Shown: positions 1-49,790 of the stretch, in pieces
How positions within the stretch are numbered: the stretch's first letter is position 1
How the letters are laid out: each line of letters begins with the position of its first letter
Origin: a virus
IMG/VR virus record: IMGVR_UViG_3300009703_000030
Span: 1-49,790 of that record
Reading direction: 5' to 3' (one strand)
DNA length: 49,790 nucleotides
Notes under the pieces: model-generated
The model's input: the letters and a program-made list of their open reading frames with translations, nothing else
Databases searched by the model: none
What the model was told of the DNA's origin: nothing
Position numbers and translations under genes: made by a program

Positions 1-633
1 ATGGCTTCGAGTTCGCGGCGGATCAACCACATGCAGGATCAGGTGATGGCATTCACGAAGAACGTCATCACCGATCTTGGGTTCTACCTCTGGGACGACC
101 CGATCGAAAGCTACCCGGTGTCATTCAACCTACCCGGAGTTGATGACTGGGTGACTGAGTTGACGCCTGAGGAACGGGAGATCCACCCGTACTACTTCCA
201 CGAGGTGGACATCCATCCGTACAGCATGACGTTCCAGAGTCCCACCGAGAGGCTGAACTCTGTCAATCAGGTGATGATGAACGTGCTGCTGCCAGCGATG
301 CCCATGCTTCAGGAGCAGGGTCTGGCACTGAACCTGCGTGAGTATCTCAGGATCTTCTCGAAGTACGCAGACCTGCCTGAGTTGAACAACCTGATCACCA
401 GCACAGATCGCTCGATGTTGCCACTTGGACCCCAGCCAACAGATCCCGCAGCGGAGGAAGGTGGGGCTGACGGCAGGCAGGCGCAACCGAGTGTCACTCG
501 AAGAATCAACGAGCGGGTATCTCGACCCGGAGCGACACGACAAGGGGCAGAGCAGTCCCTTATTCAGACCCTGATGGGTGGTAATCCACAGCAAGCAGAG
601 GGCGAGGCAATGTCCCGCCACTACGGAGGATAA
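1..633 (+). CDS. portal protein, C-terminal part (gene wraps around from 48616)
   Basis: This is the 3' third of the portal gene. The frame is open from base 1, and the initial ATG is internal: the window's last 8 bases (ATGGCTTC) duplicate its first 8 in the same frame, so the upstream part is at 48616-49790. The segment encodes 210 residues. The first half is helical and rich in I, L and M, as expected for portal wing and stem helices. The last ~70 residues are rich in Q, G, R and P, like the flexible portal C-termini that line the inner channel. The joined protein would be about 599 residues, a usual size for podovirus portals. It forms the dodecameric ring through which DNA enters the capsid. 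The next gene starts 3 nt after the stop, using an SD inside the last codons (GGAGGA at 625-630). Confidence 0.8.
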   Translation: MASSSRRINHMQDQVMAFTKNVITDLGFYLWDDPIESYPVSFNLPGVDDWVTELTPEEREIHPYYFHEVDIHPYSMTFQSPTERLNSVNQVMMNVLLPAMPMLQEQGLALNLREYLRIFSKYADLPELNNLITSTDRSMLPLGPQPTDPAAEEGGADGRQAQPSVTRRINERVSRPGATRQGAEQSLIQTLMGGNPQQAEGEAMSRHYGG

Positions 634-635
634 TC

Positions 636-1037
636 GTGGCGATCAACATAGGCGACTACCCGGAAGAACTCCAAGCGATGATGGCGCAGATGCAGGCCCA
701 AGGGGCGTCCCAGCAGTCGGCAGACGGAATGTCTGTGGGTGGTGGTGGTGGTGGGTTCGGGTCAGCGATGAGGAACGTGGTTGGTTCCCAGACCCAGCAG
801 GCAGGGGTTATGCATGGCGAGATTCAGAACTACACAAAAGCCATGGAGGGGGATTCACAACTCAACCGGTTCCTGTACGGAATGGATCAGTATGGCGATA
901 GCGACATGCCAGAGGGATTCAAAGAGGGCATGGCGGTCGAGGAGTTCGGGAACATCCAGATGGATCAGATGGGTCTGCGGGGAGTGGACCCCAGAGGCAT
1001 GCTGAACTGGGACGACGAAGACCCTTTCATGGTGTGA
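636..1037 (+). CDS. small Met/Gly-rich head-region protein, function unknown
   Basis: A 133-residue protein starting at GTG 636, chosen because GGAGGA at 625-630 sits at ideal distance. Residues 7-30 are rich in Q and M. A run of six glycines follows near residue 34, encoded by a GGT tandem at 737-757. The C-terminal half is acidic (DDEDPF near the end). I recognise no family. Its position between portal and scaffold, with a 3-nt gap before and a 1-nt gap after, says it is translated with the head genes and may be a minor capsid or portal-associated protein. Confidence 0.7.
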   Translation: MAINIGDYPEELQAMMAQMQAQGASQQSADGMSVGGGGGGFGSAMRNVVGSQTQQAGVMHGEIQNYTKAMEGDSQLNRFLYGMDQYGDSDMPEGFKEGMAVEEFGNIQMDQMGLRGVDPRGMLNWDDEDPFMV

Positions 1038-1038
1038 C

Positions 1039-1326
1039 ATGGCAGTTGTGTACAAGATCAACGGTAACGAGGTCGACCGGGAGGAGTTCGTTAAGGACTC
1101 CAAGGGGTGCGGGAACATCCAGCGGTCGTATGAAACAAAGCAGGTGATCGTGTCGGAGGGTGCGGCGGTACACCCAAAGGATCGCAAAGCCGCAGAGGAG
1201 CATTCCCGCAGGCATGGAGTGCCCACGCACTTCGACCACCATGGTCGACCGCACTTCACCAGCCTTCGCCACCAGACGAACTACCTGCGGAAAATCGGGT
1301 TACATAACAAGGACGGGATTCACTAG
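1039..1326 (+). CDS. small basic phage protein with His-rich C-terminus
   Basis: 95 residues, starting at ATG 1039 immediately after the preceding stop. The middle has a charged stretch, and residues 60-90 carry many His and Arg, including the motif FDHHGRPHFTS followed by RHQTNYLRKIG. Short proteins of this style, ending in a rule-like 'FD..GRP.FTS..H...Y....G..', are common in head clusters of environmental phages and may bind DNA or metal. That is recollection of a pattern and not a family assignment. Function unknown. Confidence 0.65.
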   Translation: MAVVYKINGNEVDREEFVKDSKGCGNIQRSYETKQVIVSEGAAVHPKDRKAAEEHSRRHGVPTHFDHHGRPHFTSLRHQTNYLRKIGLHNKDGIH

Positions 1327-1336
1327 GGAGTAGGAA

Positions 1337-1438
1337 ATGCCGAAGGTTGGTAAACGAAAGTTTAAGTCAGTCAAGAAAGCGAAAGCGCACTCAAAGAAGA
1401 CTGGCAAGAAAGTCAAGATGACGAAACGCAAGTATTAG
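1337..1438 (+). CDS. 33-residue lysine-rich peptide
   Basis: A very short gene, ATG 1337 to TAG 1438, preceded by AGGGAGTAGG and followed 9 nt later by another small gene. It encodes 33 residues, of which about half are Lys or Arg (begins MPKVGKRKFK, ends MTKRKY). Small polycationic peptides in head gene clusters often bind packaged DNA or assist assembly. Here this is inference from charge and place only. The tight packing and good SD support it as a real gene. Confidence 0.55.
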   Translation: MPKVGKRKFKSVKKAKAHSKKTGKKVKMTKRKY

Positions 1439-1447
1439 GAGAGATCA

Positions 1448-1600
1448 ATGGACTCTGAGAACAACTCTCCGAAAAAGCTGAAGCCAATGAAGGCGAGTAT
1501 GGTTAGGCCCAGAGTCAGGCAGAAGTCTGCCAAAGGGCCTGCCAAAGAGGTGCGATTCGACAAAAAGCGAACGAACCAAGATCGACCGGGGAACATTTGA
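1448..1600 (+). CDS. 50-residue basic peptide upstream of scaffold
   Basis: ATG 1448 with AGGAGA at 1437-1442 as SD. It encodes 50 residues, strongly basic (K/R-rich, e.g. KKLKPMKASMVRPRVRQK). The stop TGA at 1598-1600 overlaps the ATG of the scaffold gene (TGATG), so the two are probably translationally coupled. With the 33-residue gene before it, this makes a pair of polycationic small proteins just before the very acidic scaffold. A charge-based interaction is possible but unproven. Confidence 0.5.
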   Translation: MDSENNSPKKLKPMKASMVRPRVRQKSAKGPAKEVRFDKKRTNQDRPGNI

Positions 1601-2529
1601 TGCCAGAAGAAAAGACAGTGGAACCAGAAACTCCTCAGGAAGAGGCGGCGGCGATCGAGGAGGAGTATTACGTCGAGGAACCCACCTACGAGCATCTGGA
1701 TCCAGAACCTGAGGAAGAGGCCGAAGACGCTCCGGTTGAAGAAGCTGAACCCGAAGAGCGGTCTTTCACCAACGAGCAGCGTGCCTACGGACGCATGCTG
1801 GGAATGTCAGACGAGGAAGTTGATTCTTTTGCCGGTGGCCCGTCTGGGTTTGACAGGATGTTGAACAACATCGCTGCAAGCGTTGGGATGGATCCGGCGA
1901 CGATGGCGGCACAGCGTGACGCCAACCTGTACAACGAACCGAAAGGTGAAGAAGACACCGTCGAGGAACCTCAGGCTAGAGGCGATGAAGTATTCCGCTT
2001 CTCGGATCCTGAAGCTTACGACGATGAGGTGGTTCAGTTCGCTGAACACACCAACAGCCAACTGCAAAGCATGCGGGGTCAGTTGGACGCGATGGCCGAG
2101 TCGAATGCTCGGCTACAGGCGGATATCGCTGCACGCGAGTTTGACTCGATTTGCGATACCCTCCCTGAGGAGATTTACGGACGAGGCAGGCTGAACGCAC
2201 TGACGCCTGAGCAGTCTAAGAGTCGTATGGATCTTGCGCAGTCTGTGACTCGCGAGGGCATCGGCTACCGAGAGAGGGGGGAGATGCTCCCGCCCGTTGA
2301 GGACATTGTCCGTGGCAGCCACTTCCGGTTGCACGGGGAACAATTGCGAAACCACACTCTGGAAACCGTGTCCAGAAAGTCGAAGTCCCAACGATCTCAG
2401 ACTGCTGCCGAACCGACCAGCCAAGAGGAAGTCCCGCTGTCTTCAACAGACCGGGCCATACAGGCTGCCGCCTCGTGGCACAGGGATCGTGGTACTGACA
2501 ACATGACGGACGAGGAACTTCTGGGGTGA
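1600..2529 (+). CDS. putative scaffolding protein
   Basis: 309 residues from ATG 1600, overlapping the previous stop. The first ~60 residues are extremely acidic (E/D-rich, with P), the middle is helical (residues ~140-200, LQSMRGQLDAMAESNARL looks like a coiled coil), and the C-terminal third is charged with many S, T and Q. This profile, directly upstream of the major capsid gene and downstream of the portal, is that of podovirus scaffolding proteins, which template procapsid assembly and leave before or during packaging. A TTG lies 3 nt upstream in frame, but the ATG has the coupled TGATG context and is preferred. No sequence motif proves the call. It rests on composition, size and synteny. 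Confidence 0.75.
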   Translation: MPEEKTVEPETPQEEAAAIEEEYYVEEPTYEHLDPEPEEEAEDAPVEEAEPEERSFTNEQRAYGRMLGMSDEEVDSFAGGPSGFDRMLNNIAASVGMDPATMAAQRDANLYNEPKGEEDTVEEPQARGDEVFRFSDPEAYDDEVVQFAEHTNSQLQSMRGQLDAMAESNARLQADIAAREFDSICDTLPEEIYGRGRLNALTPEQSKSRMDLAQSVTREGIGYRERGEMLPPVEDIVRGSHFRLHGEQLRNHTLETVSRKSKSQRSQTAAEPTSQEEVPLSSTDRAIQAAASWHRDRGTDNMTDEELLG

Positions 2530-2546
2530 TTCATAAAGGTGAATCA
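2527..2546 (+). promoter_or_regulatory. hairpin displaying the capsid-gene SD in its loop
   Basis: TGATTCA (2527-2533) and TGAATCA (2540-2546) pair perfectly over 7 bp, leaving a six-base loop TAAAGG. The loop holds the SD (AAAGG), the 5' arm contains the scaffold stop codon and the 3' arm ends on the A of the capsid ATG. The element could set the ratio of capsid to scaffold translation. The pairing is seen in sequence; the role is inference. Confidence 0.5.
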
Positions 2547-3607
2547 TGCCATACCAAGGCGACGACTACGCTGACCTCGTAACCACAACGCTTCGCGAGT
2601 TGGAACGCACGACGTGGGCCGACATCGCGATCGACAACCAGCGGCATATCGCGATGCCGCAGATCCTGAAGAAGAAGAAGGTTCAATTCGGATCTGGCTA
2701 CGGAATGCAGTTCAACGTCCGCTTCTACAGCAATAACGCTGCAAGAAACGTGCAATTGAACGAGATTGATAACCCGACAACTGCCGATACGCAGAAGACG
2801 GGCAACATTCCGTGGCGTCACTCTGAGTCGCACATGGCGATCGAAGAGCGGATCGTTGCGATGAACCGCGCCCCTGCCCGTCTGGTCAACCTGCTCGAAA
2901 CGAGTCGGGTCGACATGCTGACGGACTTGGCGGAACTGATGGAAACGAACTTCTGGTCGAAACCGTCCAGTACCACTGACTCCATCACTCCGTATGGTGT
3001 TCCTTACTGGGTGGTCTACGACTCGACCCAGAGCGACGGGTTCAACGCTGGCAACCCCAGCAACGTGCCCGATAGCAAGGCCGGTGGGTTGGACTCTTCC
3101 GTGTATACGCGATGGAAGAATTGGATGTCAACCTATACTGCTATAAGTAAGGTAAACCTTATCCGAAAATGGCGTGAAGCTGCTGTGAAAACTGACTTCC
3201 GCCCGCCGGTTGAGGGGTCGTTCTCCAACATGGGTGGCGACTACGGGTTCTACACCAACTACACCGTCCTCGGTCAGTTGGAGGAACTTCTGGAGGCACA
3301 AAACGATTCGCTGGGCAATGACGTTGCCAGCAAAGATGGGCTGACTCAGTTCCGTCGAATCGGTGTCAACTGGGTTCCGTGGTTCGACAACAACTCGGCA
3401 ACGCTCTCCAGTTCCGCTGGGGTTACCGACCCCATCTACGGTCTGAACTGGAAGGTGTTCAAGCCTGCGTTCCTGTCGGGCGAGTACATGAAGTTCACGA
3501 ACGTGAAGCCTCACCCGCTCCACCACCGTGTGCTTACACAGTACGTTGACTGCACTTATAATTTCCTGTGCAACGACCGCCGCAGGAACTTCGTGCTGTC
3601 GAAGTAG
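2546..3607 (+). CDS. major capsid protein (HK97-fold type)
   Basis: 353 residues starting at ATG 2546, 16 nt after the scaffold stop. It builds the icosahedral head. The call rests on position after portal and scaffold, on length, on a tandem of an N-terminal helix-rich arm (LRELERTTWADIAID), and on a C-terminal block around residues 295-350 of the kind seen in environmental phage capsid proteins. That block runs 'YGLNWKVFKP.FL.GE.MK' to 'DCTYNFLCNDRRRNFVLSK'. A strong intrinsic terminator follows at 3628, as expected for the most abundantly translated late gene. No maturation-protease gene is seen nearby, and the first residues do not look like a cleaved delta domain. Confidence 0.85.
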   Translation: MPYQGDDYADLVTTTLRELERTTWADIAIDNQRHIAMPQILKKKKVQFGSGYGMQFNVRFYSNNAARNVQLNEIDNPTTADTQKTGNIPWRHSESHMAIEERIVAMNRAPARLVNLLETSRVDMLTDLAELMETNFWSKPSSTTDSITPYGVPYWVVYDSTQSDGFNAGNPSNVPDSKAGGLDSSVYTRWKNWMSTYTAISKVNLIRKWREAAVKTDFRPPVEGSFSNMGGDYGFYTNYTVLGQLEELLEAQNDSLGNDVASKDGLTQFRRIGVNWVPWFDNNSATLSSSAGVTDPIYGLNWKVFKPAFLSGEYMKFTNVKPHPLHHRVLTQYVDCTYNFLCNDRRRNFVLSK

Positions 3608-3627
3608 TTTTTGATTCGTGACTGATG

Positions 3628-3670
3628 CCTCCCGCCCTGCCATCGTTGCCATGCGGGGCGGGAGGTTTTT
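3628..3670 (+). terminator. intrinsic terminator after the capsid gene
   Basis: CCTCCCGCCC (3628-3637) pairs with GGGCGGGAGG (3656-3665) over 10 bp, followed directly by TTTTT at 3666-3670. It lies 20 nt past the capsid stop. It probably lowers transcription into the downstream tail genes and stabilises the capsid mRNA 3' end. Confidence 0.85.
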
Positions 3671-3700
3671 CACCGGGCTGGCAACATCGGAGATTTTCTA

Positions 3701-4486
3701 ATGACAAGTAACGTCCCCTACAAAGGTCAGGCTGGCGAAGCCAACCAACTCAGTCCCTCTGTCTGGGCTAACATCCCCCTGCGGAACTGCCTCGACCTCA
3801 CGGGTGGTTGTGGCCAACTCGTGAAATCGCTGAACATCCCGATGGCAGCGGCTGGTGTCATTGACGCTCTCGGTGGCGGCGATGTGATCATTGCGGGCGC
3901 AAGCGCGACCGACAAGATTACCGCAGCGGAGTTTGGAACCGAGATCCAGTTGACCGCGACTGGACACATTGTTTTTGGTGGGATGAACCCCCAGATCGAT
4001 ATCAGTGCCGCAACTCGGTGGGCGTGTGAGATTTCTCTCGCAAACGCGACTGCCATCAACCACGGGATGTTCTTCGGTCTGGCGTCGTTTGCCGACTCCG
4101 GTGCGGCGATCACCACCGCTGGCAACGTCCTCCACGCGACGACCAGCGTATTGCCGACCCAGTCGTCACTCGTCGGTTTCTACAAGGATGAGGGTGCTGC
4201 GACTGTCGAAGCGATGATGAAGAAGGATGCGGTCGCTGATGGGGCGCAGGTCGTCCACAAGGCCGCTGCCGACACGATGGTAGACGCCACCTTCACTAGG
4301 TGGGGGATGAACTCAGACGGAAGGAACATTCGCTACTATGTGAATGGTGTGCAGGTTGGTCTGGACCTTCCTATTGACGACACCGACCTGCCAGCCGAGT
4401 CTGACTTGTGCTTCGTGTTTGCTGTCACGGCGGATGCCGCTTCTGACTTTATCATTCGGCACTACGCTTTTGCCGAGGCTAAGTAA
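3701..4486 (+). CDS. putative LamG/ConA-like head decoration or minor structural protein
   Basis: 261 residues, ATG 3701, between two terminator-like hairpins, so it may have its own transcript. The sequence alternates short beta strands. Residues ~95-255 follow the order typical of LamG/concanavalin-like jelly rolls: an aromatic 'RWACEISLAN' strand, 'MFFGLASF', 'LVGFYKDEGAATVEAMMKKD', then 'FTRWGMNSDGRNIRYYVNGVQV' and a final 'DLCFVFAV' strand. Such folds are used by phages as capsid decoration or glycan-binding proteins. The place right after the major capsid gene supports a head decoration role, but the fold is read by eye and no binding residues can be named. Confidence 0.6.
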   Translation: MTSNVPYKGQAGEANQLSPSVWANIPLRNCLDLTGGCGQLVKSLNIPMAAAGVIDALGGGDVIIAGASATDKITAAEFGTEIQLTATGHIVFGGMNPQIDISAATRWACEISLANATAINHGMFFGLASFADSGAAITTAGNVLHATTSVLPTQSSLVGFYKDEGAATVEAMMKKDAVADGAQVVHKAAADTMVDATFTRWGMNSDGRNIRYYVNGVQVGLDLPIDDTDLPAESDLCFVFAVTADAASDFIIRHYAFAEAK

Positions 4487-4514
4487 CGAACGCTCTTCGC
4501 TGCTGTGGGCCGAA

Positions 4515-4544
4515 GGGGGGGGAGGGTCTTGCACCTCCCCCCCC
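4515..4544 (+). terminator. G8/C8 terminator-like hairpin
   Basis: Eight G, A and GG (4515-4525) pair with CC, T and eight C (4534-4544), an 11-bp stem with an 8-nt loop, 29 nt past the stop of the LamG-like gene. What follows is not a plain T-run but the T-rich repeat at 4549-4575. The stem is strong enough to act as a terminator or RNA 3' barrier. Confidence 0.65.
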
Positions 4545-4548
4545 TCAG

Positions 4549-4575
4549 GCTTATTTAGCTTATTTCGCTTATTTC
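4549..4575 (+). repeat. three tandem 9-nt repeats (GCTTATTTA/C)
   Basis: GCTTATTTA, GCTTATTTC and GCTTATTTC follow each other without a gap directly after the G8/C8 hairpin and 20 nt before the next start codon. The unit supplies three short T-rich tracts that could serve as pause or release signals for the hairpin, or as spacer or slippage DNA. Confidence 0.6.
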
Positions 4576-4595
4576 TCACCCCCGTGGATTTTGCA

Positions 4596-4934
4596 ATGGA
4601 CGAAAAGCTTCGCGAGTTCCTGTCGGCACACTTCAACGAACCCACTGCAAAGCGGTTCGAGAAGTTGTACAACCGCATTCGGGAGATCAATGCGAAGCTG
4701 GATGGACCCAGCTATCTGACAAAAACAGATGTCGCAACACTCATCGCATTGTGCGAGATTGTCGAAAGCCCCCCAAAGCCTGACGAATTGAACAAGGGAG
4801 ATATGGTTACCTACAAAATCGATGGTAATAATATCTCAGGTGAGTTCGTGGGAAAGGGTCCGGGTGGGCGTTACAAGGTGGCAAACCCTCAGGGTGAGGT
4901 GGTGCTTTTACCAAAGGAGTTGGTGAGTGGCTGA
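4596..4934 (+). CDS. 112-residue protein with SH3/KOW-like C-terminus
   Basis: Start ATG 4596 is preferred: the frame is open further upstream, but there it would overlap the previous gene. Residues 1-60 are helical and charged (KRFEKLYNRIREINAKL). Residues 68-108 form a small beta domain, KGDMVTYKIDGN..GEFVGKGPGGRYKV followed by GEVVLLP, which reads like an SH3/KOW barrel. The stop overlaps the GTG of the adaptor gene by 8 nt. Function unknown; the position suggests a neck or head-completion factor. Confidence 0.6.
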   Translation: MDEKLREFLSAHFNEPTAKRFEKLYNRIREINAKLDGPSYLTKTDVATLIALCEIVESPPKPDELNKGDMVTYKIDGNNISGEFVGKGPGGRYKVANPQGEVVLLPKELVSG

Positions 4935-6324
4935 ACCCGGTCTGGCACTGTCATACAATGATCTTCGAGATCATGTCATTGAGTTCCTTTACGGGGGCGA
5001 GGGCGACTACAACACCCCGTCCACCGACACCGGAGCGTACTCAGACAATGAGAAGACTTTCACCAACAGGGTGATCCAGTCTGCGTTGCGGCAGTTCTAC
5101 TCACCTCCACCCGTCAACGGTCGAAGGCACGACTGGTCGTTCCTGAAGATCGAGGGGTCGCTGGATCTCCACGCCCCCTACACTGCTGGGTACATCAGCT
5201 TCGACACCACCCAGAACCTCGCCGTGCTGTGCGACGGGATGATCACGAAGGTCACCAAGACCAACCCTGCACAGATCACCGTCAACCAAAAACTCCCCAG
5301 TGATTTCGACGACGGCGCGAGCGTGTCGCTACAGGTTCACGATGTCACCAGCGGGAGCAGTGTGCTTGCCAACTTGGTCAACCGCCAGAAGTCCTGCACG
5401 AAGGTGTCAGACTACGTCTTCCAGATGAGCGGGGTTAACACTTCCGGGGCATCCGACGACTACGACGGTGGCGGGTCGTACCGGATAGTCGCCAACACGA
5501 CACTCCCCTCGTGGACGAAAGACGCACAGATCCGTATCGACAATACGGACTACCGGGTCACCAAGTTCATCGACGAGGGCACGTACCCGTCCGGTCATGC
5601 GAACGTGGGTGTCACCCAGACCAACTACCGCGCATACCTACAAGAGTCCGCCCCATCTGCTTCGTTCGGACTGCCGACAGACTTCGACGATTCGGACGAC
5701 GAATACGACACGGGTGGCACGCTCAAGAGTTACTCACTGCACAAAGACACCTACGAGTTGCCTGCTGACTTCAGCAGGGTTGTGGGTGACATCACCTTCA
5801 CCCAGACCGACAACGCTTGGTACACCGTCAAGCAGATTGGCGAAGGGCGGATCAGGGAACTCAGGCAGCGGAACTTTCATACAAACTACAGCAACACGGG
5901 CGACCCGCAGTTCTTTGCTCTGCGAGAAGCATCGCACGACTTCACGACCACTGGTCGGAAGGAAGCGATGTTTTGGCCGAACATCAACGCTTCAGCTACC
6001 GCCCTCTACCAGTACCGTGTGAGGACGGACTGGTCTGAATCGACGCACAAGGCCAGCTACCCTCCGGGTTCTGCTGACCACAGCGAAACAATCCTCATGT
6101 CTTGCTTCGCACAGGCCGAACTGGAGCGGGACGGCGAGCGAGGTCAGATGCACCAGCGGTACATGGAAGCATTGTCTGGTTCAATTGCAATGGATTCCTA
6201 TGACAATAAACCCAAGCTTTTCGGGTACAATTCAGACACGAGTGACGGAGCGAACCTCTTTGAAACTCGACGGCGATACCTCTTCGGTGACGGGGTCACT
6301 TACAAGGGGACAGGTTCAAGTTGA
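4927..6324 (+). CDS. head-tail adaptor / tail tubular protein A-like
   Basis: 465 residues from GTG 4927, overlapping the previous gene by 8 nt. The N-terminal ~60 residues (LSYNDLRDHVIEFLYGG, then DNEKTFTNRVIQSALRQFYSPPP) are the helical start typical of podovirus adaptor/gatekeeper proteins of the T7 gp11/P22 gp4 type that sit under the portal. A long beta-rich insert occupies residues ~70-250. The C-terminal part returns to a conserved-looking helix (SADHSETILMSCFAQAELERDGERGQMHQRYMEAL). The adaptor joins the portal to the tail tube. Family assignment is by order (capsid, adaptor, then nozzle) and helical pattern, and the protein is about twice the length of classic T7 gp11. Confidence 0.65.
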   Translation: MAEPGLALSYNDLRDHVIEFLYGGEGDYNTPSTDTGAYSDNEKTFTNRVIQSALRQFYSPPPVNGRRHDWSFLKIEGSLDLHAPYTAGYISFDTTQNLAVLCDGMITKVTKTNPAQITVNQKLPSDFDDGASVSLQVHDVTSGSSVLANLVNRQKSCTKVSDYVFQMSGVNTSGASDDYDGGGSYRIVANTTLPSWTKDAQIRIDNTDYRVTKFIDEGTYPSGHANVGVTQTNYRAYLQESAPSASFGLPTDFDDSDDEYDTGGTLKSYSLHKDTYELPADFSRVVGDITFTQTDNAWYTVKQIGEGRIRELRQRNFHTNYSNTGDPQFFALREASHDFTTTGRKEAMFWPNINASATALYQYRVRTDWSESTHKASYPPGSADHSETILMSCFAQAELERDGERGQMHQRYMEALSGSIAMDSYDNKPKLFGYNSDTSDGANLFETRRRYLFGDGVTYKGTGSS

Positions 6325-6395
6325 CTGGTACTTCCACCTAGAGGGTGGGCGATTCCGCAACCAGTCCCATCTCCACGATGTAAAAGGAACGAGTC

Positions 6396-6788
6396 ATGGG
6401 TTACCAGAACATTTTCCGTCTGATCAACGAGGGTCTTCGTCTGGACAATTCGATTGTCCGACCGATCGCCGCAAAGACCGCTGCCTACTCAGTCACCGAA
6501 GACGACTTCGGAACCCTGTTCACGAATCGCGGGGCGGCTGGTTCTGTCACAATCACCCTTCCGGCAGCGGCCAGTTACACCGGAAAGTCGGTGGAGTTCT
6601 ACTGCATCGCTTCGCAGGACATCGTGTTCACGGCCCCGGCAGGAACTCTTGTGACCAAGAACAACGCCGCTGCGACGAGCGCGACCCTCTCCACTGCTGG
6701 TGACCAAGAGGGTGGCAGCATGATCGCTACGTCGGACGGAACGTCGTGGCTTATCAACTGCGGCGACACCACCGTAACGGCCAGCTAA
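6396..6788 (+). CDS. small beta-rich virion protein
   Basis: 130 residues, ATG 6396, SD AAAGGA at 6382-6387. Rich in A, T and S with regular beta-strand alternation. Residues 40-125 (GTLFTNRGAAGSVTITLPAA, GKSVEFYCIASQDIVFTAPAG, then DGTSWLINCGDT) resemble the small beta domain repeated in phage head fibres and tail-spike accessory proteins, where 'TITLP' and 'G..W' are common. Likely a head fibre or tail accessory protein. No enzymatic motif. Confidence 0.6.
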   Translation: MGYQNIFRLINEGLRLDNSIVRPIAAKTAAYSVTEDDFGTLFTNRGAAGSVTITLPAAASYTGKSVEFYCIASQDIVFTAPAGTLVTKNNAAATSATLSTAGDQEGGSMIATSDGTSWLINCGDTTVTAS

Positions 6789-6798
6789 AGGGCGACAC

Positions 6799-7125
6799 AT
6801 GCAGATCTCAAGGTACGGAACTGAACTGAATGTGGTTGTTGACGAAACCGCATCCAATTGCACTGAAGTCCCCTATGCGGACTTCGCTGGCGGTTTGATC
6901 TTCATCCCAAACGGGACCTCGATCAACAGCCTGAAGTTCGATGTCGCGCCAGCACCCGGTGGGACATACGAGAGGCTTTACAACGCCAGCAATGCGGAGG
7001 TTGCAATCACTGCTGCTGCCGACCGTGCGTATCCGCTGCCGGACGAACTCTTCGGTGCTGGGGCGTTTAAGATCATCACCAACTCCATCACGGCGGAAAC
7101 TGTGAAGGTCAGCCTGAAGGGGTAG
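6799..7125 (+). CDS. small virion protein, unknown
   Basis: 108 residues, ATG 6799, 10 nt after the previous stop. Beta-rich, with an IPNGTSINSLKFDVAPAPGGTY segment and a C-terminal AFKIITNSITAETVKVSLKG strand. This is the layout of small carbohydrate-binding or decoration modules that measure deviations in phage surface proteins, but I recognise no family. It is sandwiched between two other beta-rich small proteins and probably belongs to the same structure. Confidence 0.55.
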   Translation: MQISRYGTELNVVVDETASNCTEVPYADFAGGLIFIPNGTSINSLKFDVAPAPGGTYERLYNASNAEVAITAAADRAYPLPDELFGAGAFKIITNSITAETVKVSLKG

Positions 7126-7127
7126 CG

Positions 7128-7811
7128 ATGACGAAACGAGCAAGGACGCTTCGGCCCCTGTCGGCAGGTGGTGGTGGTGGTGGGGGTGGGGGTGGTGGAG
7201 AAACCACGGACACGTGGGTGGTGTCCCATAGCGGCGATGACGGCGCAGGTGTCTATTCCAGCACCACGCTGAGTACCAGCGGGAATACTGTTACCGCCGG
7301 ATGCTTAAACTACAGCGGAATCGTAGTCATTGGCTACTACGCTTTCCACAGGTTCCTAAGTGTGGACATACCGAACGGGGCGACAATTGACGACGCCAAG
7401 TTGACCTTGAGAACAGCAGCAACAGAATTCGACGGTGGCGCGGAAGTTGGCGACTTGGACTTGTACGACTTCAAAGTGGATGCCTTGGATGTGGACGACA
7501 GCACTCGGCCCTCTGACGGAAACGATGTAAACGAGAACGCAACCGGAACATCAGCAGTTGTGACTTGGTCCCTCACCAGCAGTGTGGGTGACGATGAAGA
7601 TATAGACACCCCTGATATATCAACAGTCCTTCAGGAGATTGTGAATCGCACAGGCTGGTCGTCGGGGAACGACATCACGTTTCGCATTTACAACACCAAA
7701 GTTGCAGAAACGAACCCCCTGAACGCAGACACCTGCTATTTTCAGACTTTTGACTACGGCGAAGACGCAGACAAAGCAGCTAAGTTGGTCGTGACATATA
7801 CCCCCGCCTAG
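7128..7811 (+). CDS. polyglycine-linked jelly-roll (DNRLRE-like) virion protein
   Basis: 227 residues, ATG 7128, 2 nt after the previous stop. An N-terminal basic tail (residues 1-12) is followed by a run of ~11 glycines, encoded by a GGT/GGG tract at 7168-7197, and then a single beta domain. The domain fits the DNRLRE-type pattern: a 'HRFLSVDIPNGATIDDAKLTLRTA' strand set, a middle 'DLDLYDFKVDALDVDD' and an end 'ISTVLQEIVNRTGWSSGNDITFRI..KLVVTYTPA'. These domains occur on secreted adhesins and phage surface proteins. A tail accessory or host-surface-binding role is inferred. The G-rich tract could fold as a quadruplex or slip in replication. Confidence 0.65.
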   Translation: MTKRARTLRPLSAGGGGGGGGGGGETTDTWVVSHSGDDGAGVYSSTTLSTSGNTVTAGCLNYSGIVVIGYYAFHRFLSVDIPNGATIDDAKLTLRTAATEFDGGAEVGDLDLYDFKVDALDVDDSTRPSDGNDVNENATGTSAVVTWSLTSSVGDDEDIDTPDISTVLQEIVNRTGWSSGNDITFRIYNTKVAETNPLNADTCYFQTFDYGEDADKAAKLVVTYTPA

Positions 7812-7835
7812 CGGCGACAAGGCAAAGGGCTTGTG

Positions 7836-10800
7836 ATGCCAAGGCGATACGTTCAACAACTTAGCTTTCCCGGCAACGGGGTGTCTGAGATCACCTCGTT
7901 CGAGAATCAGCCAGAGGGCACGTCGGTTGATGTCCAGAACGTCAGGCTGTTCCCGGCAGACACTGGCGAAACCCACGCCATAACTGCCAAGGATGGGCTG
8001 AAGTGGAACACTGAGTTCGACGGTCGGGGGAGAGGGGGGCAACGCCCCGGACTGTCGAAGCACATGTCCACTTCATTCAACTCAGAATACCCCCCTCCGA
8101 TCCAGAGCATCACGCACGTGACGTGGTCGCAGATCGTGGACCTCTACGGCGAGGGGCACACGATCATCAACGAGGACACTGGCGGCACATACAGGGTCCT
8201 CGACAAGGATGGGAATGAGGTTGGCACTGGCGGGGCATCTGGAAGTACAGACTACATCTGGAACCTGTCGGTGTGGGGCGACGACGGGTATGGGTACATC
8301 GCATCCGTCTACCAGCCGACCGGGACAGGCGCGTACTTGCAGATCGTGAAGATCGGCGCAAACGTAGACGGAACCACCAACAAGCCTACAGTGGTTGTCA
8401 GCAAGGACTACACGACTGAAATCACCATAGACCAGTCGGCTAATCGCCCTGTCCGTGGGTTGCAGCAAGCTGGCGACACCCTGTATGTACTGATGGGTGC
8501 TATCAGGAACACTGGTGTCGACGAAGCCATTTATCGTATCGACACGACAGACCTGTCCTTGCGCGACGACGGCCCATGGCTGACGTCAAACAACGGTGAC
8601 ATCTACGCTTCCGGCAACAACGCGATAACGGCATACAGCAACCTGTTGACGATCACCAGAGGCCGGATCGGATTCTTGGTTCTGAACACGTCGGTCGGAA
8701 CATCCAGCGTGACCTCTGGGGACATTGCATACAACGCAAGTGCTGCCGATGTTGAAGATGCGATCGAGGCCATGTCGAACGTCGGGGCGGGCAACGTCGC
8801 TTGCTCCGGTGGCCCACTCAACACCGAACCGGTGAACATAGAGTTCAAGGGGACTCTGGCGACACGCAACCTTCCCGCCCTGCAACCAATCAACGGGTCA
8901 GTCACCCCGACCGTGCGGACTGAGGTGCAGGTCCTAACGAAGAAGGGGAGTCCCACCGGAGGGACGTTCACCCTGTCCTTCACGGGCGGGGGTAGCACTC
9001 AGACCACAGGAACCCTCAACCACAACTGCACAGCGGCAAACGTGGACTCTGCCCTAGAGGGGTTGAGTAATGTCGGCAGCGGTGACCTGACATGTTCCGG
9101 TACGTTCAACAGTGGAACGTCAATCACTGTCACGTTCGTTGGCGGGACCACGCTCACTGACGGGACAAACCAGTCACAGTTGGTGGTCGCAAACAACTCG
9201 CTGACTGGTGGGTCAAGCCCGTCAGTTGGTGTCACCACACAGACAGAGGGTTCTGCTGTAGTCAAAGACATCTCGGTCGTTTACGCAGGGAACAAGAACT
9301 TCAACGAAACACAGCGACTGACTGTCGCGGCAGACAGCGGGAACATCAAGCTGAAGCTTGAACCGCAGAACTCGTTGCAGATTCTCGATCTCCACTCCGG
9401 GGACACTGTCGCGGTCACCGAGTTGCAGACGTTCGGTTCGACGAACAATTATGGTCTTGGAATCGCTTCTGATGATTTCGGGAATTTCTACTCGCTTGTC
9501 AGCAGCAGTTCTGGATCGGATTCATTTGTCTATGCGAAACACGACACCAACGGCGTGCAGCAGTGGCTTCAAACGCAGACAGGTAATCACAAGGACATTG
9601 TTTACGACTTTGTTGGAGATCGCGCTGTATTGGTTGGTGGCAACTGCGGAGGCACTAAGGACTCTGTAGCCACGATCAACACCAGCAACGGCAGCACGAT
9701 CGCTTCCGCCAGCCCATACGATGACTACTGGAACCCGTCTGCGGGTGCGAACTACGGGATCACAATCTGGCTGGCAATCTCCGTGGATCCTGATGGTGGG
9801 TTCAGGCTGGGGAGGAACCACGGTAGCTATGCCGTGGCATCAATCAGTTCCACGCTGGCCGAGCAGTGGATTACCTCCGCAGGTGGGGTGAACCAAAGGG
9901 GGTTGGGGTGTGCCGGTATCCACGCATTGAACCCAGCAGCCTCGACTGCAACCAGACAGACACAATCGTTCGCGATTGCCGGTGGCACGATCAAGGAGTT
10001 TCGCGTAGCCAACGCATTCAATGTGCAATCCGCTGAGGAGTGGGTTGATGTCACCAATGGCGACAGGGCATTCGACCCCCACGCCGACGTGATCTGGTCG
10101 ACCCAGTTCAACGACGACCTGTTCTTCGCGTTCGCCACCGGCAAGAAGTTCTACGACACCTCTGCTCGCCAGTTGTCGGAGTGGACTCCTTCTGCTGGAT
10201 CCTACCCAATCGACAGCGATGGCAAATACCCGTCACTGATCACACTCTGGAGGAACCGCATCGTGCTGGCGGGACTTCCCGGCGAACCGCACGGGTGGTT
10301 CATGAGCAAGATCGGTGACCCTTTGAACTTCGACTACTCCGAAAGCGGAGCAGATTCCGCTTCCGCCGGTTCAGCCGCTCCGGTTGGTCGACCGGCAGAC
10401 AAGATCAACACGGTCATCCCGATGACCGACGAGGACATCCTGTTTGGTTGCGACCATACTGCATGGTTATTACACGGGGATCCTGAGGCAGGTGGGCGGT
10501 TGCATCTGCTGACCGACAGCATCGGCATAGCTTACGGGCAGGGGTCGTGGTGCAAGGACCCTCAGGGCAACCTGTTTGTCTTCGGGTCGAGGGGGGGCGT
10601 GTACCAAGTGAGCGTTGGCGGCAAAGGCGTGAACAAGATCTCGTCGACAGCGGTTGACCATCGGCTGTCCAAGATCAATCTTGCGCGAAACAGGATCCAC
10701 ATGGAGTGGAACGAGCGAGAACAGGGTCTTCACCTGTTCATAACACCACTCCGATTCGATGGTGTGTCGTCATCAACGTCGACCAAGAACGCATTCTGGA

Positions 10801-11354
10801 ACGTCGCACCCTCTAGGGCCGCGCCGGAACCCTCGTGGGATTACTTTTGGGACAGCAGGACCACGTCTTGGTGGGTGGATATATTCTCGAACGCGAACCA
10901 CCAGCCAAGATGTACCCACATCTATGATGGGGACGACCCAAATGACCGGGCAATCCTCTTGGGTGGGTATGACGGGTACATCCGCAAGTGGGATCCCTCC
11001 TCAGCGACCGATGACGGGACCAACATCGACTCACATGTCTGGATCGGCCCGCTTTCAGTCGGCCAACTGGGCGGAATGATGATCCACGAGATCCAAACCG
11101 TGCTTGGAGGGGAGTCCACAAGCACCGATCTGGACATCTTCCGTGGTGACAGCGCAGAACAGGCGTACAACCAGTCGACTTCTGCGTTTACGGAGGCAAT
11201 ATCCGCTGGACGGAACGGTGCAATACGCACCAGAGCGGGTGGGCGGTCACTTTACATACGGTTGTCCAACACTGGGTCTGGTGGATGGACATTTGAGGAC
11301 ATGCGATGCACGTACAGCAGGACATCTGACCGTTTTGCTAGGAGATCTCGCTAA
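7836..11354 (+). CDS. tail nozzle protein (tail tubular protein B-like), with two inserted TAA-VxxAL repeats
   Basis: 1172 residues from ATG 7836 (a GTG 3 nt upstream is possible). The N-terminus (QLSFPGNGVSEITSFENQPEGT, then GGQRPGLSK) and the block at residues ~800-960 (LWRNRIVLAGLPGEPHGWFMSKIGDPLNFDY.., DEDILFGCDHTAWLLHGDP, GSWCKDPQGNLFVFGSRGGVYQ) follow the propeller-like pattern of podovirus nozzle proteins (T7 gp12 type). Residues ~285-470 carry two copies of a ~70-residue module with 'AADVEDAIEAMSNVGAGNVACSG' and 'AANVDSALEGLSNVGSGDLTCSG', an insertion domain seen in other phage surface proteins. The nozzle closes the tail end and contacts the fibres. It is larger than T7 gp12 (794 aa), mostly because of the inserted modules. 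Its stop overlaps the next ATG (TAATG). Confidence 0.75.
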   Translation: MPRRYVQQLSFPGNGVSEITSFENQPEGTSVDVQNVRLFPADTGETHAITAKDGLKWNTEFDGRGRGGQRPGLSKHMSTSFNSEYPPPIQSITHVTWSQIVDLYGEGHTIINEDTGGTYRVLDKDGNEVGTGGASGSTDYIWNLSVWGDDGYGYIASVYQPTGTGAYLQIVKIGANVDGTTNKPTVVVSKDYTTEITIDQSANRPVRGLQQAGDTLYVLMGAIRNTGVDEAIYRIDTTDLSLRDDGPWLTSNNGDIYASGNNAITAYSNLLTITRGRIGFLVLNTSVGTSSVTSGDIAYNASAADVEDAIEAMSNVGAGNVACSGGPLNTEPVNIEFKGTLATRNLPALQPINGSVTPTVRTEVQVLTKKGSPTGGTFTLSFTGGGSTQTTGTLNHNCTAANVDSALEGLSNVGSGDLTCSGTFNSGTSITVTFVGGTTLTDGTNQSQLVVANNSLTGGSSPSVGVTTQTEGSAVVKDISVVYAGNKNFNETQRLTVAADSGNIKLKLEPQNSLQILDLHSGDTVAVTELQTFGSTNNYGLGIASDDFGNFYSLVSSSSGSDSFVYAKHDTNGVQQWLQTQTGNHKDIVYDFVGDRAVLVGGNCGGTKDSVATINTSNGSTIASASPYDDYWNPSAGANYGITIWLAISVDPDGGFRLGRNHGSYAVASISSTLAEQWITSAGGVNQRGLGCAGIHALNPAASTATRQTQSFAIAGGTIKEFRVANAFNVQSAEEWVDVTNGDRAFDPHADVIWSTQFNDDLFFAFATGKKFYDTSARQLSEWTPSAGSYPIDSDGKYPSLITLWRNRIVLAGLPGEPHGWFMSKIGDPLNFDYSESGADSASAGSAAPVGRPADKINTVIPMTDEDILFGCDHTAWLLHGDPEAGGRLHLLTDSIGIAYGQGSWCKDPQGNLFVFGSRGGVYQVSVGGKGVNKISSTAVDHRLSKINLARNRIHMEWNEREQGLHLFITPLRFDGVSSSTSTKNAFWNVAPSRAAPEPSWDYFWDSRTTSWWVDIFSNANHQPRCTHIYDGDDPNDRAILLGGYDGYIRKWDPSSATDDGTNIDSHVWIGPLSVGQLGGMMIHEIQTVLGGESTSTDLDIFRGDSAEQAYNQSTSAFTEAISAGRNGAIRTRAGGRSLYIRLSNTGSGGWTFEDMRCTYSRTSDRFARRSR

Positions 11355-13546
11355 TGGGCGACTATCGGTACAACCCGGTTGACCACACGCACAACGCACA
11401 CCTGCTGGCTGGCGAATCTTCGGTGTTTGACAAGGTTGGGATTGGCGTCACCGATGCAGATCAGGCACTAGAGGTGTCTGGGATTATCCACATCTCTCAA
11501 GAGCAGGGTGTAACACCTGCCGCTCCAGCAAACAGTGACGGCGGGTTGTTGTACACCAAGGCTGACGGAAAACCCTACTGGAGATCGCACGACGTTACCG
11601 AAACCGACCTGTCGGCGGCAGGTGGGGGCAGTGGTGACATCACACGGGTCAACATAACTGCGGGAACCGGACTGACGGGCAGCCAGAACACTGCGAGTGG
11701 AGATCACACACAAACGCTCGCCCTTAGCCATCTCGGAATTCAAGATCTGACCGATCCCGGTGCTGATCGAATCATGTTCTGGGATGAAAACGAAAACGCA
11801 GTGAAGTTCCTCGTCCCGAACGATAATCTCGCGATCTCAGGGACGAATCTAAACGCCACCGACACCGACACCAATACAACTTACGATCTCCTATGCCCAT
11901 CAGGGACCACGGCGATCCGCTTAGATCCCTCCACGGGCGGCAATGACGATGTAACCATCACGGCGGGGACAGGCATCACCGTTACGAGAAACAGCGACAC
12001 CCAAATGACGATCGGTTGTTCGGTCACCGACACCAACACAACCTACAGTGCTGCAACCAGTTCAGCGTTGGGTTTGATGAAGCTGGAGGATGACACAGAA
12101 CAAAGTGTTGCAGCAAACTCTGTGAGTGCTACGGCAGGTAGAACTTATGGGGTTCAGTTCAACAGCAGTGACCAAGCGGTTGTGAACGTACCTTGGACTG
12201 ACACCAACACCACCTATAGTGCCGCAACCAGTTCAGCGTTGGGGTTGATGAAGCTAGAGGACGATACGGAACAAAGTGTTGCGGCAAACTCTGTGTCTGC
12301 TACAGCGGGCAGGACGTATGGAGTCCAGTTCAACAGCAGCGATCAAGCAGTTGTCAACGTGCCTTGGACTGACACTGACACCAACACCACTTACAGTGCC
12401 GCAACCACTTCAACACTGGGATTGATGAAGTTAGAGGATGGTACTGAACAAACTGTAGCCGCAAATTCCGTGTCCACTACAGCGGGCAGAACTTACGGGA
12501 TTCAGTTCAACGGCAGCAATCAAGCGGTTGTCAATGTGCCTTGGACTGACTCTGGTGGTAGTGACACAACCTACGACCTGCTATGCCCCTCAGGGACCAC
12601 TGCTATTCGGCTGGATCCGTCCACAGGCAGCAATGACGATGTGACCATCACAGCGGGAACGGGCATCACCGTTACGAGAAACAGCGATACCGAGATGACG
12701 ATCGGCTGTTCGGTGACTGACACGAACACGTTCAGGACTGTGACTGCTGGGGGCAACACGCTGGGGGCAGGTGAAACTCTTGCTTTCACTGCCGGAAGCG
12801 GGATCTCCATTTCTGAAACAGGTGGTGCTGTCACCATTACTGCGAGCGGAGGTGGTGGCGGGATCTCTTGGGATGGATCGACGGCAAACGGGGTGGCTAC
12901 ATACAAGGACGCCGACGAGGCGACTGTCGAAGCCAACCTGACCTTCGACGGCAACAGCATGTTGATCGTCACTGGTGCTGCCGGTAGCGTTCCGCTGACG
13001 GTGAAAGGCCACGCCAGTCAGACTGCTGATATCGTCAAGTTTCAGAAGGGAACAAGCGAGCTAGTAGTCATCGACGAAAGAGGTCGGCTGGGGATGTTCG
13101 AGAACGGGTCCGCTGACCCCGATGTCCCGCTTCATGTCGAGTCGCAGAATTTCGGGGAGTTGGCACGGTTCAAGCGAACAGTTGATTCGCCGGTTGGGAA
13201 CGCATACATAAATGTCGACAACACGGCGAACGCTGGCAAAGACGCACAACTGCGACTCAGGGCGGCAGACGACGGTGCAAGCAAAATATTCTTTGGTGAT
13301 GCGACGGATGTTGATGTCGGGCGGATAGTCTACGACCACGACGACAACAACATTGATTTCTTCGCGAACGGGTCGAAGAGGTTTGTCGTCCGCCATGACG
13401 CAATCGTGGATTTCAGGATTTCTGGTATCTCGAAGAGTGTCAGTGGTTCGATCGACTCAAGCACCGGCAGTCCTGAAATCAATCCCACAGAGTGGTTGAC
13501 CATCAAGGTCAACGGCAACACGAGATACATTCCTGTCTGGAGTTGA
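11354..13546 (+). CDS. tail fibre protein with tandem repeats
   Basis: 730 residues, ATG 11354. The N-terminus (MGDYRYNPVDHTHNAHLLAGE) probably docks to the nozzle. Residues ~100-470 are a fibre shaft made of repeats: three tandem 57-residue units and two copies of an outer TYDLLCPSGTTAIRLDPSTG block flanking them. The C-terminal third (SVPLTVKGHASQTADIVKFQKGTSELVVIDERGRLGM, then NIDFFANGSKRFVVRHDAIVDFRISG) is the beta-helix-like 'G..R..V' style often found before receptor-binding tips. Repeats suggest length variation by recombination. No intramolecular chaperone domain is recognised at the end. It probably recognises the host surface. Confidence 0.75.
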   Translation: MGDYRYNPVDHTHNAHLLAGESSVFDKVGIGVTDADQALEVSGIIHISQEQGVTPAAPANSDGGLLYTKADGKPYWRSHDVTETDLSAAGGGSGDITRVNITAGTGLTGSQNTASGDHTQTLALSHLGIQDLTDPGADRIMFWDENENAVKFLVPNDNLAISGTNLNATDTDTNTTYDLLCPSGTTAIRLDPSTGGNDDVTITAGTGITVTRNSDTQMTIGCSVTDTNTTYSAATSSALGLMKLEDDTEQSVAANSVSATAGRTYGVQFNSSDQAVVNVPWTDTNTTYSAATSSALGLMKLEDDTEQSVAANSVSATAGRTYGVQFNSSDQAVVNVPWTDTDTNTTYSAATTSTLGLMKLEDGTEQTVAANSVSTTAGRTYGIQFNGSNQAVVNVPWTDSGGSDTTYDLLCPSGTTAIRLDPSTGSNDDVTITAGTGITVTRNSDTEMTIGCSVTDTNTFRTVTAGGNTLGAGETLAFTAGSGISISETGGAVTITASGGGGGISWDGSTANGVATYKDADEATVEANLTFDGNSMLIVTGAAGSVPLTVKGHASQTADIVKFQKGTSELVVIDERGRLGMFENGSADPDVPLHVESQNFGELARFKRTVDSPVGNAYINVDNTANAGKDAQLRLRAADDGASKIFFGDATDVDVGRIVYDHDDNNIDFFANGSKRFVVRHDAIVDFRISGISKSVSGSIDSSTGSPEINPTEWLTIKVNGNTRYIPVWS
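12032..12550 (+). repeat. three tandem 171-nt repeats in the tail fibre gene, flanked by a second repeat pair
   Basis: Units start at 12032, 12203 and 12380. The last two are separated by a 6-nt insert, and each unit is 171 nt or 57 codons long. At protein level all three read TTYSAAT.S.LGLMKLED.TEQ and end in VNVPWTD. Copies 1 and 2 are identical in amino acid sequence but differ at many third positions, so duplication is old or maintained by selection, while copy 3 has diverged (SS to TS, DD to DG). A separate ~155-nt block occurs before (from ~11876) and after (from ~12566) the trio. Confidence 0.9.
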
Positions 13547-13547
13547 G

Positions 13548-13853
13548 ATGGCGCAGATTACGATTCAAGCATTTGGGCGAACGTCTATCGTCGAGTACCC
13601 AGACAGCATGGCTGGTTCGGCCACATCCGCATTCGCGCAGGAGTACGGATGGACAGACACCATCCTTGACGAAGATGAGAACGAGGTGGACAACCCGGTC
13701 AGCATCGAGGACTTCGCCATCCAGAAGGTTGTCGATTTTGTCACCGGGGTGATCCGGTCGGCGCAGATATCGAACGCGCAAAAAGAGGCGGCCTTGCGTC
13801 AACGCGAACTAGTTCAAGAACAGATTTCTCAGATACAGGTGACCCATGCCTGA
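13548..13853 (+). CDS. small coiled-coil virion-cluster protein
   Basis: 101 residues, ATG 13548, one base after the fibre stop. The N-terminal half is beta-like (MAQITIQAFGRTSIVEYP), followed by an acidic loop (DEDENEVDNP). Residues ~60-101 form one long helix rich in Q and A (NAQKEAALRQRELVQEQISQIQ). The 3' end overlaps the next gene by 8 nt. Could be a fibre attachment or internal-protein partner. No family recognised. Confidence 0.55.
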   Translation: MAQITIQAFGRTSIVEYPDSMAGSATSAFAQEYGWTDTILDEDENEVDNPVSIEDFAIQKVVDFVTGVIRSAQISNAQKEAALRQRELVQEQISQIQVTHA

Positions 13854-15117
13854 AAATTTCAAGACCGACCCCATCCCGGCACACCACGCACCGGGCGAGC
13901 GTGCGGTAACAGGACCGGCATACGGGACAGAGGACATCCTCACAGGATACGAGGGGGTCTACGAGGAACTGGAGGTCCCTGAATTAGAGCGAGTAGAAAG
14001 CACGTTCGCGAAATTCGCCCCAGACGAAGAGGGTGCGAGTCACCGCTTGCAGGGCAGCGGTCCCCACGCCCGTGCCAGACGGCGGATGTACGAGCAGTTC
14101 CGTGGTTACAACGCCGACAAGGGAATGAGGGCTGATTCATCTGACCGTCAGATGGAGCGGGCGATGCGTCAGTATTTCCACGGGCAAGGTGTCGACAGTG
14201 CCGGGAACCGCAGACGGTCCTACGAGGATGTCCTGAACTCTTTCCTCAAAGAAGAGATGGCACAGGAGGCTAGGAAAGAGCAGGTCCAATCCAAGTACAA
14301 GTCGGAGCAACAGGAGTACAACGTCAGGCGTCTTCTGCGTCAGCGGTTGGAGTCGAGCATCCGTGGCATGGAGGGTCTGGGTGCTGCCGGGGAGTCAGCG
14401 ATCAGGAAAAGGTTCGCAGAAAAACGCGCGGGGATGGGTGCGTCTTTTGTGGGTGCGCCATCAGGGACAGCCCGTGCTGGGTTCGAGGCTAAGCTTGCCG
14501 CTGAAGAGGAAGCGGCACTCGCGGCGCATGGGGAGAGTGTACGCAGGGAGCGAATGGGTTACGAAACCATGCTGACCGGCGACCTCGCCAACTCGTTCTT
14601 CAACATCGAGCATCGCGGTCCATCCACCGAGAGTATGTGGAACATGATGTTCCAAGCGGGGCAGTCTGGGGCGGGTTCCGGTGTCCAGCCTCAAGGCGGA
14701 CAGACCCAGAAGGGTGCAAGCTCAGGTGCTGCTCTCGGTATCGGTGCGGCACTGGCGTTCGCCTTCTGTTGCTGGATCTTCATGGCTGTCTATGGGCCGG
14801 AACTGGACGAGATTGTTCGACGGTATCGCGACGAGAAGATGACTGCACGCAACCGTCGTGGTTATTACAAGATGTCTGATGTCATAGTCCCGCTGATGAT
14901 GAAGCACCCGTGGGTGAAGTGGGTTGTCCGCTACACGATTTGCGAACCGCTGATTGCATATGGTCGGTGGTACTACCGCAACGAGGTGAAGCGTCCGTCT
15001 ATCTGGCGTCACGTCGGTTTCATCCTGAAGCCTGTCGAGATGTTCTGGATGGGGGTCTGGAACCTCCTTGGTGGTGAAGTCAATTACATCCGTGCCAACG
15101 GCGAACTGGTGAACTAA
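13846..15117 (+). CDS. internal virion protein with one membrane segment and conserved C-terminal domain
   Basis: 423 residues, ATG 13846. Residues 80-300 are charged and helical (long coiled-coil-like stretches, A/E/R/Q-rich). A strongly hydrophobic segment lies at ~300-325 (GAALGIGAALAFAFCCWIFMAVYG). It is followed by a compact block with invariant-looking residues: VRRYRDEKMTARNRRGYYKMSDVIVPLMMKH, then W, Y and R positions to the end. Similar 'C.I....YG..L...VR..RD' blocks close internal virion or tail proteins in other podovirus-type genomes. It probably enters or spans the host envelope during DNA ejection with the two following proteins. The stop overlaps the next ATG. Confidence 0.65.
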   Translation: MPENFKTDPIPAHHAPGERAVTGPAYGTEDILTGYEGVYEELEVPELERVESTFAKFAPDEEGASHRLQGSGPHARARRRMYEQFRGYNADKGMRADSSDRQMERAMRQYFHGQGVDSAGNRRRSYEDVLNSFLKEEMAQEARKEQVQSKYKSEQQEYNVRRLLRQRLESSIRGMEGLGAAGESAIRKRFAEKRAGMGASFVGAPSGTARAGFEAKLAAEEEAALAAHGESVRRERMGYETMLTGDLANSFFNIEHRGPSTESMWNMMFQAGQSGAGSGVQPQGGQTQKGASSGAALGIGAALAFAFCCWIFMAVYGPELDEIVRRYRDEKMTARNRRGYYKMSDVIVPLMMKHPWVKWVVRYTICEPLIAYGRWYYRNEVKRPSIWRHVGFILKPVEMFWMGVWNLLGGEVNYIRANGELVN

Positions 15118-17312
15118 TGCCAATCGTAATCAATCACGCTCCAGACATTTCACTTGTTGGTTCCGTTGCGCACGGGGCTGGTCGTGGTGAATATGACAAG
15201 TGGGTCTACCAGCAGAATGTGCAGCGTGAAGCCGAGAAGACGCAGGCGTTTTTGAGTGCGTTTGGGCAGTTCAGCAGCTTTGGTCTTCAAGCTGCTCAGA
15301 TGCGGCAGAACAAGCAGATCGCCAACCGGCGGATGGATATCTACGAGAAGCAGATTAGTGCGAGGACGAACGCAGCGAAGGTTCAGGCGTCGCAACAAGC
15401 CGCGCGGGAGTTGGCGCAGTATGAAGACTTGCGAATGCCCATGGAGCAGGCTGAGGCGTACATGTTTCCGTCCAACTTCTTTCAGTCGGACGAACTCAAC
15501 GCGCGGAACCAGAGGATGAGGGAAAGCTGGAGTGGTGTTGGTCCGGGTCATGCTCGATTTCAACAACGGCTGAAGAACTTTCAGGCGTATGAACAGTATC
15601 AAGCCAAGCGTTCGCTTAATGACGGAATACCATTCAGCAGACAGAGCAACGTCGCGAGGGGGACTCTGGGTCGGCAAAGCTACCGAAACGACGCATATGT
15701 CACCGACAACCTGATGCCCCGGTTCCGCGCAGAGATGGACAAAGTCCTAGACCATCTGCCGACCGACCAGTTTGCCATTCCGGGTAACCCTCGAACTAGA
15801 GGACGCTACAGGCCCGGCGGTATGGGTGGCGACTACGGTCCTCCCATATCACCGGAGATAGCACACAAGCAGATCGAAGGACTCAGGCAGAAATACAGGG
15901 CAGAGTATGACCTGCACCGGAAGCAGTCGCCAAATGCGATAGAGCAGTATTGGCAAAATCACACCCTCATCTCTCCTGTTACGGGAGAGGTCATCAACAG
16001 GCAGACAGGAAGAATAGAACCGGGACCGAAGCCACCGGGTGCGCCTGAAACAATCTTTCTCAATGAATGGAATGAAGATAAGACGAGTCAATACACAGCA
16101 CAATACGGAGAACACAAGCAGCAACACGAAAGTGCTTGGGATGACGGACAGAAAGAAGCAGACAGGAAAAGGTCTTTGGCGGAAAAGAATGCCGCTCAAG
16201 CCAAGGCGGCACTCAACACAGCACAAGAAGCATACTTAGCGAAAGGCGGCGACCCAGAGGGATTCGACCTTGCGGGCCAGACAGCGGCGATCGACAGCAA
16301 GCTGAACGATGCCCTCGCCACCATCGAGGCAGAGCGCAAACGAGTGTTTGGAAGATTCAAAGGATCCCCACAGGACCCAACGACTGGGTTGGATTGGACC
16401 CGAACATTTACAGGCACTCCCTCGCACAAGTTCTTTCAAAGACAAAAAGCAATGGGACAACTCCCTTCGGGGGCAACAATGGGATTGTACGAGGGGGAGT
16501 TGCACCGACCGGGAATGACAAGAGAAGAGATGCGTGACGTAGAGAACTGGAGGGTTCCTCCAAATGCCCCAAGCACTCACAGCCGGTTCACTCAACACAG
16601 ACTCAGGAGGGATATGGGCAGGTTTTCCGAAGCGCACCCCGAAAGCCCGACCGCGCATGTTTACAGGTGGGCCTATCCAAAACCACCAACAGACCGAACG
16701 ACTCAGATCAATCAATCAACGGCAGAGTTCATGAGTCAGAGCGGCAGCAGCAGACTCGGACAGGCAGACACGAGGCCTGAAGGAGCAGGACGCTCCATGC
16801 ACTACATAGAGGGCGCGCCGGGTTACCTCCAAAGGCCATATGAACCCAACTTTGGCGAGCGGTTACTGGGCATGGGGGGGCCATATGATGACCGGGTCGA
16901 ACCCGAACCTTCAGCGGGGTGGGAAGACGGCAAGCCACTCGGTCCTGTGGGCAGACCACTCCCATCCGGGGTCATTTCCCCCGAACCCGGATATACCTCA
17001 ACAAGAAGATCCACTCAGGGAAGGACCCCCATAAGCAAAGATATAACCTTTGTGCAGGAACTAGATGCCATCGGAGATCAGTTTGCGGGTGACGAACAAA
17101 CCACAAAAGACGTTGCACTCCTCAAGGCCACTATGGACAGCGACAAGCACTGGACGAAAACAGGCAGAGGACTCGTCATCAACTCAAGAAACTGGTCAAG
17201 AGAAGAAATCGATGCTCTCAAAAGGATCGCTGGTCGACGGGCGAATATGGATGGCCCGCTTTTCCGCAAGAAGAAACCTTTCCTAATCGACGGCAAGCTT
17301 GAACGCAGGTAG
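15117..17312 (+). CDS. internal virion protein, large hydrophilic
   Basis: 731 residues, ATG 15117, overlapping the previous stop by one base. The N-terminal ~120 residues are a coiled-coil-like helix with many Q, A, R and K (e.g. QKTQAFLSAFGQFSSFGLQAAQ region, then RRMDIYEKQISARTNAAKVQASQQAARELAQ). The rest is hydrophilic, rich in R, G, P, Q and T with little hydrophobic core, until a short C-terminal helix-rich domain (FVQELDAIGDQFAGDEQTTKDVALLKATM.., residues ~640-720). It is the second of three internal proteins and precedes the giant protein by 7 nt. Probably part of the ejectosome. Most of its body may be disordered. Confidence 0.6.
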   Translation: MPIVINHAPDISLVGSVAHGAGRGEYDKWVYQQNVQREAEKTQAFLSAFGQFSSFGLQAAQMRQNKQIANRRMDIYEKQISARTNAAKVQASQQAARELAQYEDLRMPMEQAEAYMFPSNFFQSDELNARNQRMRESWSGVGPGHARFQQRLKNFQAYEQYQAKRSLNDGIPFSRQSNVARGTLGRQSYRNDAYVTDNLMPRFRAEMDKVLDHLPTDQFAIPGNPRTRGRYRPGGMGGDYGPPISPEIAHKQIEGLRQKYRAEYDLHRKQSPNAIEQYWQNHTLISPVTGEVINRQTGRIEPGPKPPGAPETIFLNEWNEDKTSQYTAQYGEHKQQHESAWDDGQKEADRKRSLAEKNAAQAKAALNTAQEAYLAKGGDPEGFDLAGQTAAIDSKLNDALATIEAERKRVFGRFKGSPQDPTTGLDWTRTFTGTPSHKFFQRQKAMGQLPSGATMGLYEGELHRPGMTREEMRDVENWRVPPNAPSTHSRFTQHRLRRDMGRFSEAHPESPTAHVYRWAYPKPPTDRTTQINQSTAEFMSQSGSSRLGQADTRPEGAGRSMHYIEGAPGYLQRPYEPNFGERLLGMGGPYDDRVEPEPSAGWEDGKPLGPVGRPLPSGVISPEPGYTSTRRSTQGRTPISKDITFVQELDAIGDQFAGDEQTTKDVALLKATMDSDKHWTKTGRGLVINSRNWSREEIDALKRIAGRRANMDGPLFRKKKPFLIDGKLERR

Positions 17313-17319
17313 GTAATCA

Positions 17320-20300
17320 ATGTCGACTGGAATCTCCCTCGACGAAGTGTTGCAGCAGTACAGCGACCAGACAGCGGAGGTCGGTCAGGATGTGCGCCCT
17401 GCTGGACTCCAGCCCACGGAAGACGACACAGGGTATTTCCCCGAGCGGGACATCTCGCTTGACGACGTGTTGTTGGATCTCGATTTCCAGCAAAAGCACC
17501 CCGAAGGGCGAGAAGCATTCCGTGATGCCACAACGGAAGACGAGGTTGCTGCCGCTAAGGTGTGGATGGAGGCGTATGAAAAGAAGAAGCACCAACTGGA
17601 CCTGAACCGAGAGTTCAGAATTTCTCAGCGTCAGTACGCGAGAGATAACACTTTCCGTGCCGGGGAGTCGATGCGCCAGATGGCGACACTCTCCCAGATC
17701 AGCAGGGCATACGAATCGGACCCGAAAGGTTGGGAGCAGGGGTCAGAGAAAGAGCGACTCGACCTGTGGAACAAGATCCGTGAGAAGGACGGGCTGGAGG
17801 TAGCGACCGAGTTTCCGCAGTTCGGACCCAAGGGAGAGGGGGTCTTTGGTCACGGTCGGCTGGGTCCGATCGGACACAAGCAGGACATCAGCGAACTCGG
17901 AACAAAAGGACCTGATCCGTTCTACCTCCGCTCTCTGATTCGTATACCGCCCACTTCTGTCAAGAGTGTAGAGGACGCTGTCTTCTATGCATCAGTGAAC
18001 GACGCTGCCGAGAATCTCGAAAAGGAGTGGAAGGCTGGACGAGAGGGGCACGCTGACGACTGGGAGAAACTGGTTGCGTTCCACCGCGACTTGGTTCAAG
18101 AGCAGAGGGGGAAGACGGAGGGTTGGCAGGCTGACAACAAGTGGCTTGCTGACGGTGCTGAGGAGATGTACGAGTACATCGGATCGTTCTTTGCTGGAGG
18201 GTTGATTGCAAAAGGCGCGATGAAGATGTTGCCAAAGATGGCAGTAAAGAAGGCGGGCAAGACAGCGGCGAAGAAGAGTCTGAAGAAGGTTGTATCGAAG
18301 CTGATCAAGCGGATGGCGGATCCAGATGCAGGGTTCTTGATGAAGGCTGGGGCAGCGGTGACTGGCGGGTCAGCGAGATTCGCCCTTGGGTTCCCAGCCT
18401 TTGCGCCGATGACAGCCAAGAAGATGTATCGGGACATGGTCCCGGCGACCGCCGTCAGGGAAACTCCTGATGGTGATATCAGGATGCTCGCTGAGGACAA
18501 CAACAACGACTACGAAGCAATGCTCCCCTTCATGCTCGACGCTCTTGGGGATAGCTACATCGAGATCGTGTCGGAGCATTCCGGTGGCGCGCTGGCGAAA
18601 GGTGTTGGCAATGTTGCAGGCGCGGCAGGCCATTACATTGGCAAGTTCGGGAAATTTACCCACGTCGACAAGGCGGCGACTGTCACCTTGGACTACCTGC
18701 GACGGACAAAGCTTGCTGCGATTTACGGTGCGGCTAAGTGGCGAATGATGGAGTTTGGGGAGAAGTTCCTCCCCGCTTGGAACAACACAATGAGCATCGC
18801 CCGAGCGGGCGGGTTCCATGGAATCCTAGAGGAGATGGGCGAAGAGGATGTCGGTCGGATTATGCGGGCGGCTTCGGGCATTAGCTACCCGAAAGACATG
18901 AGTCTTGAACAGCGGCTTGAGCATGCGTGGTCCGAGAGTGTCGACGCAGAGATGCGAATGAAGGAGGCGCAACTGTTCTCTGTCCCCGGAGCGGTAAGTG
19001 CGACGATTGCCGGTGTGGGGGTTGGGGTGGGTCTTCCGGGGGCAATGGTGCGAAAGGGAAGGCGGAAGAAGGCAGAAGCACAGATGGACAGGATGCGTGC
19101 CGCAGAGGAACGCGAGGAGGCTGTCCAGCGAGGAACAGAGGCTGGCGTACAACAACCAAGAACGAAGAGATACACCCCCCATCAGATCGTGTACGGGGTC
19201 GAGGAACACAAAGACCAAGACGAAGCGATGGAGGTGCTGTCTGGGATCAAGTGGAGTGCGAGAGCGAACGAGGGCAAAGGTGGTTTTGTCAAAGCTGATG
19301 GAACACCACTGTCGAGAACAGAGTTCGCAGAACTGACCGGAGGTGTTCGGACTTCGGAATCAGAAGACCTCGTCACAGATAGTGGAACAGTCGTCAAAGG
19401 ACTGAAGAAAAATGCCCTCATAACTAGGTACGTGCAAGAAGTAAATCGACTAAAAAAACAGCGTAAAGCTAGGGAGAGGGAAGAGGTATCCCCCACCGGA
19501 ACCCCACGAGAAGAGCGTGAAGAACCGGTTGGCGGTCAGGAGTTCAAGACGGCGAGAGAGGCACAAGACGACCCACCTGCGGAGGAACTCTCGGACGAAG
19601 AGTATCGGGAGCAGTTGGTCGATGGGACCTTCGGTCGTGGGAGCAGGGTCTTTCGTGTGGGAGATACCCCGCCAGACCGACCGGGTGTGTCGGAAGCAGA
19701 CGACGTTGAAGAGGGGCAGATCCACAGGGAGTTGCGGACTGCCAGTAGGTCGCTTGGGATCGAGGGGAACGTCCTCATTGTGGACCCAACGCTCGAAGCA
19801 ACTACCCCCGGCGCGTTCGATCCACGGACGGGTGACATCTATCTTGCCCGCGCCACTGTCGACAAACACCGCGCGGAGAATCCGAAGTCGCCCGCCAAGG
19901 CAATGCGGAAAGCGGTCGAATCAGTCTTTGCGCACGAGTGGACGCACCGCCTGAGGAGAACAGACAATGAAGCTTGGGAACAGATCCGTCGCACCACCCT
20001 TGCTGAAGAAGATGCAAGGGCGGCATTCACAAGGATGGCAACAGGCGACCCGCTCCCAGCCAGACCCACAGAGCAGGAGGCATTCGACGCACCCGGATTG
20101 CGGTTGTTCAAGCAGTATTTCGCGGACATGGAGGCGGCGGCAGAGAAGGGTGACCCAGCGGGCAAGAAGTTCATGAGAAAGTGGCACGAACTTGCAAGAC
20201 GAGCAAAGTCTACAGACCCGCAAGACAAACCGGGAGAAGCACGCGAAGAGCAGATGAACTTGATCTGGGATGAGGGGACCGCGAACTTCATCGAACAGAA

Positions 20301-23300
20301 CTTCACCAAGATGGGGTTCTGGTCAAAGATCGCGAAGAAGGATGCCGGGTTGTTCCGGCGAGTCACCGACTTCTTTCGCAGGATGTTCTACAGCGTTGCG
20401 GACTCAGCGACATTCCGCGCAATTGACAACGCAATCAACCGTGCCGCAGAGAAAGCAGACTTCCCGAAAGCGGGAGAGATGGAACTCCGCGACCCGCTGT
20501 TCGCCGCACCTCGCTTCGAGGCATTCACGGAAGCGGATCGCACCACAGCACAGAGAACATTTCGGCACGGCAGGTTCACTGACAAAAGGATCGTGGTCGA
20601 CCGTGTTGCCGACACCGTTGCCAGTTGGAACCGGCAGGCCCCGCCGGATGTGTTGAACTACGGGGCAGGCAAGGCTGACGGCTTGAAGCACAGTCAGCGG
20701 ATCAGGGACTTAGGGGCCAACGTGGTCAGCCACGACTTCCCAGAGAGCATGGCGACATGGCCAGAAGAAGAACAGCCGCCCCCGAGTGACCAGATGCGAG
20801 GGATCCGCCGCAAGCACGATATCGTATTTGCCAGCGCGGTTCTGAACACGATCCCCAGCCGGGAAGGTCTGGAAACATCGATCGCCCAGATCGCTAACGC
20901 GACGAGGGCGAAAGGTGTGGCGATCGTGAACTACCCAAGGTTTGACCAGCACCCGTTGTCGAAGGTCCCGCAAGAAGAGTTTGAGTCTATGCTCAACCAC
21001 TACTTCGGTCGGGTCCGTCGAGTGAACCAAGACAACGCCAGCCCCATGTACGAGGCGTCACAGCCGAAGCGGGCAGCACTCCCATCTGGACCCCTGTTCG
21101 CGGCGAGGAAGGCGGCGACAGAACCAAGGAAACTGTCGAATCGATTTGAACTCGTGAAGGTCAAGCCCGGCACAAGCCTGTCAGATGCATGGGGTGAAGA
21201 GGGCTTGTACATGATCGATCGCGAGAGCGAGGTTCCGTACAACAACCTCAACCCACGCGAGGGAGGTCTGGGGGCAGAGAGTTACTGGTCTGGGGGCAGA
21301 GGGACGTTCCACCAGTTCCGTGTACAGGGTCGCCGGTACGTCACGTACCCTTTCTACAAGGCGAGAGAGAAAGAGGCCAACGAGATCGAGGGGGTCAAGG
21401 TTGGGGATCCCGTCGCTGTTGTCATCGAGGTTGGCGGTCAAGACTACACGCCCGAAACACTCCCGCGACGGACGATAAAAGACTGGGAGTCCGGGGCTTA
21501 TTACGCCGCTCCTCAACAGCAGACAGCGTTCGGTGACCCTGCGTTCAACCCGACAAACATCAACGAGATGCTGGAGGGAATCTTCAACCAGCGTGGCATC
21601 GAGGATGCTGGTTACCACCCGCCTGATTACAGGCAGACTCAGGTCAGCAGGGCAACCTCTCCCGTCCCCGGCAACCCACCCACCAGAGAACTGGGTGGGT
21701 TTCTCGGCGGGTTCGCGATCAGTGCGGACGCACCCAACGAAGACATAAACCTCCTACGCAACAGGTTCCCCGGACTGGGGGGAGAACTGGAATTCTTTTC
21801 GTCCGTCAGCGGGCGTCGCGATAGCGGGTTTGGTTCTGACGCCACATTCGTCGTTATCTCTACAGCAACACACGGCGATACCAACGGTGTAGCCCACCAC
21901 CTACTGGTACAAACGACGGACCTTCCATTCAGGGTCGCCAATAACACGGATGAGGGAAGAGAGCTACAGGAAGAGAGGACGCGAGAACTCAGCAGGAATA
22001 TGAGAAATCACGGACTAGACCCCGCCTTTGAAAGGTTCGGCAGGGGCATGGGTGTGGATCTCGCAGAAGAACTACAACTGTTCCCCAAAACAACCCACGA
22101 CGCCCGTCCGAAACTGCTCCTGCTTGGCACACACTTTGTGAATGGCATGTACAACTTGGATGGTCAAGTTCTCACACCCGCAGCCCGCTTGGGTGTAGTT
22201 GCGCGTCCGTGGACGGTTGTTGGTGGCCACCTGTTAGAGGGCAGCGGGGGCGTGATTGCTACTCGCACTCCCTTTGCGCGTGTTGGGCAGATGGACAACG
22301 TATATGGGTCAAACGAAATCCTGCTCAGGGATGAAATGGGCGTGCCGCTTGAAACGGAAGAAACACTATCCCTATGGCGGGACGCTCTGCTTGCTGACTA
22401 CGCGACAACCATCAATGAACTCAACAGAATGGTGAGGGTTCAGTTGCAGTCGTCACAAGGGCCCGCGCCGGTCTTGGCTGGATTGTCACAAGAGGGTCGA
22501 CAGGAAGACGACATTCGATCCGACATTGAACAACGAGTAGAGGCGACGGGGGCAGACCCCCTGCTCATCGTCGATCGCCAGCAGATCTATTCGGACTACG
22601 AGATCGGTGCTTATTCGGGACCAGACTCCAGTTTCCCGGTGGCTGGCAGGGGACTAAACGAAACTATCAACGCTCTCGTCAACTACCATCCACAAATTGA
22701 GGTTGCCGGTGTATTCCATCGTCCCGGTATTGGGCTGAATGAAGTTGTTGAGGATGCCCGCCTCTCCGAAAATCTGACCCAACTCCAACTAGTGGAAGAC
22801 AACCGTGTCGAGGAAATGATTGTCGTTGTCGGCAAGCATCTCGGAGGTCAAAGCAGAGGGGGGGTGGTAAACAACCCGGAACAGTACATGTCCATCAGGC
22901 TGGTCAGGGTGTCGGGCAGTTTCAGCACGACAGGCGACAAGACTTGGCTGCCAACGCATGTCCGCATGTCGATGGAAAAGGAGAGATTCGCTGACGTAAG
23001 CGAAATGACCATCCAGAGAGGGTCGGTTGAACTCGCCAGTGCTGGGGTGACGGGCATGATAAGGGTTCGTTCTGCGGGGCCGATGATCAGACAGACCCCG
23101 GAACGCATTGGTCTTCTCGCTCACGGAATCTCCAAGATCCTCGAGTCCCACCTCTCCTTAGAACGGGATGTGATGCAAGGGGAACCGGACTGGGTGTATG
23201 GGGAACCGTTGCAGGGGGACATGTGGAGCAAGTTCCGAAGCCGCGCTGGACAAACCCACTCTGGTGTCTACTTCGCCCGTCGCATGGATCTCCCAATGCG

Positions 23301-26300
23301 AGATGGCTTGATGCAGTACATTCATGAGTTTGGGCAATTCACACGGGAATCAGTAAACGAACAAGAGCGACATGTTGCAGACGCATTCGGGCGATCATCT
23401 CCTACTGCTGGAGTCACTCTTGCCGAGAACAGCACAAGGTTATTGCGGCAGCGATGGCCGCGACTGAGGGGGTTGAGGGTCATCAACCCGACCATTGGCA
23501 ACAGGGAAGTTGCGCTGGTTTTAGGACTAGACAACTTAACGCCAGCAGACGAATTCATCGTGATAGGACTGAAGGAGGAGGCCAACCCAGACACCGGTAA
23601 GCTTGAGTGGAAATACGCTCCGGTTGATGCGGCCCCAGAATGGAACACGCTTACTACATGGGAAACGCATGCGGCAGACATGGTGATCCGAGCGGGTGGT
23701 TCTCGTATCGTTGACCAAGAGGAATCACTCAGTAGGTTCAAGCTGATAACTGACCTTGTGGTTATGGAGTCTGATGCAGGACAACCCCTGCACTTCGCTG
23801 ACGTTCTGACCACCGTCGATCTAGACGCTGGAGTGATGTCCGAGAGAGGGACCTCCGTCAACATGATCATTCAGATGGAGGATGTAGAGACTGGAGAACC
23901 CAGAGAGGACGAGGAAGAACTACTCCTGACTCCACACCGATTGATCAGCAACTCAACTGAGGACCAGCATGTAAATGCGTATGGCCAAACAGAGGTAAAG
24001 GCATACGGACACAAGGTCGTCAAGCCACTAAAAAACATCGTTGATCTTGCCTACGAGATCTCAGGAAAAGGCCGGGCAGAAATGACATCGGACGAGTTCT
24101 GGACCCTGATCCAGAACATGTCTACTGACGATGTTGGGCCGCACTGGCAAGAAGGAGGAGGGGAATCGATAGAGCGGAGAGATGTAGAGTCACACCAAGC
24201 ACACGGACCACAGCAGCGGCAAGACAAAGAGATCTTTGACGAGTATTTCCGACTCCGATTTCGTGAACTGGGGATCGCAGGCGACACATACAAGATGAAC
24301 GCTGTGCGTTATCACTCAGGTCTTGACAATGTTGGCGTCTTGGAACAGGGCATTGAAGGGTGGGATTCAACGGAAACCGCAATACAGCGACACCAAGACT
24401 TCTTGGAAGCTTTGGTCAATGATCCTAGAGTCGTAAGCATCACCATAGAGAAGGGTGTTGGGCAGGACCCGTCCGTTCTGACGCGACACATAAGCAGCCG
24501 TGTTTCTCTCCCTTCTGCCGCCTATACCGCGATGCCCACTCTGAACAACAGGGACTACTTCACCGTCAATTTCGGAAGGGGGATGGAGGCGACCCTTCAG
24601 ATGACTCCGTCGATCTACATCTCCATCATCAAGAACGCGATGTACGCTCCTGACGCCAGAGATACAGGAAGGGCTAATGCAGCAATGGCGGCGATTGCTG
24701 ATGCGGCAGACCGAACAGATTCTGTTGTCACGGGATATCCCGCCGCTTTCGGGGCCATGCCGCAAGGACAACTGATCAGGTGGTACGGCGCAAACGGCTA
24801 TGAACCGGTCTTGCTGCACATGGTCGCTGACCAGTTGTGGCATGGTGGAGGAGATGCGCACTTGAGTTGGCACGGATGGCGACACCCCAGCACTGAAGAG
24901 AGGGTGTGGGAGGCAGGCAAACCTTTTGTGAACGAAGAGGGGCAGGCGTTGTGGGGGTGGGAGGGTAGGGTTCCACCACCACAGATGAAGGCGATGCGAC
25001 CTAGATACGAAGAACCCAAGCAAAACAGCGGACCACAACACAGCGACATCCTCACCGACAATGTGAGCAATGTCATCAACCTTGAAGCGTGGGGCAAATT
25101 GACGGAAGAACAGAAAAAGAAAGTGGGAAGATTCAAGGATGGCGTGTGGAAAGGGGCAATGAAGAGGTATGACAATGGAGATCTGTATCCCAAGCAAATG
25201 GAAACCAGAACGGCATACCTAAAACGACTCTCAGATCAGGGCATCACGCCATACTACGCCGCACAGACACGGACCCTTGATGACCTGAAGGTCACAATCC
25301 CTGAGGCTGAACGTCTGTTCCAGACAGCCGGGTATCGTCGTGGTCGTTCCATGGCGAGGACAATGGAAGGCAAGAACTTCATGCAACTGGACCCGGATCG
25401 GGTTGGCCCAGTGTCATCCATACTTGAAGGGATCGGGTCCGATCAGGTTAGCGCAGACCTACAGCGTCTTTGGGATGAAGTTATCAGCGAGATGCCGCTG
25501 TGGCAGGGGAAGGACGGGAAGACACAGTTCGAGGAGGCGAACTCTGCGCTCAAGGATGAATATGGATTCAAACTTCCCAACGGGTGGGAGAAGAAATTCC
25601 CAACAGCGGGCGACTTTCTTATTGGTTCAACTGCACTGCGGGATGAGTTCAGGTATTGGTACGAGAGATACGTGACTGCGTCACGTCAGTACCTCGACCT
25701 GACTGACCACGAGTGGGATGTATTCAACAAGGTGCTGGCAGCGACAAGCCAGAGAACCAATGTCAAAGACAACATGGAGAGAACGCTCTCGATCATGTCG
25801 GAGATCTTTGGTAACCGGTTCGGTTCCACCGATGTCATCTCCGACCAGTCCATTCGCAACGCACTCAATGGCCAGTTGGGCAGCGAGGATCAACTGAAGA
25901 CTGGATCGTTCAACGCCACGTTTGAGTTCATCGCTGGACGAGGGGCGAACGTACCGCTCTCGACGAACGATGCGATTATGGCGAAGGTCTTTGGTCTTCC
26001 GGGTAACGCATTTGCTGACTCGTTCTGGTACGAAACCATCAGCCGTTACATGATCAAGATGTCTGGCTACCTGAACTCGAAGCAGGGTGGAGAACTCGAA
26101 CCCTACCAGCCATGGCAACTACAGGCGTTGATGTGGGTCAATCGAGATGATGACCGGGCGTCCCAGACCTACGTCCAGACCCTTGAGTCTTTCATCGAGA
26201 GGGCGATCGAGGCTGGCGTGATGAAGCCGGGTGAGAAGATCCGACCTGAGCATCTTGCAGACCCAGAGATGAGTGATATCGCTAGGTCTGGCAAGCACAG

Positions 26301-29300
26301 CCACTTCCACAGAACACCTAGAGGAATCTACACACTGAAGGGGTCCGAGTATCGTCCCGTCCAGAGGGCGAACATGCTCAGGAACCTGCTCAGGTGGGGT
26401 GCTTCACATCTTGCCGTGCCTGAGCGGATGCGGACTGCTATGGCGAACAGGATCGCCAACGGTTACGACGCAGCGTGGCGGGCATTCTCGAAGAAGATCA
26501 GCGGCAGCCAACCCTACAAACGCCCCTTAGATAGCGGGATACTCAAGAACGGCGACATCCTCACGGAGTTGTTCTCAGCGATCAGTGGTCTGAAGGCTGG
26601 GTACACTGCCGTGCTGGCCGACCCTGCCGTCACCAGAGCGAGTCGGGTGAAACCAGCGACGACCGGGGGAGCAATCTACTCGGAAGACGCCGACTCGACG
26701 ATGACCATTCCGTTCTGGAACGTCGACAACTTTACCCGGCAGATGATGAACGCACTCATCGGCAGGGCGACTGGGTCTGGTGGTGCTGAGTCGGTTCGCA
26801 TGCAGGTCCATGACGGTGAGAGCGGAATGGAAGTCCAGCGTGGTGAGATCAAGTACACCACGAGCGGGGTGTTTATCAAGGACCTGAAGTTGACCGAAGA
26901 ATCCACCCGGTGGATCGGTGACTGGGTGCGAGAGAACATCGGTGGAGGGTTCCGTCTTATCACTGAGGTCAACTGGTCTGGGTCACAGATAGTTGCGGTC
27001 GCCCCCACAGCCTTGTCGATGCGGGCAACCAGTCGACGACAGCCGACGATAGGCATCAGGCAGCAGGACCTTGTAGATGCTGTCTTCAACACCGTCGCAG
27101 AACACGAGGGTTGGTCTGAGAACGAGTTCGTGGAAAGGGTTCGCCCCGTACAGATGCTGGTGAGTTTCAATAAGCGAAGTGACCAGTTGACTCAGGGGGA
27201 TTACACTGGTGTAATAGACCGTGGCTTAGAGAAGATACTGAATCAGGATACCGAGAACGATGGCGAACAACTTTTCAGAGGGATCAAAAGGTTCTCAGGA
27301 ACAAGCCGGGCAGCCGAACCAATTCGGCTTATCGTCAGGGACGCCGCAAAACGGAAGCGAAAGGGATTCGAGAATCAGCTTCGACGACTCCTTCAGCGAC
27401 CAGAACAGTTTCTTTCAGAAGTCGACTGGGCCGACATACAAGAGCGCACCGGAATTGAAGACGGCGTCGAAAGAAGAGTACGAGAAGCTCTGGCGCGGTA
27501 CTCACGGTACATACGTGCAGTTGATGCAATCGAACAGCTTGGGTCTGCCGCAGGCGGCTTTCAATCTCGACTCGACAAGTTCTCGGAAGCGTCGATAAAG
27601 CTGCTGGAGCGGGCTGAGAAGGCGGCCAACAAAGAGGGCCGCGATTTCGACTACAAGTCCGAGGCCACCAACGGTCCAGAGGATCGTGTCGCCCGCATCC
27701 CGTCAGGTGTCTTGTTTGCTGCACGCAGGCGACGGTCTGACAACCTTGCGAACCCGGCGACTGATCAGGGGGCTAGGGATCTTGTCGACTCCGTTGACCA
27801 GCAGGCGAGGGAACTTCTCGACCTTGCGGGCATACGTGAGTGGCGGCACATGAACAGGGACGAGGTCCGCAGGCAGACCGTTGTCGAAGAGGAGGGTGAG
27901 GAGAGGATCTGGAAACTGAGCGCGGCGAGAGTTCGCAAGCAACTCCTCGATAAGATGGAGGTCGGTCGCGCGTTCACCGATGTCGACACGTATTGCGCAA
28001 AGAAGCTGATCAATATGTACGGGATCCGGTCGATCCAGTCTGGCAACCCTGAGGAACTTCGGGCGACGATTGCCTTGATCGAGGGTTACAGGGACGTCGG
28101 CACGGAAATGGCGAGAGCGTTCCGCCAGAGGTTCGACCCGATCGAGACCCCTCGTGAACGGCGGAAGCGTTTGATGACGGAGGGCATCCTGCGTCCAAGC
28201 GCGAGGTTGCAGAGAAAGATCGCAAAGGCGAGGCGAGATAAAGACGCCGAACTTCTGAAGTTATTGCGCGACTCGATTGCCGATGAGAACGTAAAGCTTC
28301 TGGATCATTTGACGAAGCTGGGGTTCGACCTCGACAACATCGAAGAGTACGCAAACGACCCTCGTTCCACGTTCCAGATACTCCGTATTGCTCAGACCTT
28401 CAAGGCGAGCAACGGTGACAAGGCATACGAGTGGTATATCAATGCACTCCTCTCCGGTGTGTCTACACAGGTCGCCAACGTCGTCGGCACTGTGCCGTTG
28501 TCGATCTGGGAGTACGCAGTGAAGCGACCGCTGGAAGCGGTGGTCAGCCTGCCCATACGCAAGGGCGAGAGGGTCACGTTCGGTGAGATCAAGCATATGT
28601 GGGGTGCGTTCTGGCCCCACATGAAGAAGGCGGCGAGGATCGCCCTCATGGCCCACGACACAGAGGTCCCTCAACTTGAGGTGATGCTTGGTCGCGGGGT
28701 GCAGGGTCTTCAGAAATATGAGATCCCAACCGTTTCGATCAAGGGCAGGAAGGGGAGGTTCATCCGTTCCGGGTTCACCGGGCTGACGGGAACCCGGATG
28801 CTTCTTGCGGTCGATGAGTTCATGAAGAGTGTGATTTCAGGAATGGAGGTCAACGCACTCGCCTACCGGGAGATGGTGGCGAAGAATGTGTGGAAAAGAG
28901 CGTTTGACGCAGCACTTGATATCGGGTCAGTCGGTGTGCAGAGCGAGGTCCCTCGTGGTCGAGCGAGGACTCAAGCTGAAGCCAGACAGATGGCTGACCA
29001 AGCAGTGTCTGTTGCGATGGCTGAACTGATCGCAGACACGGAGGGAATAAAGTCTGATGTCTGGGACCGGTCGATGGACATGGCCCACCTGCTCACGTTC
29101 CAAACAGAACTGGGTCCGATCGGGCAGAAGGCTGTCGCGCTGCGGGACTCTGCGTTCGTCTTTAAGTACATCGTTCCTTTCGCAAAGACATTGATCAACA
29201 TCACCAAGGTTGGCCTGTTCCCGAGTTCCCCGTACTCCGCGCTTGGCTTCGCTGAAATGCCCAAGGAGATCTGGGACCTGTACATGAAAGAGGATCCCAA

Positions 29301-30729
29301 GGCCAAGCTTGGGTTCCGGTTCGTCAAACCAGAAGAACGCGACTGGACGAAGGTGTCGTCGAGGGCCATCGCTCAGGCGGGCAACTTCCTTGCGTTCATG
29401 GCGTTGTACAGCCTTGTGGATGGCGACGACGACGAGCGTCCGTGGGTGACTGGAAGCAAAGAGGTCTGGAGCTATCGAAGCAGGTTGACGGGGATGCGAG
29501 CGGGAACACCGCCGCCACTGTCCTTTGCGGTCCCTGTTCTCAGAAACGGTCAGATAGACAAGGGTCCATATGTTTCTTTCGCAAACGTCGAACCGATATC
29601 CACGATCTTTGGGTTCGCGATCGATGCGATTCTGGCAATAAAGAGCGGCGACCCTGCTCGAATGGCGACAGACCTGCCGAAGAGTCTGTCTGGGCAGATC
29701 TTTGAGAAGAACCTAACGAGAGGCGTAAGCGATTTCTTCAAGGTCTTTGAACAGCCTGACATCTACGGACCCAAGTACCTGTCGCAGTTCGTCACCGCAT
29801 GGATCCCCGGCGTCTACAAACGAATCGCCAGAGCAGACCGCGACTACCTGCCAGACAGGCGGGTCTACGGGGACGGTACAGACTGGCTGAAGATGCTGGG
29901 CCGACGCACCATTGAGAGGACCGAGATTGCCAGACACATCTTCCCGAACTTCGTGATCGACCGCCCGGCGTGGGACATCTGGGGTAGGCACATACCGTCT
30001 GACGTAAACCCAGCGATGCAGACCAAGGGCATGAACTGGTTGTACCGCGCGATGATGCCGTTCCACACCCAGTATTCCGAAGAGTTCCCGATGGATGTCG
30101 TCATCAGGAAATGGAACGACGAACACAACGATCCACGAGATCAGGTGCATTTCATGCCGCCCCGACCAACGTGGAAAGACCGTCGTGGTGTCGAGCATTA
30201 CATGACCCCGGAACAACTCGACCAGTTCCAAAAGCTTTCAGGTGACATCGCCCGCGAGGTCGCCAAGATGGAGATGCCGTTCATCGACTGGAGCAAGCCA
30301 ACATCCCAGCAAGACGCTGATGCCGTGAAGAGCGTTGTCAACGACAGCCGTACTCTCGCCAAGGATACCCTGTCGAAAGTGTGGATAGGTCGGACGACGG
30401 AGGCGGATGCTTACGGTGAACTGGCAGGGGAATTGCACCGGAAGCATATCGAAAAGCAGGCGGCACTTCTGGCTAGGCCCGCCCCGTCCCGCAAGGCACT
30501 CGGTGTCTACAAGAACAAAGAGGACTGGGAACTTGAGGTTGAGAAGTGGGAGGACAACAAGAGGATGGCGGCAGAGTGGTTGAAGAACCGTGGCATCACG
30601 AAGAAGCAGGTGTTCAAAGCTTTCCCGTACCGCAAGGGTCCGCAGGCTAGGCTGAGGCTGGCGGGAGGGCTTGCCAAGTACGGGGTCAAAGCAAACCGGG
30701 GAACCGGTGAGGGGGCGGTTGCTCCGTAG
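17320..30729 (+). CDS. giant 4469-residue polyvalent internal virion protein
   Basis: ATG 17320 to TAG 30729, 27% of the genome. Order seen: helical and amphipathic N-terminus with basic Lys-rich and hydrophobic segments (~280-620); a zincin-like peptidase (HEWTH, residues 872-876; candidate third ligand E985 in WDEGTANFIE); a class I methyltransferase domain (LNYGAG at 1112-1117, HDIVFASAVLN from 1166); a long block without recognised domain (~1264-2750); a helical domain at ~2770-2940 (KVLAATSQRTNVKDN, then STNDAIMAKVFG) like the DUF/HhH-type domain in other large phage proteins; and a C-terminal part with the 'NALLSGVSTQVANVVGT' (3708-3724), 'FKYIVPFAKTLINI' and 'YVSFANVEPISTIFGFAID' segments typical of large ejected phage proteins. 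LFAA motifs mark domain junctions (1060-1063, 1259-1263, 3465-3469). It is likely packaged and ejected with DNA, protecting or remodelling it. Giant size suggests processing. Confidence 0.85.
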   Translation: MSTGISLDEVLQQYSDQTAEVGQDVRPAGLQPTEDDTGYFPERDISLDDVLLDLDFQQKHPEGREAFRDATTEDEVAAAKVWMEAYEKKKHQLDLNREFRISQRQYARDNTFRAGESMRQMATLSQISRAYESDPKGWEQGSEKERLDLWNKIREKDGLEVATEFPQFGPKGEGVFGHGRLGPIGHKQDISELGTKGPDPFYLRSLIRIPPTSVKSVEDAVFYASVNDAAENLEKEWKAGREGHADDWEKLVAFHRDLVQEQRGKTEGWQADNKWLADGAEEMYEYIGSFFAGGLIAKGAMKMLPKMAVKKAGKTAAKKSLKKVVSKLIKRMADPDAGFLMKAGAAVTGGSARFALGFPAFAPMTAKKMYRDMVPATAVRETPDGDIRMLAEDNNNDYEAMLPFMLDALGDSYIEIVSEHSGGALAKGVGNVAGAAGHYIGKFGKFTHVDKAATVTLDYLRRTKLAAIYGAAKWRMMEFGEKFLPAWNNTMSIARAGGFHGILEEMGEEDVGRIMRAASGISYPKDMSLEQRLEHAWSESVDAEMRMKEAQLFSVPGAVSATIAGVGVGVGLPGAMVRKGRRKKAEAQMDRMRAAEEREEAVQRGTEAGVQQPRTKRYTPHQIVYGVEEHKDQDEAMEVLSGIKWSARANEGKGGFVKADGTPLSRTEFAELTGGVRTSESEDLVTDSGTVVKGLKKNALITRYVQEVNRLKKQRKAREREEVSPTGTPREEREEPVGGQEFKTAREAQDDPPAEELSDEEYREQLVDGTFGRGSRVFRVGDTPPDRPGVSEADDVEEGQIHRELRTASRSLGIEGNVLIVDPTLEATTPGAFDPRTGDIYLARATVDKHRAENPKSPAKAMRKAVESVFAHEWTHRLRRTDNEAWEQIRRTTLAEEDARAAFTRMATGDPLPARPTEQEAFDAPGLRLFKQYFADMEAAAEKGDPAGKKFMRKWHELARRAKSTDPQDKPGEAREEQMNLIWDEGTANFIEQNFTKMGFWSKIAKKDAGLFRRVTDFFRRMFYSVADSATFRAIDNAINRAAEKADFPKAGEMELRDPLFAAPRFEAFTEADRTTAQRTFRHGRFTDKRIVVDRVADTVASWNRQAPPDVLNYGAGKADGLKHSQRIRDLGANVVSHDFPESMATWPEEEQPPPSDQMRGIRRKHDIVFASAVLNTIPSREGLETSIAQIANATRAKGVAIVNYPRFDQHPLSKVPQEEFESMLNHYFGRVRRVNQDNASPMYEASQPKRAALPSGPLFAARKAATEPRKLSNRFELVKVKPGTSLSDAWGEEGLYMIDRESEVPYNNLNPREGGLGAESYWSGGRGTFHQFRVQGRRYVTYPFYKAREKEANEIEGVKVGDPVAVVIEVGGQDYTPETLPRRTIKDWESGAYYAAPQQQTAFGDPAFNPTNINEMLEGIFNQRGIEDAGYHPPDYRQTQVSRATSPVPGNPPTRELGGFLGGFAISADAPNEDINLLRNRFPGLGGELEFFSSVSGRRDSGFGSDATFVVISTATHGDTNGVAHHLLVQTTDLPFRVANNTDEGRELQEERTRELSRNMRNHGLDPAFERFGRGMGVDLAEELQLFPKTTHDARPKLLLLGTHFVNGMYNLDGQVLTPAARLGVVARPWTVVGGHLLEGSGGVIATRTPFARVGQMDNVYGSNEILLRDEMGVPLETEETLSLWRDALLADYATTINELNRMVRVQLQSSQGPAPVLAGLSQEGRQEDDIRSDIEQRVEATGADPLLIVDRQQIYSDYEIGAYSGPDSSFPVAGRGLNETINALVNYHPQIEVAGVFHRPGIGLNEVVEDARLSENLTQLQLVEDNRVEEMIVVVGKHLGGQSRGGVVNNPEQYMSIRLVRVSGSFSTTGDKTWLPTHVRMSMEKERFADVSEMTIQRGSVELASAGVTGMIRVRSAGPMIRQTPERIGLLAHGISKILESHLSLERDVMQGEPDWVYGEPLQGDMWSKFRSRAGQTHSGVYFARRMDLPMRDGLMQYIHEFGQFTRESVNEQERHVADAFGRSSPTAGVTLAENSTRLLRQRWPRLRGLRVINPTIGNREVALVLGLDNLTPADEFIVIGLKEEANPDTGKLEWKYAPVDAAPEWNTLTTWETHAADMVIRAGGSRIVDQEESLSRFKLITDLVVMESDAGQPLHFADVLTTVDLDAGVMSERGTSVNMIIQMEDVETGEPREDEEELLLTPHRLISNSTEDQHVNAYGQTEVKAYGHKVVKPLKNIVDLAYEISGKGRAEMTSDEFWTLIQNMSTDDVGPHWQEGGGESIERRDVESHQAHGPQQRQDKEIFDEYFRLRFRELGIAGDTYKMNAVRYHSGLDNVGVLEQGIEGWDSTETAIQRHQDFLEALVNDPRVVSITIEKGVGQDPSVLTRHISSRVSLPSAAYTAMPTLNNRDYFTVNFGRGMEATLQMTPSIYISIIKNAMYAPDARDTGRANAAMAAIADAADRTDSVVTGYPAAFGAMPQGQLIRWYGANGYEPVLLHMVADQLWHGGGDAHLSWHGWRHPSTEERVWEAGKPFVNEEGQALWGWEGRVPPPQMKAMRPRYEEPKQNSGPQHSDILTDNVSNVINLEAWGKLTEEQKKKVGRFKDGVWKGAMKRYDNGDLYPKQMETRTAYLKRLSDQGITPYYAAQTRTLDDLKVTIPEAERLFQTAGYRRGRSMARTMEGKNFMQLDPDRVGPVSSILEGIGSDQVSADLQRLWDEVISEMPLWQGKDGKTQFEEANSALKDEYGFKLPNGWEKKFPTAGDFLIGSTALRDEFRYWYERYVTASRQYLDLTDHEWDVFNKVLAATSQRTNVKDNMERTLSIMSEIFGNRFGSTDVISDQSIRNALNGQLGSEDQLKTGSFNATFEFIAGRGANVPLSTNDAIMAKVFGLPGNAFADSFWYETISRYMIKMSGYLNSKQGGELEPYQPWQLQALMWVNRDDDRASQTYVQTLESFIERAIEAGVMKPGEKIRPEHLADPEMSDIARSGKHSHFHRTPRGIYTLKGSEYRPVQRANMLRNLLRWGASHLAVPERMRTAMANRIANGYDAAWRAFSKKISGSQPYKRPLDSGILKNGDILTELFSAISGLKAGYTAVLADPAVTRASRVKPATTGGAIYSEDADSTMTIPFWNVDNFTRQMMNALIGRATGSGGAESVRMQVHDGESGMEVQRGEIKYTTSGVFIKDLKLTEESTRWIGDWVRENIGGGFRLITEVNWSGSQIVAVAPTALSMRATSRRQPTIGIRQQDLVDAVFNTVAEHEGWSENEFVERVRPVQMLVSFNKRSDQLTQGDYTGVIDRGLEKILNQDTENDGEQLFRGIKRFSGTSRAAEPIRLIVRDAAKRKRKGFENQLRRLLQRPEQFLSEVDWADIQERTGIEDGVERRVREALARYSRYIRAVDAIEQLGSAAGGFQSRLDKFSEASIKLLERAEKAANKEGRDFDYKSEATNGPEDRVARIPSGVLFAARRRRSDNLANPATDQGARDLVDSVDQQARELLDLAGIREWRHMNRDEVRRQTVVEEEGEERIWKLSAARVRKQLLDKMEVGRAFTDVDTYCAKKLINMYGIRSIQSGNPEELRATIALIEGYRDVGTEMARAFRQRFDPIETPRERRKRLMTEGILRPSARLQRKIAKARRDKDAELLKLLRDSIADENVKLLDHLTKLGFDLDNIEEYANDPRSTFQILRIAQTFKASNGDKAYEWYINALLSGVSTQVANVVGTVPLSIWEYAVKRPLEAVVSLPIRKGERVTFGEIKHMWGAFWPHMKKAARIALMAHDTEVPQLEVMLGRGVQGLQKYEIPTVSIKGRKGRFIRSGFTGLTGTRMLLAVDEFMKSVISGMEVNALAYREMVAKNVWKRAFDAALDIGSVGVQSEVPRGRARTQAEARQMADQAVSVAMAELIADTEGIKSDVWDRSMDMAHLLTFQTELGPIGQKAVALRDSAFVFKYIVPFAKTLINITKVGLFPSSPYSALGFAEMPKEIWDLYMKEDPKAKLGFRFVKPEERDWTKVSSRAIAQAGNFLAFMALYSLVDGDDDERPWVTGSKEVWSYRSRLTGMRAGTPPPLSFAVPVLRNGQIDKGPYVSFANVEPISTIFGFAIDAILAIKSGDPARMATDLPKSLSGQIFEKNLTRGVSDFFKVFEQPDIYGPKYLSQFVTAWIPGVYKRIARADRDYLPDRRVYGDGTDWLKMLGRRTIERTEIARHIFPNFVIDRPAWDIWGRHIPSDVNPAMQTKGMNWLYRAMMPFHTQYSEEFPMDVVIRKWNDEHNDPRDQVHFMPPRPTWKDRRGVEHYMTPEQLDQFQKLSGDIAREVAKMEMPFIDWSKPTSQQDADAVKSVVNDSRTLAKDTLSKVWIGRTTEADAYGELAGELHRKHIEKQAALLARPAPSRKALGVYKNKEDWELEVEKWEDNKRMAAEWLKNRGITKKQVFKAFPYRKGPQARLRLAGGLAKYGVKANRGTGEGAVAP

Positions 30730-30931
30730 CGGGCGGCCACTCTTCGAGAACCCTGCCGAGAAGAGAGGTGGCGTGGTTCATTTCAAAGGCGTCGATCTCA
30801 CCCGTCCAGCGGTGGAGCGTCTGCGTCAACTCAGCAAGAGCGTTCATCCTAGCCTCACCCGTGAACTCCTTTTCCTCAAAGACGACGACGAAGATGTGGG
30901 GTTCGATCTTCAATGCGATCTCAACTACCAT
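30686..30931 (-). CDS. possible small minus-strand gene
   Basis: ATG at 30931 with AAGGA 6 nt upstream, 81 residues, reading left and ending 44 nt inside the 3' end of the giant gene. The protein reads like a real one: amphipathic MVVEIALKIEPHIFVVVFEE, then a helix (ARMNALAELTQTLHRWTGEIDAF) and a P-rich tail. It would be an isolated antisense gene between two plus-strand operons. Two plus-strand frames here (from 30671 and 30768) look less protein-like. Function unknown. Confidence 0.35.
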   Translation of the reverse strand: MVVEIALKIEPHIFVVVFEEKEFTGEARMNALAELTQTLHRWTGEIDAFEMNHATSLLGRVLEEWPPATEQPPPHRFPGLL

Positions 30932-30969
30932 CGAGCATCCTTGCAATTGAAATTGTTCAGGAGTGGTGC

Positions 30970-30997
30970 TTGCCAAGCTACATTACACTGGTATGAT
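30970..30997 (+). promoter_or_regulatory. sigma70-type promoter for the csrA operon
   Basis: -35 TTGCCA (30970-30975, 5/6 match to TTGACA), 16-nt spacer, -10 TATGAT (30992-30997, 5/6 match to TATAAT). Transcription would begin near 31004, giving a ~70-nt leader before csrA at 31074. The leader can pair GCCGGG (31004-31009) with CCCGGC (31046-31051). Confidence 0.6.
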
Positions 30998-31032
30998 ATC
31001 AGGCCGGGTGGACACAGAAGTCTATTAACGGT

Positions 31033-31067
31033 CACGGATGACCGGCCCGGCATCTAAATCATGGAGG
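31033..31067 (+). promoter_or_regulatory. two CsrA-type GGA sites in the csrA leader
   Basis: CACGGATG (31033-31040) and CATGGAGG (31060-31067) both match the core CANGGANG of known CsrA targets, with their GGA centres 27 nt apart. The second covers the SD (GGAGGA) of csrA. Spacing fits one CsrA dimer bridging two sites, so binding would block ribosome access and give negative autoregulation, as described for host csrA genes. The match is seen in sequence; the regulation is inference. Confidence 0.5.
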
Positions 31068-31073
31068 AGTGTG

Positions 31074-31283
31074 ATGCTCGTACTCGGAAGACGACCCAAT
31101 GAGTCCATTGTAATCTCAACCCCGGTGGGGGAGGCAAAGATTACAGTGTTTGCTCAGGCCAATGTGCGGTTGGGGGTCGAAGCACCGGCAAACATGGTGA
31201 TCCGGCGAGATGAGATTATGGTGAAAGGGGTGAGGCGCAATGAACAAGACGATCGGGGAGTGGAGAGAGTGGCTGGGGAGTGA
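31074..31283 (+). CDS. csrA: CsrA-family translational regulator
   Basis: 69 residues from ATG 31074 (SD GGAGGA at 31064-31069). An in-frame ATG at 31038 is rejected because it lacks an SD. The protein begins MLVLGRRPNESIVI. L4, R6 and R7 match the RNA-contact residues of CsrA, and the IRRDEI block (R45 aligns with E. coli R44) and VRLGVEAPAN match the family's second motif, with one residue added in the loop. CsrA dimers bind GGA in mRNA leaders. Here it could control its own leader, other phage mRNAs or host flagellar/carbon genes. It is the first gene of an operon and overlaps the next gene by 44 nt. Residues after ~55 (NEQDDRGVERVAGE) are a longer tail than usual. Confidence 0.9.
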   Translation: MLVLGRRPNESIVISTPVGEAKITVFAQANVRLGVEAPANMVIRRDEIMVKGVRRNEQDDRGVERVAGE

Positions 31284-32235
31284 GGTCGGGGAAGACATCC
31301 CCGATTCTAACCGGGACGTTGTGGTCGCAACCCTCGCTGGGATGGCGGCAGCCTACTGCAACCATTATGCGTGGAAGCTGAAGACCGTCGACCTGCATGA
31401 GGTCGAGTCAACCTTGAGCGGATCGCTCATCAACCCGGATACTTTCAGGTCAAGCCGCAACTATTCTCTGGCCGGGAAGATCGACAAGGTCTGCACCGTG
31501 GACGGCGAGCTATGCATCGTCGACCACAAGACAACGTCGTTCGACATCTCGGACCCGGACTCGCAGTATTGGCGTCAACTCGCTGTCGATACTCAGGCCA
31601 GCATGTACTACATGCTGATGCTCCAGAACGAGCGGAAACCGACACGGATACTTTGGGACGTGGTCCGCAAGCCACGAACACGCCCCAAGCGTCTGTCCAA
31701 GAAGTATCTGGAACTGATGGAGAACCCTCCAGAGAACGGGATTGAAACTCCCGACATGTTTGCCGACCGGGTGTACCACGACATCGCGGAAGATCCCAGC
31801 AGGTACTTCCAGCAACGGGCTATCGTGATCAACCCGAACGAGTTGAACGAGTTCATGACCGACGTGTGGAACATCGGTCAGGAGATCGGCACTGCCGTGA
31901 GGAACGACAGGCATCCGAAGAACCCTTCGGCCTGCATGCTTTACAACACCCCCTGCAACTACCTTGGTGTGTGCAGTGGGCACGATGATTTCGGGTCAGG
32001 CAAGTGGAAGCAGTCTGACGTAACCAACCCTGAACTTGATGAAGGAGAAGATGAAAAAGTAATCACCAACAGCAGGATGAAGTGTTTCCTGTCGTGCCGA
32101 AGGAAGCATGAGTATCGCTACAACAAGCGGTGGACAAGGATCGAGGAACCTCACCGTGAGGCACTCGTCTTTGGAACAATCTGGCACAACATCATGGATT
32201 ACATTTGGACAGAACTTACTGAGGTGCAGAAATGA
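31240..32235 (+). CDS. RecB-family PD-(D/E)XK exonuclease with permuted motif order
   Basis: 331 residues, ATG 31240 (in-frame stop at 31231). The catalytic core is clear: GKID (D82), IVDHKTTS (D95, K97), Q119...Y123 in DTQASMYYML, then WDVVRKPRTRP. Three cysteines (232, 239, 245) look like a Cas4/AddB-type iron-sulfur or zinc site. Oddly, the block that normally opens such proteins, S..K.F.SCRRK.EYRY plus a FGT..H helix, is absent from the N-terminus. It appears instead at the C-terminus (residues ~277-325, with C282, C286 and H316). In the phage recombination setting (next gene an ATPase, then SSB) it should degrade DNA 5'-3' or trim ends. Overlap with the next ATG is 4 nt. Confidence 0.75.
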   Translation: MNKTIGEWREWLGSEVGEDIPDSNRDVVVATLAGMAAAYCNHYAWKLKTVDLHEVESTLSGSLINPDTFRSSRNYSLAGKIDKVCTVDGELCIVDHKTTSFDISDPDSQYWRQLAVDTQASMYYMLMLQNERKPTRILWDVVRKPRTRPKRLSKKYLELMENPPENGIETPDMFADRVYHDIAEDPSRYFQQRAIVINPNELNEFMTDVWNIGQEIGTAVRNDRHPKNPSACMLYNTPCNYLGVCSGHDDFGSGKWKQSDVTNPELDEGEDEKVITNSRMKCFLSCRRKHEYRYNKRWTRIEEPHREALVFGTIWHNIMDYIWTELTEVQK

Positions 32236-33065
32236 ATGTGACAGCAAAGAAAACTGCCCGGTCATCGGGGTCGGCCAGTCTGCTGAAGCAGATCGTCAAG
32301 GGGATCGAGTCCCGCCCGTCATCGGGGATGGTCTGGGGTCAAAGTGGAGTCGGCAAGAGCAGCACGATTGGGTGGATACCCGGCGTGGTGATCATGCGGT
32401 TCAGCGACGAGGACCCATGGGCGTCGTTGAAGAGAAGTGGCATCGTGCCAAAGGATCTCGCCATCCTTCCGGTCGTTAGTAGTTGGCCGATGGTCATGCT
32501 GGTCCTTCAGGAACTTCTCGACGAGGACCATGATTACAAGGCTATCGCGATCGACACGATCGGGTCGCTTGAGAAGTTGTGCCACAAGCACGTGACTGAA
32601 CGTGACTACAACGGTGACGCCACGGATCGTGGTTTCCTGCGGTACATGGTTGGGTACGAATCCTCGCTTGTTGAGTGGAGATTAATGCTCTCGGCTTTGG
32701 ATGCACTTAGGGACCAGAAGCAAATGTCGGTCGTGTTCACGGGGCACTCGAAGACGAAGCCCCACCGTGACCCACTCCTGCCAGACTATGACAGGCATGT
32801 CGTCGACATCCACGACAAGACGTGGAACGTCACGCATCGCTGGCTGGACTGGTGCTTCTTCATGAACCGGATCGTTGATGTGGTGACTGAAGAGAACAGG
32901 TCGAAGGGTCGGTCTGATGGGAGCAGGGTGTTCCACACAGATTGGTCTGCTGGGTACGACGCCAAGAACCGCTTCAACATCCGTGAGGATCTTGACGCTG
33001 GCGATAATGGCAAAGAGGCGTGGTCCAACATCATGGAAGCAATCAAGAAAGCGAGGCAGTCATGA
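32232..33065 (+). CDS. Sak4-like AAA recombinase ATPase
   Basis: 277 residues, ATG 32232 overlapping the nuclease stop (ATGA). Walker A is GQSGVGKSS (residues 36-44) and Walker B is IAIDTIGSL with D108. The order and length fit the AAA_24/Sak4-type single-strand annealing ATPases that accompany phage Cas4-like exonucleases and SSB. It would load onto ssDNA made by the nuclease and help annealing or strand exchange. The downstream stop overlaps the SSB ATG (ATGA). No unusual residue is seen. Assignment to Sak4 rather than another RecA-like phage ATPase rests on context. Confidence 0.8.
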   Translation: MNVTAKKTARSSGSASLLKQIVKGIESRPSSGMVWGQSGVGKSSTIGWIPGVVIMRFSDEDPWASLKRSGIVPKDLAILPVVSSWPMVMLVLQELLDEDHDYKAIAIDTIGSLEKLCHKHVTERDYNGDATDRGFLRYMVGYESSLVEWRLMLSALDALRDQKQMSVVFTGHSKTKPHRDPLLPDYDRHVVDIHDKTWNVTHRWLDWCFFMNRIVDVVTEENRSKGRSDGSRVFHTDWSAGYDAKNRFNIREDLDAGDNGKEAWSNIMEAIKKARQS

Positions 33066-33553
33066 GTACATATGAAGAAGGCACACACAATTGCAGAGTC
33101 ATTGGTCAGGGGTTCTCGAAGACCCCGAACACTGGCACGGAATACTTCGGCATCGAGGTCCAGCCTGATGGCGGTGCGTTCCCAAGAACAGTGAAACTCT
33201 GGTGCAATTCTGAGGCTAACGTCGAGCGAGCTATTGCCCGGCTGAAGGATCTCGGATGGGACGGGGGGGATTGGAATGATCTCAACCCGGCCAGTGGCAC
33301 GTTCTCTCTGGTTGGGACCGACCTCACGCTGATCTGCCGTCATCGAAGCGATGACCAAGGCAGGGTGTGGGAGGACTTCGACTTCCCTTTCCCTGTGGGC
33401 AGCAGCACATCGACGACGAGCAGTGGTCTAGTCGATGACGACAAGCTGGCTGCCAAGCTGAACAGGCTGACCGGCAGGGGGAAGAAGAAGAAGAAGAAAC
33501 CGGAACCGGAACCAACACCGGAACCGGTCAGTGCTGACGAGGCCCCATTCTGA
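33062..33553 (+). CDS. single-stranded DNA-binding protein (SSB-like)
   Basis: 163 residues from ATG 33062. Upstream in-frame start codons are rejected because this one overlaps the ATPase stop. Residues 1-110 are beta-rich and could form an OB fold (CRVIGQGFSKTPNTGTEYFGIEV, then FSLVGTDLTLICRHRS). A Ser/Thr-rich linker and a Lys/Pro/Glu repeat (GRGKKKKKK, PEPEPTPEP) lead to an acidic end SADEAPF that mimics the SSB acidic tip DDDIPF. Such tips recruit other replication proteins. The position after the nuclease and ATPase completes a recombination module. Confidence 0.7.
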   Translation: MSTYEEGTHNCRVIGQGFSKTPNTGTEYFGIEVQPDGGAFPRTVKLWCNSEANVERAIARLKDLGWDGGDWNDLNPASGTFSLVGTDLTLICRHRSDDQGRVWEDFDFPFPVGSSTSTTSSGLVDDDKLAAKLNRLTGRGKKKKKKPEPEPTPEPVSADEAPF

Positions 33554-33561
33554 CTGGGGGT

Positions 33562-33632
33562 GACGGTGGCTGGCGGCTACGTTGATTGTACATGGTCAAC
33601 ACGAACGGGGGTTCGATTCCCCTGCACCGTCC
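33562..33632 (+). tRNA. tRNA-like element, degenerate, His-like features
   Basis: A good T arm (GGGGG / TTCGATT loop / CCCCT, 33607-33623) is enclosed by a 7-bp acceptor-type pairing, GACGGTG (33562-33568) with CACCGTC (33625-33631). Read as tRNA numbering, an extra G:C at the top is like the G-1:C73 pair of tRNA-His. The anticodon-like stem GTTGA/TCAAC (33581-33585 and 33596-33600) holds a 10-nt loop starting TTGT, three bases too long. The D-arm region is only ~11 nt. No CCA is encoded. It begins 8 nt after the SSB stop. It is a decayed tRNA, a tRNA mimic or an att-related remnant. Confidence 0.35.
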
Positions 33633-33896
33633 TTGGTTGTTTGAAGGCAACCATTCGAGAGGCCGGGGATTACTGTCCTATCCCGGCAACATAACCTCTC
33701 GATGACCGGACAGGTGAGGTGCTGCACCAGAGTGATCTGGTTCGGGGTAAGTGGAAAGCAGCGATCCAAGAGTCCTACGACTGACTGTGAACTGGATAAC
33801 CTCAGAGTGATGATCACTCTAGGAAGACAGGGACAGGAGGGAGTGATCAGGGAGGATGCGCACTGATCCACTGATCTAAACTATGGGAGAGGTTCT
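33633..33896 (+). promoter_or_regulatory. putative replication origin region with GAGTGATC/CACTGATC iterons
   Basis: The segment has no convincing gene. Repeated 8-9-mers lie at 33729-33737 (AGAGTGATC), 33804-33811 (AGAGTGAT), 33812-33820 (same motif inverted, giving a palindrome with a one-base centre), 33841-33848 (GAGTGATC) and 33861-33876 (CACTGATC twice in tandem). A short open stretch at ~33697-33783 without a start codon encodes a protein-like string (LDDRTGEVLHQSDLV) and is unexplained. The cluster lies directly before a replication-type gene at 33897, the usual place for an initiator's binding sites. Confidence 0.5.
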
Positions 33897-34481
33897 ATGA
33901 AGAAGAGTGTGGCATTGGAAATCTACCGGGCATTCCCGCGAAAGTGTGCCCGCCAGTATGCGATCAAGTGCATCGAGAAAGCGTTGCAGTCAGGAGAGAT
34001 CTCCGCGAGTGAACTGCTTGCACGGGTGAAGTGGTACGCGCGACACCGTAAGGGTGAGGACGTTCAATACACACCGCACCCGTCGACGTGGTTCAACCAA
34101 GGCAGGTACTTGGATCCCGACGACCACGATGGTGGCATGTCTGAGTGTTGGCCACTGGGTCCAGAGATCCCGGCTGAACGTGCATGGAACATGGTCCGTG
34201 CTGCGGTCAAGGAGATTGGTAGCTACGGGACTCCCCGTGAACTGCTGCCACCAGACGTGTATGATGCGGTGAAGGAGATCGGTTGGCTAAACATCTGCAA
34301 CATGGGCCAGCGTGATCATGATCGTGTCTTCGCCCGGTTCGAGAGTGTTTATCATGGAAGATCTGGAACGCCGAGTAATGGAACTGGAGGCGAAGGTGCG
34401 AGCGGAGTTGGGGAGCGACTCGGACGACGGTCAGATTTGGCGAGTCGTTCACGGACACACGGATCGCCTGACCAGAATTGA
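33897..34481 (+). CDS. replication protein (initiator or helicase-loader-like)
   Basis: 194 residues, ATG 33897 with GGGAGAGG upstream. Residues 5-65 match the block that ends many phage replisome organisers and helicase loaders: AFPRKCARQYAIKCIEKAL, then ELLARVKWYARHR..., and the signature HPSTWFNQGRYLDPD. That block usually follows a winged-helix domain, so this may be a loader alone. The last ~45 residues are low complexity (G, S, R) and overlap the next gene by 128 nt in another frame, which may be decoration from overprinting. It sits just after the iteron cluster. Confidence 0.65.
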   Translation: MKKSVALEIYRAFPRKCARQYAIKCIEKALQSGEISASELLARVKWYARHRKGEDVQYTPHPSTWFNQGRYLDPDDHDGGMSECWPLGPEIPAERAWNMVRAAVKEIGSYGTPRELLPPDVYDAVKEIGWLNICNMGQRDHDRVFARFESVYHGRSGTPSNGTGGEGASGVGERLGRRSDLASRSRTHGSPDQN

Positions 34482-34632
34482 TGACACGGTGTGGAGGGGG
34501 AACGGTAAGGATTCTATCGTGACCCAACTGGTCCGGTTGCGAACCGAGCTACGGACCATCGCTGTTGTGATGACTGTCCTCTTACCAATCGGCGTCAAGC
34601 TACTGGACAAAGTATGGCTAAGTGCTGGCTGA
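34354..34632 (+). CDS. holin-like coiled-coil plus one-TM protein (XhlA-like)
   Basis: 92 residues from ATG 34354. Residues 1-60 are a charged, heptad-like helix (LERRVMELEAKVRAEL, then RLTRIDDTVWRG). Residues ~66-90 form one hydrophobic helix (RTIAVVMTVLLPIGVKLLDKV). This order, coiled coil then C-terminal membrane anchor, is that of hemolysin XhlA-type phage proteins that work with holins. Its 3' end overlaps the secreted protease gene by 19 nt. It probably acts in the host inner membrane. Holin function is unproven. Confidence 0.5.
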   Translation: MEDLERRVMELEAKVRAELGSDSDDGQIWRVVHGHTDRLTRIDDTVWRGNGKDSIVTQLVRLRTELRTIAVVMTVLLPIGVKLLDKVWLSAG

Positions 34633-35483
34633 TCCTGTTGTTGTTAGCGTCGACCGCAGCGGGTGAGGATTCCCGTCTGGCGAGTGTTCGTGTCGGCGGG
34701 TGTTCAGGGACGATCGTCGCAGTGATCGGGGGCAGGGGATACGGGATCTCCGCAGGGCACTGCGCCACCACCGGCAAGGCGGTGTCTGTCATCAACTCCA
34801 AGGGTGTCCGGGTTGAAGGTGAGTGGGTGGCTGTCGACTCGGCGGCAGACCTCGCGTTGTTCACCTGCCCGGCGTCAGTGGTTCTGGATGTTGCCCCACT
34901 GGGAGGGGGTTCGTCTGGTCAACTTCATGGCTACGGTTGGCCCGGCGGCAAAGGACCATCCCGGCTGGACCTGACAGCAGACGGCACGGAAAAACCATCG
35001 AACCTTCTGGTAGTTAGGTCGAGGTATCCGGTGAAATCTGGAAGGTTTCGCAACGGGTCGAGCGGCGGCGGGATCTTTCGTGGTAACAGGCTGGTCGGTG
35101 TGCAGACGCATGGCGATGATGACGAGTTGGTTCTGGCTGTCACACAGGCACAACTTCTAAGCTTCTCAGAGGCCCAAGGACGGACGTTCTCCGTAAACCT
35201 GACCAATCCCTCAGACCAGAAGAGCGGGCCGCTCACAGGCCCATTGTTTTCTGACCGTGACAGGACGAAAGCGATTGCTGAAATCAGATCGGTGTTGTTA
35301 TCATTATCGAAGACACCGGGACCACCCGGTCCACCGGGGAAGGACGGTAAGGATGCCGACCCGGACGTGGAACAATTGAAGCAGCGTATCCGTGAACTGG
35401 AACAGCGGGTAGTTGCACTCGAAGAGTGGCGGCGTAATTTCAGAGCAACAATTCGTGTCCGGGTAACACCCAAGGAGAATTAG
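34614..35483 (+). CDS. secreted trypsin-like serine protease with collagen-like stalk and coiled coil
   Basis: 289 residues, ATG 34614. A signal peptide covers ~1-17 (LILLLLASTAAG). The chymotrypsin-fold triad can be read: H49 in GISAGHC (C30-C50 may be a disulfide), D79 in SAADLAL, and S150 in NGSSGGGIF (GxSGG form). Residues 236-248 are collagen-like (GPPGPPGKDGKDA), followed by a coiled coil at ~251-272. The catalytic head, collagen-like stalk and coiled-coil trimeriser suggest an exported, oligomeric protease. It lies right behind the holin-like gene. It could help lyse a host with a proteinaceous surface, process virion proteins or act on the host surface. Secretion is strange for a phage protease. 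Confidence 0.75.
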   Translation: MAKCWLILLLLASTAAGEDSRLASVRVGGCSGTIVAVIGGRGYGISAGHCATTGKAVSVINSKGVRVEGEWVAVDSAADLALFTCPASVVLDVAPLGGGSSGQLHGYGWPGGKGPSRLDLTADGTEKPSNLLVVRSRYPVKSGRFRNGSSGGGIFRGNRLVGVQTHGDDDELVLAVTQAQLLSFSEAQGRTFSVNLTNPSDQKSGPLTGPLFSDRDRTKAIAEIRSVLLSLSKTPGPPGPPGKDGKDADPDVEQLKQRIRELEQRVVALEEWRRNFRATIRVRVTPKEN

Positions 35484-35678
35484 ATGGCAAGCCAAGTAGA
35501 TCTTCAGGCACTGCTCGAAGCAGCGAGCGGTGAGCGGTTGGCGCAGCAGTCGGCAGCGAACAACTCGTTCCTCCAGATGATGGATCGTGCCTTTGGTCAG
35601 GTGTACGCAAGCGTCGACACGGCGGAAGCATTCGCTAGTCGAGTCCTGATCCAATCTAAGGATGGCCCATCAGCCTGA
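35484..35678 (+). CDS. small helical protein, unknown
   Basis: 64 residues, ATG 35484 directly after the protease stop, SD AAGGAG at 35472-35477. Helical, with A, Q and S (LLEAASGERLAQQSAANNSFLQMMDRAFGQVYASVDT). The stop overlaps the next ATG (TGATG). Function unknown. Coupled in an operon with the protease and two other small genes. Confidence 0.6.
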   Translation: MASQVDLQALLEAASGERLAQQSAANNSFLQMMDRAFGQVYASVDTAEAFASRVLIQSKDGPSA

Positions 35679-35926
35679 TGGACATCGTGTCGCTGCGTGA
35701 CGAACTGTTGGCTGAAGCCGACCGGATGATCTCTCTCGACGACGCTGGTCGCGAGCGGGAACTCGTCATGATAGCACTCCGACTGGGTCATGCACACGAC
35801 ATGGCGTGGCGTGAGCTACGTGAACTGGACGAGGAGTTTTTGCGTGAGCAAATCGCCAATCGTGGAGGAGGGAATGAGGTCGCACCTGATGGGGCGGAAC
35901 CGGTTCCTCAACATGATGACCCATGA
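35678..35926 (+). CDS. small helical acidic protein, unknown
   Basis: 82 residues, ATG 35678 overlapping the previous stop. Residues 1-60 are amphipathic helix (LRDELLAEADRMISLDDAGRERELVMIALRLGHAHDM), and the tail is acidic with P. The next gene starts within its 3' end at 35874. No family recognised. Confidence 0.6.
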   Translation: MDIVSLRDELLAEADRMISLDDAGRERELVMIALRLGHAHDMAWRELRELDEEFLREQIANRGGGNEVAPDGAEPVPQHDDP

Positions 35927-36278
35927 CCTCGCGGAGCGGCTAAGGATCAGGCGTAAATCTCTGGCGTCAGATGCTGGACTCGATGAGAGTTATGACGTTG
36001 GCACATACCCTCCCGCACAGACCACGGTGGTAGATGGAGGGGGGTTGTCGAAGATGCTCATTGCGGGGATGATGTTGGCTACGGGTGGGGCTGGCGGTGT
36101 TGGACTGTCTGCCCTGTTGTCCTCCCCGGTCCCGGCAGGCAACGTGCCAGCCGTCAGCCCTGCTCTTTCACCCGTCGAGTTCGACGTGACCATCGAGGAG
36201 GTTGGTGGTATTCCCCGAATCAAGGATGTGAGGGAAGTCGATGGCGAATCAACGCGAGCGGTACAACCCGACCCCTGA
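35874..36278 (+). CDS. single-pass membrane protein, unknown
   Basis: 134 residues from ATG 35874, chosen for the strong GGAGGAGG upstream. A longer frame from 35790 lacks an SD. Residues 1-40 are basic (MRSHLMGRNRFLNMM...RLRIRRKSL). Residues ~60-90 are a hydrophobic helix (LSKMLIAGMMLATGGAGGVGLSALL), followed by a P/V-rich outer part. The basic-inside orientation would put the C-terminus in the periplasm. Could belong to the lysis cluster. Function unproven. Confidence 0.55.
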   Translation: MRSHLMGRNRFLNMMTHDLAERLRIRRKSLASDAGLDESYDVGTYPPAQTTVVDGGGLSKMLIAGMMLATGGAGGVGLSALLSSPVPAGNVPAVSPALSPVEFDVTIEEVGGIPRIKDVREVDGESTRAVQPDP

Positions 36279-36399
36279 AGAAATTGCAGAGGCGGCGGCA
36301 GAGATCAGGGAGGGGTGGGACGAGCGGAAGTGGGCGGATCAGGAGAAGAGGAAAGACTGGTACGCACCAGTCATGAAGCCACCGAAGCTGGACAAATAA
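36241..36399 (+). CDS. 52-residue small protein, last gene of the plus operon
   Basis: ATG 36241 to TAA 36397-36399, 52 residues, overlapping the membrane protein gene by 38 nt in another frame. It has an amphipathic helix with TPEEIAEAAAEIREGWDERKWADQEKRKDW. This 'TPEEI...EI..GW....' style is seen in small environmental-phage and planctomycete proteins (recollection, low confidence). It ends 5 nt before a strong hairpin. Function unknown. Confidence 0.5.
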   Translation: MANQRERYNPTPEEIAEAAAEIREGWDERKWADQEKRKDWYAPVMKPPKLDK

Positions 36400-36440
36400 A
36401 AAAAAGGGAGGGGAGCGGCACTTTGCCACTCCCCTCCCTA
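36394..36440 (-). terminator. strong terminator of the minus-strand operon
   Basis: GGGAGGGGAG (36406-36415) pairs with CTCCCCTCCC (36429-36438). One mismatch and GGCA/TGCC then close on a 3-nt loop (14 bp in all). On the minus strand it is followed by a long U-run (complement of the A-run at 36394-36405), the classic intrinsic form. On the plus strand no T-run follows, so it mainly ends the leftward operon and at most slows the plus transcript. Confidence 0.85.
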
Positions 36441-36443
36441 ATC

Positions 36444-36524
36444 TCATTCCCACCATCCCAGTGCGTCAGCCATCAGCGATACCGCAAACGCACCAACGAT
36501 GGCGAGAAACAATTCACCCGCCAT
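36444..36524 (-). CDS. 26-residue membrane peptide at the operon end
   Basis: ATG at 36524, stop TGA at 36446-36444, 26 residues: MAGELFLAIVGAFAVSLMAD then ALGWWE. It has one hydrophobic helix and an aromatic, acidic end, and begins 10 nt inside the 3' end of the upstream gene, with GGAGGG ahead. It ends 4 nt before the terminator stem. Size and shape suggest a small single-span peptide (toxin-, holin- or anti-holin-like). It is too short for routine gene calling. Confidence 0.45.
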   Translation of the reverse strand: MAGELFLAIVGAFAVSLMADALGWWE

Positions 36525-37128
36525 ATCGCTTACCCTCCGTTCTTGCCTGCGCCGGACTGACGAAGTTGTTCAGTCCTCTAGGGTGCGGTTCTGGTTCAGG
36601 CGGCAGTGTGCCCCGGCGGATTGCTTCGGCATCCTGCTCAGCCAGCCGGGTGCTGTTCTCGTGATCGAACGGACGATCAAGTTGCGGGTTCAACTGCATG
36701 TAGATCCTCTTCGGCTTTCCTCCAAAGAATAGCTCCAGTGCAGGGCACAACCACACCACGTGCGAGTCGTCCAGTTGACGCACCGAGTGGTGGTGGGTTG
36801 CGTACCATGTGCCCTCCATCCCGAACAGCAGATTGTTCGGGTAGTGGAGGGCGGGGTTGTCGACCCGCGACAGCACGACGTCGCACAGCGACCAGTAGGC
36901 ATCGTAGTCCTCGTCTGGATCCCTGATGACACCGTTCACATCACCAGCACGGAACTGGAGAGTGAATCCTTTCTCGACTGCTTCGTCGAACTGCCCAAGG
37001 TCACGAAGGACTTCGTCCAGTGCATACGATGCACCTCCGACGAATGCCTCCGCATGCAGTCCGATCTCTGGTTGGTCAAAGACCCAGTTGTCGCCCATAC
37101 GGTAGGGGTTGATTGTAAATACAGTCAT
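36514..37128 (-). CDS. DUF6717-like protein
   Basis: 204 residues, ATG at 37128. N-terminal MTVFTINPYRMGDNWVFDQPEIGL(HAEAFV) and a later GMEGTWYATHHH...VVWLCPALELFF followed by KPKRIYMQLNP are in the order I associate with DUF6717 proteins, whose function is unknown. The C-terminal tail (P, E and R-rich) is linker-like. It is the penultimate gene of the minus operon, 7 nt after the small basic gene stop. I am moderately sure of the family. Confidence 0.6.
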   Translation of the reverse strand: MTVFTINPYRMGDNWVFDQPEIGLHAEAFVGGASYALDEVLRDLGQFDEAVEKGFTLQFRAGDVNGVIRDPDEDYDAYWSLCDVVLSRVDNPALHYPNNLLFGMEGTWYATHHHSVRQLDDSHVVWLCPALELFFGGKPKRIYMQLNPQLDRPFDHENSTRLAEQDAEAIRRGTLPPEPEPHPRGLNNFVSPAQARTEGKRYGG

Positions 37129-37135
37129 GCCTTGC

Positions 37136-37267
37136 TCACTTTCTTTTGCGCCCTTTTCCCTTCTTGGGTTCGGGCTGAGTTTTCTTCTTCGCCTTGGGGA
37201 CCGGAGTCCCTTTCGGCAACCTGAACATCATCGGTCCCTGATTTCCCACTTGGTATCTGTTCGGCAT
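37136..37267 (-). CDS. 43-residue protein with very basic tail
   Basis: Start ATG 37267 is preferred over an upstream frame because AAGGAG precedes it by 8 nt. The N-terminus NRYQVGNQGPMMFRLPKG is followed by a Lys/Pro tail (KAKKKTQPEPKKGKGRKRK). The end resembles a nucleic-acid-binding tail. Function unknown. It is preceded by a 13-bp hairpin and a decayed copy of the operon's SD cassette. Confidence 0.5.
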   Translation of the reverse strand: MPNRYQVGNQGPMMFRLPKGTPVPKAKKKTQPEPKKGKGRKRK

Positions 37268-37314
37268 TGCCGTACTCCTTTCTTCTGAATAGACTGTCAG
37301 TGCCTCACTTTCGG

Positions 37315-37356
37315 CAACCCCGGACGGATTGGACCGCATACCACCGTCCGGGGTTG
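37315..37356 (-). other. 13-bp intercistronic hairpin
   Basis: CAACCCCGGACGG (37315-37327) pairs perfectly with CCGTCCGGGGTTG (37344-37356), with a 16-nt loop, in the gap between the DUF932 gene and the 43-residue gene. No T-run follows on the minus strand (CCGAAAGTGAGG does). It may act as a processing or stability site that separates operon parts, or as a weak terminator. Confidence 0.55.
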
Positions 37357-37371
37357 TTTATTGCGCCGGGA

Positions 37372-38139
37372 TCAGGCGGCAGTCAGATGCTTGTCCAAGA
37401 TCCCGTGCAGTCGCTGGGTCCGACTCGACAAGAGGTTCAAGCTGGAACCCTTGAGCGACTCGGTGAAGGCGTTGTACAAACGCCACCCAGTTTGGCCGTC
37501 GACCTTGAACTCAGGGTGGCGTGGATTCCTCCACTCCTCCATCACCTGAGGGATCTTGGTCGGCGGCAGGACGTTGCGGTCCATCGCTTCGATGACGAGG
37601 TCGTTCACCTCGCCGTGCGAGAGTTCGGACGACTTGTACAGGTCGTGCCGTTCCTCAAGCTTGATGCGATGATCCGCCAACTTGCCGACAGCATCACCGA
37701 CGACTCGGTCGAGTCGGTCGAGGATGTACCGGGTGTGGCGGGTCGCAACCTTGACCTCACCTGAGAAGGCGAGGTTGTCGCAGACGAACACCTGCGACCC
37801 CAAGACCAGTGCCGCCGGGAACCGCTTGTCGTGCGAGTTCCTGACACCAGCGATCAGGGAGGCATCGTGCCCGTTGCCGATGAGCGACGCGCCGTCGCCA
37901 CCGGCAGCAGCACCCAACTGCATCAGGCCGAAATACTGCTGACCTTCGCGGTTGAGAGCATGCGCCTCATTCTCCAGTTTGTACCCGGAGTTCTCGAACG
38001 CAGACAGTGCCTTGTCCCACAACACGGTGTGTGGGATGGGGACGTGGCTGTCGCTCGCCGGGGGGGTAATGGAATTCCGCATCTGCTCGCGGCTGACACG
38101 GTTGGAACCACAATGCGTGTAGAGGTCTACTTTTCTCAT
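37372..38139 (-). CDS. DUF932-family phage/plasmid-like protein
   Basis: 255 residues, ATG 38139 overlapping the recombinase stop (TGATG). The central block ALNREGQQYFGLMQL, then SLIGNGHDASLIAGVRNSHDKRFPAALVLGSQVFVCDNLAFSGEVKVATRHTRYI, is the signature of DUF932, a family frequent in phages and plasmids with unknown function, often near replication or recombination genes. It is in the early-type minus operon. The N-terminus (MRKVDLYTHCGSNRVSREQM) is not diagnostic. Confidence 0.75.
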   Translation of the reverse strand: MRKVDLYTHCGSNRVSREQMRNSITPPASDSHVPIPHTVLWDKALSAFENSGYKLENEAHALNREGQQYFGLMQLGAAAGGDGASLIGNGHDASLIAGVRNSHDKRFPAALVLGSQVFVCDNLAFSGEVKVATRHTRYILDRLDRVVGDAVGKLADHRIKLEERHDLYKSSELSHGEVNDLVIEAMDRNVLPPTKIPQVMEEWRNPRHPEFKVDGQTGWRLYNAFTESLKGSSLNLLSSRTQRLHGILDKHLTAA

Positions 38140-38864
38140 CACTCACTCTCTCTTTCTTTGATGCCAGCCACGATCCGGCGGATCGTTTCGGCGTGCCAGC
38201 GTTGACCTCTCGGAGGAACATTCTCCGCAATCAGGTCACGCTTGATACCGCCAACAGACACGAAATTCCTAGATAGGTGTCTAGTGACAATCTCGATCCC
38301 TCGCTGCTCTTCAGAATTCTCGACCATCCGTGTCGGATCGTCAGGATCTTTCATCATGCCGTAGGGCAGAGATCCGCCCATCCGGCGACCGTTCTTCATG
38401 TGCTGCTTCATCGCAGCGGAAGTCCGCTCGACAACCAGATCACGCTCGAACTTACACTGCGCAAGCCGGGTCGTGAAGAACAGGTAGCCGACTGCTGTCG
38501 ACGTGTCGATGGTGCAACCTCCCTCGCAGGCGAGGTGCAATGATACACCCAATTGCATCCATTTGTCGACGCAGTTGAGTCCATCCGCAGTGTTGCGGAA
38601 CAGACGGTCCAGACGCTGGGCGACGATCTTGTCACCACGATCGGCACGGGTAAGCAGACGCCTACCCTCCGGTCGCTTCGACAAGGCATCATCACCACTG
38701 ACGTGAGGGTCTTCGAGGAAGACGACCTCCTCGTCCGAGTCCTCGAACAACCCGGCGAACTCACAGTATTTTTCGCACTGCTCCTTCTGGGTGTCCAGAC
38801 TCTCGTCCACTGTCACAGAACGGGTCCGTGACGGGGACTTCCTTGAGTAAATCCAGATAGTCAT
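38139..38864 (-). CDS. serine recombinase (resolvase-type, small)
   Basis: 241 residues. ATG 38864, chosen because it overlaps the previous stop and carries the shared SD cassette. The catalytic N-terminus is clear: IYSRKS with R8 and S10, SLDTQKEQCEKYCEFAG, then VSGDDALSKRPEGRRLL and IVAQRLDRLFRNTADGLN, matching the resolvase/invertase family. After ~residue 150 only a short 'recombinase'-type helix block (MKNGRRMGGSLPYGMM...) and a small C-terminal helix (KRDLIAENVPPRGQRWHAETIRRIVAGI) are present. The long zinc and coiled-coil parts of large phage integrases are missing. It could be a resolvase, an inversion enzyme or an atypical integrase. Confidence 0.8.
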   Translation of the reverse strand: MTIWIYSRKSPSRTRSVTVDESLDTQKEQCEKYCEFAGLFEDSDEEVVFLEDPHVSGDDALSKRPEGRRLLTRADRGDKIVAQRLDRLFRNTADGLNCVDKWMQLGVSLHLACEGGCTIDTSTAVGYLFFTTRLAQCKFERDLVVERTSAAMKQHMKNGRRMGGSLPYGMMKDPDDPTRMVENSEEQRGIEIVTRHLSRNFVSVGGIKRDLIAENVPPRGQRWHAETIRRIVAGIKERESE

Positions 38865-39103
38865 TTCTGCACCTCGCTTTCGTAGAACTGGAAGACCACG
38901 TGGTCCCCGCCTTGCTGGACACGGACTTTCTTTCCGCACCTCCTCGCATACTGGTAGGCGGCCTGAACGAATGAGCTTGACCGGACGACGAAGTCCTTCC
39001 CTTCCTCGACCCTCCAGACCTCGCCGTTCGACCACTCCTCCCACGGATACCTCCGGTTCCCGCTCCGATCAGAGAATGTGAAGTCTTTCAGTTTTTTAGC
39101 CAT
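38861..39103 (-). CDS. small protein, unknown
   Basis: 80 residues, ATG 39103, SD GGAGG upstream (gggaggatacca). It has an aromatic-rich core (RYPWEEWSNGEVWRVEEGKDFVVRSS) and a basic middle, ending HVVFQFYESEVQK. The ESEV end is the translated SD cassette of the next gene. It overlaps the previous gene by 8 nt. No family recognised. One of a series of small early proteins. Confidence 0.6.
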   Translation of the reverse strand: MAKKLKDFTFSDRSGNRRYPWEEWSNGEVWRVEEGKDFVVRSSSFVQAAYQYARRCGKKVRVQQGGDHVVFQFYESEVQK

Positions 39104-39329
39104 TGGTATCCTCCCTTTCTTGGTTCACGACCAAGTCAATGAATGGGGCATCGTCGTACCCCGTGTTGGGGATAAGCGGGGCCACTACGGACACTTCGTC
39201 CCAGCCCAGCATTCCCAGAAATTCTCCCGCCTTTCGGAAGACGTACTTGGAGGTCTGATGGTCCCAGCATCTCAACCGGAACTTCTCGCCTGCCTTCGTC
39301 CTCCCGCACCACGTCTTCGTTTTACTCAT
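39096..39329 (-). CDS. small protein, unknown
   Basis: 77 residues, ATG 39329 overlapping the preceding stop (TGATG). It has a basic N-terminus (KTKTWCGRTKAGEKFRLRCWDHQTSKYVFRKAGEF) and an acidic C-terminal end (NQEREDTNG). Two Cys and an RLRCWDH centre give a compact look. Function unknown. SD cassette GAGGTGGAG is immediately upstream. Confidence 0.6.
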   Translation of the reverse strand: MSKTKTWCGRTKAGEKFRLRCWDHQTSKYVFRKAGEFLGMLGWDEVSVVAPLIPNTGYDDAPFIDLVVNQEREDTNG

Positions 39330-40351
39330 CACTCCACCTCACTTTCGGTTTGAGATTTGATGTACTCTTCGACCGCCTTGTCACGATGGATCTGCGTGTC
39401 GAGTTCACGCAGGTGTCGACCGGCAACTTCCTCTAGGCTGTCTGCCGCCATACGGATGTTCCGAGCGTGACTTTGAAGGTCGGAGAGCTTGGTGATGAGG
39501 CCATAACTCCCATCTTCCAACCGGGTGTTCTCCATCTGCTCTTCCGTGAAATCACGGGAGAACACAGAGTGGGTGGTTGCGCACTCCCAGTCGTGACCGA
39601 CTCGCCTCAGCACGGAGTAGATCTCGCGAGCGACATTCCCGTATTCCCCAGAAAACTGCTCAACGACAGACTTCCCAAGCTTGTCCATCTCGGACTCCAT
39701 CGCGAGAGCGTCTTGCAGCAACCCCTTGAGGAATTCGCAACGATGCTGACGGACTTCTCCACGCACCAGAGAAACAATGTCATTGGCTTGTGGAAAAGTC
39801 GTGTTCTGCTTGATGGCGTTACGGTATCGATACCAGCCCGCCTTTGGGCAGTCATCCACGTCTGCTTGCCACCGCTTCCCAAACGACTGGCTGATTCGGA
39901 CAGGACCGGCGTAGACGAGAACCCGGTCGAACACGCTATCAGTGGCTTGCTCGATCACGGCCACTCGAGCAGCCGACCATGCGGGAGCAGAACCGAGATA
40001 TTCCTTCTCCCAGTCGATCCCCTCGATGACACGGACCCACGCCTCTCGTTCGGTGCGGGTGTAACTCCGATGACGACTACCGACCGTGGCTTTCCCGTCA
40101 GCGAATTTCTGCAACTCAGCCTTGTCGATCGCGTAGAAAGCGTGCCCACGGATGACGGAATGGGATCGTTGGTATCCGTTGTTAGCAACGCCAGTGGGTT
40201 CATCCATGACGAATGACTGACTGCTGTTGTGAGCTTTAGATCCTCCGGTTTTGTTCAACTGCTCTTGGATGTACCTGTTGCTCTTCAGGACCAGTTCGAG
40301 TCTGTTGCATCGCTCATCTCGCTCTTCCAGTTTGTTGCATGTTGTAGTCAT
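39329..40351 (-). CDS. 340-residue early-operon protein, unknown
   Basis: ATG 40351, SD AAGAAGGTAAGG. Residues 1-45 are charged coiled coil (NKLEERDERCNRLELVLKSNRYIQEQL). A middle domain (TGVANNGYQRSHSVIRGHAFYAIDKAELQKFADGK.. to YLGSAPAWSAARVAVIEQATD) and a long helical C-terminal half (GEVRQHRCEFLKGLLQDALAMESEMDKL ... AADSLEEVAGRHLRELDTQIHRDKAVEEYIKSQTESEVE) follow. I do not recognise a family or active site. The ESEVE end is the SD cassette of the next gene read in frame. Confidence 0.6.
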   Translation of the reverse strand: MTTTCNKLEERDERCNRLELVLKSNRYIQEQLNKTGGSKAHNSSQSFVMDEPTGVANNGYQRSHSVIRGHAFYAIDKAELQKFADGKATVGSRHRSYTRTEREAWVRVIEGIDWEKEYLGSAPAWSAARVAVIEQATDSVFDRVLVYAGPVRISQSFGKRWQADVDDCPKAGWYRYRNAIKQNTTFPQANDIVSLVRGEVRQHRCEFLKGLLQDALAMESEMDKLGKSVVEQFSGEYGNVAREIYSVLRRVGHDWECATTHSVFSRDFTEEQMENTRLEDGSYGLITKLSDLQSHARNIRMAADSLEEVAGRHLRELDTQIHRDKAVEEYIKSQTESEVE

Positions 40352-40374
40352 TGCCTTACCTTCTTTCGGTTTTT

Positions 40375-40418
40375 GGGGCAGTTGCCCCGGTGGGACCGGG
40401 GGGCGAAATGCCCCCCGG
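40375..40418 (-). other. pair of GC-rich intercistronic hairpins
   Basis: CCGGGGGGC (40396-40404) pairs with GCCCCCCGG (40410-40418) over 9 bp with a 5-nt loop, and GGGGCA (40375-40380) with TGCCCC (40383-40388). They fill the gap between two minus-strand genes. On the minus strand they are followed by AAAAACCGAAAGAAGG and not by a U-run, so they are more likely mRNA-stability or processing elements than terminators. Confidence 0.55.
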
Positions 40419-40431
40419 CGTGTTGCCGCAC

Positions 40432-40710
40432 CTAGACATGCGGCAGGTAAAAGTCGCTCGGATGGAGGTAGTCGCGCATCTTCTGAGCGAGGACGACAGT
40501 AGCCTCGTTGCGGAGGTCATAGTTCCGCTGCTCTGCCATCACCTTCATCCAGTCCATGAACAACCGGGTCACTCCCTGCTGGAGAGTCCGGTGCTGGTTG
40601 CCGAGTTCCTCGGCAAACTCCTTGTGGTCCTGATCGGACCTGTTGGCGAAGTCGGTCAGAACCTTGACCACGAACTTCGCATCCGCCGTGTCGCTTTCGT
40701 ACATGGCCAT
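40432..40710 (-). CDS. small helical protein, unknown
   Basis: 92 residues, ATG 40710. A longer open frame upstream is rejected because the SD cassette and TGATG overlap fix this start. All-helical appearance: KFVVKVLTDFANRSDQDHKEFAEEL, QGVTRLFMDWMKVMAEQRNYDL, VVLAQKMRDYLHPSDFYLPHV. Function unknown. Confidence 0.6.
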   Translation of the reverse strand: MAMYESDTADAKFVVKVLTDFANRSDQDHKEFAEELGNQHRTLQQGVTRLFMDWMKVMAEQRNYDLRNEATVVLAQKMRDYLHPSDFYLPHV

Positions 40711-40868
40711 CACTCCACCTCTTTCTTCATGTACCGCAGGTCGACCTCGTCGACCTCGTGGATCCTCACTGCGGCTGGTTGCTCGTTGCGTTGCTGGTCG
40801 AGCAGCAAAGAAACGACCTCGTTCACTTGGCACAACTCTTCAACTTCGATCTCAATCAGAAACGCCAT
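40710..40868 (-). CDS. 52-residue acidic protein
   Basis: ATG 40868 overlaps the stop of the upstream gene, and stop TGA 40712-40710 overlaps the next ATG. 52 residues, acidic, rich in V, E and Q (MAFLIEIEVEELCQVNEVVS, ending RYMKKEVE). It fits exactly between two genes with both junctions TGATG, which makes it convincing despite the size. Function unknown. Confidence 0.65.
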   Translation of the reverse strand: MAFLIEIEVEELCQVNEVVSLLLDQQRNEQPAAVRIHEVDEVDLRYMKKEVE

Positions 40869-41536
40869 CACTCCACCTCGCTTTCGGTTTCCTCGTTGTG
40901 GCTGTCAGCGAATTCCGCCAGCCTTTTCAGTTCGCTTCGCACATGCTTCTTGCCCTCCTCCGTGCCATGCTCAAGCACAGCCATCAGTGCTGGCAGAATG
41001 CCAGCCCAAGTTGGAGTCAGGTCGATGGTTTCAACCTTCATGCCACCAAACTCCTTCGCGACATCGCTTCGCATCGGCGCGGTCTGCTCGTCACGCTCTC
41101 GCTTCGCCTCCGTGACGGCAGGCTGTCCCGACCAGTTGTCGTTGGGGTAGAACAACCACGGACCCTGAGTGGTCTTCACGACTGTCCCAACATTCTCGCC
41201 GGGGGCTTCGGTGTCGTAGTAGACACCCTCGTTACTGGTCCGGTAGACAGCCTCACTTTCGCCCACCTCCAACTGGCCGGGCTTGAACTGCATCACCAAC
41301 ACCTCGCCGTCTGGTGACTCCTCCACTGCCCTGACGAAGCCACGCTCAGCGGTCCCCATCTGCATGCGGATCTGCTTCGCTCGCTCGCCACACCTGTTCC
41401 AAGAATTGGTGTCTTCGTCGCCTGCCTTGCAGCAGAAAGCGTAGTGGTAGACCTTGTGGTCGACCGGGGATTTGGTGTCCGCGAACACCAACTTGACTGG
41501 GTTACTTTTTCGGAACGTCTTGAGGTAAACACTCAT
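40868..41536 (-). CDS. 222-residue early-operon protein, unknown
   Basis: ATG 41536, chosen over one 30 nt upstream because AAGAAGG lies 7 nt before it. The N-terminal half has regular strands (VYHYAFCCKAGDEDTNSW, RMQMGTAERGFVRAV), a beta-rich middle (EVLVMQFKPGQLEVGESEAVYRTSNEGVYYD) and a helical C-terminus (GILPALMAVLEHGTEEGKKHVRSELKRLAEF). No family recognised. Ends EETESEVE from the SD cassette. Confidence 0.6.
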   Translation of the reverse strand: MSVYLKTFRKSNPVKLVFADTKSPVDHKVYHYAFCCKAGDEDTNSWNRCGERAKQIRMQMGTAERGFVRAVEESPDGEVLVMQFKPGQLEVGESEAVYRTSNEGVYYDTEAPGENVGTVVKTTQGPWLFYPNDNWSGQPAVTEAKRERDEQTAPMRSDVAKEFGGMKVETIDLTPTWAGILPALMAVLEHGTEEGKKHVRSELKRLAEFADSHNEETESEVE

Positions 41537-41566
41537 GGCATTGCCTTCTTTCTTTCGGGCCGACAA

Positions 41567-41592
41567 GGGGCGACCCCGGATGGGGCCGCCCC
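41567..41592 (-). other. GC-rich intercistronic hairpin
   Basis: GGGGCG (41567-41572) pairs with CGCCCC (41587-41592) and, inside, CCCC (41574-41577) with GGGG (41582-41585), with a 4-nt loop and one mismatch. It sits between the 97- and 222-residue genes. Like the other intercistronic hairpins of this operon it is followed on the minus strand by CGAAAGAAAG. Confidence 0.5.
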
Positions 41593-41611
41593 GTGCCAGC
41601 AGTTCTCAGTT

Positions 41612-41905
41612 TCAGTTGCACACAGCGAACTCGGATCGACGATCGAGTTCGACTGCACTCTTTGCTCGACCCTCACGACGTGTGAAGATCTCAATCGGAC
41701 GTGGGCCATCGGACGGGTAGCACGTGCAACCCATGCCGTCGATTCGGGTGTCCGGTCCACAGGCCAGCCAGACCTGTGCTTCGGTCTTGAGGACCTTTCG
41801 ACCTCGCACCCTTTTGATCTGGCCGAACGCTTCGTCGACCGTCTTGCCGTGCCCCCAGTAGTTGGCGACCATCACCAACACGTGGTCGCGTTTTTCATCA
41901 TTCAT
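41612..41905 (-). CDS. small basic protein, unknown
   Basis: 97 residues, ATG 41905, SD GAAAGAGAGGTG. N-terminal MNDEKRDHVLVMVANYWGHGKTVDEAFGQIKRVRGRKVLKTEAQVWLACG, ending in a Cys-containing, basic part. Aspects of the N-terminus (GHGKT) resemble a P-loop but the pattern is too short for an ATP-binding site. Function unknown. Second gene of the minus operon. Confidence 0.6.
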   Translation of the reverse strand: MNDEKRDHVLVMVANYWGHGKTVDEAFGQIKRVRGRKVLKTEAQVWLACGPDTRIDGMGCTCYPSDGPRPIEIFTRREGRAKSAVELDRRSEFAVCN

Positions 41906-41921
41906 CGCAGCACCTCTCTTT

Positions 41922-42116
41922 CTAGTTCATGCTCTTCTCGAGAGCGTAGGCTTCTGCCTGACTGAACGACGGGAAGTTCCTGTCGTTCTCTTGAGCTTGG
42001 CAATGTTCGGGGAGTTGGATTGCATTCCAGCCCCAACTCACACACCGCACTTCCCACGTTGCATCGGAGTCACCCGTCGCAACCCGCTTGCCGTCCTTGT
42101 AGCTTTCCTCAAGCAT
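41922..42116 (-). CDS. small first gene of the minus operon, unknown
   Basis: 64 residues, ATG 42116 (a GTG 3 nt upstream is possible), SD GAGAGGTG. MLEESYKDGKRVATGDSD..., a SWGWNAIQLPEH middle and a helix-like SFSQAEAYALEKSMN. No family recognised. First gene after a 340-nt leader from the strong minus promoter, so expected to be made early. Confidence 0.6.
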   Translation of the reverse strand: MLEESYKDGKRVATGDSDATWEVRCVSWGWNAIQLPEHCQAQENDRNFPSFSQAEAYALEKSMN

Positions 42117-42458
42117 CACAGCACCTCTCTTTCAAGTTCCAGAACAGTGATCGCCACTGCCAAGCATCTCGTGGATGCTGGGTAGTGGGGACCTCTTGTT
42201 CGCTATCGCATCTTTGGTATCATTCGGTCGTGTCGCTTCGACTGTGACTTTCGTTCCCCTCGCTCCCTCGCAGCATCTGATGGTGCTGCTCCGGTGCTAA
42301 TCGCGGTGGAGGGTAGTTCGTGCCACCAAGGCAACTCGTTGTCGCCTCGTCGGTCCTGCCGACCGTTACAGGTTCGCCGTGTTCATCCCTGAGGATTAGG
42401 AGTGGGTCGTCACTCGGTGGTCTTTAGTTGTCGCTTGTTGAGTTATCGTCAACTCAAC
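42117..42458 (-). ncRNA. long untranslated leader of the minus operon
   Basis: About 340 nt lie between the predicted start of the minus transcript (~42458) and the first ATG (42116), without a convincing gene on either strand. Small inverted pairs are visible (AGCATC/GATGCT near 42164; CAGCA/TGCTG near 42271; CGGTC/GACCG near 42351). A leader this long in a compact phage suggests RNA-level control or an embedded small RNA. No riboswitch family is recognised. Confidence 0.35.
42437..42458. promoter_or_regulatory. 8-bp inverted repeat at the minus promoter start (operator candidate)
   Basis: GTTGAGTT (42437-42444) and AACTCAAC (42451-42458) are a perfect 8-bp inverted repeat with a 6-nt centre, just downstream of the -10 box and overlapping the predicted start of the minus transcript. 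Size and symmetry fit a dimeric HTH repressor, and an XRE-type protein is encoded at 46147. The TTGAGTTATC half recurs once at 45772-45781, in the gap before that XRE gene. Confidence 0.5.
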
Positions 42459-42464
42459 GGACAT

Positions 42465-42493
42465 ACTTTAGCATAACATGAAATGAATGTCAA
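42465..42493 (-). promoter_or_regulatory. sigma70-type promoter of the minus operon
   Basis: Read on the minus strand: -35 TTGACA (42493-42488, perfect), 17-nt spacer, -10 TAAAGT (42470-42465, 4/6). It is the strongest host-type promoter seen in the window and points into the early-type operon. The flanking 42479-42530 stretch is A/T-rich (T-runs), unlike the GC-rich rest. Confidence 0.7.
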
Positions 42494-42555
42494 ATGTTTT
42501 TTTGAAAGTTTTTTTCTGACGGGGTCGAGATCAGGTCGAAACACGGAGGTGATTT

Positions 42556-43053
42556 GTGTCTGTGGCAGTGATGCTGGATTGGGACGAGATGTTGCGAGGA
42601 TGCACCGCTGGGTCGATGCGGTCGATCCGTCACCTGATGAAGGGTGACACCGAACACAAGTGGGGCATGGACTCGTCGAAGACCTTTGACGCCCACTGCT
42701 ACGGGTGCTTGGCTGAACTGGTCGTCGCCAAGCACCTTGGTGTCTGGTGGTCAGGCGAGGGCCTGTACGAGTTCAGCGACGTTGGTCAGGTGGAGGTCAG
42801 GTATGCCCACAAGCGGAACTACCGACTCATCCTTCACGACGATGATCACGACAATCGGCCATACGTTCTGGTCACCGGCGAGGGGTCGCTTGGGACGTTC
42901 TGGATCGACGGATGGATCATGGGTTGCGACGGAAAGAACGACGACTGGTGGGAGGATCCCGGCACGGCACGACCAGCCTACTTCGTGCCCCGCGACCAGT
43001 TGCGACCGATGGATGAACTCCAGAGCGACTACTTCTCCCGGTGTGTACTATAA
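42556..43053 (+). CDS. PD-(D/E)XK-nuclease-like small protein
   Basis: 165 residues from GTG 42556 with a near-perfect SD, GGAGGTGA. Residues 50-85 carry the nuclease-like order E54 (CLAELVVAKHLG), D75 (FSDVGQ), E80-x-R82 (VEVR), then the beta strands of a small RecB-type fold (RLILHDDDHDNRPYVLVTG) and GWIMGCDG. R82 replaces the usual lysine. Similar DV..VEVR proteins occur in environmental phages and may be Holliday-junction or DNA-processing nucleases. It is in front of a RuvC-like gene and after the divergent promoter region. Confidence 0.6.
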   Translation: MSVAVMLDWDEMLRGCTAGSMRSIRHLMKGDTEHKWGMDSSKTFDAHCYGCLAELVVAKHLGVWWSGEGLYEFSDVGQVEVRYAHKRNYRLILHDDDHDNRPYVLVTGEGSLGTFWIDGWIMGCDGKNDDWWEDPGTARPAYFVPRDQLRPMDELQSDYFSRCVL

Positions 43054-43066
43054 AGGAAGTGATAAG

Positions 43067-43615
43067 TTGCACTCAAATATCATTGCAATTGACCCCGGAC
43101 CTGTTCAGTCTGCGATGCTGTGGCTGAACCACGGCGAACCATCAGGTCGGAGCGAGGGGTCTGTCCTCTTGCAGAACATCTGGCGTAACGACAACGCGCT
43201 GGAGCTTCTGGCTACCATGATCCAGAACACTGCCCCGGACGTGATTGCGATCGAGATGGTCGCGAGCTACGGGATGGCGGTCGGAGCGGAGGTGTTCGAC
43301 ACCTGCTACTGGGCTGGTCGGTTTGCCGAGTTGGCACACCGCTGGAGAGTCCCTGTCCAGTTGGTCTACCGGAAGGATGTGAAGATGCATCTGTGCCACT
43401 CGATGAGGGCGAAGGACAGCAACATCAGGCAGTCCCTGATCGACCGCTTCGGGCCGGGCAAGGAGAAGGCTATCGGGACCAAGGCTGAGCGTGGTCCCTG
43501 CTACGGGATCAGGAAAGATATCTGGTCAGCGTTGGCTGTCGCCGTGTACACTTTCGACACGCTGACTGAGGAGCAGTTAGCGGAGATGAACAAGCCATAT
43601 TCGCAAGACGGCTAA
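43067..43615 (+). CDS. RuvC-like Holliday-junction resolvase
   Basis: 182 residues from TTG 43067, with AAGGAAG ~7 nt upstream. A GTG at 43043 is in frame but has no SD. RuvC-type RNase H fold: IIAIDPGP with D9, DVIAIEMVASYG with E63, and GIRKDIWSALAVAVYTFD with D151. The order beta1 with D, beta4 with E and a helical D fits RuvC (E. coli 173 aa). A basic surface (VYRKDVKMHLCHSMRAKD) could bind DNA. It would resolve replication or recombination junctions before packaging. Confidence 0.8.
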   Translation: MHSNIIAIDPGPVQSAMLWLNHGEPSGRSEGSVLLQNIWRNDNALELLATMIQNTAPDVIAIEMVASYGMAVGAEVFDTCYWAGRFAELAHRWRVPVQLVYRKDVKMHLCHSMRAKDSNIRQSLIDRFGPGKEKAIGTKAERGPCYGIRKDIWSALAVAVYTFDTLTEEQLAEMNKPYSQDG

Positions 43616-43794
43616 ACGGGCTGACTGCCGAGCGACTGAGGTCCAAAGGTCAGCCGACCAAAACCGACGCCCCCCAGCTTGGCTGACCGGTACACTGGCT
43701 GGGATCAGACGGGCATGGTTCCTTGACCCTATAGCCTTCACTGGATGGTGTTGGCAGGGCAGTCGGTAGGGACCGGTCTAGACGGAGAGAACTC

Positions 43795-44361
43795 ATGACA
43801 CGGAGCAGCAACAGGGTTGGGACAGGGGTCGTCCCGCCCACGACCGACGCGAGGGCATACCCGCCTACCACTGCCCCGTCTGAAAGTATGGACTGGCAGA
43901 TACAGGGTCAGCCATACAGTGACGACACAATGATCGTCCCGCCCGAACAAAGGATGTTCTATCCGAACCTGTTGCCACAGATGCTGCCTGAGCAAGGTGA
44001 CTTCCCGCAGGGAGAACAACTTCGAGAGTTGTACAACGAGGAAGCACCGTACCTCCGCGAGTTGCAAGCACCACTGCCACCACCGGGTGGAGCTAACCCT
44101 GAGATAACACCTCTCGACATGCAGCAACAGGACCAGTTCATATTCCCACCTAATTTCCTCCAGCAGAATCAGTCACGTGCTGGATCAGGTGGACCGCAGA
44201 CACAGGACGGAGCAGTTGCCCGTGTACGCTCCCTGATCAGGTTGAGCAACAGATACCCCATGCAACTCAATCAAGTCCTCTCAGAGGAGCGTCCAGCACC
44301 TCAGGAGGCACGCTCCATCAGGGGAGGCATGCCAGCCCAACTATTCGAGCATAGAGGATAG
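43795..44361 (+). CDS. Q/P-rich, low-complexity protein
   Basis: 188 residues, ATG 43795, SD GGAGAGA. Rich in P, Q, R and S, with MLPEQGDFPQGEQLRELYNEEAPYL and DQFIFPPNFLQQNQ, and only a short helix near residues 145-165 (ARVRSLIRLSNRYPMQL). Mostly disordered by appearance. It opens a plus-strand cassette with a distinct base composition. No function can be assigned; virion-linker or scaffolding-like roles are possible. Confidence 0.55.
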   Translation: MTRSSNRVGTGVVPPTTDARAYPPTTAPSESMDWQIQGQPYSDDTMIVPPEQRMFYPNLLPQMLPEQGDFPQGEQLRELYNEEAPYLRELQAPLPPPGGANPEITPLDMQQQDQFIFPPNFLQQNQSRAGSGGPQTQDGAVARVRSLIRLSNRYPMQLNQVLSEERPAPQEARSIRGGMPAQLFEHRG

Positions 44362-44364
44362 CCG

Positions 44365-44841
44365 ATGACATCTACCATCACCGCCACAACTCTCAAGGTG
44401 ACGATCACTGAAGAGTGTTCGCTCAACGGTACTGATCAGGGTGGAGTCAACGTCCTGAGCAAGACGCTCATCAATGAGATCCTCAAGAGGATCGTCACTG
44501 TCCCAACCAGTGAGATCAACATCTACTCCACCGCTGACTCGGTGGCAGGTGGCAGCCAGTTCAAGGCAGCACGAGTCAAGTACGTCAGGCTGACCAACAA
44601 GGATGACACCAACTACATCTGGATCATCGTCAAGAACGAAGGCAATGATGAGTTCGTCGTCACCCTCGCTCCCGGTGAGTCGTGGCTGTCATACAATCAG
44701 GACAGCGACACTGGTGGTGGCATGAACGCTGACAACGCTGCCATCAGTGATCCCACATCAGGTCTACAAGACATCAACCTCGTGACCGCTCGTGCCAACA
44801 CTGCGTCATCAGATCTTGAAGTGTTCATCGCACAGATATGA
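44365..44841 (+). CDS. beta-rich virion-like protein
   Basis: 158 residues, ATG 44365, 4 nt after the previous stop. The middle block VKYVRLTNKDDTNYIWIIVKNEGNDEFVVTLAPGESWL is the 'R.TN.D.TN......L.PG.S' pattern of small beta-sandwich virion proteins in environmental phages. This is recollection of a pattern without proof. The rest is T/S/N-rich. It probably sits in the particle although it lies outside the main structural cluster. 3' end overlaps the next gene by 4 nt. Confidence 0.6.
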   Translation: MTSTITATTLKVTITEECSLNGTDQGGVNVLSKTLINEILKRIVTVPTSEINIYSTADSVAGGSQFKAARVKYVRLTNKDDTNYIWIIVKNEGNDEFVVTLAPGESWLSYNQDSDTGGGMNADNAAISDPTSGLQDINLVTARANTASSDLEVFIAQI

Positions 44842-45386
44842 TCGACTACACCGAAGCACGCTCAGCCATCATGGACGGTGATGTCCTCGCCTTCAGGCTG
44901 GACAGGTGTAGCCCAGTCAGCCAACTGATATCACTCGTCACCAGATCACGTGTCACTCACGTTGGCTTCGCTGTCTGGTATCGCAACAGACTGTGCGTCC
45001 TCGAAGCACTCGAAGGCAAAGGTGTCAGACTGCACCCGCTGAGCATGCTGCTCGCCACTGGTCGCAACGTCGACTGGTATCAACTCGAAGCCACAGAGAT
45101 CAGGCGTAGAGTGGTGCTGACTCGTGCCTTCACTCACTGGGGTAAACGATACGCTTCACCTCTACAATTCCTTCGATCGTGGGGTGTGATAACAAGAGCG
45201 TTGTGCAACTGGCTACGCATCCCAATTGACACCAATGGTGATCGGTTCTTCTGTTCTGAATTCATCGCACACTGCTTCGGTGTTGGTGGTGATGAGGCAG
45301 CCAAGACTTCACCCCAAGACATCATCGAACGCACTGACCTCAGACGCAGAGGACCACTCAAATGGACTGGCGACACGAAGCAGTAA
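44838..45386 (+). CDS. permuted papain-fold cysteine peptidase (YiiX/C92-like)
   Basis: 182 residues, ATG 44838. The permuted active site can be read in order: H41 in SRVTHVGFAVW, an acidic VLEALEGKGVRL after it, and the catalytic-type C139 in RFFCSEFIAH. This order (His before Cys) is that of YiiX/YaeF-type amidohydrolases. It could cut peptide or lipid-linked amides. As no classic endolysin is seen, a cell-wall role is possible. The next gene overlaps by 25 nt. The base composition is like that of the neighbouring cassette genes. Confidence 0.65.
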   Translation: MIDYTEARSAIMDGDVLAFRLDRCSPVSQLISLVTRSRVTHVGFAVWYRNRLCVLEALEGKGVRLHPLSMLLATGRNVDWYQLEATEIRRRVVLTRAFTHWGKRYASPLQFLRSWGVITRALCNWLRIPIDTNGDRFFCSEFIAHCFGVGGDEAAKTSPQDIIERTDLRRRGPLKWTGDTKQ

Positions 45387-45760
45387 TCACTCGCATCATT
45401 GATGCTGACACAGTCGATGCTCAGTGTCGTCTGCCCTTCCGTATCACCTTCGATGATCGCTTCAGACTGGCCATGTCTGATGGCACTGCCATTGATGCTC
45501 CAGAGGTCAGAGGCAGTGAACGAGTGGCTGGTGGACTGGCCACTCAACACCTCGTCAAGCTGCTCGATACTCACTGTCAAGTTGTGCCAGTCCTCAATGA
45601 TGATGGATGGAAACTGGGTGGGTGGAAGTGCATCATCCAGACGTTCAAAGACAAGCGTGGAAAGTATGGTCGATGGGTCGCATCCATCGAAGGCACTGAT
45701 GGTCATCAGGTCGTGGATCAACTGGTCACTGATGGTCACGCCGAGATCGTTGTGTACTGA
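45362..45760 (+). CDS. staphylococcal-nuclease-like protein (TNase fold)
   Basis: 132 residues, ATG 45362. Matches to the SNase order: IIDADTVD (D16 like D21), RFRLAMSDGTAIDAPE (R35, D45, E48 like R35, D40, E43, with a few inserted residues), and KYGRWVASI (R104 like R87), then a DGHQVVDQLVTDGHAEIVVY end. So the Ca-dependent catalytic set is present. No signal peptide is visible, so it acts in the cytoplasm or in the particle. Nuclease after peptidase in one cassette suggests a host-attack or moron function. Confidence 0.75.
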   Translation: MDWRHEAVITRIIDADTVDAQCRLPFRITFDDRFRLAMSDGTAIDAPEVRGSERVAGGLATQHLVKLLDTHCQVVPVLNDDGWKLGGWKCIIQTFKDKRGKYGRWVASIEGTDGHQVVDQLVTDGHAEIVVY

Positions 45761-46146
45761 TTGAGATGGGCTTGAGTTATCAATGTCACACGATGTCGAT
45801 GGCCTGCGATCCCACCGCTCGCGAAGCAGATGTCATGCCACATCCATCGAACAACAGCCCATGATGGATGCAGTTGTCACACCCCGTTCGGTGTGTGCTA
45901 TTCCATAGTCCATGACACGCTGCTGTAACTGCTGTGTCCATGGTGGTTTACAATCATGTGGACATGGTGTGGTGCAGCGTGCAGCGAGCAGCGAGGAGGA
46001 AGAAGGAATCGCGTGTGTGCAGTCCCCTCAAAACCTGAACCCGACCCCCACCCCCACACGCATGGAGGACCCACGGTTAACCCCTCCACGCCGCCTTCCA
46101 GAATAGCGATATCAACAGTATGGTATGTCAGGCAAAGGAGGGACTG
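45761..46146. other. 386-nt gap before the regulator/packaging genes
   Basis: No convincing gene. Contents seen: TTGAGTTATC (45772-45781), matching one arm of the inverted repeat at 42437; an 8-bp hairpin CATCCATC (45841-45848) with GATGGATG (45863-45870), 14-nt loop; a weaker ACACC/GGTGT hairpin near 45879; and a C-rich stretch (46034-46060). A small Cys-rich open frame at 45912-46106 has no SD. The AAAGGAGGG SD for the XRE gene closes the gap. The gap is a likely site for control of the packaging operon. Confidence 0.4.
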
Positions 46147-46581
46147 ATGGGCTTTGATTCAGAGGCACTGGGCAAGCGTATGCGGGCATTGCGTCTGCGT
46201 AGAGGCTGGAGTCAGCAGAGGCTGGGTACGGAGGTGGGTACTACTCAGGGGCGTATCAGTGACTGGGAGAGTGGTCGGTTCACCATGACGCTGGCTACGT
46301 TGTCGCGGGTCTGTGAGGCGTTGGAGCAAGGTCCAGAGGTCTTGATGGGATACAGTGCATTACCGGAGGGGACACCAGATGCCGAGTCAATCGGAAGAGT
46401 TCGCGGAGTGGCTGAAGAGTCGGGGACAGTGGCAGGAGTTCGTAGCCCTGAAGAACGATTACGAACTGAACGGACTGGGGAAGAAGACAGCGTACACACG
46501 GGCCGCCAAGAAGATGGGGATGGATTCGTTCAAGGCGCAATACGGGGGGGTGCGTCTGAAGCAGATCCTTCAGGGTCCTGA
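46147..46581 (+). CDS. XRE-family helix-turn-helix regulator
   Basis: ATG 46147 with GGAGGG. Residues ~5-60 are a clear HTH_3/XRE domain: LGKRMRALRLRRGWSQQRLGTEVGTTQGRISDWESGRFTMTLATLSRVCEAL. The remainder (residues ~75-144) is low complexity with E, R, T, G and S, and it is read in a different frame from the small terminase, which overlaps it by 203 nt. The true repressor may thus be short with a tail created by overprinting. It could bind the inverted repeat at 42437-42458. It is the only clear transcription regulator in the genome besides csrA. Confidence 0.75.
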   Translation: MGFDSEALGKRMRALRLRRGWSQQRLGTEVGTTQGRISDWESGRFTMTLATLSRVCEALEQGPEVLMGYSALPEGTPDAESIGRVRGVAEESGTVAGVRSPEERLRTERTGEEDSVHTGRQEDGDGFVQGAIRGGASEADPSGS

Positions 46582-46969
46582 CGAGGACGTCGGGGACGAG
46601 GAACCTGTGACCCGTGAGTCGTTCGGTGACCGGAAGAGCGGTCTTCGGGAGGACTTCCAGTGGGTCTACGAGAACATCGCGATCGACGATGTGTCGCCTG
46701 CTGACGCTCCGAGCAGCGGTGCATGGGGATTGCTGGAATTCGCGAGATCGGATACAAGGACATTCTACGCCGAGTGGATGCGGATGGTGGCGAAGAGCGA
46801 ATCTGATGATCAGGTCCTAGAGGCTTTTGTATCGGATGCCACCAAGTCCACCGCTGAAATCGCAGAGATGCTCAGATCCCTCAGTGACGCAGTGCTACCG
46901 GACGGTTCCGAAGACACTGGAGGAGAACCTGAGGTGGAGAGCGGAGATACTGGAGAGGGCGGCGAGTGA
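46379..46969 (+). CDS. terminase small subunit
   Basis: 196 residues from ATG 46379 (SD GGAGGGG); an upstream in-frame ATG is rejected. Residues 1-60 (FAEWLKSRGQWQEFVALKNDYELNGLGKKTAYTRAAKKMG) are helical and could be a DNA-binding domain. The rest is helical with an acidic Gly-rich tail. The position directly before the large terminase is the main evidence. It recognises pac/cos DNA and starts packaging. It overlaps the XRE gene and, at its 3' end, the large terminase start. Confidence 0.65.
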   Translation: MPSQSEEFAEWLKSRGQWQEFVALKNDYELNGLGKKTAYTRAAKKMGMDSFKAQYGGVRLKQILQGPDEDVGDEEPVTRESFGDRKSGLREDFQWVYENIAIDDVSPADAPSSGAWGLLEFARSDTRTFYAEWMRMVAKSESDDQVLEAFVSDATKSTAEIAEMLRSLSDAVLPDGSEDTGGEPEVESGDTGEGGE

Positions 46970-48614
46970 CCGCGACTTGCAGCGGACGCTGTGGGATGCG
47001 TGTTCTCGTGACTTCCTCTTCTGGATCAATGGGTTCGCGTGGACCTACGACCCCCGGAAGGTGGCGTCGGGGCAGTCCCCCAAGATCCCATTCATCACGT
47101 GGGAGTATCAGGACAACGCCTTCCTTGCCGTGGAGGAGTCGATCGGTCGACACGACATCCTCATCGAGAAGTCCCGCGACATGGGTGCGTCGTGGATCTG
47201 CCTGACCACGTTTGTCTATCGGTGGCTGTTCCGTCCAAGGGAAAGCTACCTGATGGTCAGCCGGAAGGAAGCGTTGGTAGACGGGACAGCAGACTCCCTC
47301 TTCGCCCACGTCGACTTCATCATCAATGGGATGCCAGCGTGGATGCGTCCCAGCATGAAGCGAATGAAGCTGAAGCTTCGCAATCTGGACAACGGTTCGG
47401 TTCTCGACGGCGAATCGACTAACGCCAACCTCGGTCGCGGCGGTCGTAGGACAGCAGCACTGATTGATGAGTTTGCCAGCTTCGAGGGTGGTGGCTGGGA
47501 GGTGCTGAGCGCAACGGCAGACAACACGAATTGCCGAATTTTTAACTCGACCCCTAACGGGGTGGGGAACGCATTCTATGCTCAGCTACAAAAAGGCACT
47601 CCAAGGTTACGTTTCCACTGGACTGCGCATCCAGAAAAGGGCGCGGGCCAGTATCAGGACGAGAACGGGAAGTGGCGATCTCCGTGGTACGACGGGGAGT
47701 GTCAGCGTCGTGCGAGCGAGGTAGAGATTGCGACCCAGTTGGACATCGACTATCTGGGATCCAACTACCCGTTCTTCGACACGCAGTCCATCGAGGACCT
47801 CAAGCGGGAGTTCGGGGTTCCTCCGATGCACGTGGGAACTCTCGCTGTCATGGATGGACACCCGCAGTACACGGAAGACGACAACGGACCCATGCGGGTC
47901 TGGGTTCAACTCGACGAGGAGGGGTATGCGGCGTCCGACCGGGATTACATCGTGGGTTGCGACATCTCACAGGGGACCGGTGCGAGTGATTCCGCGCTGT
48001 CGGTCGTTGATCGCCTCACGGGGGAGAAGGTTGCGGAGTTCTGTGACAACCGTGTCAGCGTTCACCGGTTCGCAGAGATCGCGGTTGCGGTCTGCCGGAT
48101 GTTTGCCGGGCCGGGAGGTAGGGGGGCTTTCCTGATCTGGGAGGCTACTGGTCCGGGGCGAAGCTTTGGCAAGGCTGTCCTCGACGACTGCCGGTACGGG
48201 AACGTCTACTACCGGACTGACGACCAGTCTGTTCGCAAGAAGATCAGCGATCGCCCCGGCTGGTTCTCCACCAAGGACGGGAAAGTTGACCTGCTGACCA
48301 ACTACCGCGCTTCGTTGTTTGGCCGTAAGTTTATTAATCCTTCGATACGTGCTTTGAATCAAGCAATGGAATTCATCTATACGCCGAACGGGTCAATCGA
48401 GCATAGTGGGTCATCGCTGACCATCGACCCCACGGATCGGGGTGATAGTCACGGGGATGTTGTCATTGCTGATGCACTCGCTGCGAAACTGCTGCGTGAG
48501 CGTGAAGCGAAACACACGCCGAAAAAGACGCAGGGTCCTCCAGTGATGTCGATGGCGTGGCGGCGACAGGAACGGAATCGTGATCTAGCCATGGCATCCA
48601 ACGGTTGGGAGTAG
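46836..48614 (+). CDS. terL: terminase large subunit (packaging ATPase-nuclease)
   Basis: About 592 residues from ATG 46836. The true start is uncertain: TTG 46827 or a start nearer residue ~30 (PKTLEENLRWRAEILERA) would also fit, and the 5' end overlaps the small terminase by ~130 nt. Motifs: Walker A-type IEKSRDMGASW (residues 110-120), Walker B ALIDEF with D211 and E212, a RIFNSTPNG coupling-type motif, and the RNase-H-type nuclease start VGCDISQGTGASD with D376 and later HGDVVIADALAAKL. It packages DNA into the procapsid. It is followed by the portal 1 nt later. Confidence 0.9.
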   Translation: MPPSPPLKSQRCSDPSVTQCYRTVPKTLEENLRWRAEILERAASDRDLQRTLWDACSRDFLFWINGFAWTYDPRKVASGQSPKIPFITWEYQDNAFLAVEESIGRHDILIEKSRDMGASWICLTTFVYRWLFRPRESYLMVSRKEALVDGTADSLFAHVDFIINGMPAWMRPSMKRMKLKLRNLDNGSVLDGESTNANLGRGGRRTAALIDEFASFEGGGWEVLSATADNTNCRIFNSTPNGVGNAFYAQLQKGTPRLRFHWTAHPEKGAGQYQDENGKWRSPWYDGECQRRASEVEIATQLDIDYLGSNYPFFDTQSIEDLKREFGVPPMHVGTLAVMDGHPQYTEDDNGPMRVWVQLDEEGYAASDRDYIVGCDISQGTGASDSALSVVDRLTGEKVAEFCDNRVSVHRFAEIAVAVCRMFAGPGGRGAFLIWEATGPGRSFGKAVLDDCRYGNVYYRTDDQSVRKKISDRPGWFSTKDGKVDLLTNYRASLFGRKFINPSIRALNQAMEFIYTPNGSIEHSGSSLTIDPTDRGDSHGDVVIADALAAKLLREREAKHTPKKTQGPPVMSMAWRRQERNRDLAMASNGWE

Positions 48615-48615
48615 C

Positions 48616-49790
48616 ATGAACGTCAACGACCGCCTTCACATGCAACGATTGCGGCGTGCAGTTGAGTCAAGCCGCGCACGTCTGGAACCATTCCGTGCCC
48701 GACATCGGTACGGCATCAAGCAGATGGTTGGCGAGAACTACGGCGACCATGGATCCGACTCGAACACTCGCGTCAACATGATCGAGTTGGCGTCGAACGT
48801 CTACGAGCGACAACTGATCGCCCGCCCTCCTCAGGTGTTGGTTTTCACCAAGGACCCCAAGTGGCTTCAGGCTGGGAAAAAGCTGGAGATCGTACTCAAC
48901 GACAAGCTGAAGGAACTCAACGCCCACACCCACCTGCAACGGTGTGTGAAAGCAGCACTCTTTTCGATGGGGATCTGCAAGGTTGGGACGAGGGTCGCGG
49001 GCACGATCATCGAGGGCGGCTACGAGATCGACAGGATTGAACCATACGTCCGCAACATCCTCCTCGACGACTGGGTCCATGACATGACGGCCCGGCACAT
49101 GGAGGAGGTGGGCTTCATGGGTCACCGCTACCGTGTCCCAGTGGAGGTGGCTAGGGACAACCCTGACTTCAACAAGACCGTCCGAGAGAAGCTCAAGTCG
49201 GATGAAGAGTATGCGTTCAACGAGGACGGCGACTCGCGTCTTCACACGATCAGTCAGGGGCAGAGTTCGCACGAGGAGTACGAACCCAAGGTGGAACTCT
49301 GGGAAATCTGGATGCCCAGACACCAGCAACTGGTCACGCTTGGGCCGAACCCCGACGACCCACCGCTGAGGGTTGTCGACTGGGTCGGACCTGAGCGAGG
49401 TCCATTCCACGTGCTTAGCTTCAACGAAGTTGACGGGCAGACAATCCCCCTCGCACCCGCGATGCTCTGGTCTGGTCTTCACGATCAGATCAACGGGATG
49501 TGGAGAAAGCTGGAGCGTCAGGCCCAGCGGCAGAAGGTTGTTGGGGTCGCTCGTGGCGAGGACAGCGAGGACGCCGAAGCGATCAGGCAAACGGCAGACG
49601 GTGAGATTGTCGGGGTGACCAACCCGGACGCTATCCAAGAGAAACGATTCGGTGGCGTCGACAACAACACGTTTGCGTTCCTGTTGCAGTCCAAGGACAT
49701 GTTCTCGTGGCTGGCTGGAAACCTTGACCTGCTGGGTGGTCTGGGGGCGAGCAGTGGGACGCTGGGTCAGGACCAGCAGTTGATGGCTTC
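48616..49790 (+). CDS. portal protein, N-terminal part (continues at base 1)
   Basis: ATG 48616, one base after the terminase stop. It is open to the window end and encodes 391 residues; its last two codons and following TC (ATG-GCT-TC) are the same 8 bases, in the same frame, as window positions 1-8. Read on without the duplicated bases it joins the 210-residue C-terminal part. The N-terminal helix (RLRRAVESSRARLEPFRARHRY), the NMIELASNVYERQLIARPPQ stretch, and the DRIEPYVRNILLDDWVHDM and LSFNEVDGQTIPLAPAMLWSGLHDQING blocks are in line with podovirus portals. Confidence 0.8.
   Translation, partial: MNVNDRLHMQRLRRAVESSRARLEPFRARHRYGIKQMVGENYGDHGSDSNTRVNMIELASNVYERQLIARPPQVLVFTKDPKWLQAGKKLEIVLNDKLKELNAHTHLQRCVKAALFSMGICKVGTRVAGTIIEGGYEIDRIEPYVRNILLDDWVHDMTARHMEEVGFMGHRYRVPVEVARDNPDFNKTVREKLKSDEEYAFNEDGDSRLHTISQGQSSHEEYEPKVELWEIWMPRHQQLVTLGPNPDDPPLRVVDWVGPERGPFHVLSFNEVDGQTIPLAPAMLWSGLHDQINGMWRKLERQAQRQKVVGVARGEDSEDAEAIRQTADGEIVGVTNPDAIQEKRFGGVDNNTFAFLLQSKDMFSWLAGNLDLLGGLGASSGTLGQDQQLMA

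Follow-up and report, generated by a model that had tools for sequence, protein, structure and literature searches.

Near-identical LFAA strings in the linkers of a giant phage protein with a predicted zincin-like domain and a similar motif past zincin-like domains of other phage proteins

The DNA of an uncultured phage analyzed here (IMG/VR record IMGVR_UViG_3300009703_000030; all 49,790 nucleotides, hereafter the window) encodes a protein of 4469 amino acids in which three near-identical strings stand in otherwise unrelated sequence. Why would a single giant chain carry the same short string three times? The original prediction, made from the sequence alone, read the strings as conserved linkers or cleavage sites at domain junctions, where a built-in HEWTH peptidase could split the chain into at least four pieces that would pass the portal separately. 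Translation of 17320-30729 confirmed the three strings and the HEWTH motif at the predicted residues (Table 1); the nucleotide span proposed for the strings, 20488-27729, starts correctly and ends a trivial 3 nucleotides too late (27726).

Table 1. Features of the window discussed in the text
Feature	Coordinates	Strand	Description
731-aa protein	15117..17312	+	Probable virion/ejection protein, immediately upstream of the giant
DGPLFR, aa 712-717	17250..17267	+	Motif-like, close to the C-terminus of the 731-aa protein
Giant ORF	17320..30729	+	ATG start, 4469 aa, probable podovirus ejection/polyvalent protein
Zincin-like metallopeptidase domain, aa about 780-1056	19657..20487	+	Predicted from HEWTH and AF2 core
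HEWTH, aa 872-876	19933..19947	+	Predicted zinc-binding and catalytic motif
EGTANF, aa 985-990	20272..20289	+	E985, candidate third zinc ligand
Copy 1, RDPLFAAPR, aa 1057-1065	20488..20514	+	Linker behind the zincin domain
Region between copies 1 and 2	20515..21078	+	Methyltransferase-like by eye only (LNYGAGKADG)
Copy 2, LPSGPLFAAR, aa 1254-1263	21079..21108	+	Linker string
Copy 3, IPSGVLFAAR, aa 3460-3469	27697..27726	+	RRR directly after
C-terminal region, aa 3688-4200	28381..29919	+	Resembles Roseobacter phage CRP-403 internal virion protein D
Trypsin-like serine protease gene	34614..35483	+	289 aa; signal-peptide-like N-terminus, collagen-like linker, coiled coil
GPLFSDR, aa 209-215 (in TGPLFSDR)	35238..35258	+	Directly past the trypsin-like catalytic domain

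The giant protein and its zincin-like domain

The giant gene sits late in the structural module, after matches to major head and tail proteins, and both its position and its similarity correspond to those of a podovirus internal virion or ejection protein (the place of T7 gp16). No Pfam or PHROG match was obtained for the whole 4469-aa protein, none of the families in Pfam, PHROG, or NCBIfam matched significantly, and no Pfam LPD, helicase, methyltransferase, or ART domain was detected; a Pfam search of each piece likewise yielded no T7-like single-subunit RNA polymerase domain. The C-terminal region matched internal virion protein D of phage CRP-403 with 22% identity (tblastn E value of 1e-5; blastp, 1.4e-7 in a 7-sequence set). 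The CRP-403 protein is encoded at a similar point among the structural genes, also T7 gp16-like, but has 1221 residues and lacks both HExxH and the LFAA motif. This match, together with the zincin-like HEWTH domain, gives the giant the appearance of an ejection ("polyvalent") protein of podoviruses. Its place among the genes and its C-terminal similarity suggest that it may be packaged and ejected with the DNA.

HEWTH is the sole HExxH of the protein. AF2 was run on single sequences, without an alignment (mean pLDDT of 49 and 50), and the zincin core alone was usable, with strands and helices at a pLDDT of about 80. Minigluzincins ranked top when this model was searched with Foldseek; this ranking and the modeled core are consistent with a zincin, but the E values were not significant. 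By analogy to the AEExxA of other polyvalent zincins, E985 would supply the third zinc ligand, and the predicted domain may have peptidase activity. Downstream of copy 1, no Pfam, NCBIfam, or PDB match backed a methyltransferase in the region preceding copy 2, which had one weak PHROG match (phrog_5475, function unknown; E value of 0.003).

Polyvalent proteins are long chains, encoded by phages, plasmids, and conjugative elements, that combine several distinct domains and enter the host along with the DNA. In 2017, Iyer et al. suggested that zincins process such proteins, and they described P1 DdrB as processed (PMC5512222). Polyvalent proteins such as the DarB-like protein of Burkholderia phage BcepIL02 (4667 aa) resemble the window giant in their size, their place in the late structural module, their internal zincin-like domain, their long hydrophilic linkers, and an [FY][SA] site past the zincin. 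In BcepIL02-type proteins, however, FS sites are scattered, whereas the window giant has three near-identical LFAA(R) copies.

Three copies in hydrophilic linkers

LFAA occurs three times in the giant against an expectation of 0.11, and none of 2000 shuffles of the protein reached three occurrences; over the whole predicted proteome, the expectation is 0.28, and 5 of 2000 shuffles reached three. Copies 2 and 3 have eight residues in common (PSG-LFAAR), encoded by eight different codon pairs with zero codons in common. A recent DNA duplication was thereby ruled out as the origin of these two copies, and residue identity in the absence of common codons fits conservation at the protein level. The sequences flanking the phenylalanines of the three copies are unusually hydrophilic, ranking 9th, 22nd, and 1st among the 173 phenylalanines of the protein (P of about 0.0007). 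The copies therefore mark linkers, and their proposed placement at domain junctions holds in outline. In the low-confidence AF2 single-sequence model, copy 1 lies in coil just past the last zincin helix.

Scans of viral contigs and tblastn searches of phages found no alignable homologue of the junctions; the matches were either fragments of the same virus (L001 and L002) or relatives with giants that could not be aligned. The giants of the closest relatives, G002 and G006, contain no LFAAR and do not align to the window giant, even though G006 and the window have capsid proteins with 73% identity. The 4448-aa giant of G002 (IMG/VR) occupies the same gene place, after a 788-aa protein, in a genome whose TerL is about 45% identical, and has an HEIAH domain. 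Unlike the window giant, it bears an ANPPF N6-methyltransferase motif as well as a stretch that looks helicase-like, each resembling Bacteroides phage BS-TP4 gp3. An exact scan for PSGxLFAAR in 2.9 million viral contigs of IMG/VR, restricted to the codon choices CTN and CGN, returned 24 loci, none in frame inside a giant ORF; in this exact form, the string is thus not a common mark.

The same core also occurs in the 731-aa protein and the trypsin-like protein of the same phage, where the original prediction had missed it. The N-terminus of the 731-aa protein is related to the same-place gene of G006 (28% over 83 aa; E value of 6e-10).

A motif past zincin-like domains of other phage proteins

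In a set of 30 further proteins of phages and prophages that bear zincins, a similar [FY][SA] site tends to fall 90 to 215 residues past HExxH, as in ARM81mr (GGKKFSQ), BcepIL02 (DGARFSV), POI1126 (SKRFSIA), L115 (DGTFAAA), L116 (DGLRFAA), and L118 (DVRFAAA). A plain count of [FY][SA] past zincins gave no enrichment (1.17x; P = 0.18); enrichment rose to 2.1x to 3x once preferences for preceding residues were added, which were picked after the sites had been seen. A leave-one-out motif model is therefore the fairer test, although its columns were set by eye beforehand and some of the 30 proteins are related. With this model, the 90- to 215-residue zone scored higher than windows elsewhere in these 30 proteins (KS P of about 7e-6). 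The post-HExxH zone reached a P of ≤0.1 in 43% of the comparison proteins, and a clear site was absent in more than half.

The window giant's own post-zincin zone was unexceptional under the leave-one-out model (P = 0.16). When the window was excluded from training, copy 3 ranked first, copy 1 seventh, and copy 2 58th of 4459 positions, and the copies ranked 1st, 5th, and 10th among the 28 F[SA] sites of the giant (P of about 0.02). Across 20 giants, the bias in the residues that succeed a linker phenylalanine was a weak trend (29% versus about 17%; 14 residues), and a search with a zincin profile across the phylum to which the Deltaproteobacteria MAG belongs returned nothing useful. The zincin-associated [FY][SA] motif is the new part of this analysis: no cleavage-site motif was found in the text of the 2017 proposal (PMC5512222), and we found no description of such a motif.

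Recognition, docking, or processing

The three strings may be understood as instances of a single short linear motif, approximately [G/D]-x-[L/R/Q]-[F/Y]-[S/A], in the flexible linkers of a probable ejection giant; a like motif often lies directly past the zincin-like domain of unrelated polyvalent proteins. We tentatively favor the view that the copies are a recognition sequence tied to the zincin and may be cut once ejection has taken place. The built-in zincin would most likely recognize the motif in cis and perhaps cut it, probably after entry of the threaded chain into the host, so that individual domains would be freed; alternatively, within the same view, the peptidase might hold the motif as a pseudo-substrate. 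Recognition in cis at copies 2 and 3 is conjecture because their distances from HEWTH are about 380 and 2600 residues. It is unlikely that the motif extends to a general substrate signature of polyvalent zincins, with megaproteins programmed to split into effectors inside the host at cut sites that can be read from sequence. The post-zincin motif offers specific, mutable residues for trial in a laboratory phage and would allow injected effectors to be delimited from sequence; if uncut, it would still hint at the way in which giant cargo proteins are arranged or held within the head.

Almost as likely as a zincin recognition sequence is an uncut docking or anchoring motif, whose lone linker aromatic would pack on a neighboring domain or bind a partner (e.g., the portal, the inner surface of the capsid, or other ejection proteins) and thereby order the chain inside the head or as it is threaded, with no proteolysis. 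A parallel is the virion RNA polymerase of N4 (Schitoviridae; 3500 aa; zincin-like C1), which is also a giant ejected HExxH protein with an LF site just past the domain, but which has an RNA polymerase domain, none having been found in the window giant, and a chain reported whole. This zincin-bearing, 383-kDa protein is modeled as ejected unfolded, and in a 2.8-Å map of the recombinant full-length protein the chain is unbroken across DGTLFHS, where C1 and C2 are in contact (PMC12633501). In our analysis, the site (F2387) lies 159 aa past HELVH, close to the C1/C2 border, and scores poorly in the motif model (rank 74). Docking is also favored by the RNA-polymerase-associated cargo proteins of crAss001 (155 to 277 kDa), which are in the virion and are thought to be extruded partly unfolded (PMC10172136), and by the core in the 731-aa and trypsin-like proteins, which suits a common partner better than self-cleavage; the pattern [GD][PV]LFx0-3R, defined post hoc, was seen five times in the predicted proteins against 0.15 expected. 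Docking, however, would not lead one to expect that similar sites associate with zincin domains.

The proposed tie of the motif to domain linkers and the built-in zincin is supported by the flank ranks and the post-HExxH enrichment, but the cleavage part is not. Division into at least four pieces finds no support, given that the closest relatives' giants lack LFAAR and do not align, nor does portal passage as separate pieces, in view of the N4 data.

It is improbable that the copies are relics of domain shuffling, in which a linker was copied along with its domains or kept as a spacer with no specific function. The giants of this group change fast, as the G006 comparison illustrates, but eight common residues without a common codon argue against recent copying, and like sites recur in distant proteins.

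A role for the phage's own trypsin-like protease as the processor is very improbable. It would cut past the arginine located behind LF in every copy, at one site close to the C-terminal end of the 731-aa protein, and within itself at GPLFSDR. The protein matches Pfam Trypsin_2 (E value of 3.6e-5; 25 bits, slightly under the curated cut-off), with apparent His and Ser motifs, and a PHROG protease (E value of 1.7e-6), and GPLFSDR is by far its best site in the motif model (10.3 versus 3.8 for the next). All five [GD][PV]LF strings of the predicted proteins have an arginine within four residues, which none of 2000 shuffles reached. Against this reading, arginine is common, the pattern was set once the sites were known, the signal-peptide-like N-terminus points to export, which would separate the protein from virions under assembly, and a crude motif scan found no such gene in relatives.

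Least probable of all is coincidence, by which three look-alikes of common residues (L, F, A, and R) would have been picked by eye, and post hoc, from 4469 residues: the PSGxLFAAR scan agrees with it, but it is opposed by the excess of LFAA over expectation, the 8/8 match of copies 2 and 3, and the independent evidence of linker placement.

Three LFAA strings in the giant protein

The strings RDPLFAAPR (residues 1057-1065; copy 1), LPSGPLFAAR (1254-1263; copy 2), and IPSGVLFAAR (3460-3469; copy 3), together with HEWTH (872-876), lie exactly where the original prediction had placed them, and their occurrence is real and better than chance. LFAA is found three times in the giant protein against 0.11 expected (0/2,000 shuffles reached three); over the ∼14,500 residues of the window's predicted proteins, the expectation is 0.28. 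Copies 2 and 3 have PSG-LFAAR in common without sharing a codon and are therefore not a recent DNA repeat. The flanks of the three copies are hydrophilic, with phenylalanine ranks of 9, 22, and 1 of 173 (P ∼0.0007 for a random triple), which independently supports a linker position. A single-sequence structure prediction, itself of low confidence, puts copy 1 in coil immediately past the final zincin-region helix; copy 3 follows a confidently predicted helical segment and falls in a stretch of low confidence. PPSGVLFAARG also ends a proline-rich linker ahead of another segment in unrelated viral open reading frames (ORFs) of up to ∼345 aa (sequences L050, L055, L057, L067, L070, and L071).

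The core of the motif recurs in two other proteins of the phage: DGPLFR lies close to the C terminus of the 731-aa protein directly upstream of the giant, and TGPLFSDR follows the trypsin-like protein's catalytic domain. The pattern [GD][PV]LFx0-3R, defined after the sites had been seen, occurs five times against 0.15 expected (0/2,000 shuffles). This recurrence would fit a partner shared by these proteins or the serine protease as the processor. A part in assembly is made less likely by the protease's signal-peptide-like N terminus.

A wider motif downstream of zincins

Copy 1 lies 189 residues downstream of HEWTH. In a comparison set of LPD38-type giants of phages and prophages, zincin-bearing proteins from the Cerasicoccus phylum (Verrucomicrobiota), and DarB-like phages, an isolated [FY][SA] recurs within hydrophilic linkers downstream of the zincin, as in phiARM81mr (GGKKFSQ), BcepIL02 (DGARFSV), and Ochrobactrum POI1126 (SKRFSIA); FAA forms include DGTFAAA, DGLRFAA, and DVRFAAA. 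The zone 90 to 215 residues after HExxH was compared with other windows of the same proteins using a leave-one-out position matrix limited to aromatic cores. The zone held better sites than elsewhere (30 proteins, KS P ∼7e-6, 43% with P ≤ 0.1), with the sites first chosen by eye and several of the proteins related to each other, and more than half of the 30 had no clear post-zincin site. The plain [FY][SA] count behind zincins was not enriched (1.17-fold). Trained without the window, the matrix ranked copies 3, 1, and 2 at 1, 7, and 58 of 4,459 positions; among the giant's 28 F[SA] sites, their respective ranks were 1, 5, and 10 (P ∼0.02). The giant's own post-zincin zone was not exceptional by the matrix (P 0.16). 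No description of such a motif was found in the openly licensed papers searched, and its wider association with polyvalent-protein zincins is apparently undescribed.

Recognition, cleavage, or docking

Support for the putative zincin assignment in the giant comes from HEWTH, E985 as a candidate third ligand, the predicted model core, and Foldseek, whose top matches were minigluzincins, without significance. Autoprocessing has been proposed for polyvalent zincins, and P1 DdrB has been described as processed (PMC5512222). Tentatively, we favor zincin-linked recognition of the motif, possibly with cutting. The motif could also serve in docking or anchoring and stay uncut, a possibility that is almost as likely; other explanations of the strings are each improbable. 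N4 vRNAP (383 kDa, zincin-bearing) has a comparable site, DGTLFHS, at 2383-2389, with F2387 159 residues downstream of HELVH. ALFQS is kept at this position in OLIVR2 (a 36%-identical relative), and the site is not kept there in Ruegeria phage V13; the equivalence of the N4 site is positional because its matrix rank is only 74. Speaking against a need for cleavage, the map of N4 vRNAP runs unbroken through the CTD from zincin-like C1 to C2 (border 2375/2376), except for loops 2522-2528 and 2643-2663 (PMC12633501). The proposed division of the giant into at least four pieces is not supported. Pieces are not needed to ease portal passage, since N4 vRNAP is modelled as a single chain that unfolds to pass the ∼35-Å tail (PMC12633501), and extrusion in a partly unfolded state has also been suggested for the RNA-polymerase-associated cargo proteins of crAss001, which reach 277 kDa (PMC10172136).

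Identity and setting of the giant

The giant had no significant match to any curated family; over residues 3688-4200, it resembles internal virion protein D of Roseobacter phage CRP-403 (E 1e-5). Relatives found via the capsid protein or terminase carry a giant ORF at the corresponding position (2,264 aa in relative G006; 4,448 aa with HEIAH in IMG/VR relative G002). Despite 73% identity of the capsid protein in G006, neither ORF product aligns with the window giant. The best reading of the giant is therefore an ejection protein undergoing quick replacement or divergence. Between the window and G006/G007 (L028-L031, L044), which combine this capsid identity with an ejection giant half as long and not alignable to it, this one gene appears to have undergone very fast replacement.

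The window's terminase has a 65%-identical counterpart in a Red Sea Deltaproteobacteria MAG, with relatives at around 40% in Cerasicoccus and planctomycetes; Cerasicoccus frondis carries a 40% relative and an 1,847-aa LPD38 protein (HEAGH) on one contig. The MAG and C. frondis (L074; L079; L090) are host leads for the phage group.

Features of the window in and around the giant gene
Feature	Position	Description
Fibre-like protein	11354-13546	Repeated blocks (SAATSSALGLMKLEDDTEQSVAANSVSATAGRTYGVQFNSSDQAVVNVPW)
Major-head-protein match, tail-protein match		Upstream of giant
Giant	17320-30729 (+)	Largest ORF of the 49,790-base window, a record of an uncultured virus; 4,469 residues
CsrA-like small protein	31038-31283	MLVLGRRPNESIVIS...; between giant gene and nuclease; identified by eye
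PD-(D/E)XK nuclease, Sak4-like annealing protein		Downstream of giant
Trypsin-like serine protease	34614-35483	Signal-peptide-like N terminus, then collagen-like GPPGPPGKDGKD stretch and coiled coil
Terminase	46827	

The trypsin-like protein, a predicted secreted protease, would be unusual for a phage. Escherichia phage Pondi also has a csrA gene near its giant (L096, 17153-17353), and virions of Burkholderia phage JC1 yielded a CsrA peptide (PMC9144972).

Follow-up and report, generated by a model that had tools for sequence, protein, structure and literature searches.

Does a phage nuclease gene whose conserved motifs run in an unusual order encode a genuine circular permutant of its fold, or a truncated second copy fused to what was left of the first? 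The question is raised by an open reading frame in the window, the whole stretch of 49,790 nucleotides analysed here (virus record IMGVR_UViG_3300009703_000030 of IMG/VR). A preliminary description had given the motif order of the protein encoded at 31240-32235, and both the translation and the profile matches agree with it. GKID (residues 79-82), VDHKTT (94-99), Q119..Y123 and C232-x6-C239-x5-C245 come first and are followed by a linker and the opening block, which contains TNSRMKCFLSCRRKHEYRY from residue 276 (with C286) and then FGTIWH at 311-316 (with H316). The catalytic D, (D/E)-x-K and Q/Y motifs of PD-(D/E)XK enzymes are present as D82, D95, K97, Q119 and Y123. The cysteine ligands were also expected to be contiguous, and C232, C239, C245 and C286 indeed lie together, within one 55-residue stretch that should be handy for mutagenesis. 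The features of the locus are as follows.

31074..31283, + strand: CsrA-like regulator gene, overlapping the start of the nuclease gene (Pfam CsrA, E 1.5e-11)
31240..32235, + strand: circularly permuted PD-(D/E)XK (RecB/Cas4-like) nuclease, 331 amino acids (open reading frame; two stretches, in rotated order, that match PDDEXK_1 and PHROG 1218)
31315..31983, + strand: nuclease core, residues 26-248, with GKID, DHK, the Q/Y motif and three cysteines (PDDEXK_1; our own core profile)
31474..31536, + strand: catalytic motifs GKID (79-82) and VDHKTT (94-99) (60-row alignment)
31933..31974, + strand: C232, C239 and C245, three presumed Fe-S ligands (invariant in 60/60 rows)
31984..32055, + strand: junction, residues 249-272, linking what was the C-terminus (..NPEL) with the former N-terminal block (homologue spacing; junction alignments)
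32056..32214, + strand: displaced opening block, residues 273-325, with C286 and FG..H316 (PDDEXK_1 and PHROG 1218; invariant residues)
32232..33065, + strand: Sak4-like ssDNA annealing ATPase (PHROG 124, E 2.5e-26; Pfam AAA_24)
33062..33553, + strand: SSB-like protein with an acidic tail ending ADEAPF (profile link to the annotated SSB of Tunturi_2)

Family profiles match in rotated order

Pfam PDDEXK_1 matches residues 27-245 of the nuclease at model positions 84-246 (E 9e-15), with a score of 55.7 bits against a curated cut-off of 22, and a match to this family is found in all 23 members of the permuted alignment. PHROG 1218, the best family of the core, matches residues 30-249 at positions 98-333. 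When the C-terminal 63 residues are scanned alone, they match PDDEXK_1 at positions 4-50 (E 2.7e-5) and PHROG 1218 at positions 6-56 (E 4e-11); the opening blocks of two homologues match PDDEXK_1 with E of 2e-9 and 4e-8. Because core and block both have their best match in one family, the rotation of one gene is favoured over the fusion of foreign pieces.

The standard order of PDDEXK_1 has the opening block first, whereas in this nuclease the block is last. The phage exonucleases of PHROG 1218 / PF12705 share with it the motifs, the four cysteines and the Sak4 neighbourhood, but their profiles start with the opening block and the nuclease ends with it. A profile built from 14 standard-order homologues matches the nuclease at residues 30-257 (model positions 82-315, iE 4e-51) and then at 273-325 (model positions 3-53, iE 9e-10), and core first, block second was the outcome in 26/26 permuted proteins tried. 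The protein is thus arranged as a circular permutant, in which every part of the parent fold occurs a single time, in two swapped profile stretches with only one block. Judged by sequence, the rotated order is far beyond chance. A profile scan of the protein, its locus and the whole window detected no second opening block, which disposes of a truncated second copy as a reading of the protein as it now stands, since no first copy of the block is left.

Homologues and conservation

Homologues were gathered by tblastn against phage records, by IMG/VR scans with growing alignments and by genome scans. We found approximately 59 distinct permuted proteins, in IMG/VR phages, the isolates Tunturi_1 and Tunturi_2, and planctomycete contigs, together with 24 standard-order proteins. 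Each of the permuted proteins has one opening block only, always C-terminal to the core. In each of four other phage records (49-66 kb), matches of the PHROG profile are confined to the two parts of a single gene; in a planctomycete genome, a separate 738-amino-acid frame matches as well, besides the permuted gene. Planctomycete genomes carry both orders, standard (for example L122, L123, L124, L126, L131 and L133) and permuted (L121, L125 and L127). A plasmid search gave no match, and a profile search of PDB sequences gave nothing useful. Several standard-order nucleases (L017:372-1625 and L052-L060) have a four-cysteine, zinc-ribbon-like insert directly after FG..H.

Since nearly 60 different relatives keep the same rotated order, we conclude that the enzyme fold was genuinely rearranged long ago and that the gene is not a broken one. 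The window comes from a metagenomic virus record, the kind of source in which an assembly or annotation artefact might be suspected. There is practically no chance of this here, and the explanation is ruled out by the genomes of two isolates and by dozens of other, independent contigs that have the same order at 35-45% identity.

Across 60 aligned rows, C232, C239, C245, C286, Q119, Y123, G312 and H316 never vary. Nor do D82 and K97 in the rows that include them, and position 95 is either D or E. The stretch from C245 to C286 measures 41-44 residues in most rows. H316 we take, from known RecB-family structures, to be the metal-site histidine. The cysteines follow the AddB/Cas4-type pattern, with C286 in the opening block and C232, C239 and C245 after the core. 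A set of four conserved cysteines is the defining feature of the Cas4 module (PMC5704561). Two residues of the block, the presumed cluster ligand C286 and the histidine H316, are conserved as strictly as the core motifs, which is the strongest argument from sequence that block and core work together. This conservation also bears on the idea of a degenerate fusion, in which a nuclease without its own opening block carries a leftover fragment of a second copy and is inactive or partly active. The protein may have passed through a stage of this kind, tandem duplication being the usual route to permutation. As an account of the present protein, however, it is highly improbable, given intact core motifs, invariant C286, G312 and H316, and a rotated order that persists through deep divergence.

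Predicted structure

An AlphaFold model of the nuclease, made with the alignment of 23 permuted homologues, has a pLDDT of 91.9 and a pTM of 0.86, and the displaced block has a pLDDT of 93-96 over most of its length. The elements of the model begin with H5-15, H22-47, E50-64, E71-87, E90-99, H, H, E, H, H, E and end with H199-221, H242-245, E256-258, H277-285, H287-295, E298-300 and H307-330. The model of a standard-order homologue, L047 (pLDDT 83.6, pTM 0.80; 14 sequences), begins with E3-5, H7-15, H17-25, E28-30, H39-53, H55-65 and H69-81 and continues with E89-103, E110-126, E132-140, H, H, E, H, H, E, H228-251, H271-274 and E286-288. The order in the nuclease is therefore that of L047 with the opening elements shifted to the end, and the cut lies between H39-53 and H55-65. 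Short strands occur on both sides of the junction (256-258 and 274-275 in the nuclease, 3-5 and 286-288 in L047). In the models, these junction-flanking strands suggest that the chain ends adjoin each other in the standard-order form.

Of the two possibilities in the preliminary description, genuine circular permutation is the one borne out, by a full profile matched once in rotated order, by the distinct homologues that keep this order, and by a predicted structure whose elements are rotated as well. In the permuted protein, a short linker connects the old C-terminus, past the three-cysteine segment, with what used to be the N-terminal block, and the new termini fall between the two helices after the FG..H motif. 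The opening block would fold back onto the core, where C286 may be the fourth cysteine of an Fe-S site, beside C232, C239 and C245, and H316 may join D82, D95 and K97 at the metal site. Alternatively, the block could pack on the core of a neighbouring subunit, making the enzyme an obligate dimer or ring. The junction from C245 to C286, at about 40 residues, is long enough to reach a neighbour, and rings are known in the same fold class, being formed by lambda exonuclease and RecE. However, the single-chain model is confident throughout, as its pTM indicates, and we regard such a domain swap as unlikely.

The solved nuclease domains of AdnA, AddAB and RecB share the core fold with the nuclease but have the standard order. 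AdnA aligns to the nuclease model with Z 9.2 and an rmsd of 3.4 over 182 residues. ACE1, of an Argonaute-associated Cas4 family and likewise of standard order, aligns with Z 7.8 and an rmsd of 3.3 over 176 residues, and its alignment starts at chain residue 71-80. These and the other solved domains align only to approximately residues 1-250 of the model. In contrast, the top match in BFVD, the PD-(D/E)XK nuclease A0A6J5NSY1 of an uncultured Caudovirales phage (TM 0.81/0.78, 22% identity), aligns sequentially over all 343 residues, and from this comparison of models it is probably permuted too.

Gene neighbourhood and proposed role

The Sak4-like gene lies directly after the C-terminal block of the nuclease, as had been noted from the window. 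Sak4 is downstream of the nuclease in 55/57 permuted loci with enough sequence, an SSB-like gene is downstream in 54/60, and a CsrA-like gene is upstream in 13/60. The SSB-like protein of the window has no Pfam match of its own and carries an acidic C-terminal tail (..SADEAPF). In phage HK620, the SSB tail is required for the stimulation of Sak4 annealing (PMC5928155). As regards CRISPR Cas4, a kind of nuclease associated with Cas1, Cas2 or other CRISPR genes, the recognised neighbours here are the CsrA-like, Sak4 and SSB-like genes, and the best family match is to the phage exonucleases of PHROG 1218.

Among standard-order genes, Sak4 is downstream in 15/21 and upstream in one (L047). In this last locus (L047:2147-4633), the order of Sak4, SSB and nuclease differs from that of the other loci seen. 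Homologues of standard order at this position had been named beforehand as evidence against the permutation. They do occur beside Sak4 in other phages, but they sit on other branches, and the permutation is therefore not refuted by them.

We consider it very likely that the gene encodes a functional, circularly permuted, Fe-S-containing exonuclease of the RecB/Cas4 type, belonging to a nuclease-Sak4-SSB module; its activity, cluster and packing we infer. By analogy with lambda Exo, which feeds Beta, its job is most likely end resection that feeds annealing by Sak4. The nuclease would resect DNA ends and pass single strands to Sak4. The lambda Exo-Beta (Red) system likewise places an exonuclease beside an annealing protein. 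It differs in that here Sak4, with its RecA-like core, replaces Beta, and in that the nuclease is permuted and has a presumed Fe-S site.

Probable exchange of the block in Tunturi phages

The 'exonuclease' genes of Tunturiibacter phages Tunturi_1 and Tunturi_2 (PP887698, PP885685) are permuted like the nuclease, with approximately 36% identity to it over residues 21-328 (tblastn, phage records), and have Sak4 and SSB downstream. Unlike the window, they have a 66-amino-acid open reading frame that separates the nuclease from Sak4. The paper describing the Tunturi genomes mentions neither 'exonuclease' nor 'Sak4' in its main text, nor a gene permutation (PMC11924767). Between the two phages (L003:4804-4983 compared with L006; Tunturi_2 and Tunturi_1), about 180 nucleotides covering just the block are 62-77% identical, whereas the nearest flanks are 88-100% identical. 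Codons with silent differences make up a share of 0.53 in the block, 0.12 in the core and 11/296 in Sak4. Divergence limited to the block, silent sites included, suggests a cassette exchange between Tunturi_1 and Tunturi_2, and at the sequence level points to recombination as the process that replaced the block.

Origin of the permutation

The textbook route to a circular permutation is tandem duplication followed by loss of the outer parts. The present permutation probably arose in this way: the gene was duplicated in tandem, the copies fused in frame, and the first then lost its block and the second its core. No duplicated intermediate with a block at both ends was found among 120 loci.

In a core tree of viral homologues, the permuted proteins are on one side of one branch (86/78), and in a tree of block and core that includes planctomycete homologues the main permuted group has support of 98/98. 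Two permuted nucleases, L116:288-1514 and L117:2131-3303, fall near standard-order proteins with a common insert and may represent a second, independent permutation that started from another standard-order subfamily. L116 has its closest core relatives in the standard-order L131, L133 and L126, with which it shares an insert after a YDV.KP-like motif, and more than one change is needed in 97% and 72% of bootstrap trees. However, a standard core recombined into a permuted gene would look alike, block exchange by recombination is seen in the Tunturi phages, and the AU test does not reject a single clade (p 0.51, 0.52), so that one event and two are both compatible with the trees. We hold a second origin to be possible, but the less probable alternative. 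A tentative extension of it, of similar probability, would have at least two permutations at an equivalent site, favoured because the Fe-S cluster would staple the natural ends and so let the fold tolerate being re-joined, with the block also moving between phages as a cassette.

Relation to known enzymes

The kind of enzyme is already known. What appears to be new is the rotated order in RecB/Cas4-type phage exonucleases, for which we do not claim priority. In the open-access literature searched, we found no report of the present case of circular permutation in PD-(D/E)XK or RecB nucleases. The main review of the PD-(D/E)XK superfamily reportedly may list circular permutation among the variations of the fold. 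The family is a natural permutation of a presumed metal-cluster nuclease. Its approximately 59 sequences, together with close relatives that keep the standard order in the same place among their neighbour genes, make it testable how a permutation arises and whether an Fe-S cluster staples the chain ends. They also carry a warning, in that sequential profile and structure searches catch permuted enzymes only piecewise.

Other features of the window

Between the apparent structural genes and the recombination module, a single open frame of 4469 amino acids occupies 17320-30729, with no Pfam match at E 0.01. On the minus strand, the open reading frame at 38139-39044 resembles a serine recombinase by eye (WIYSRKSPSR..QKEQCEKYC..).
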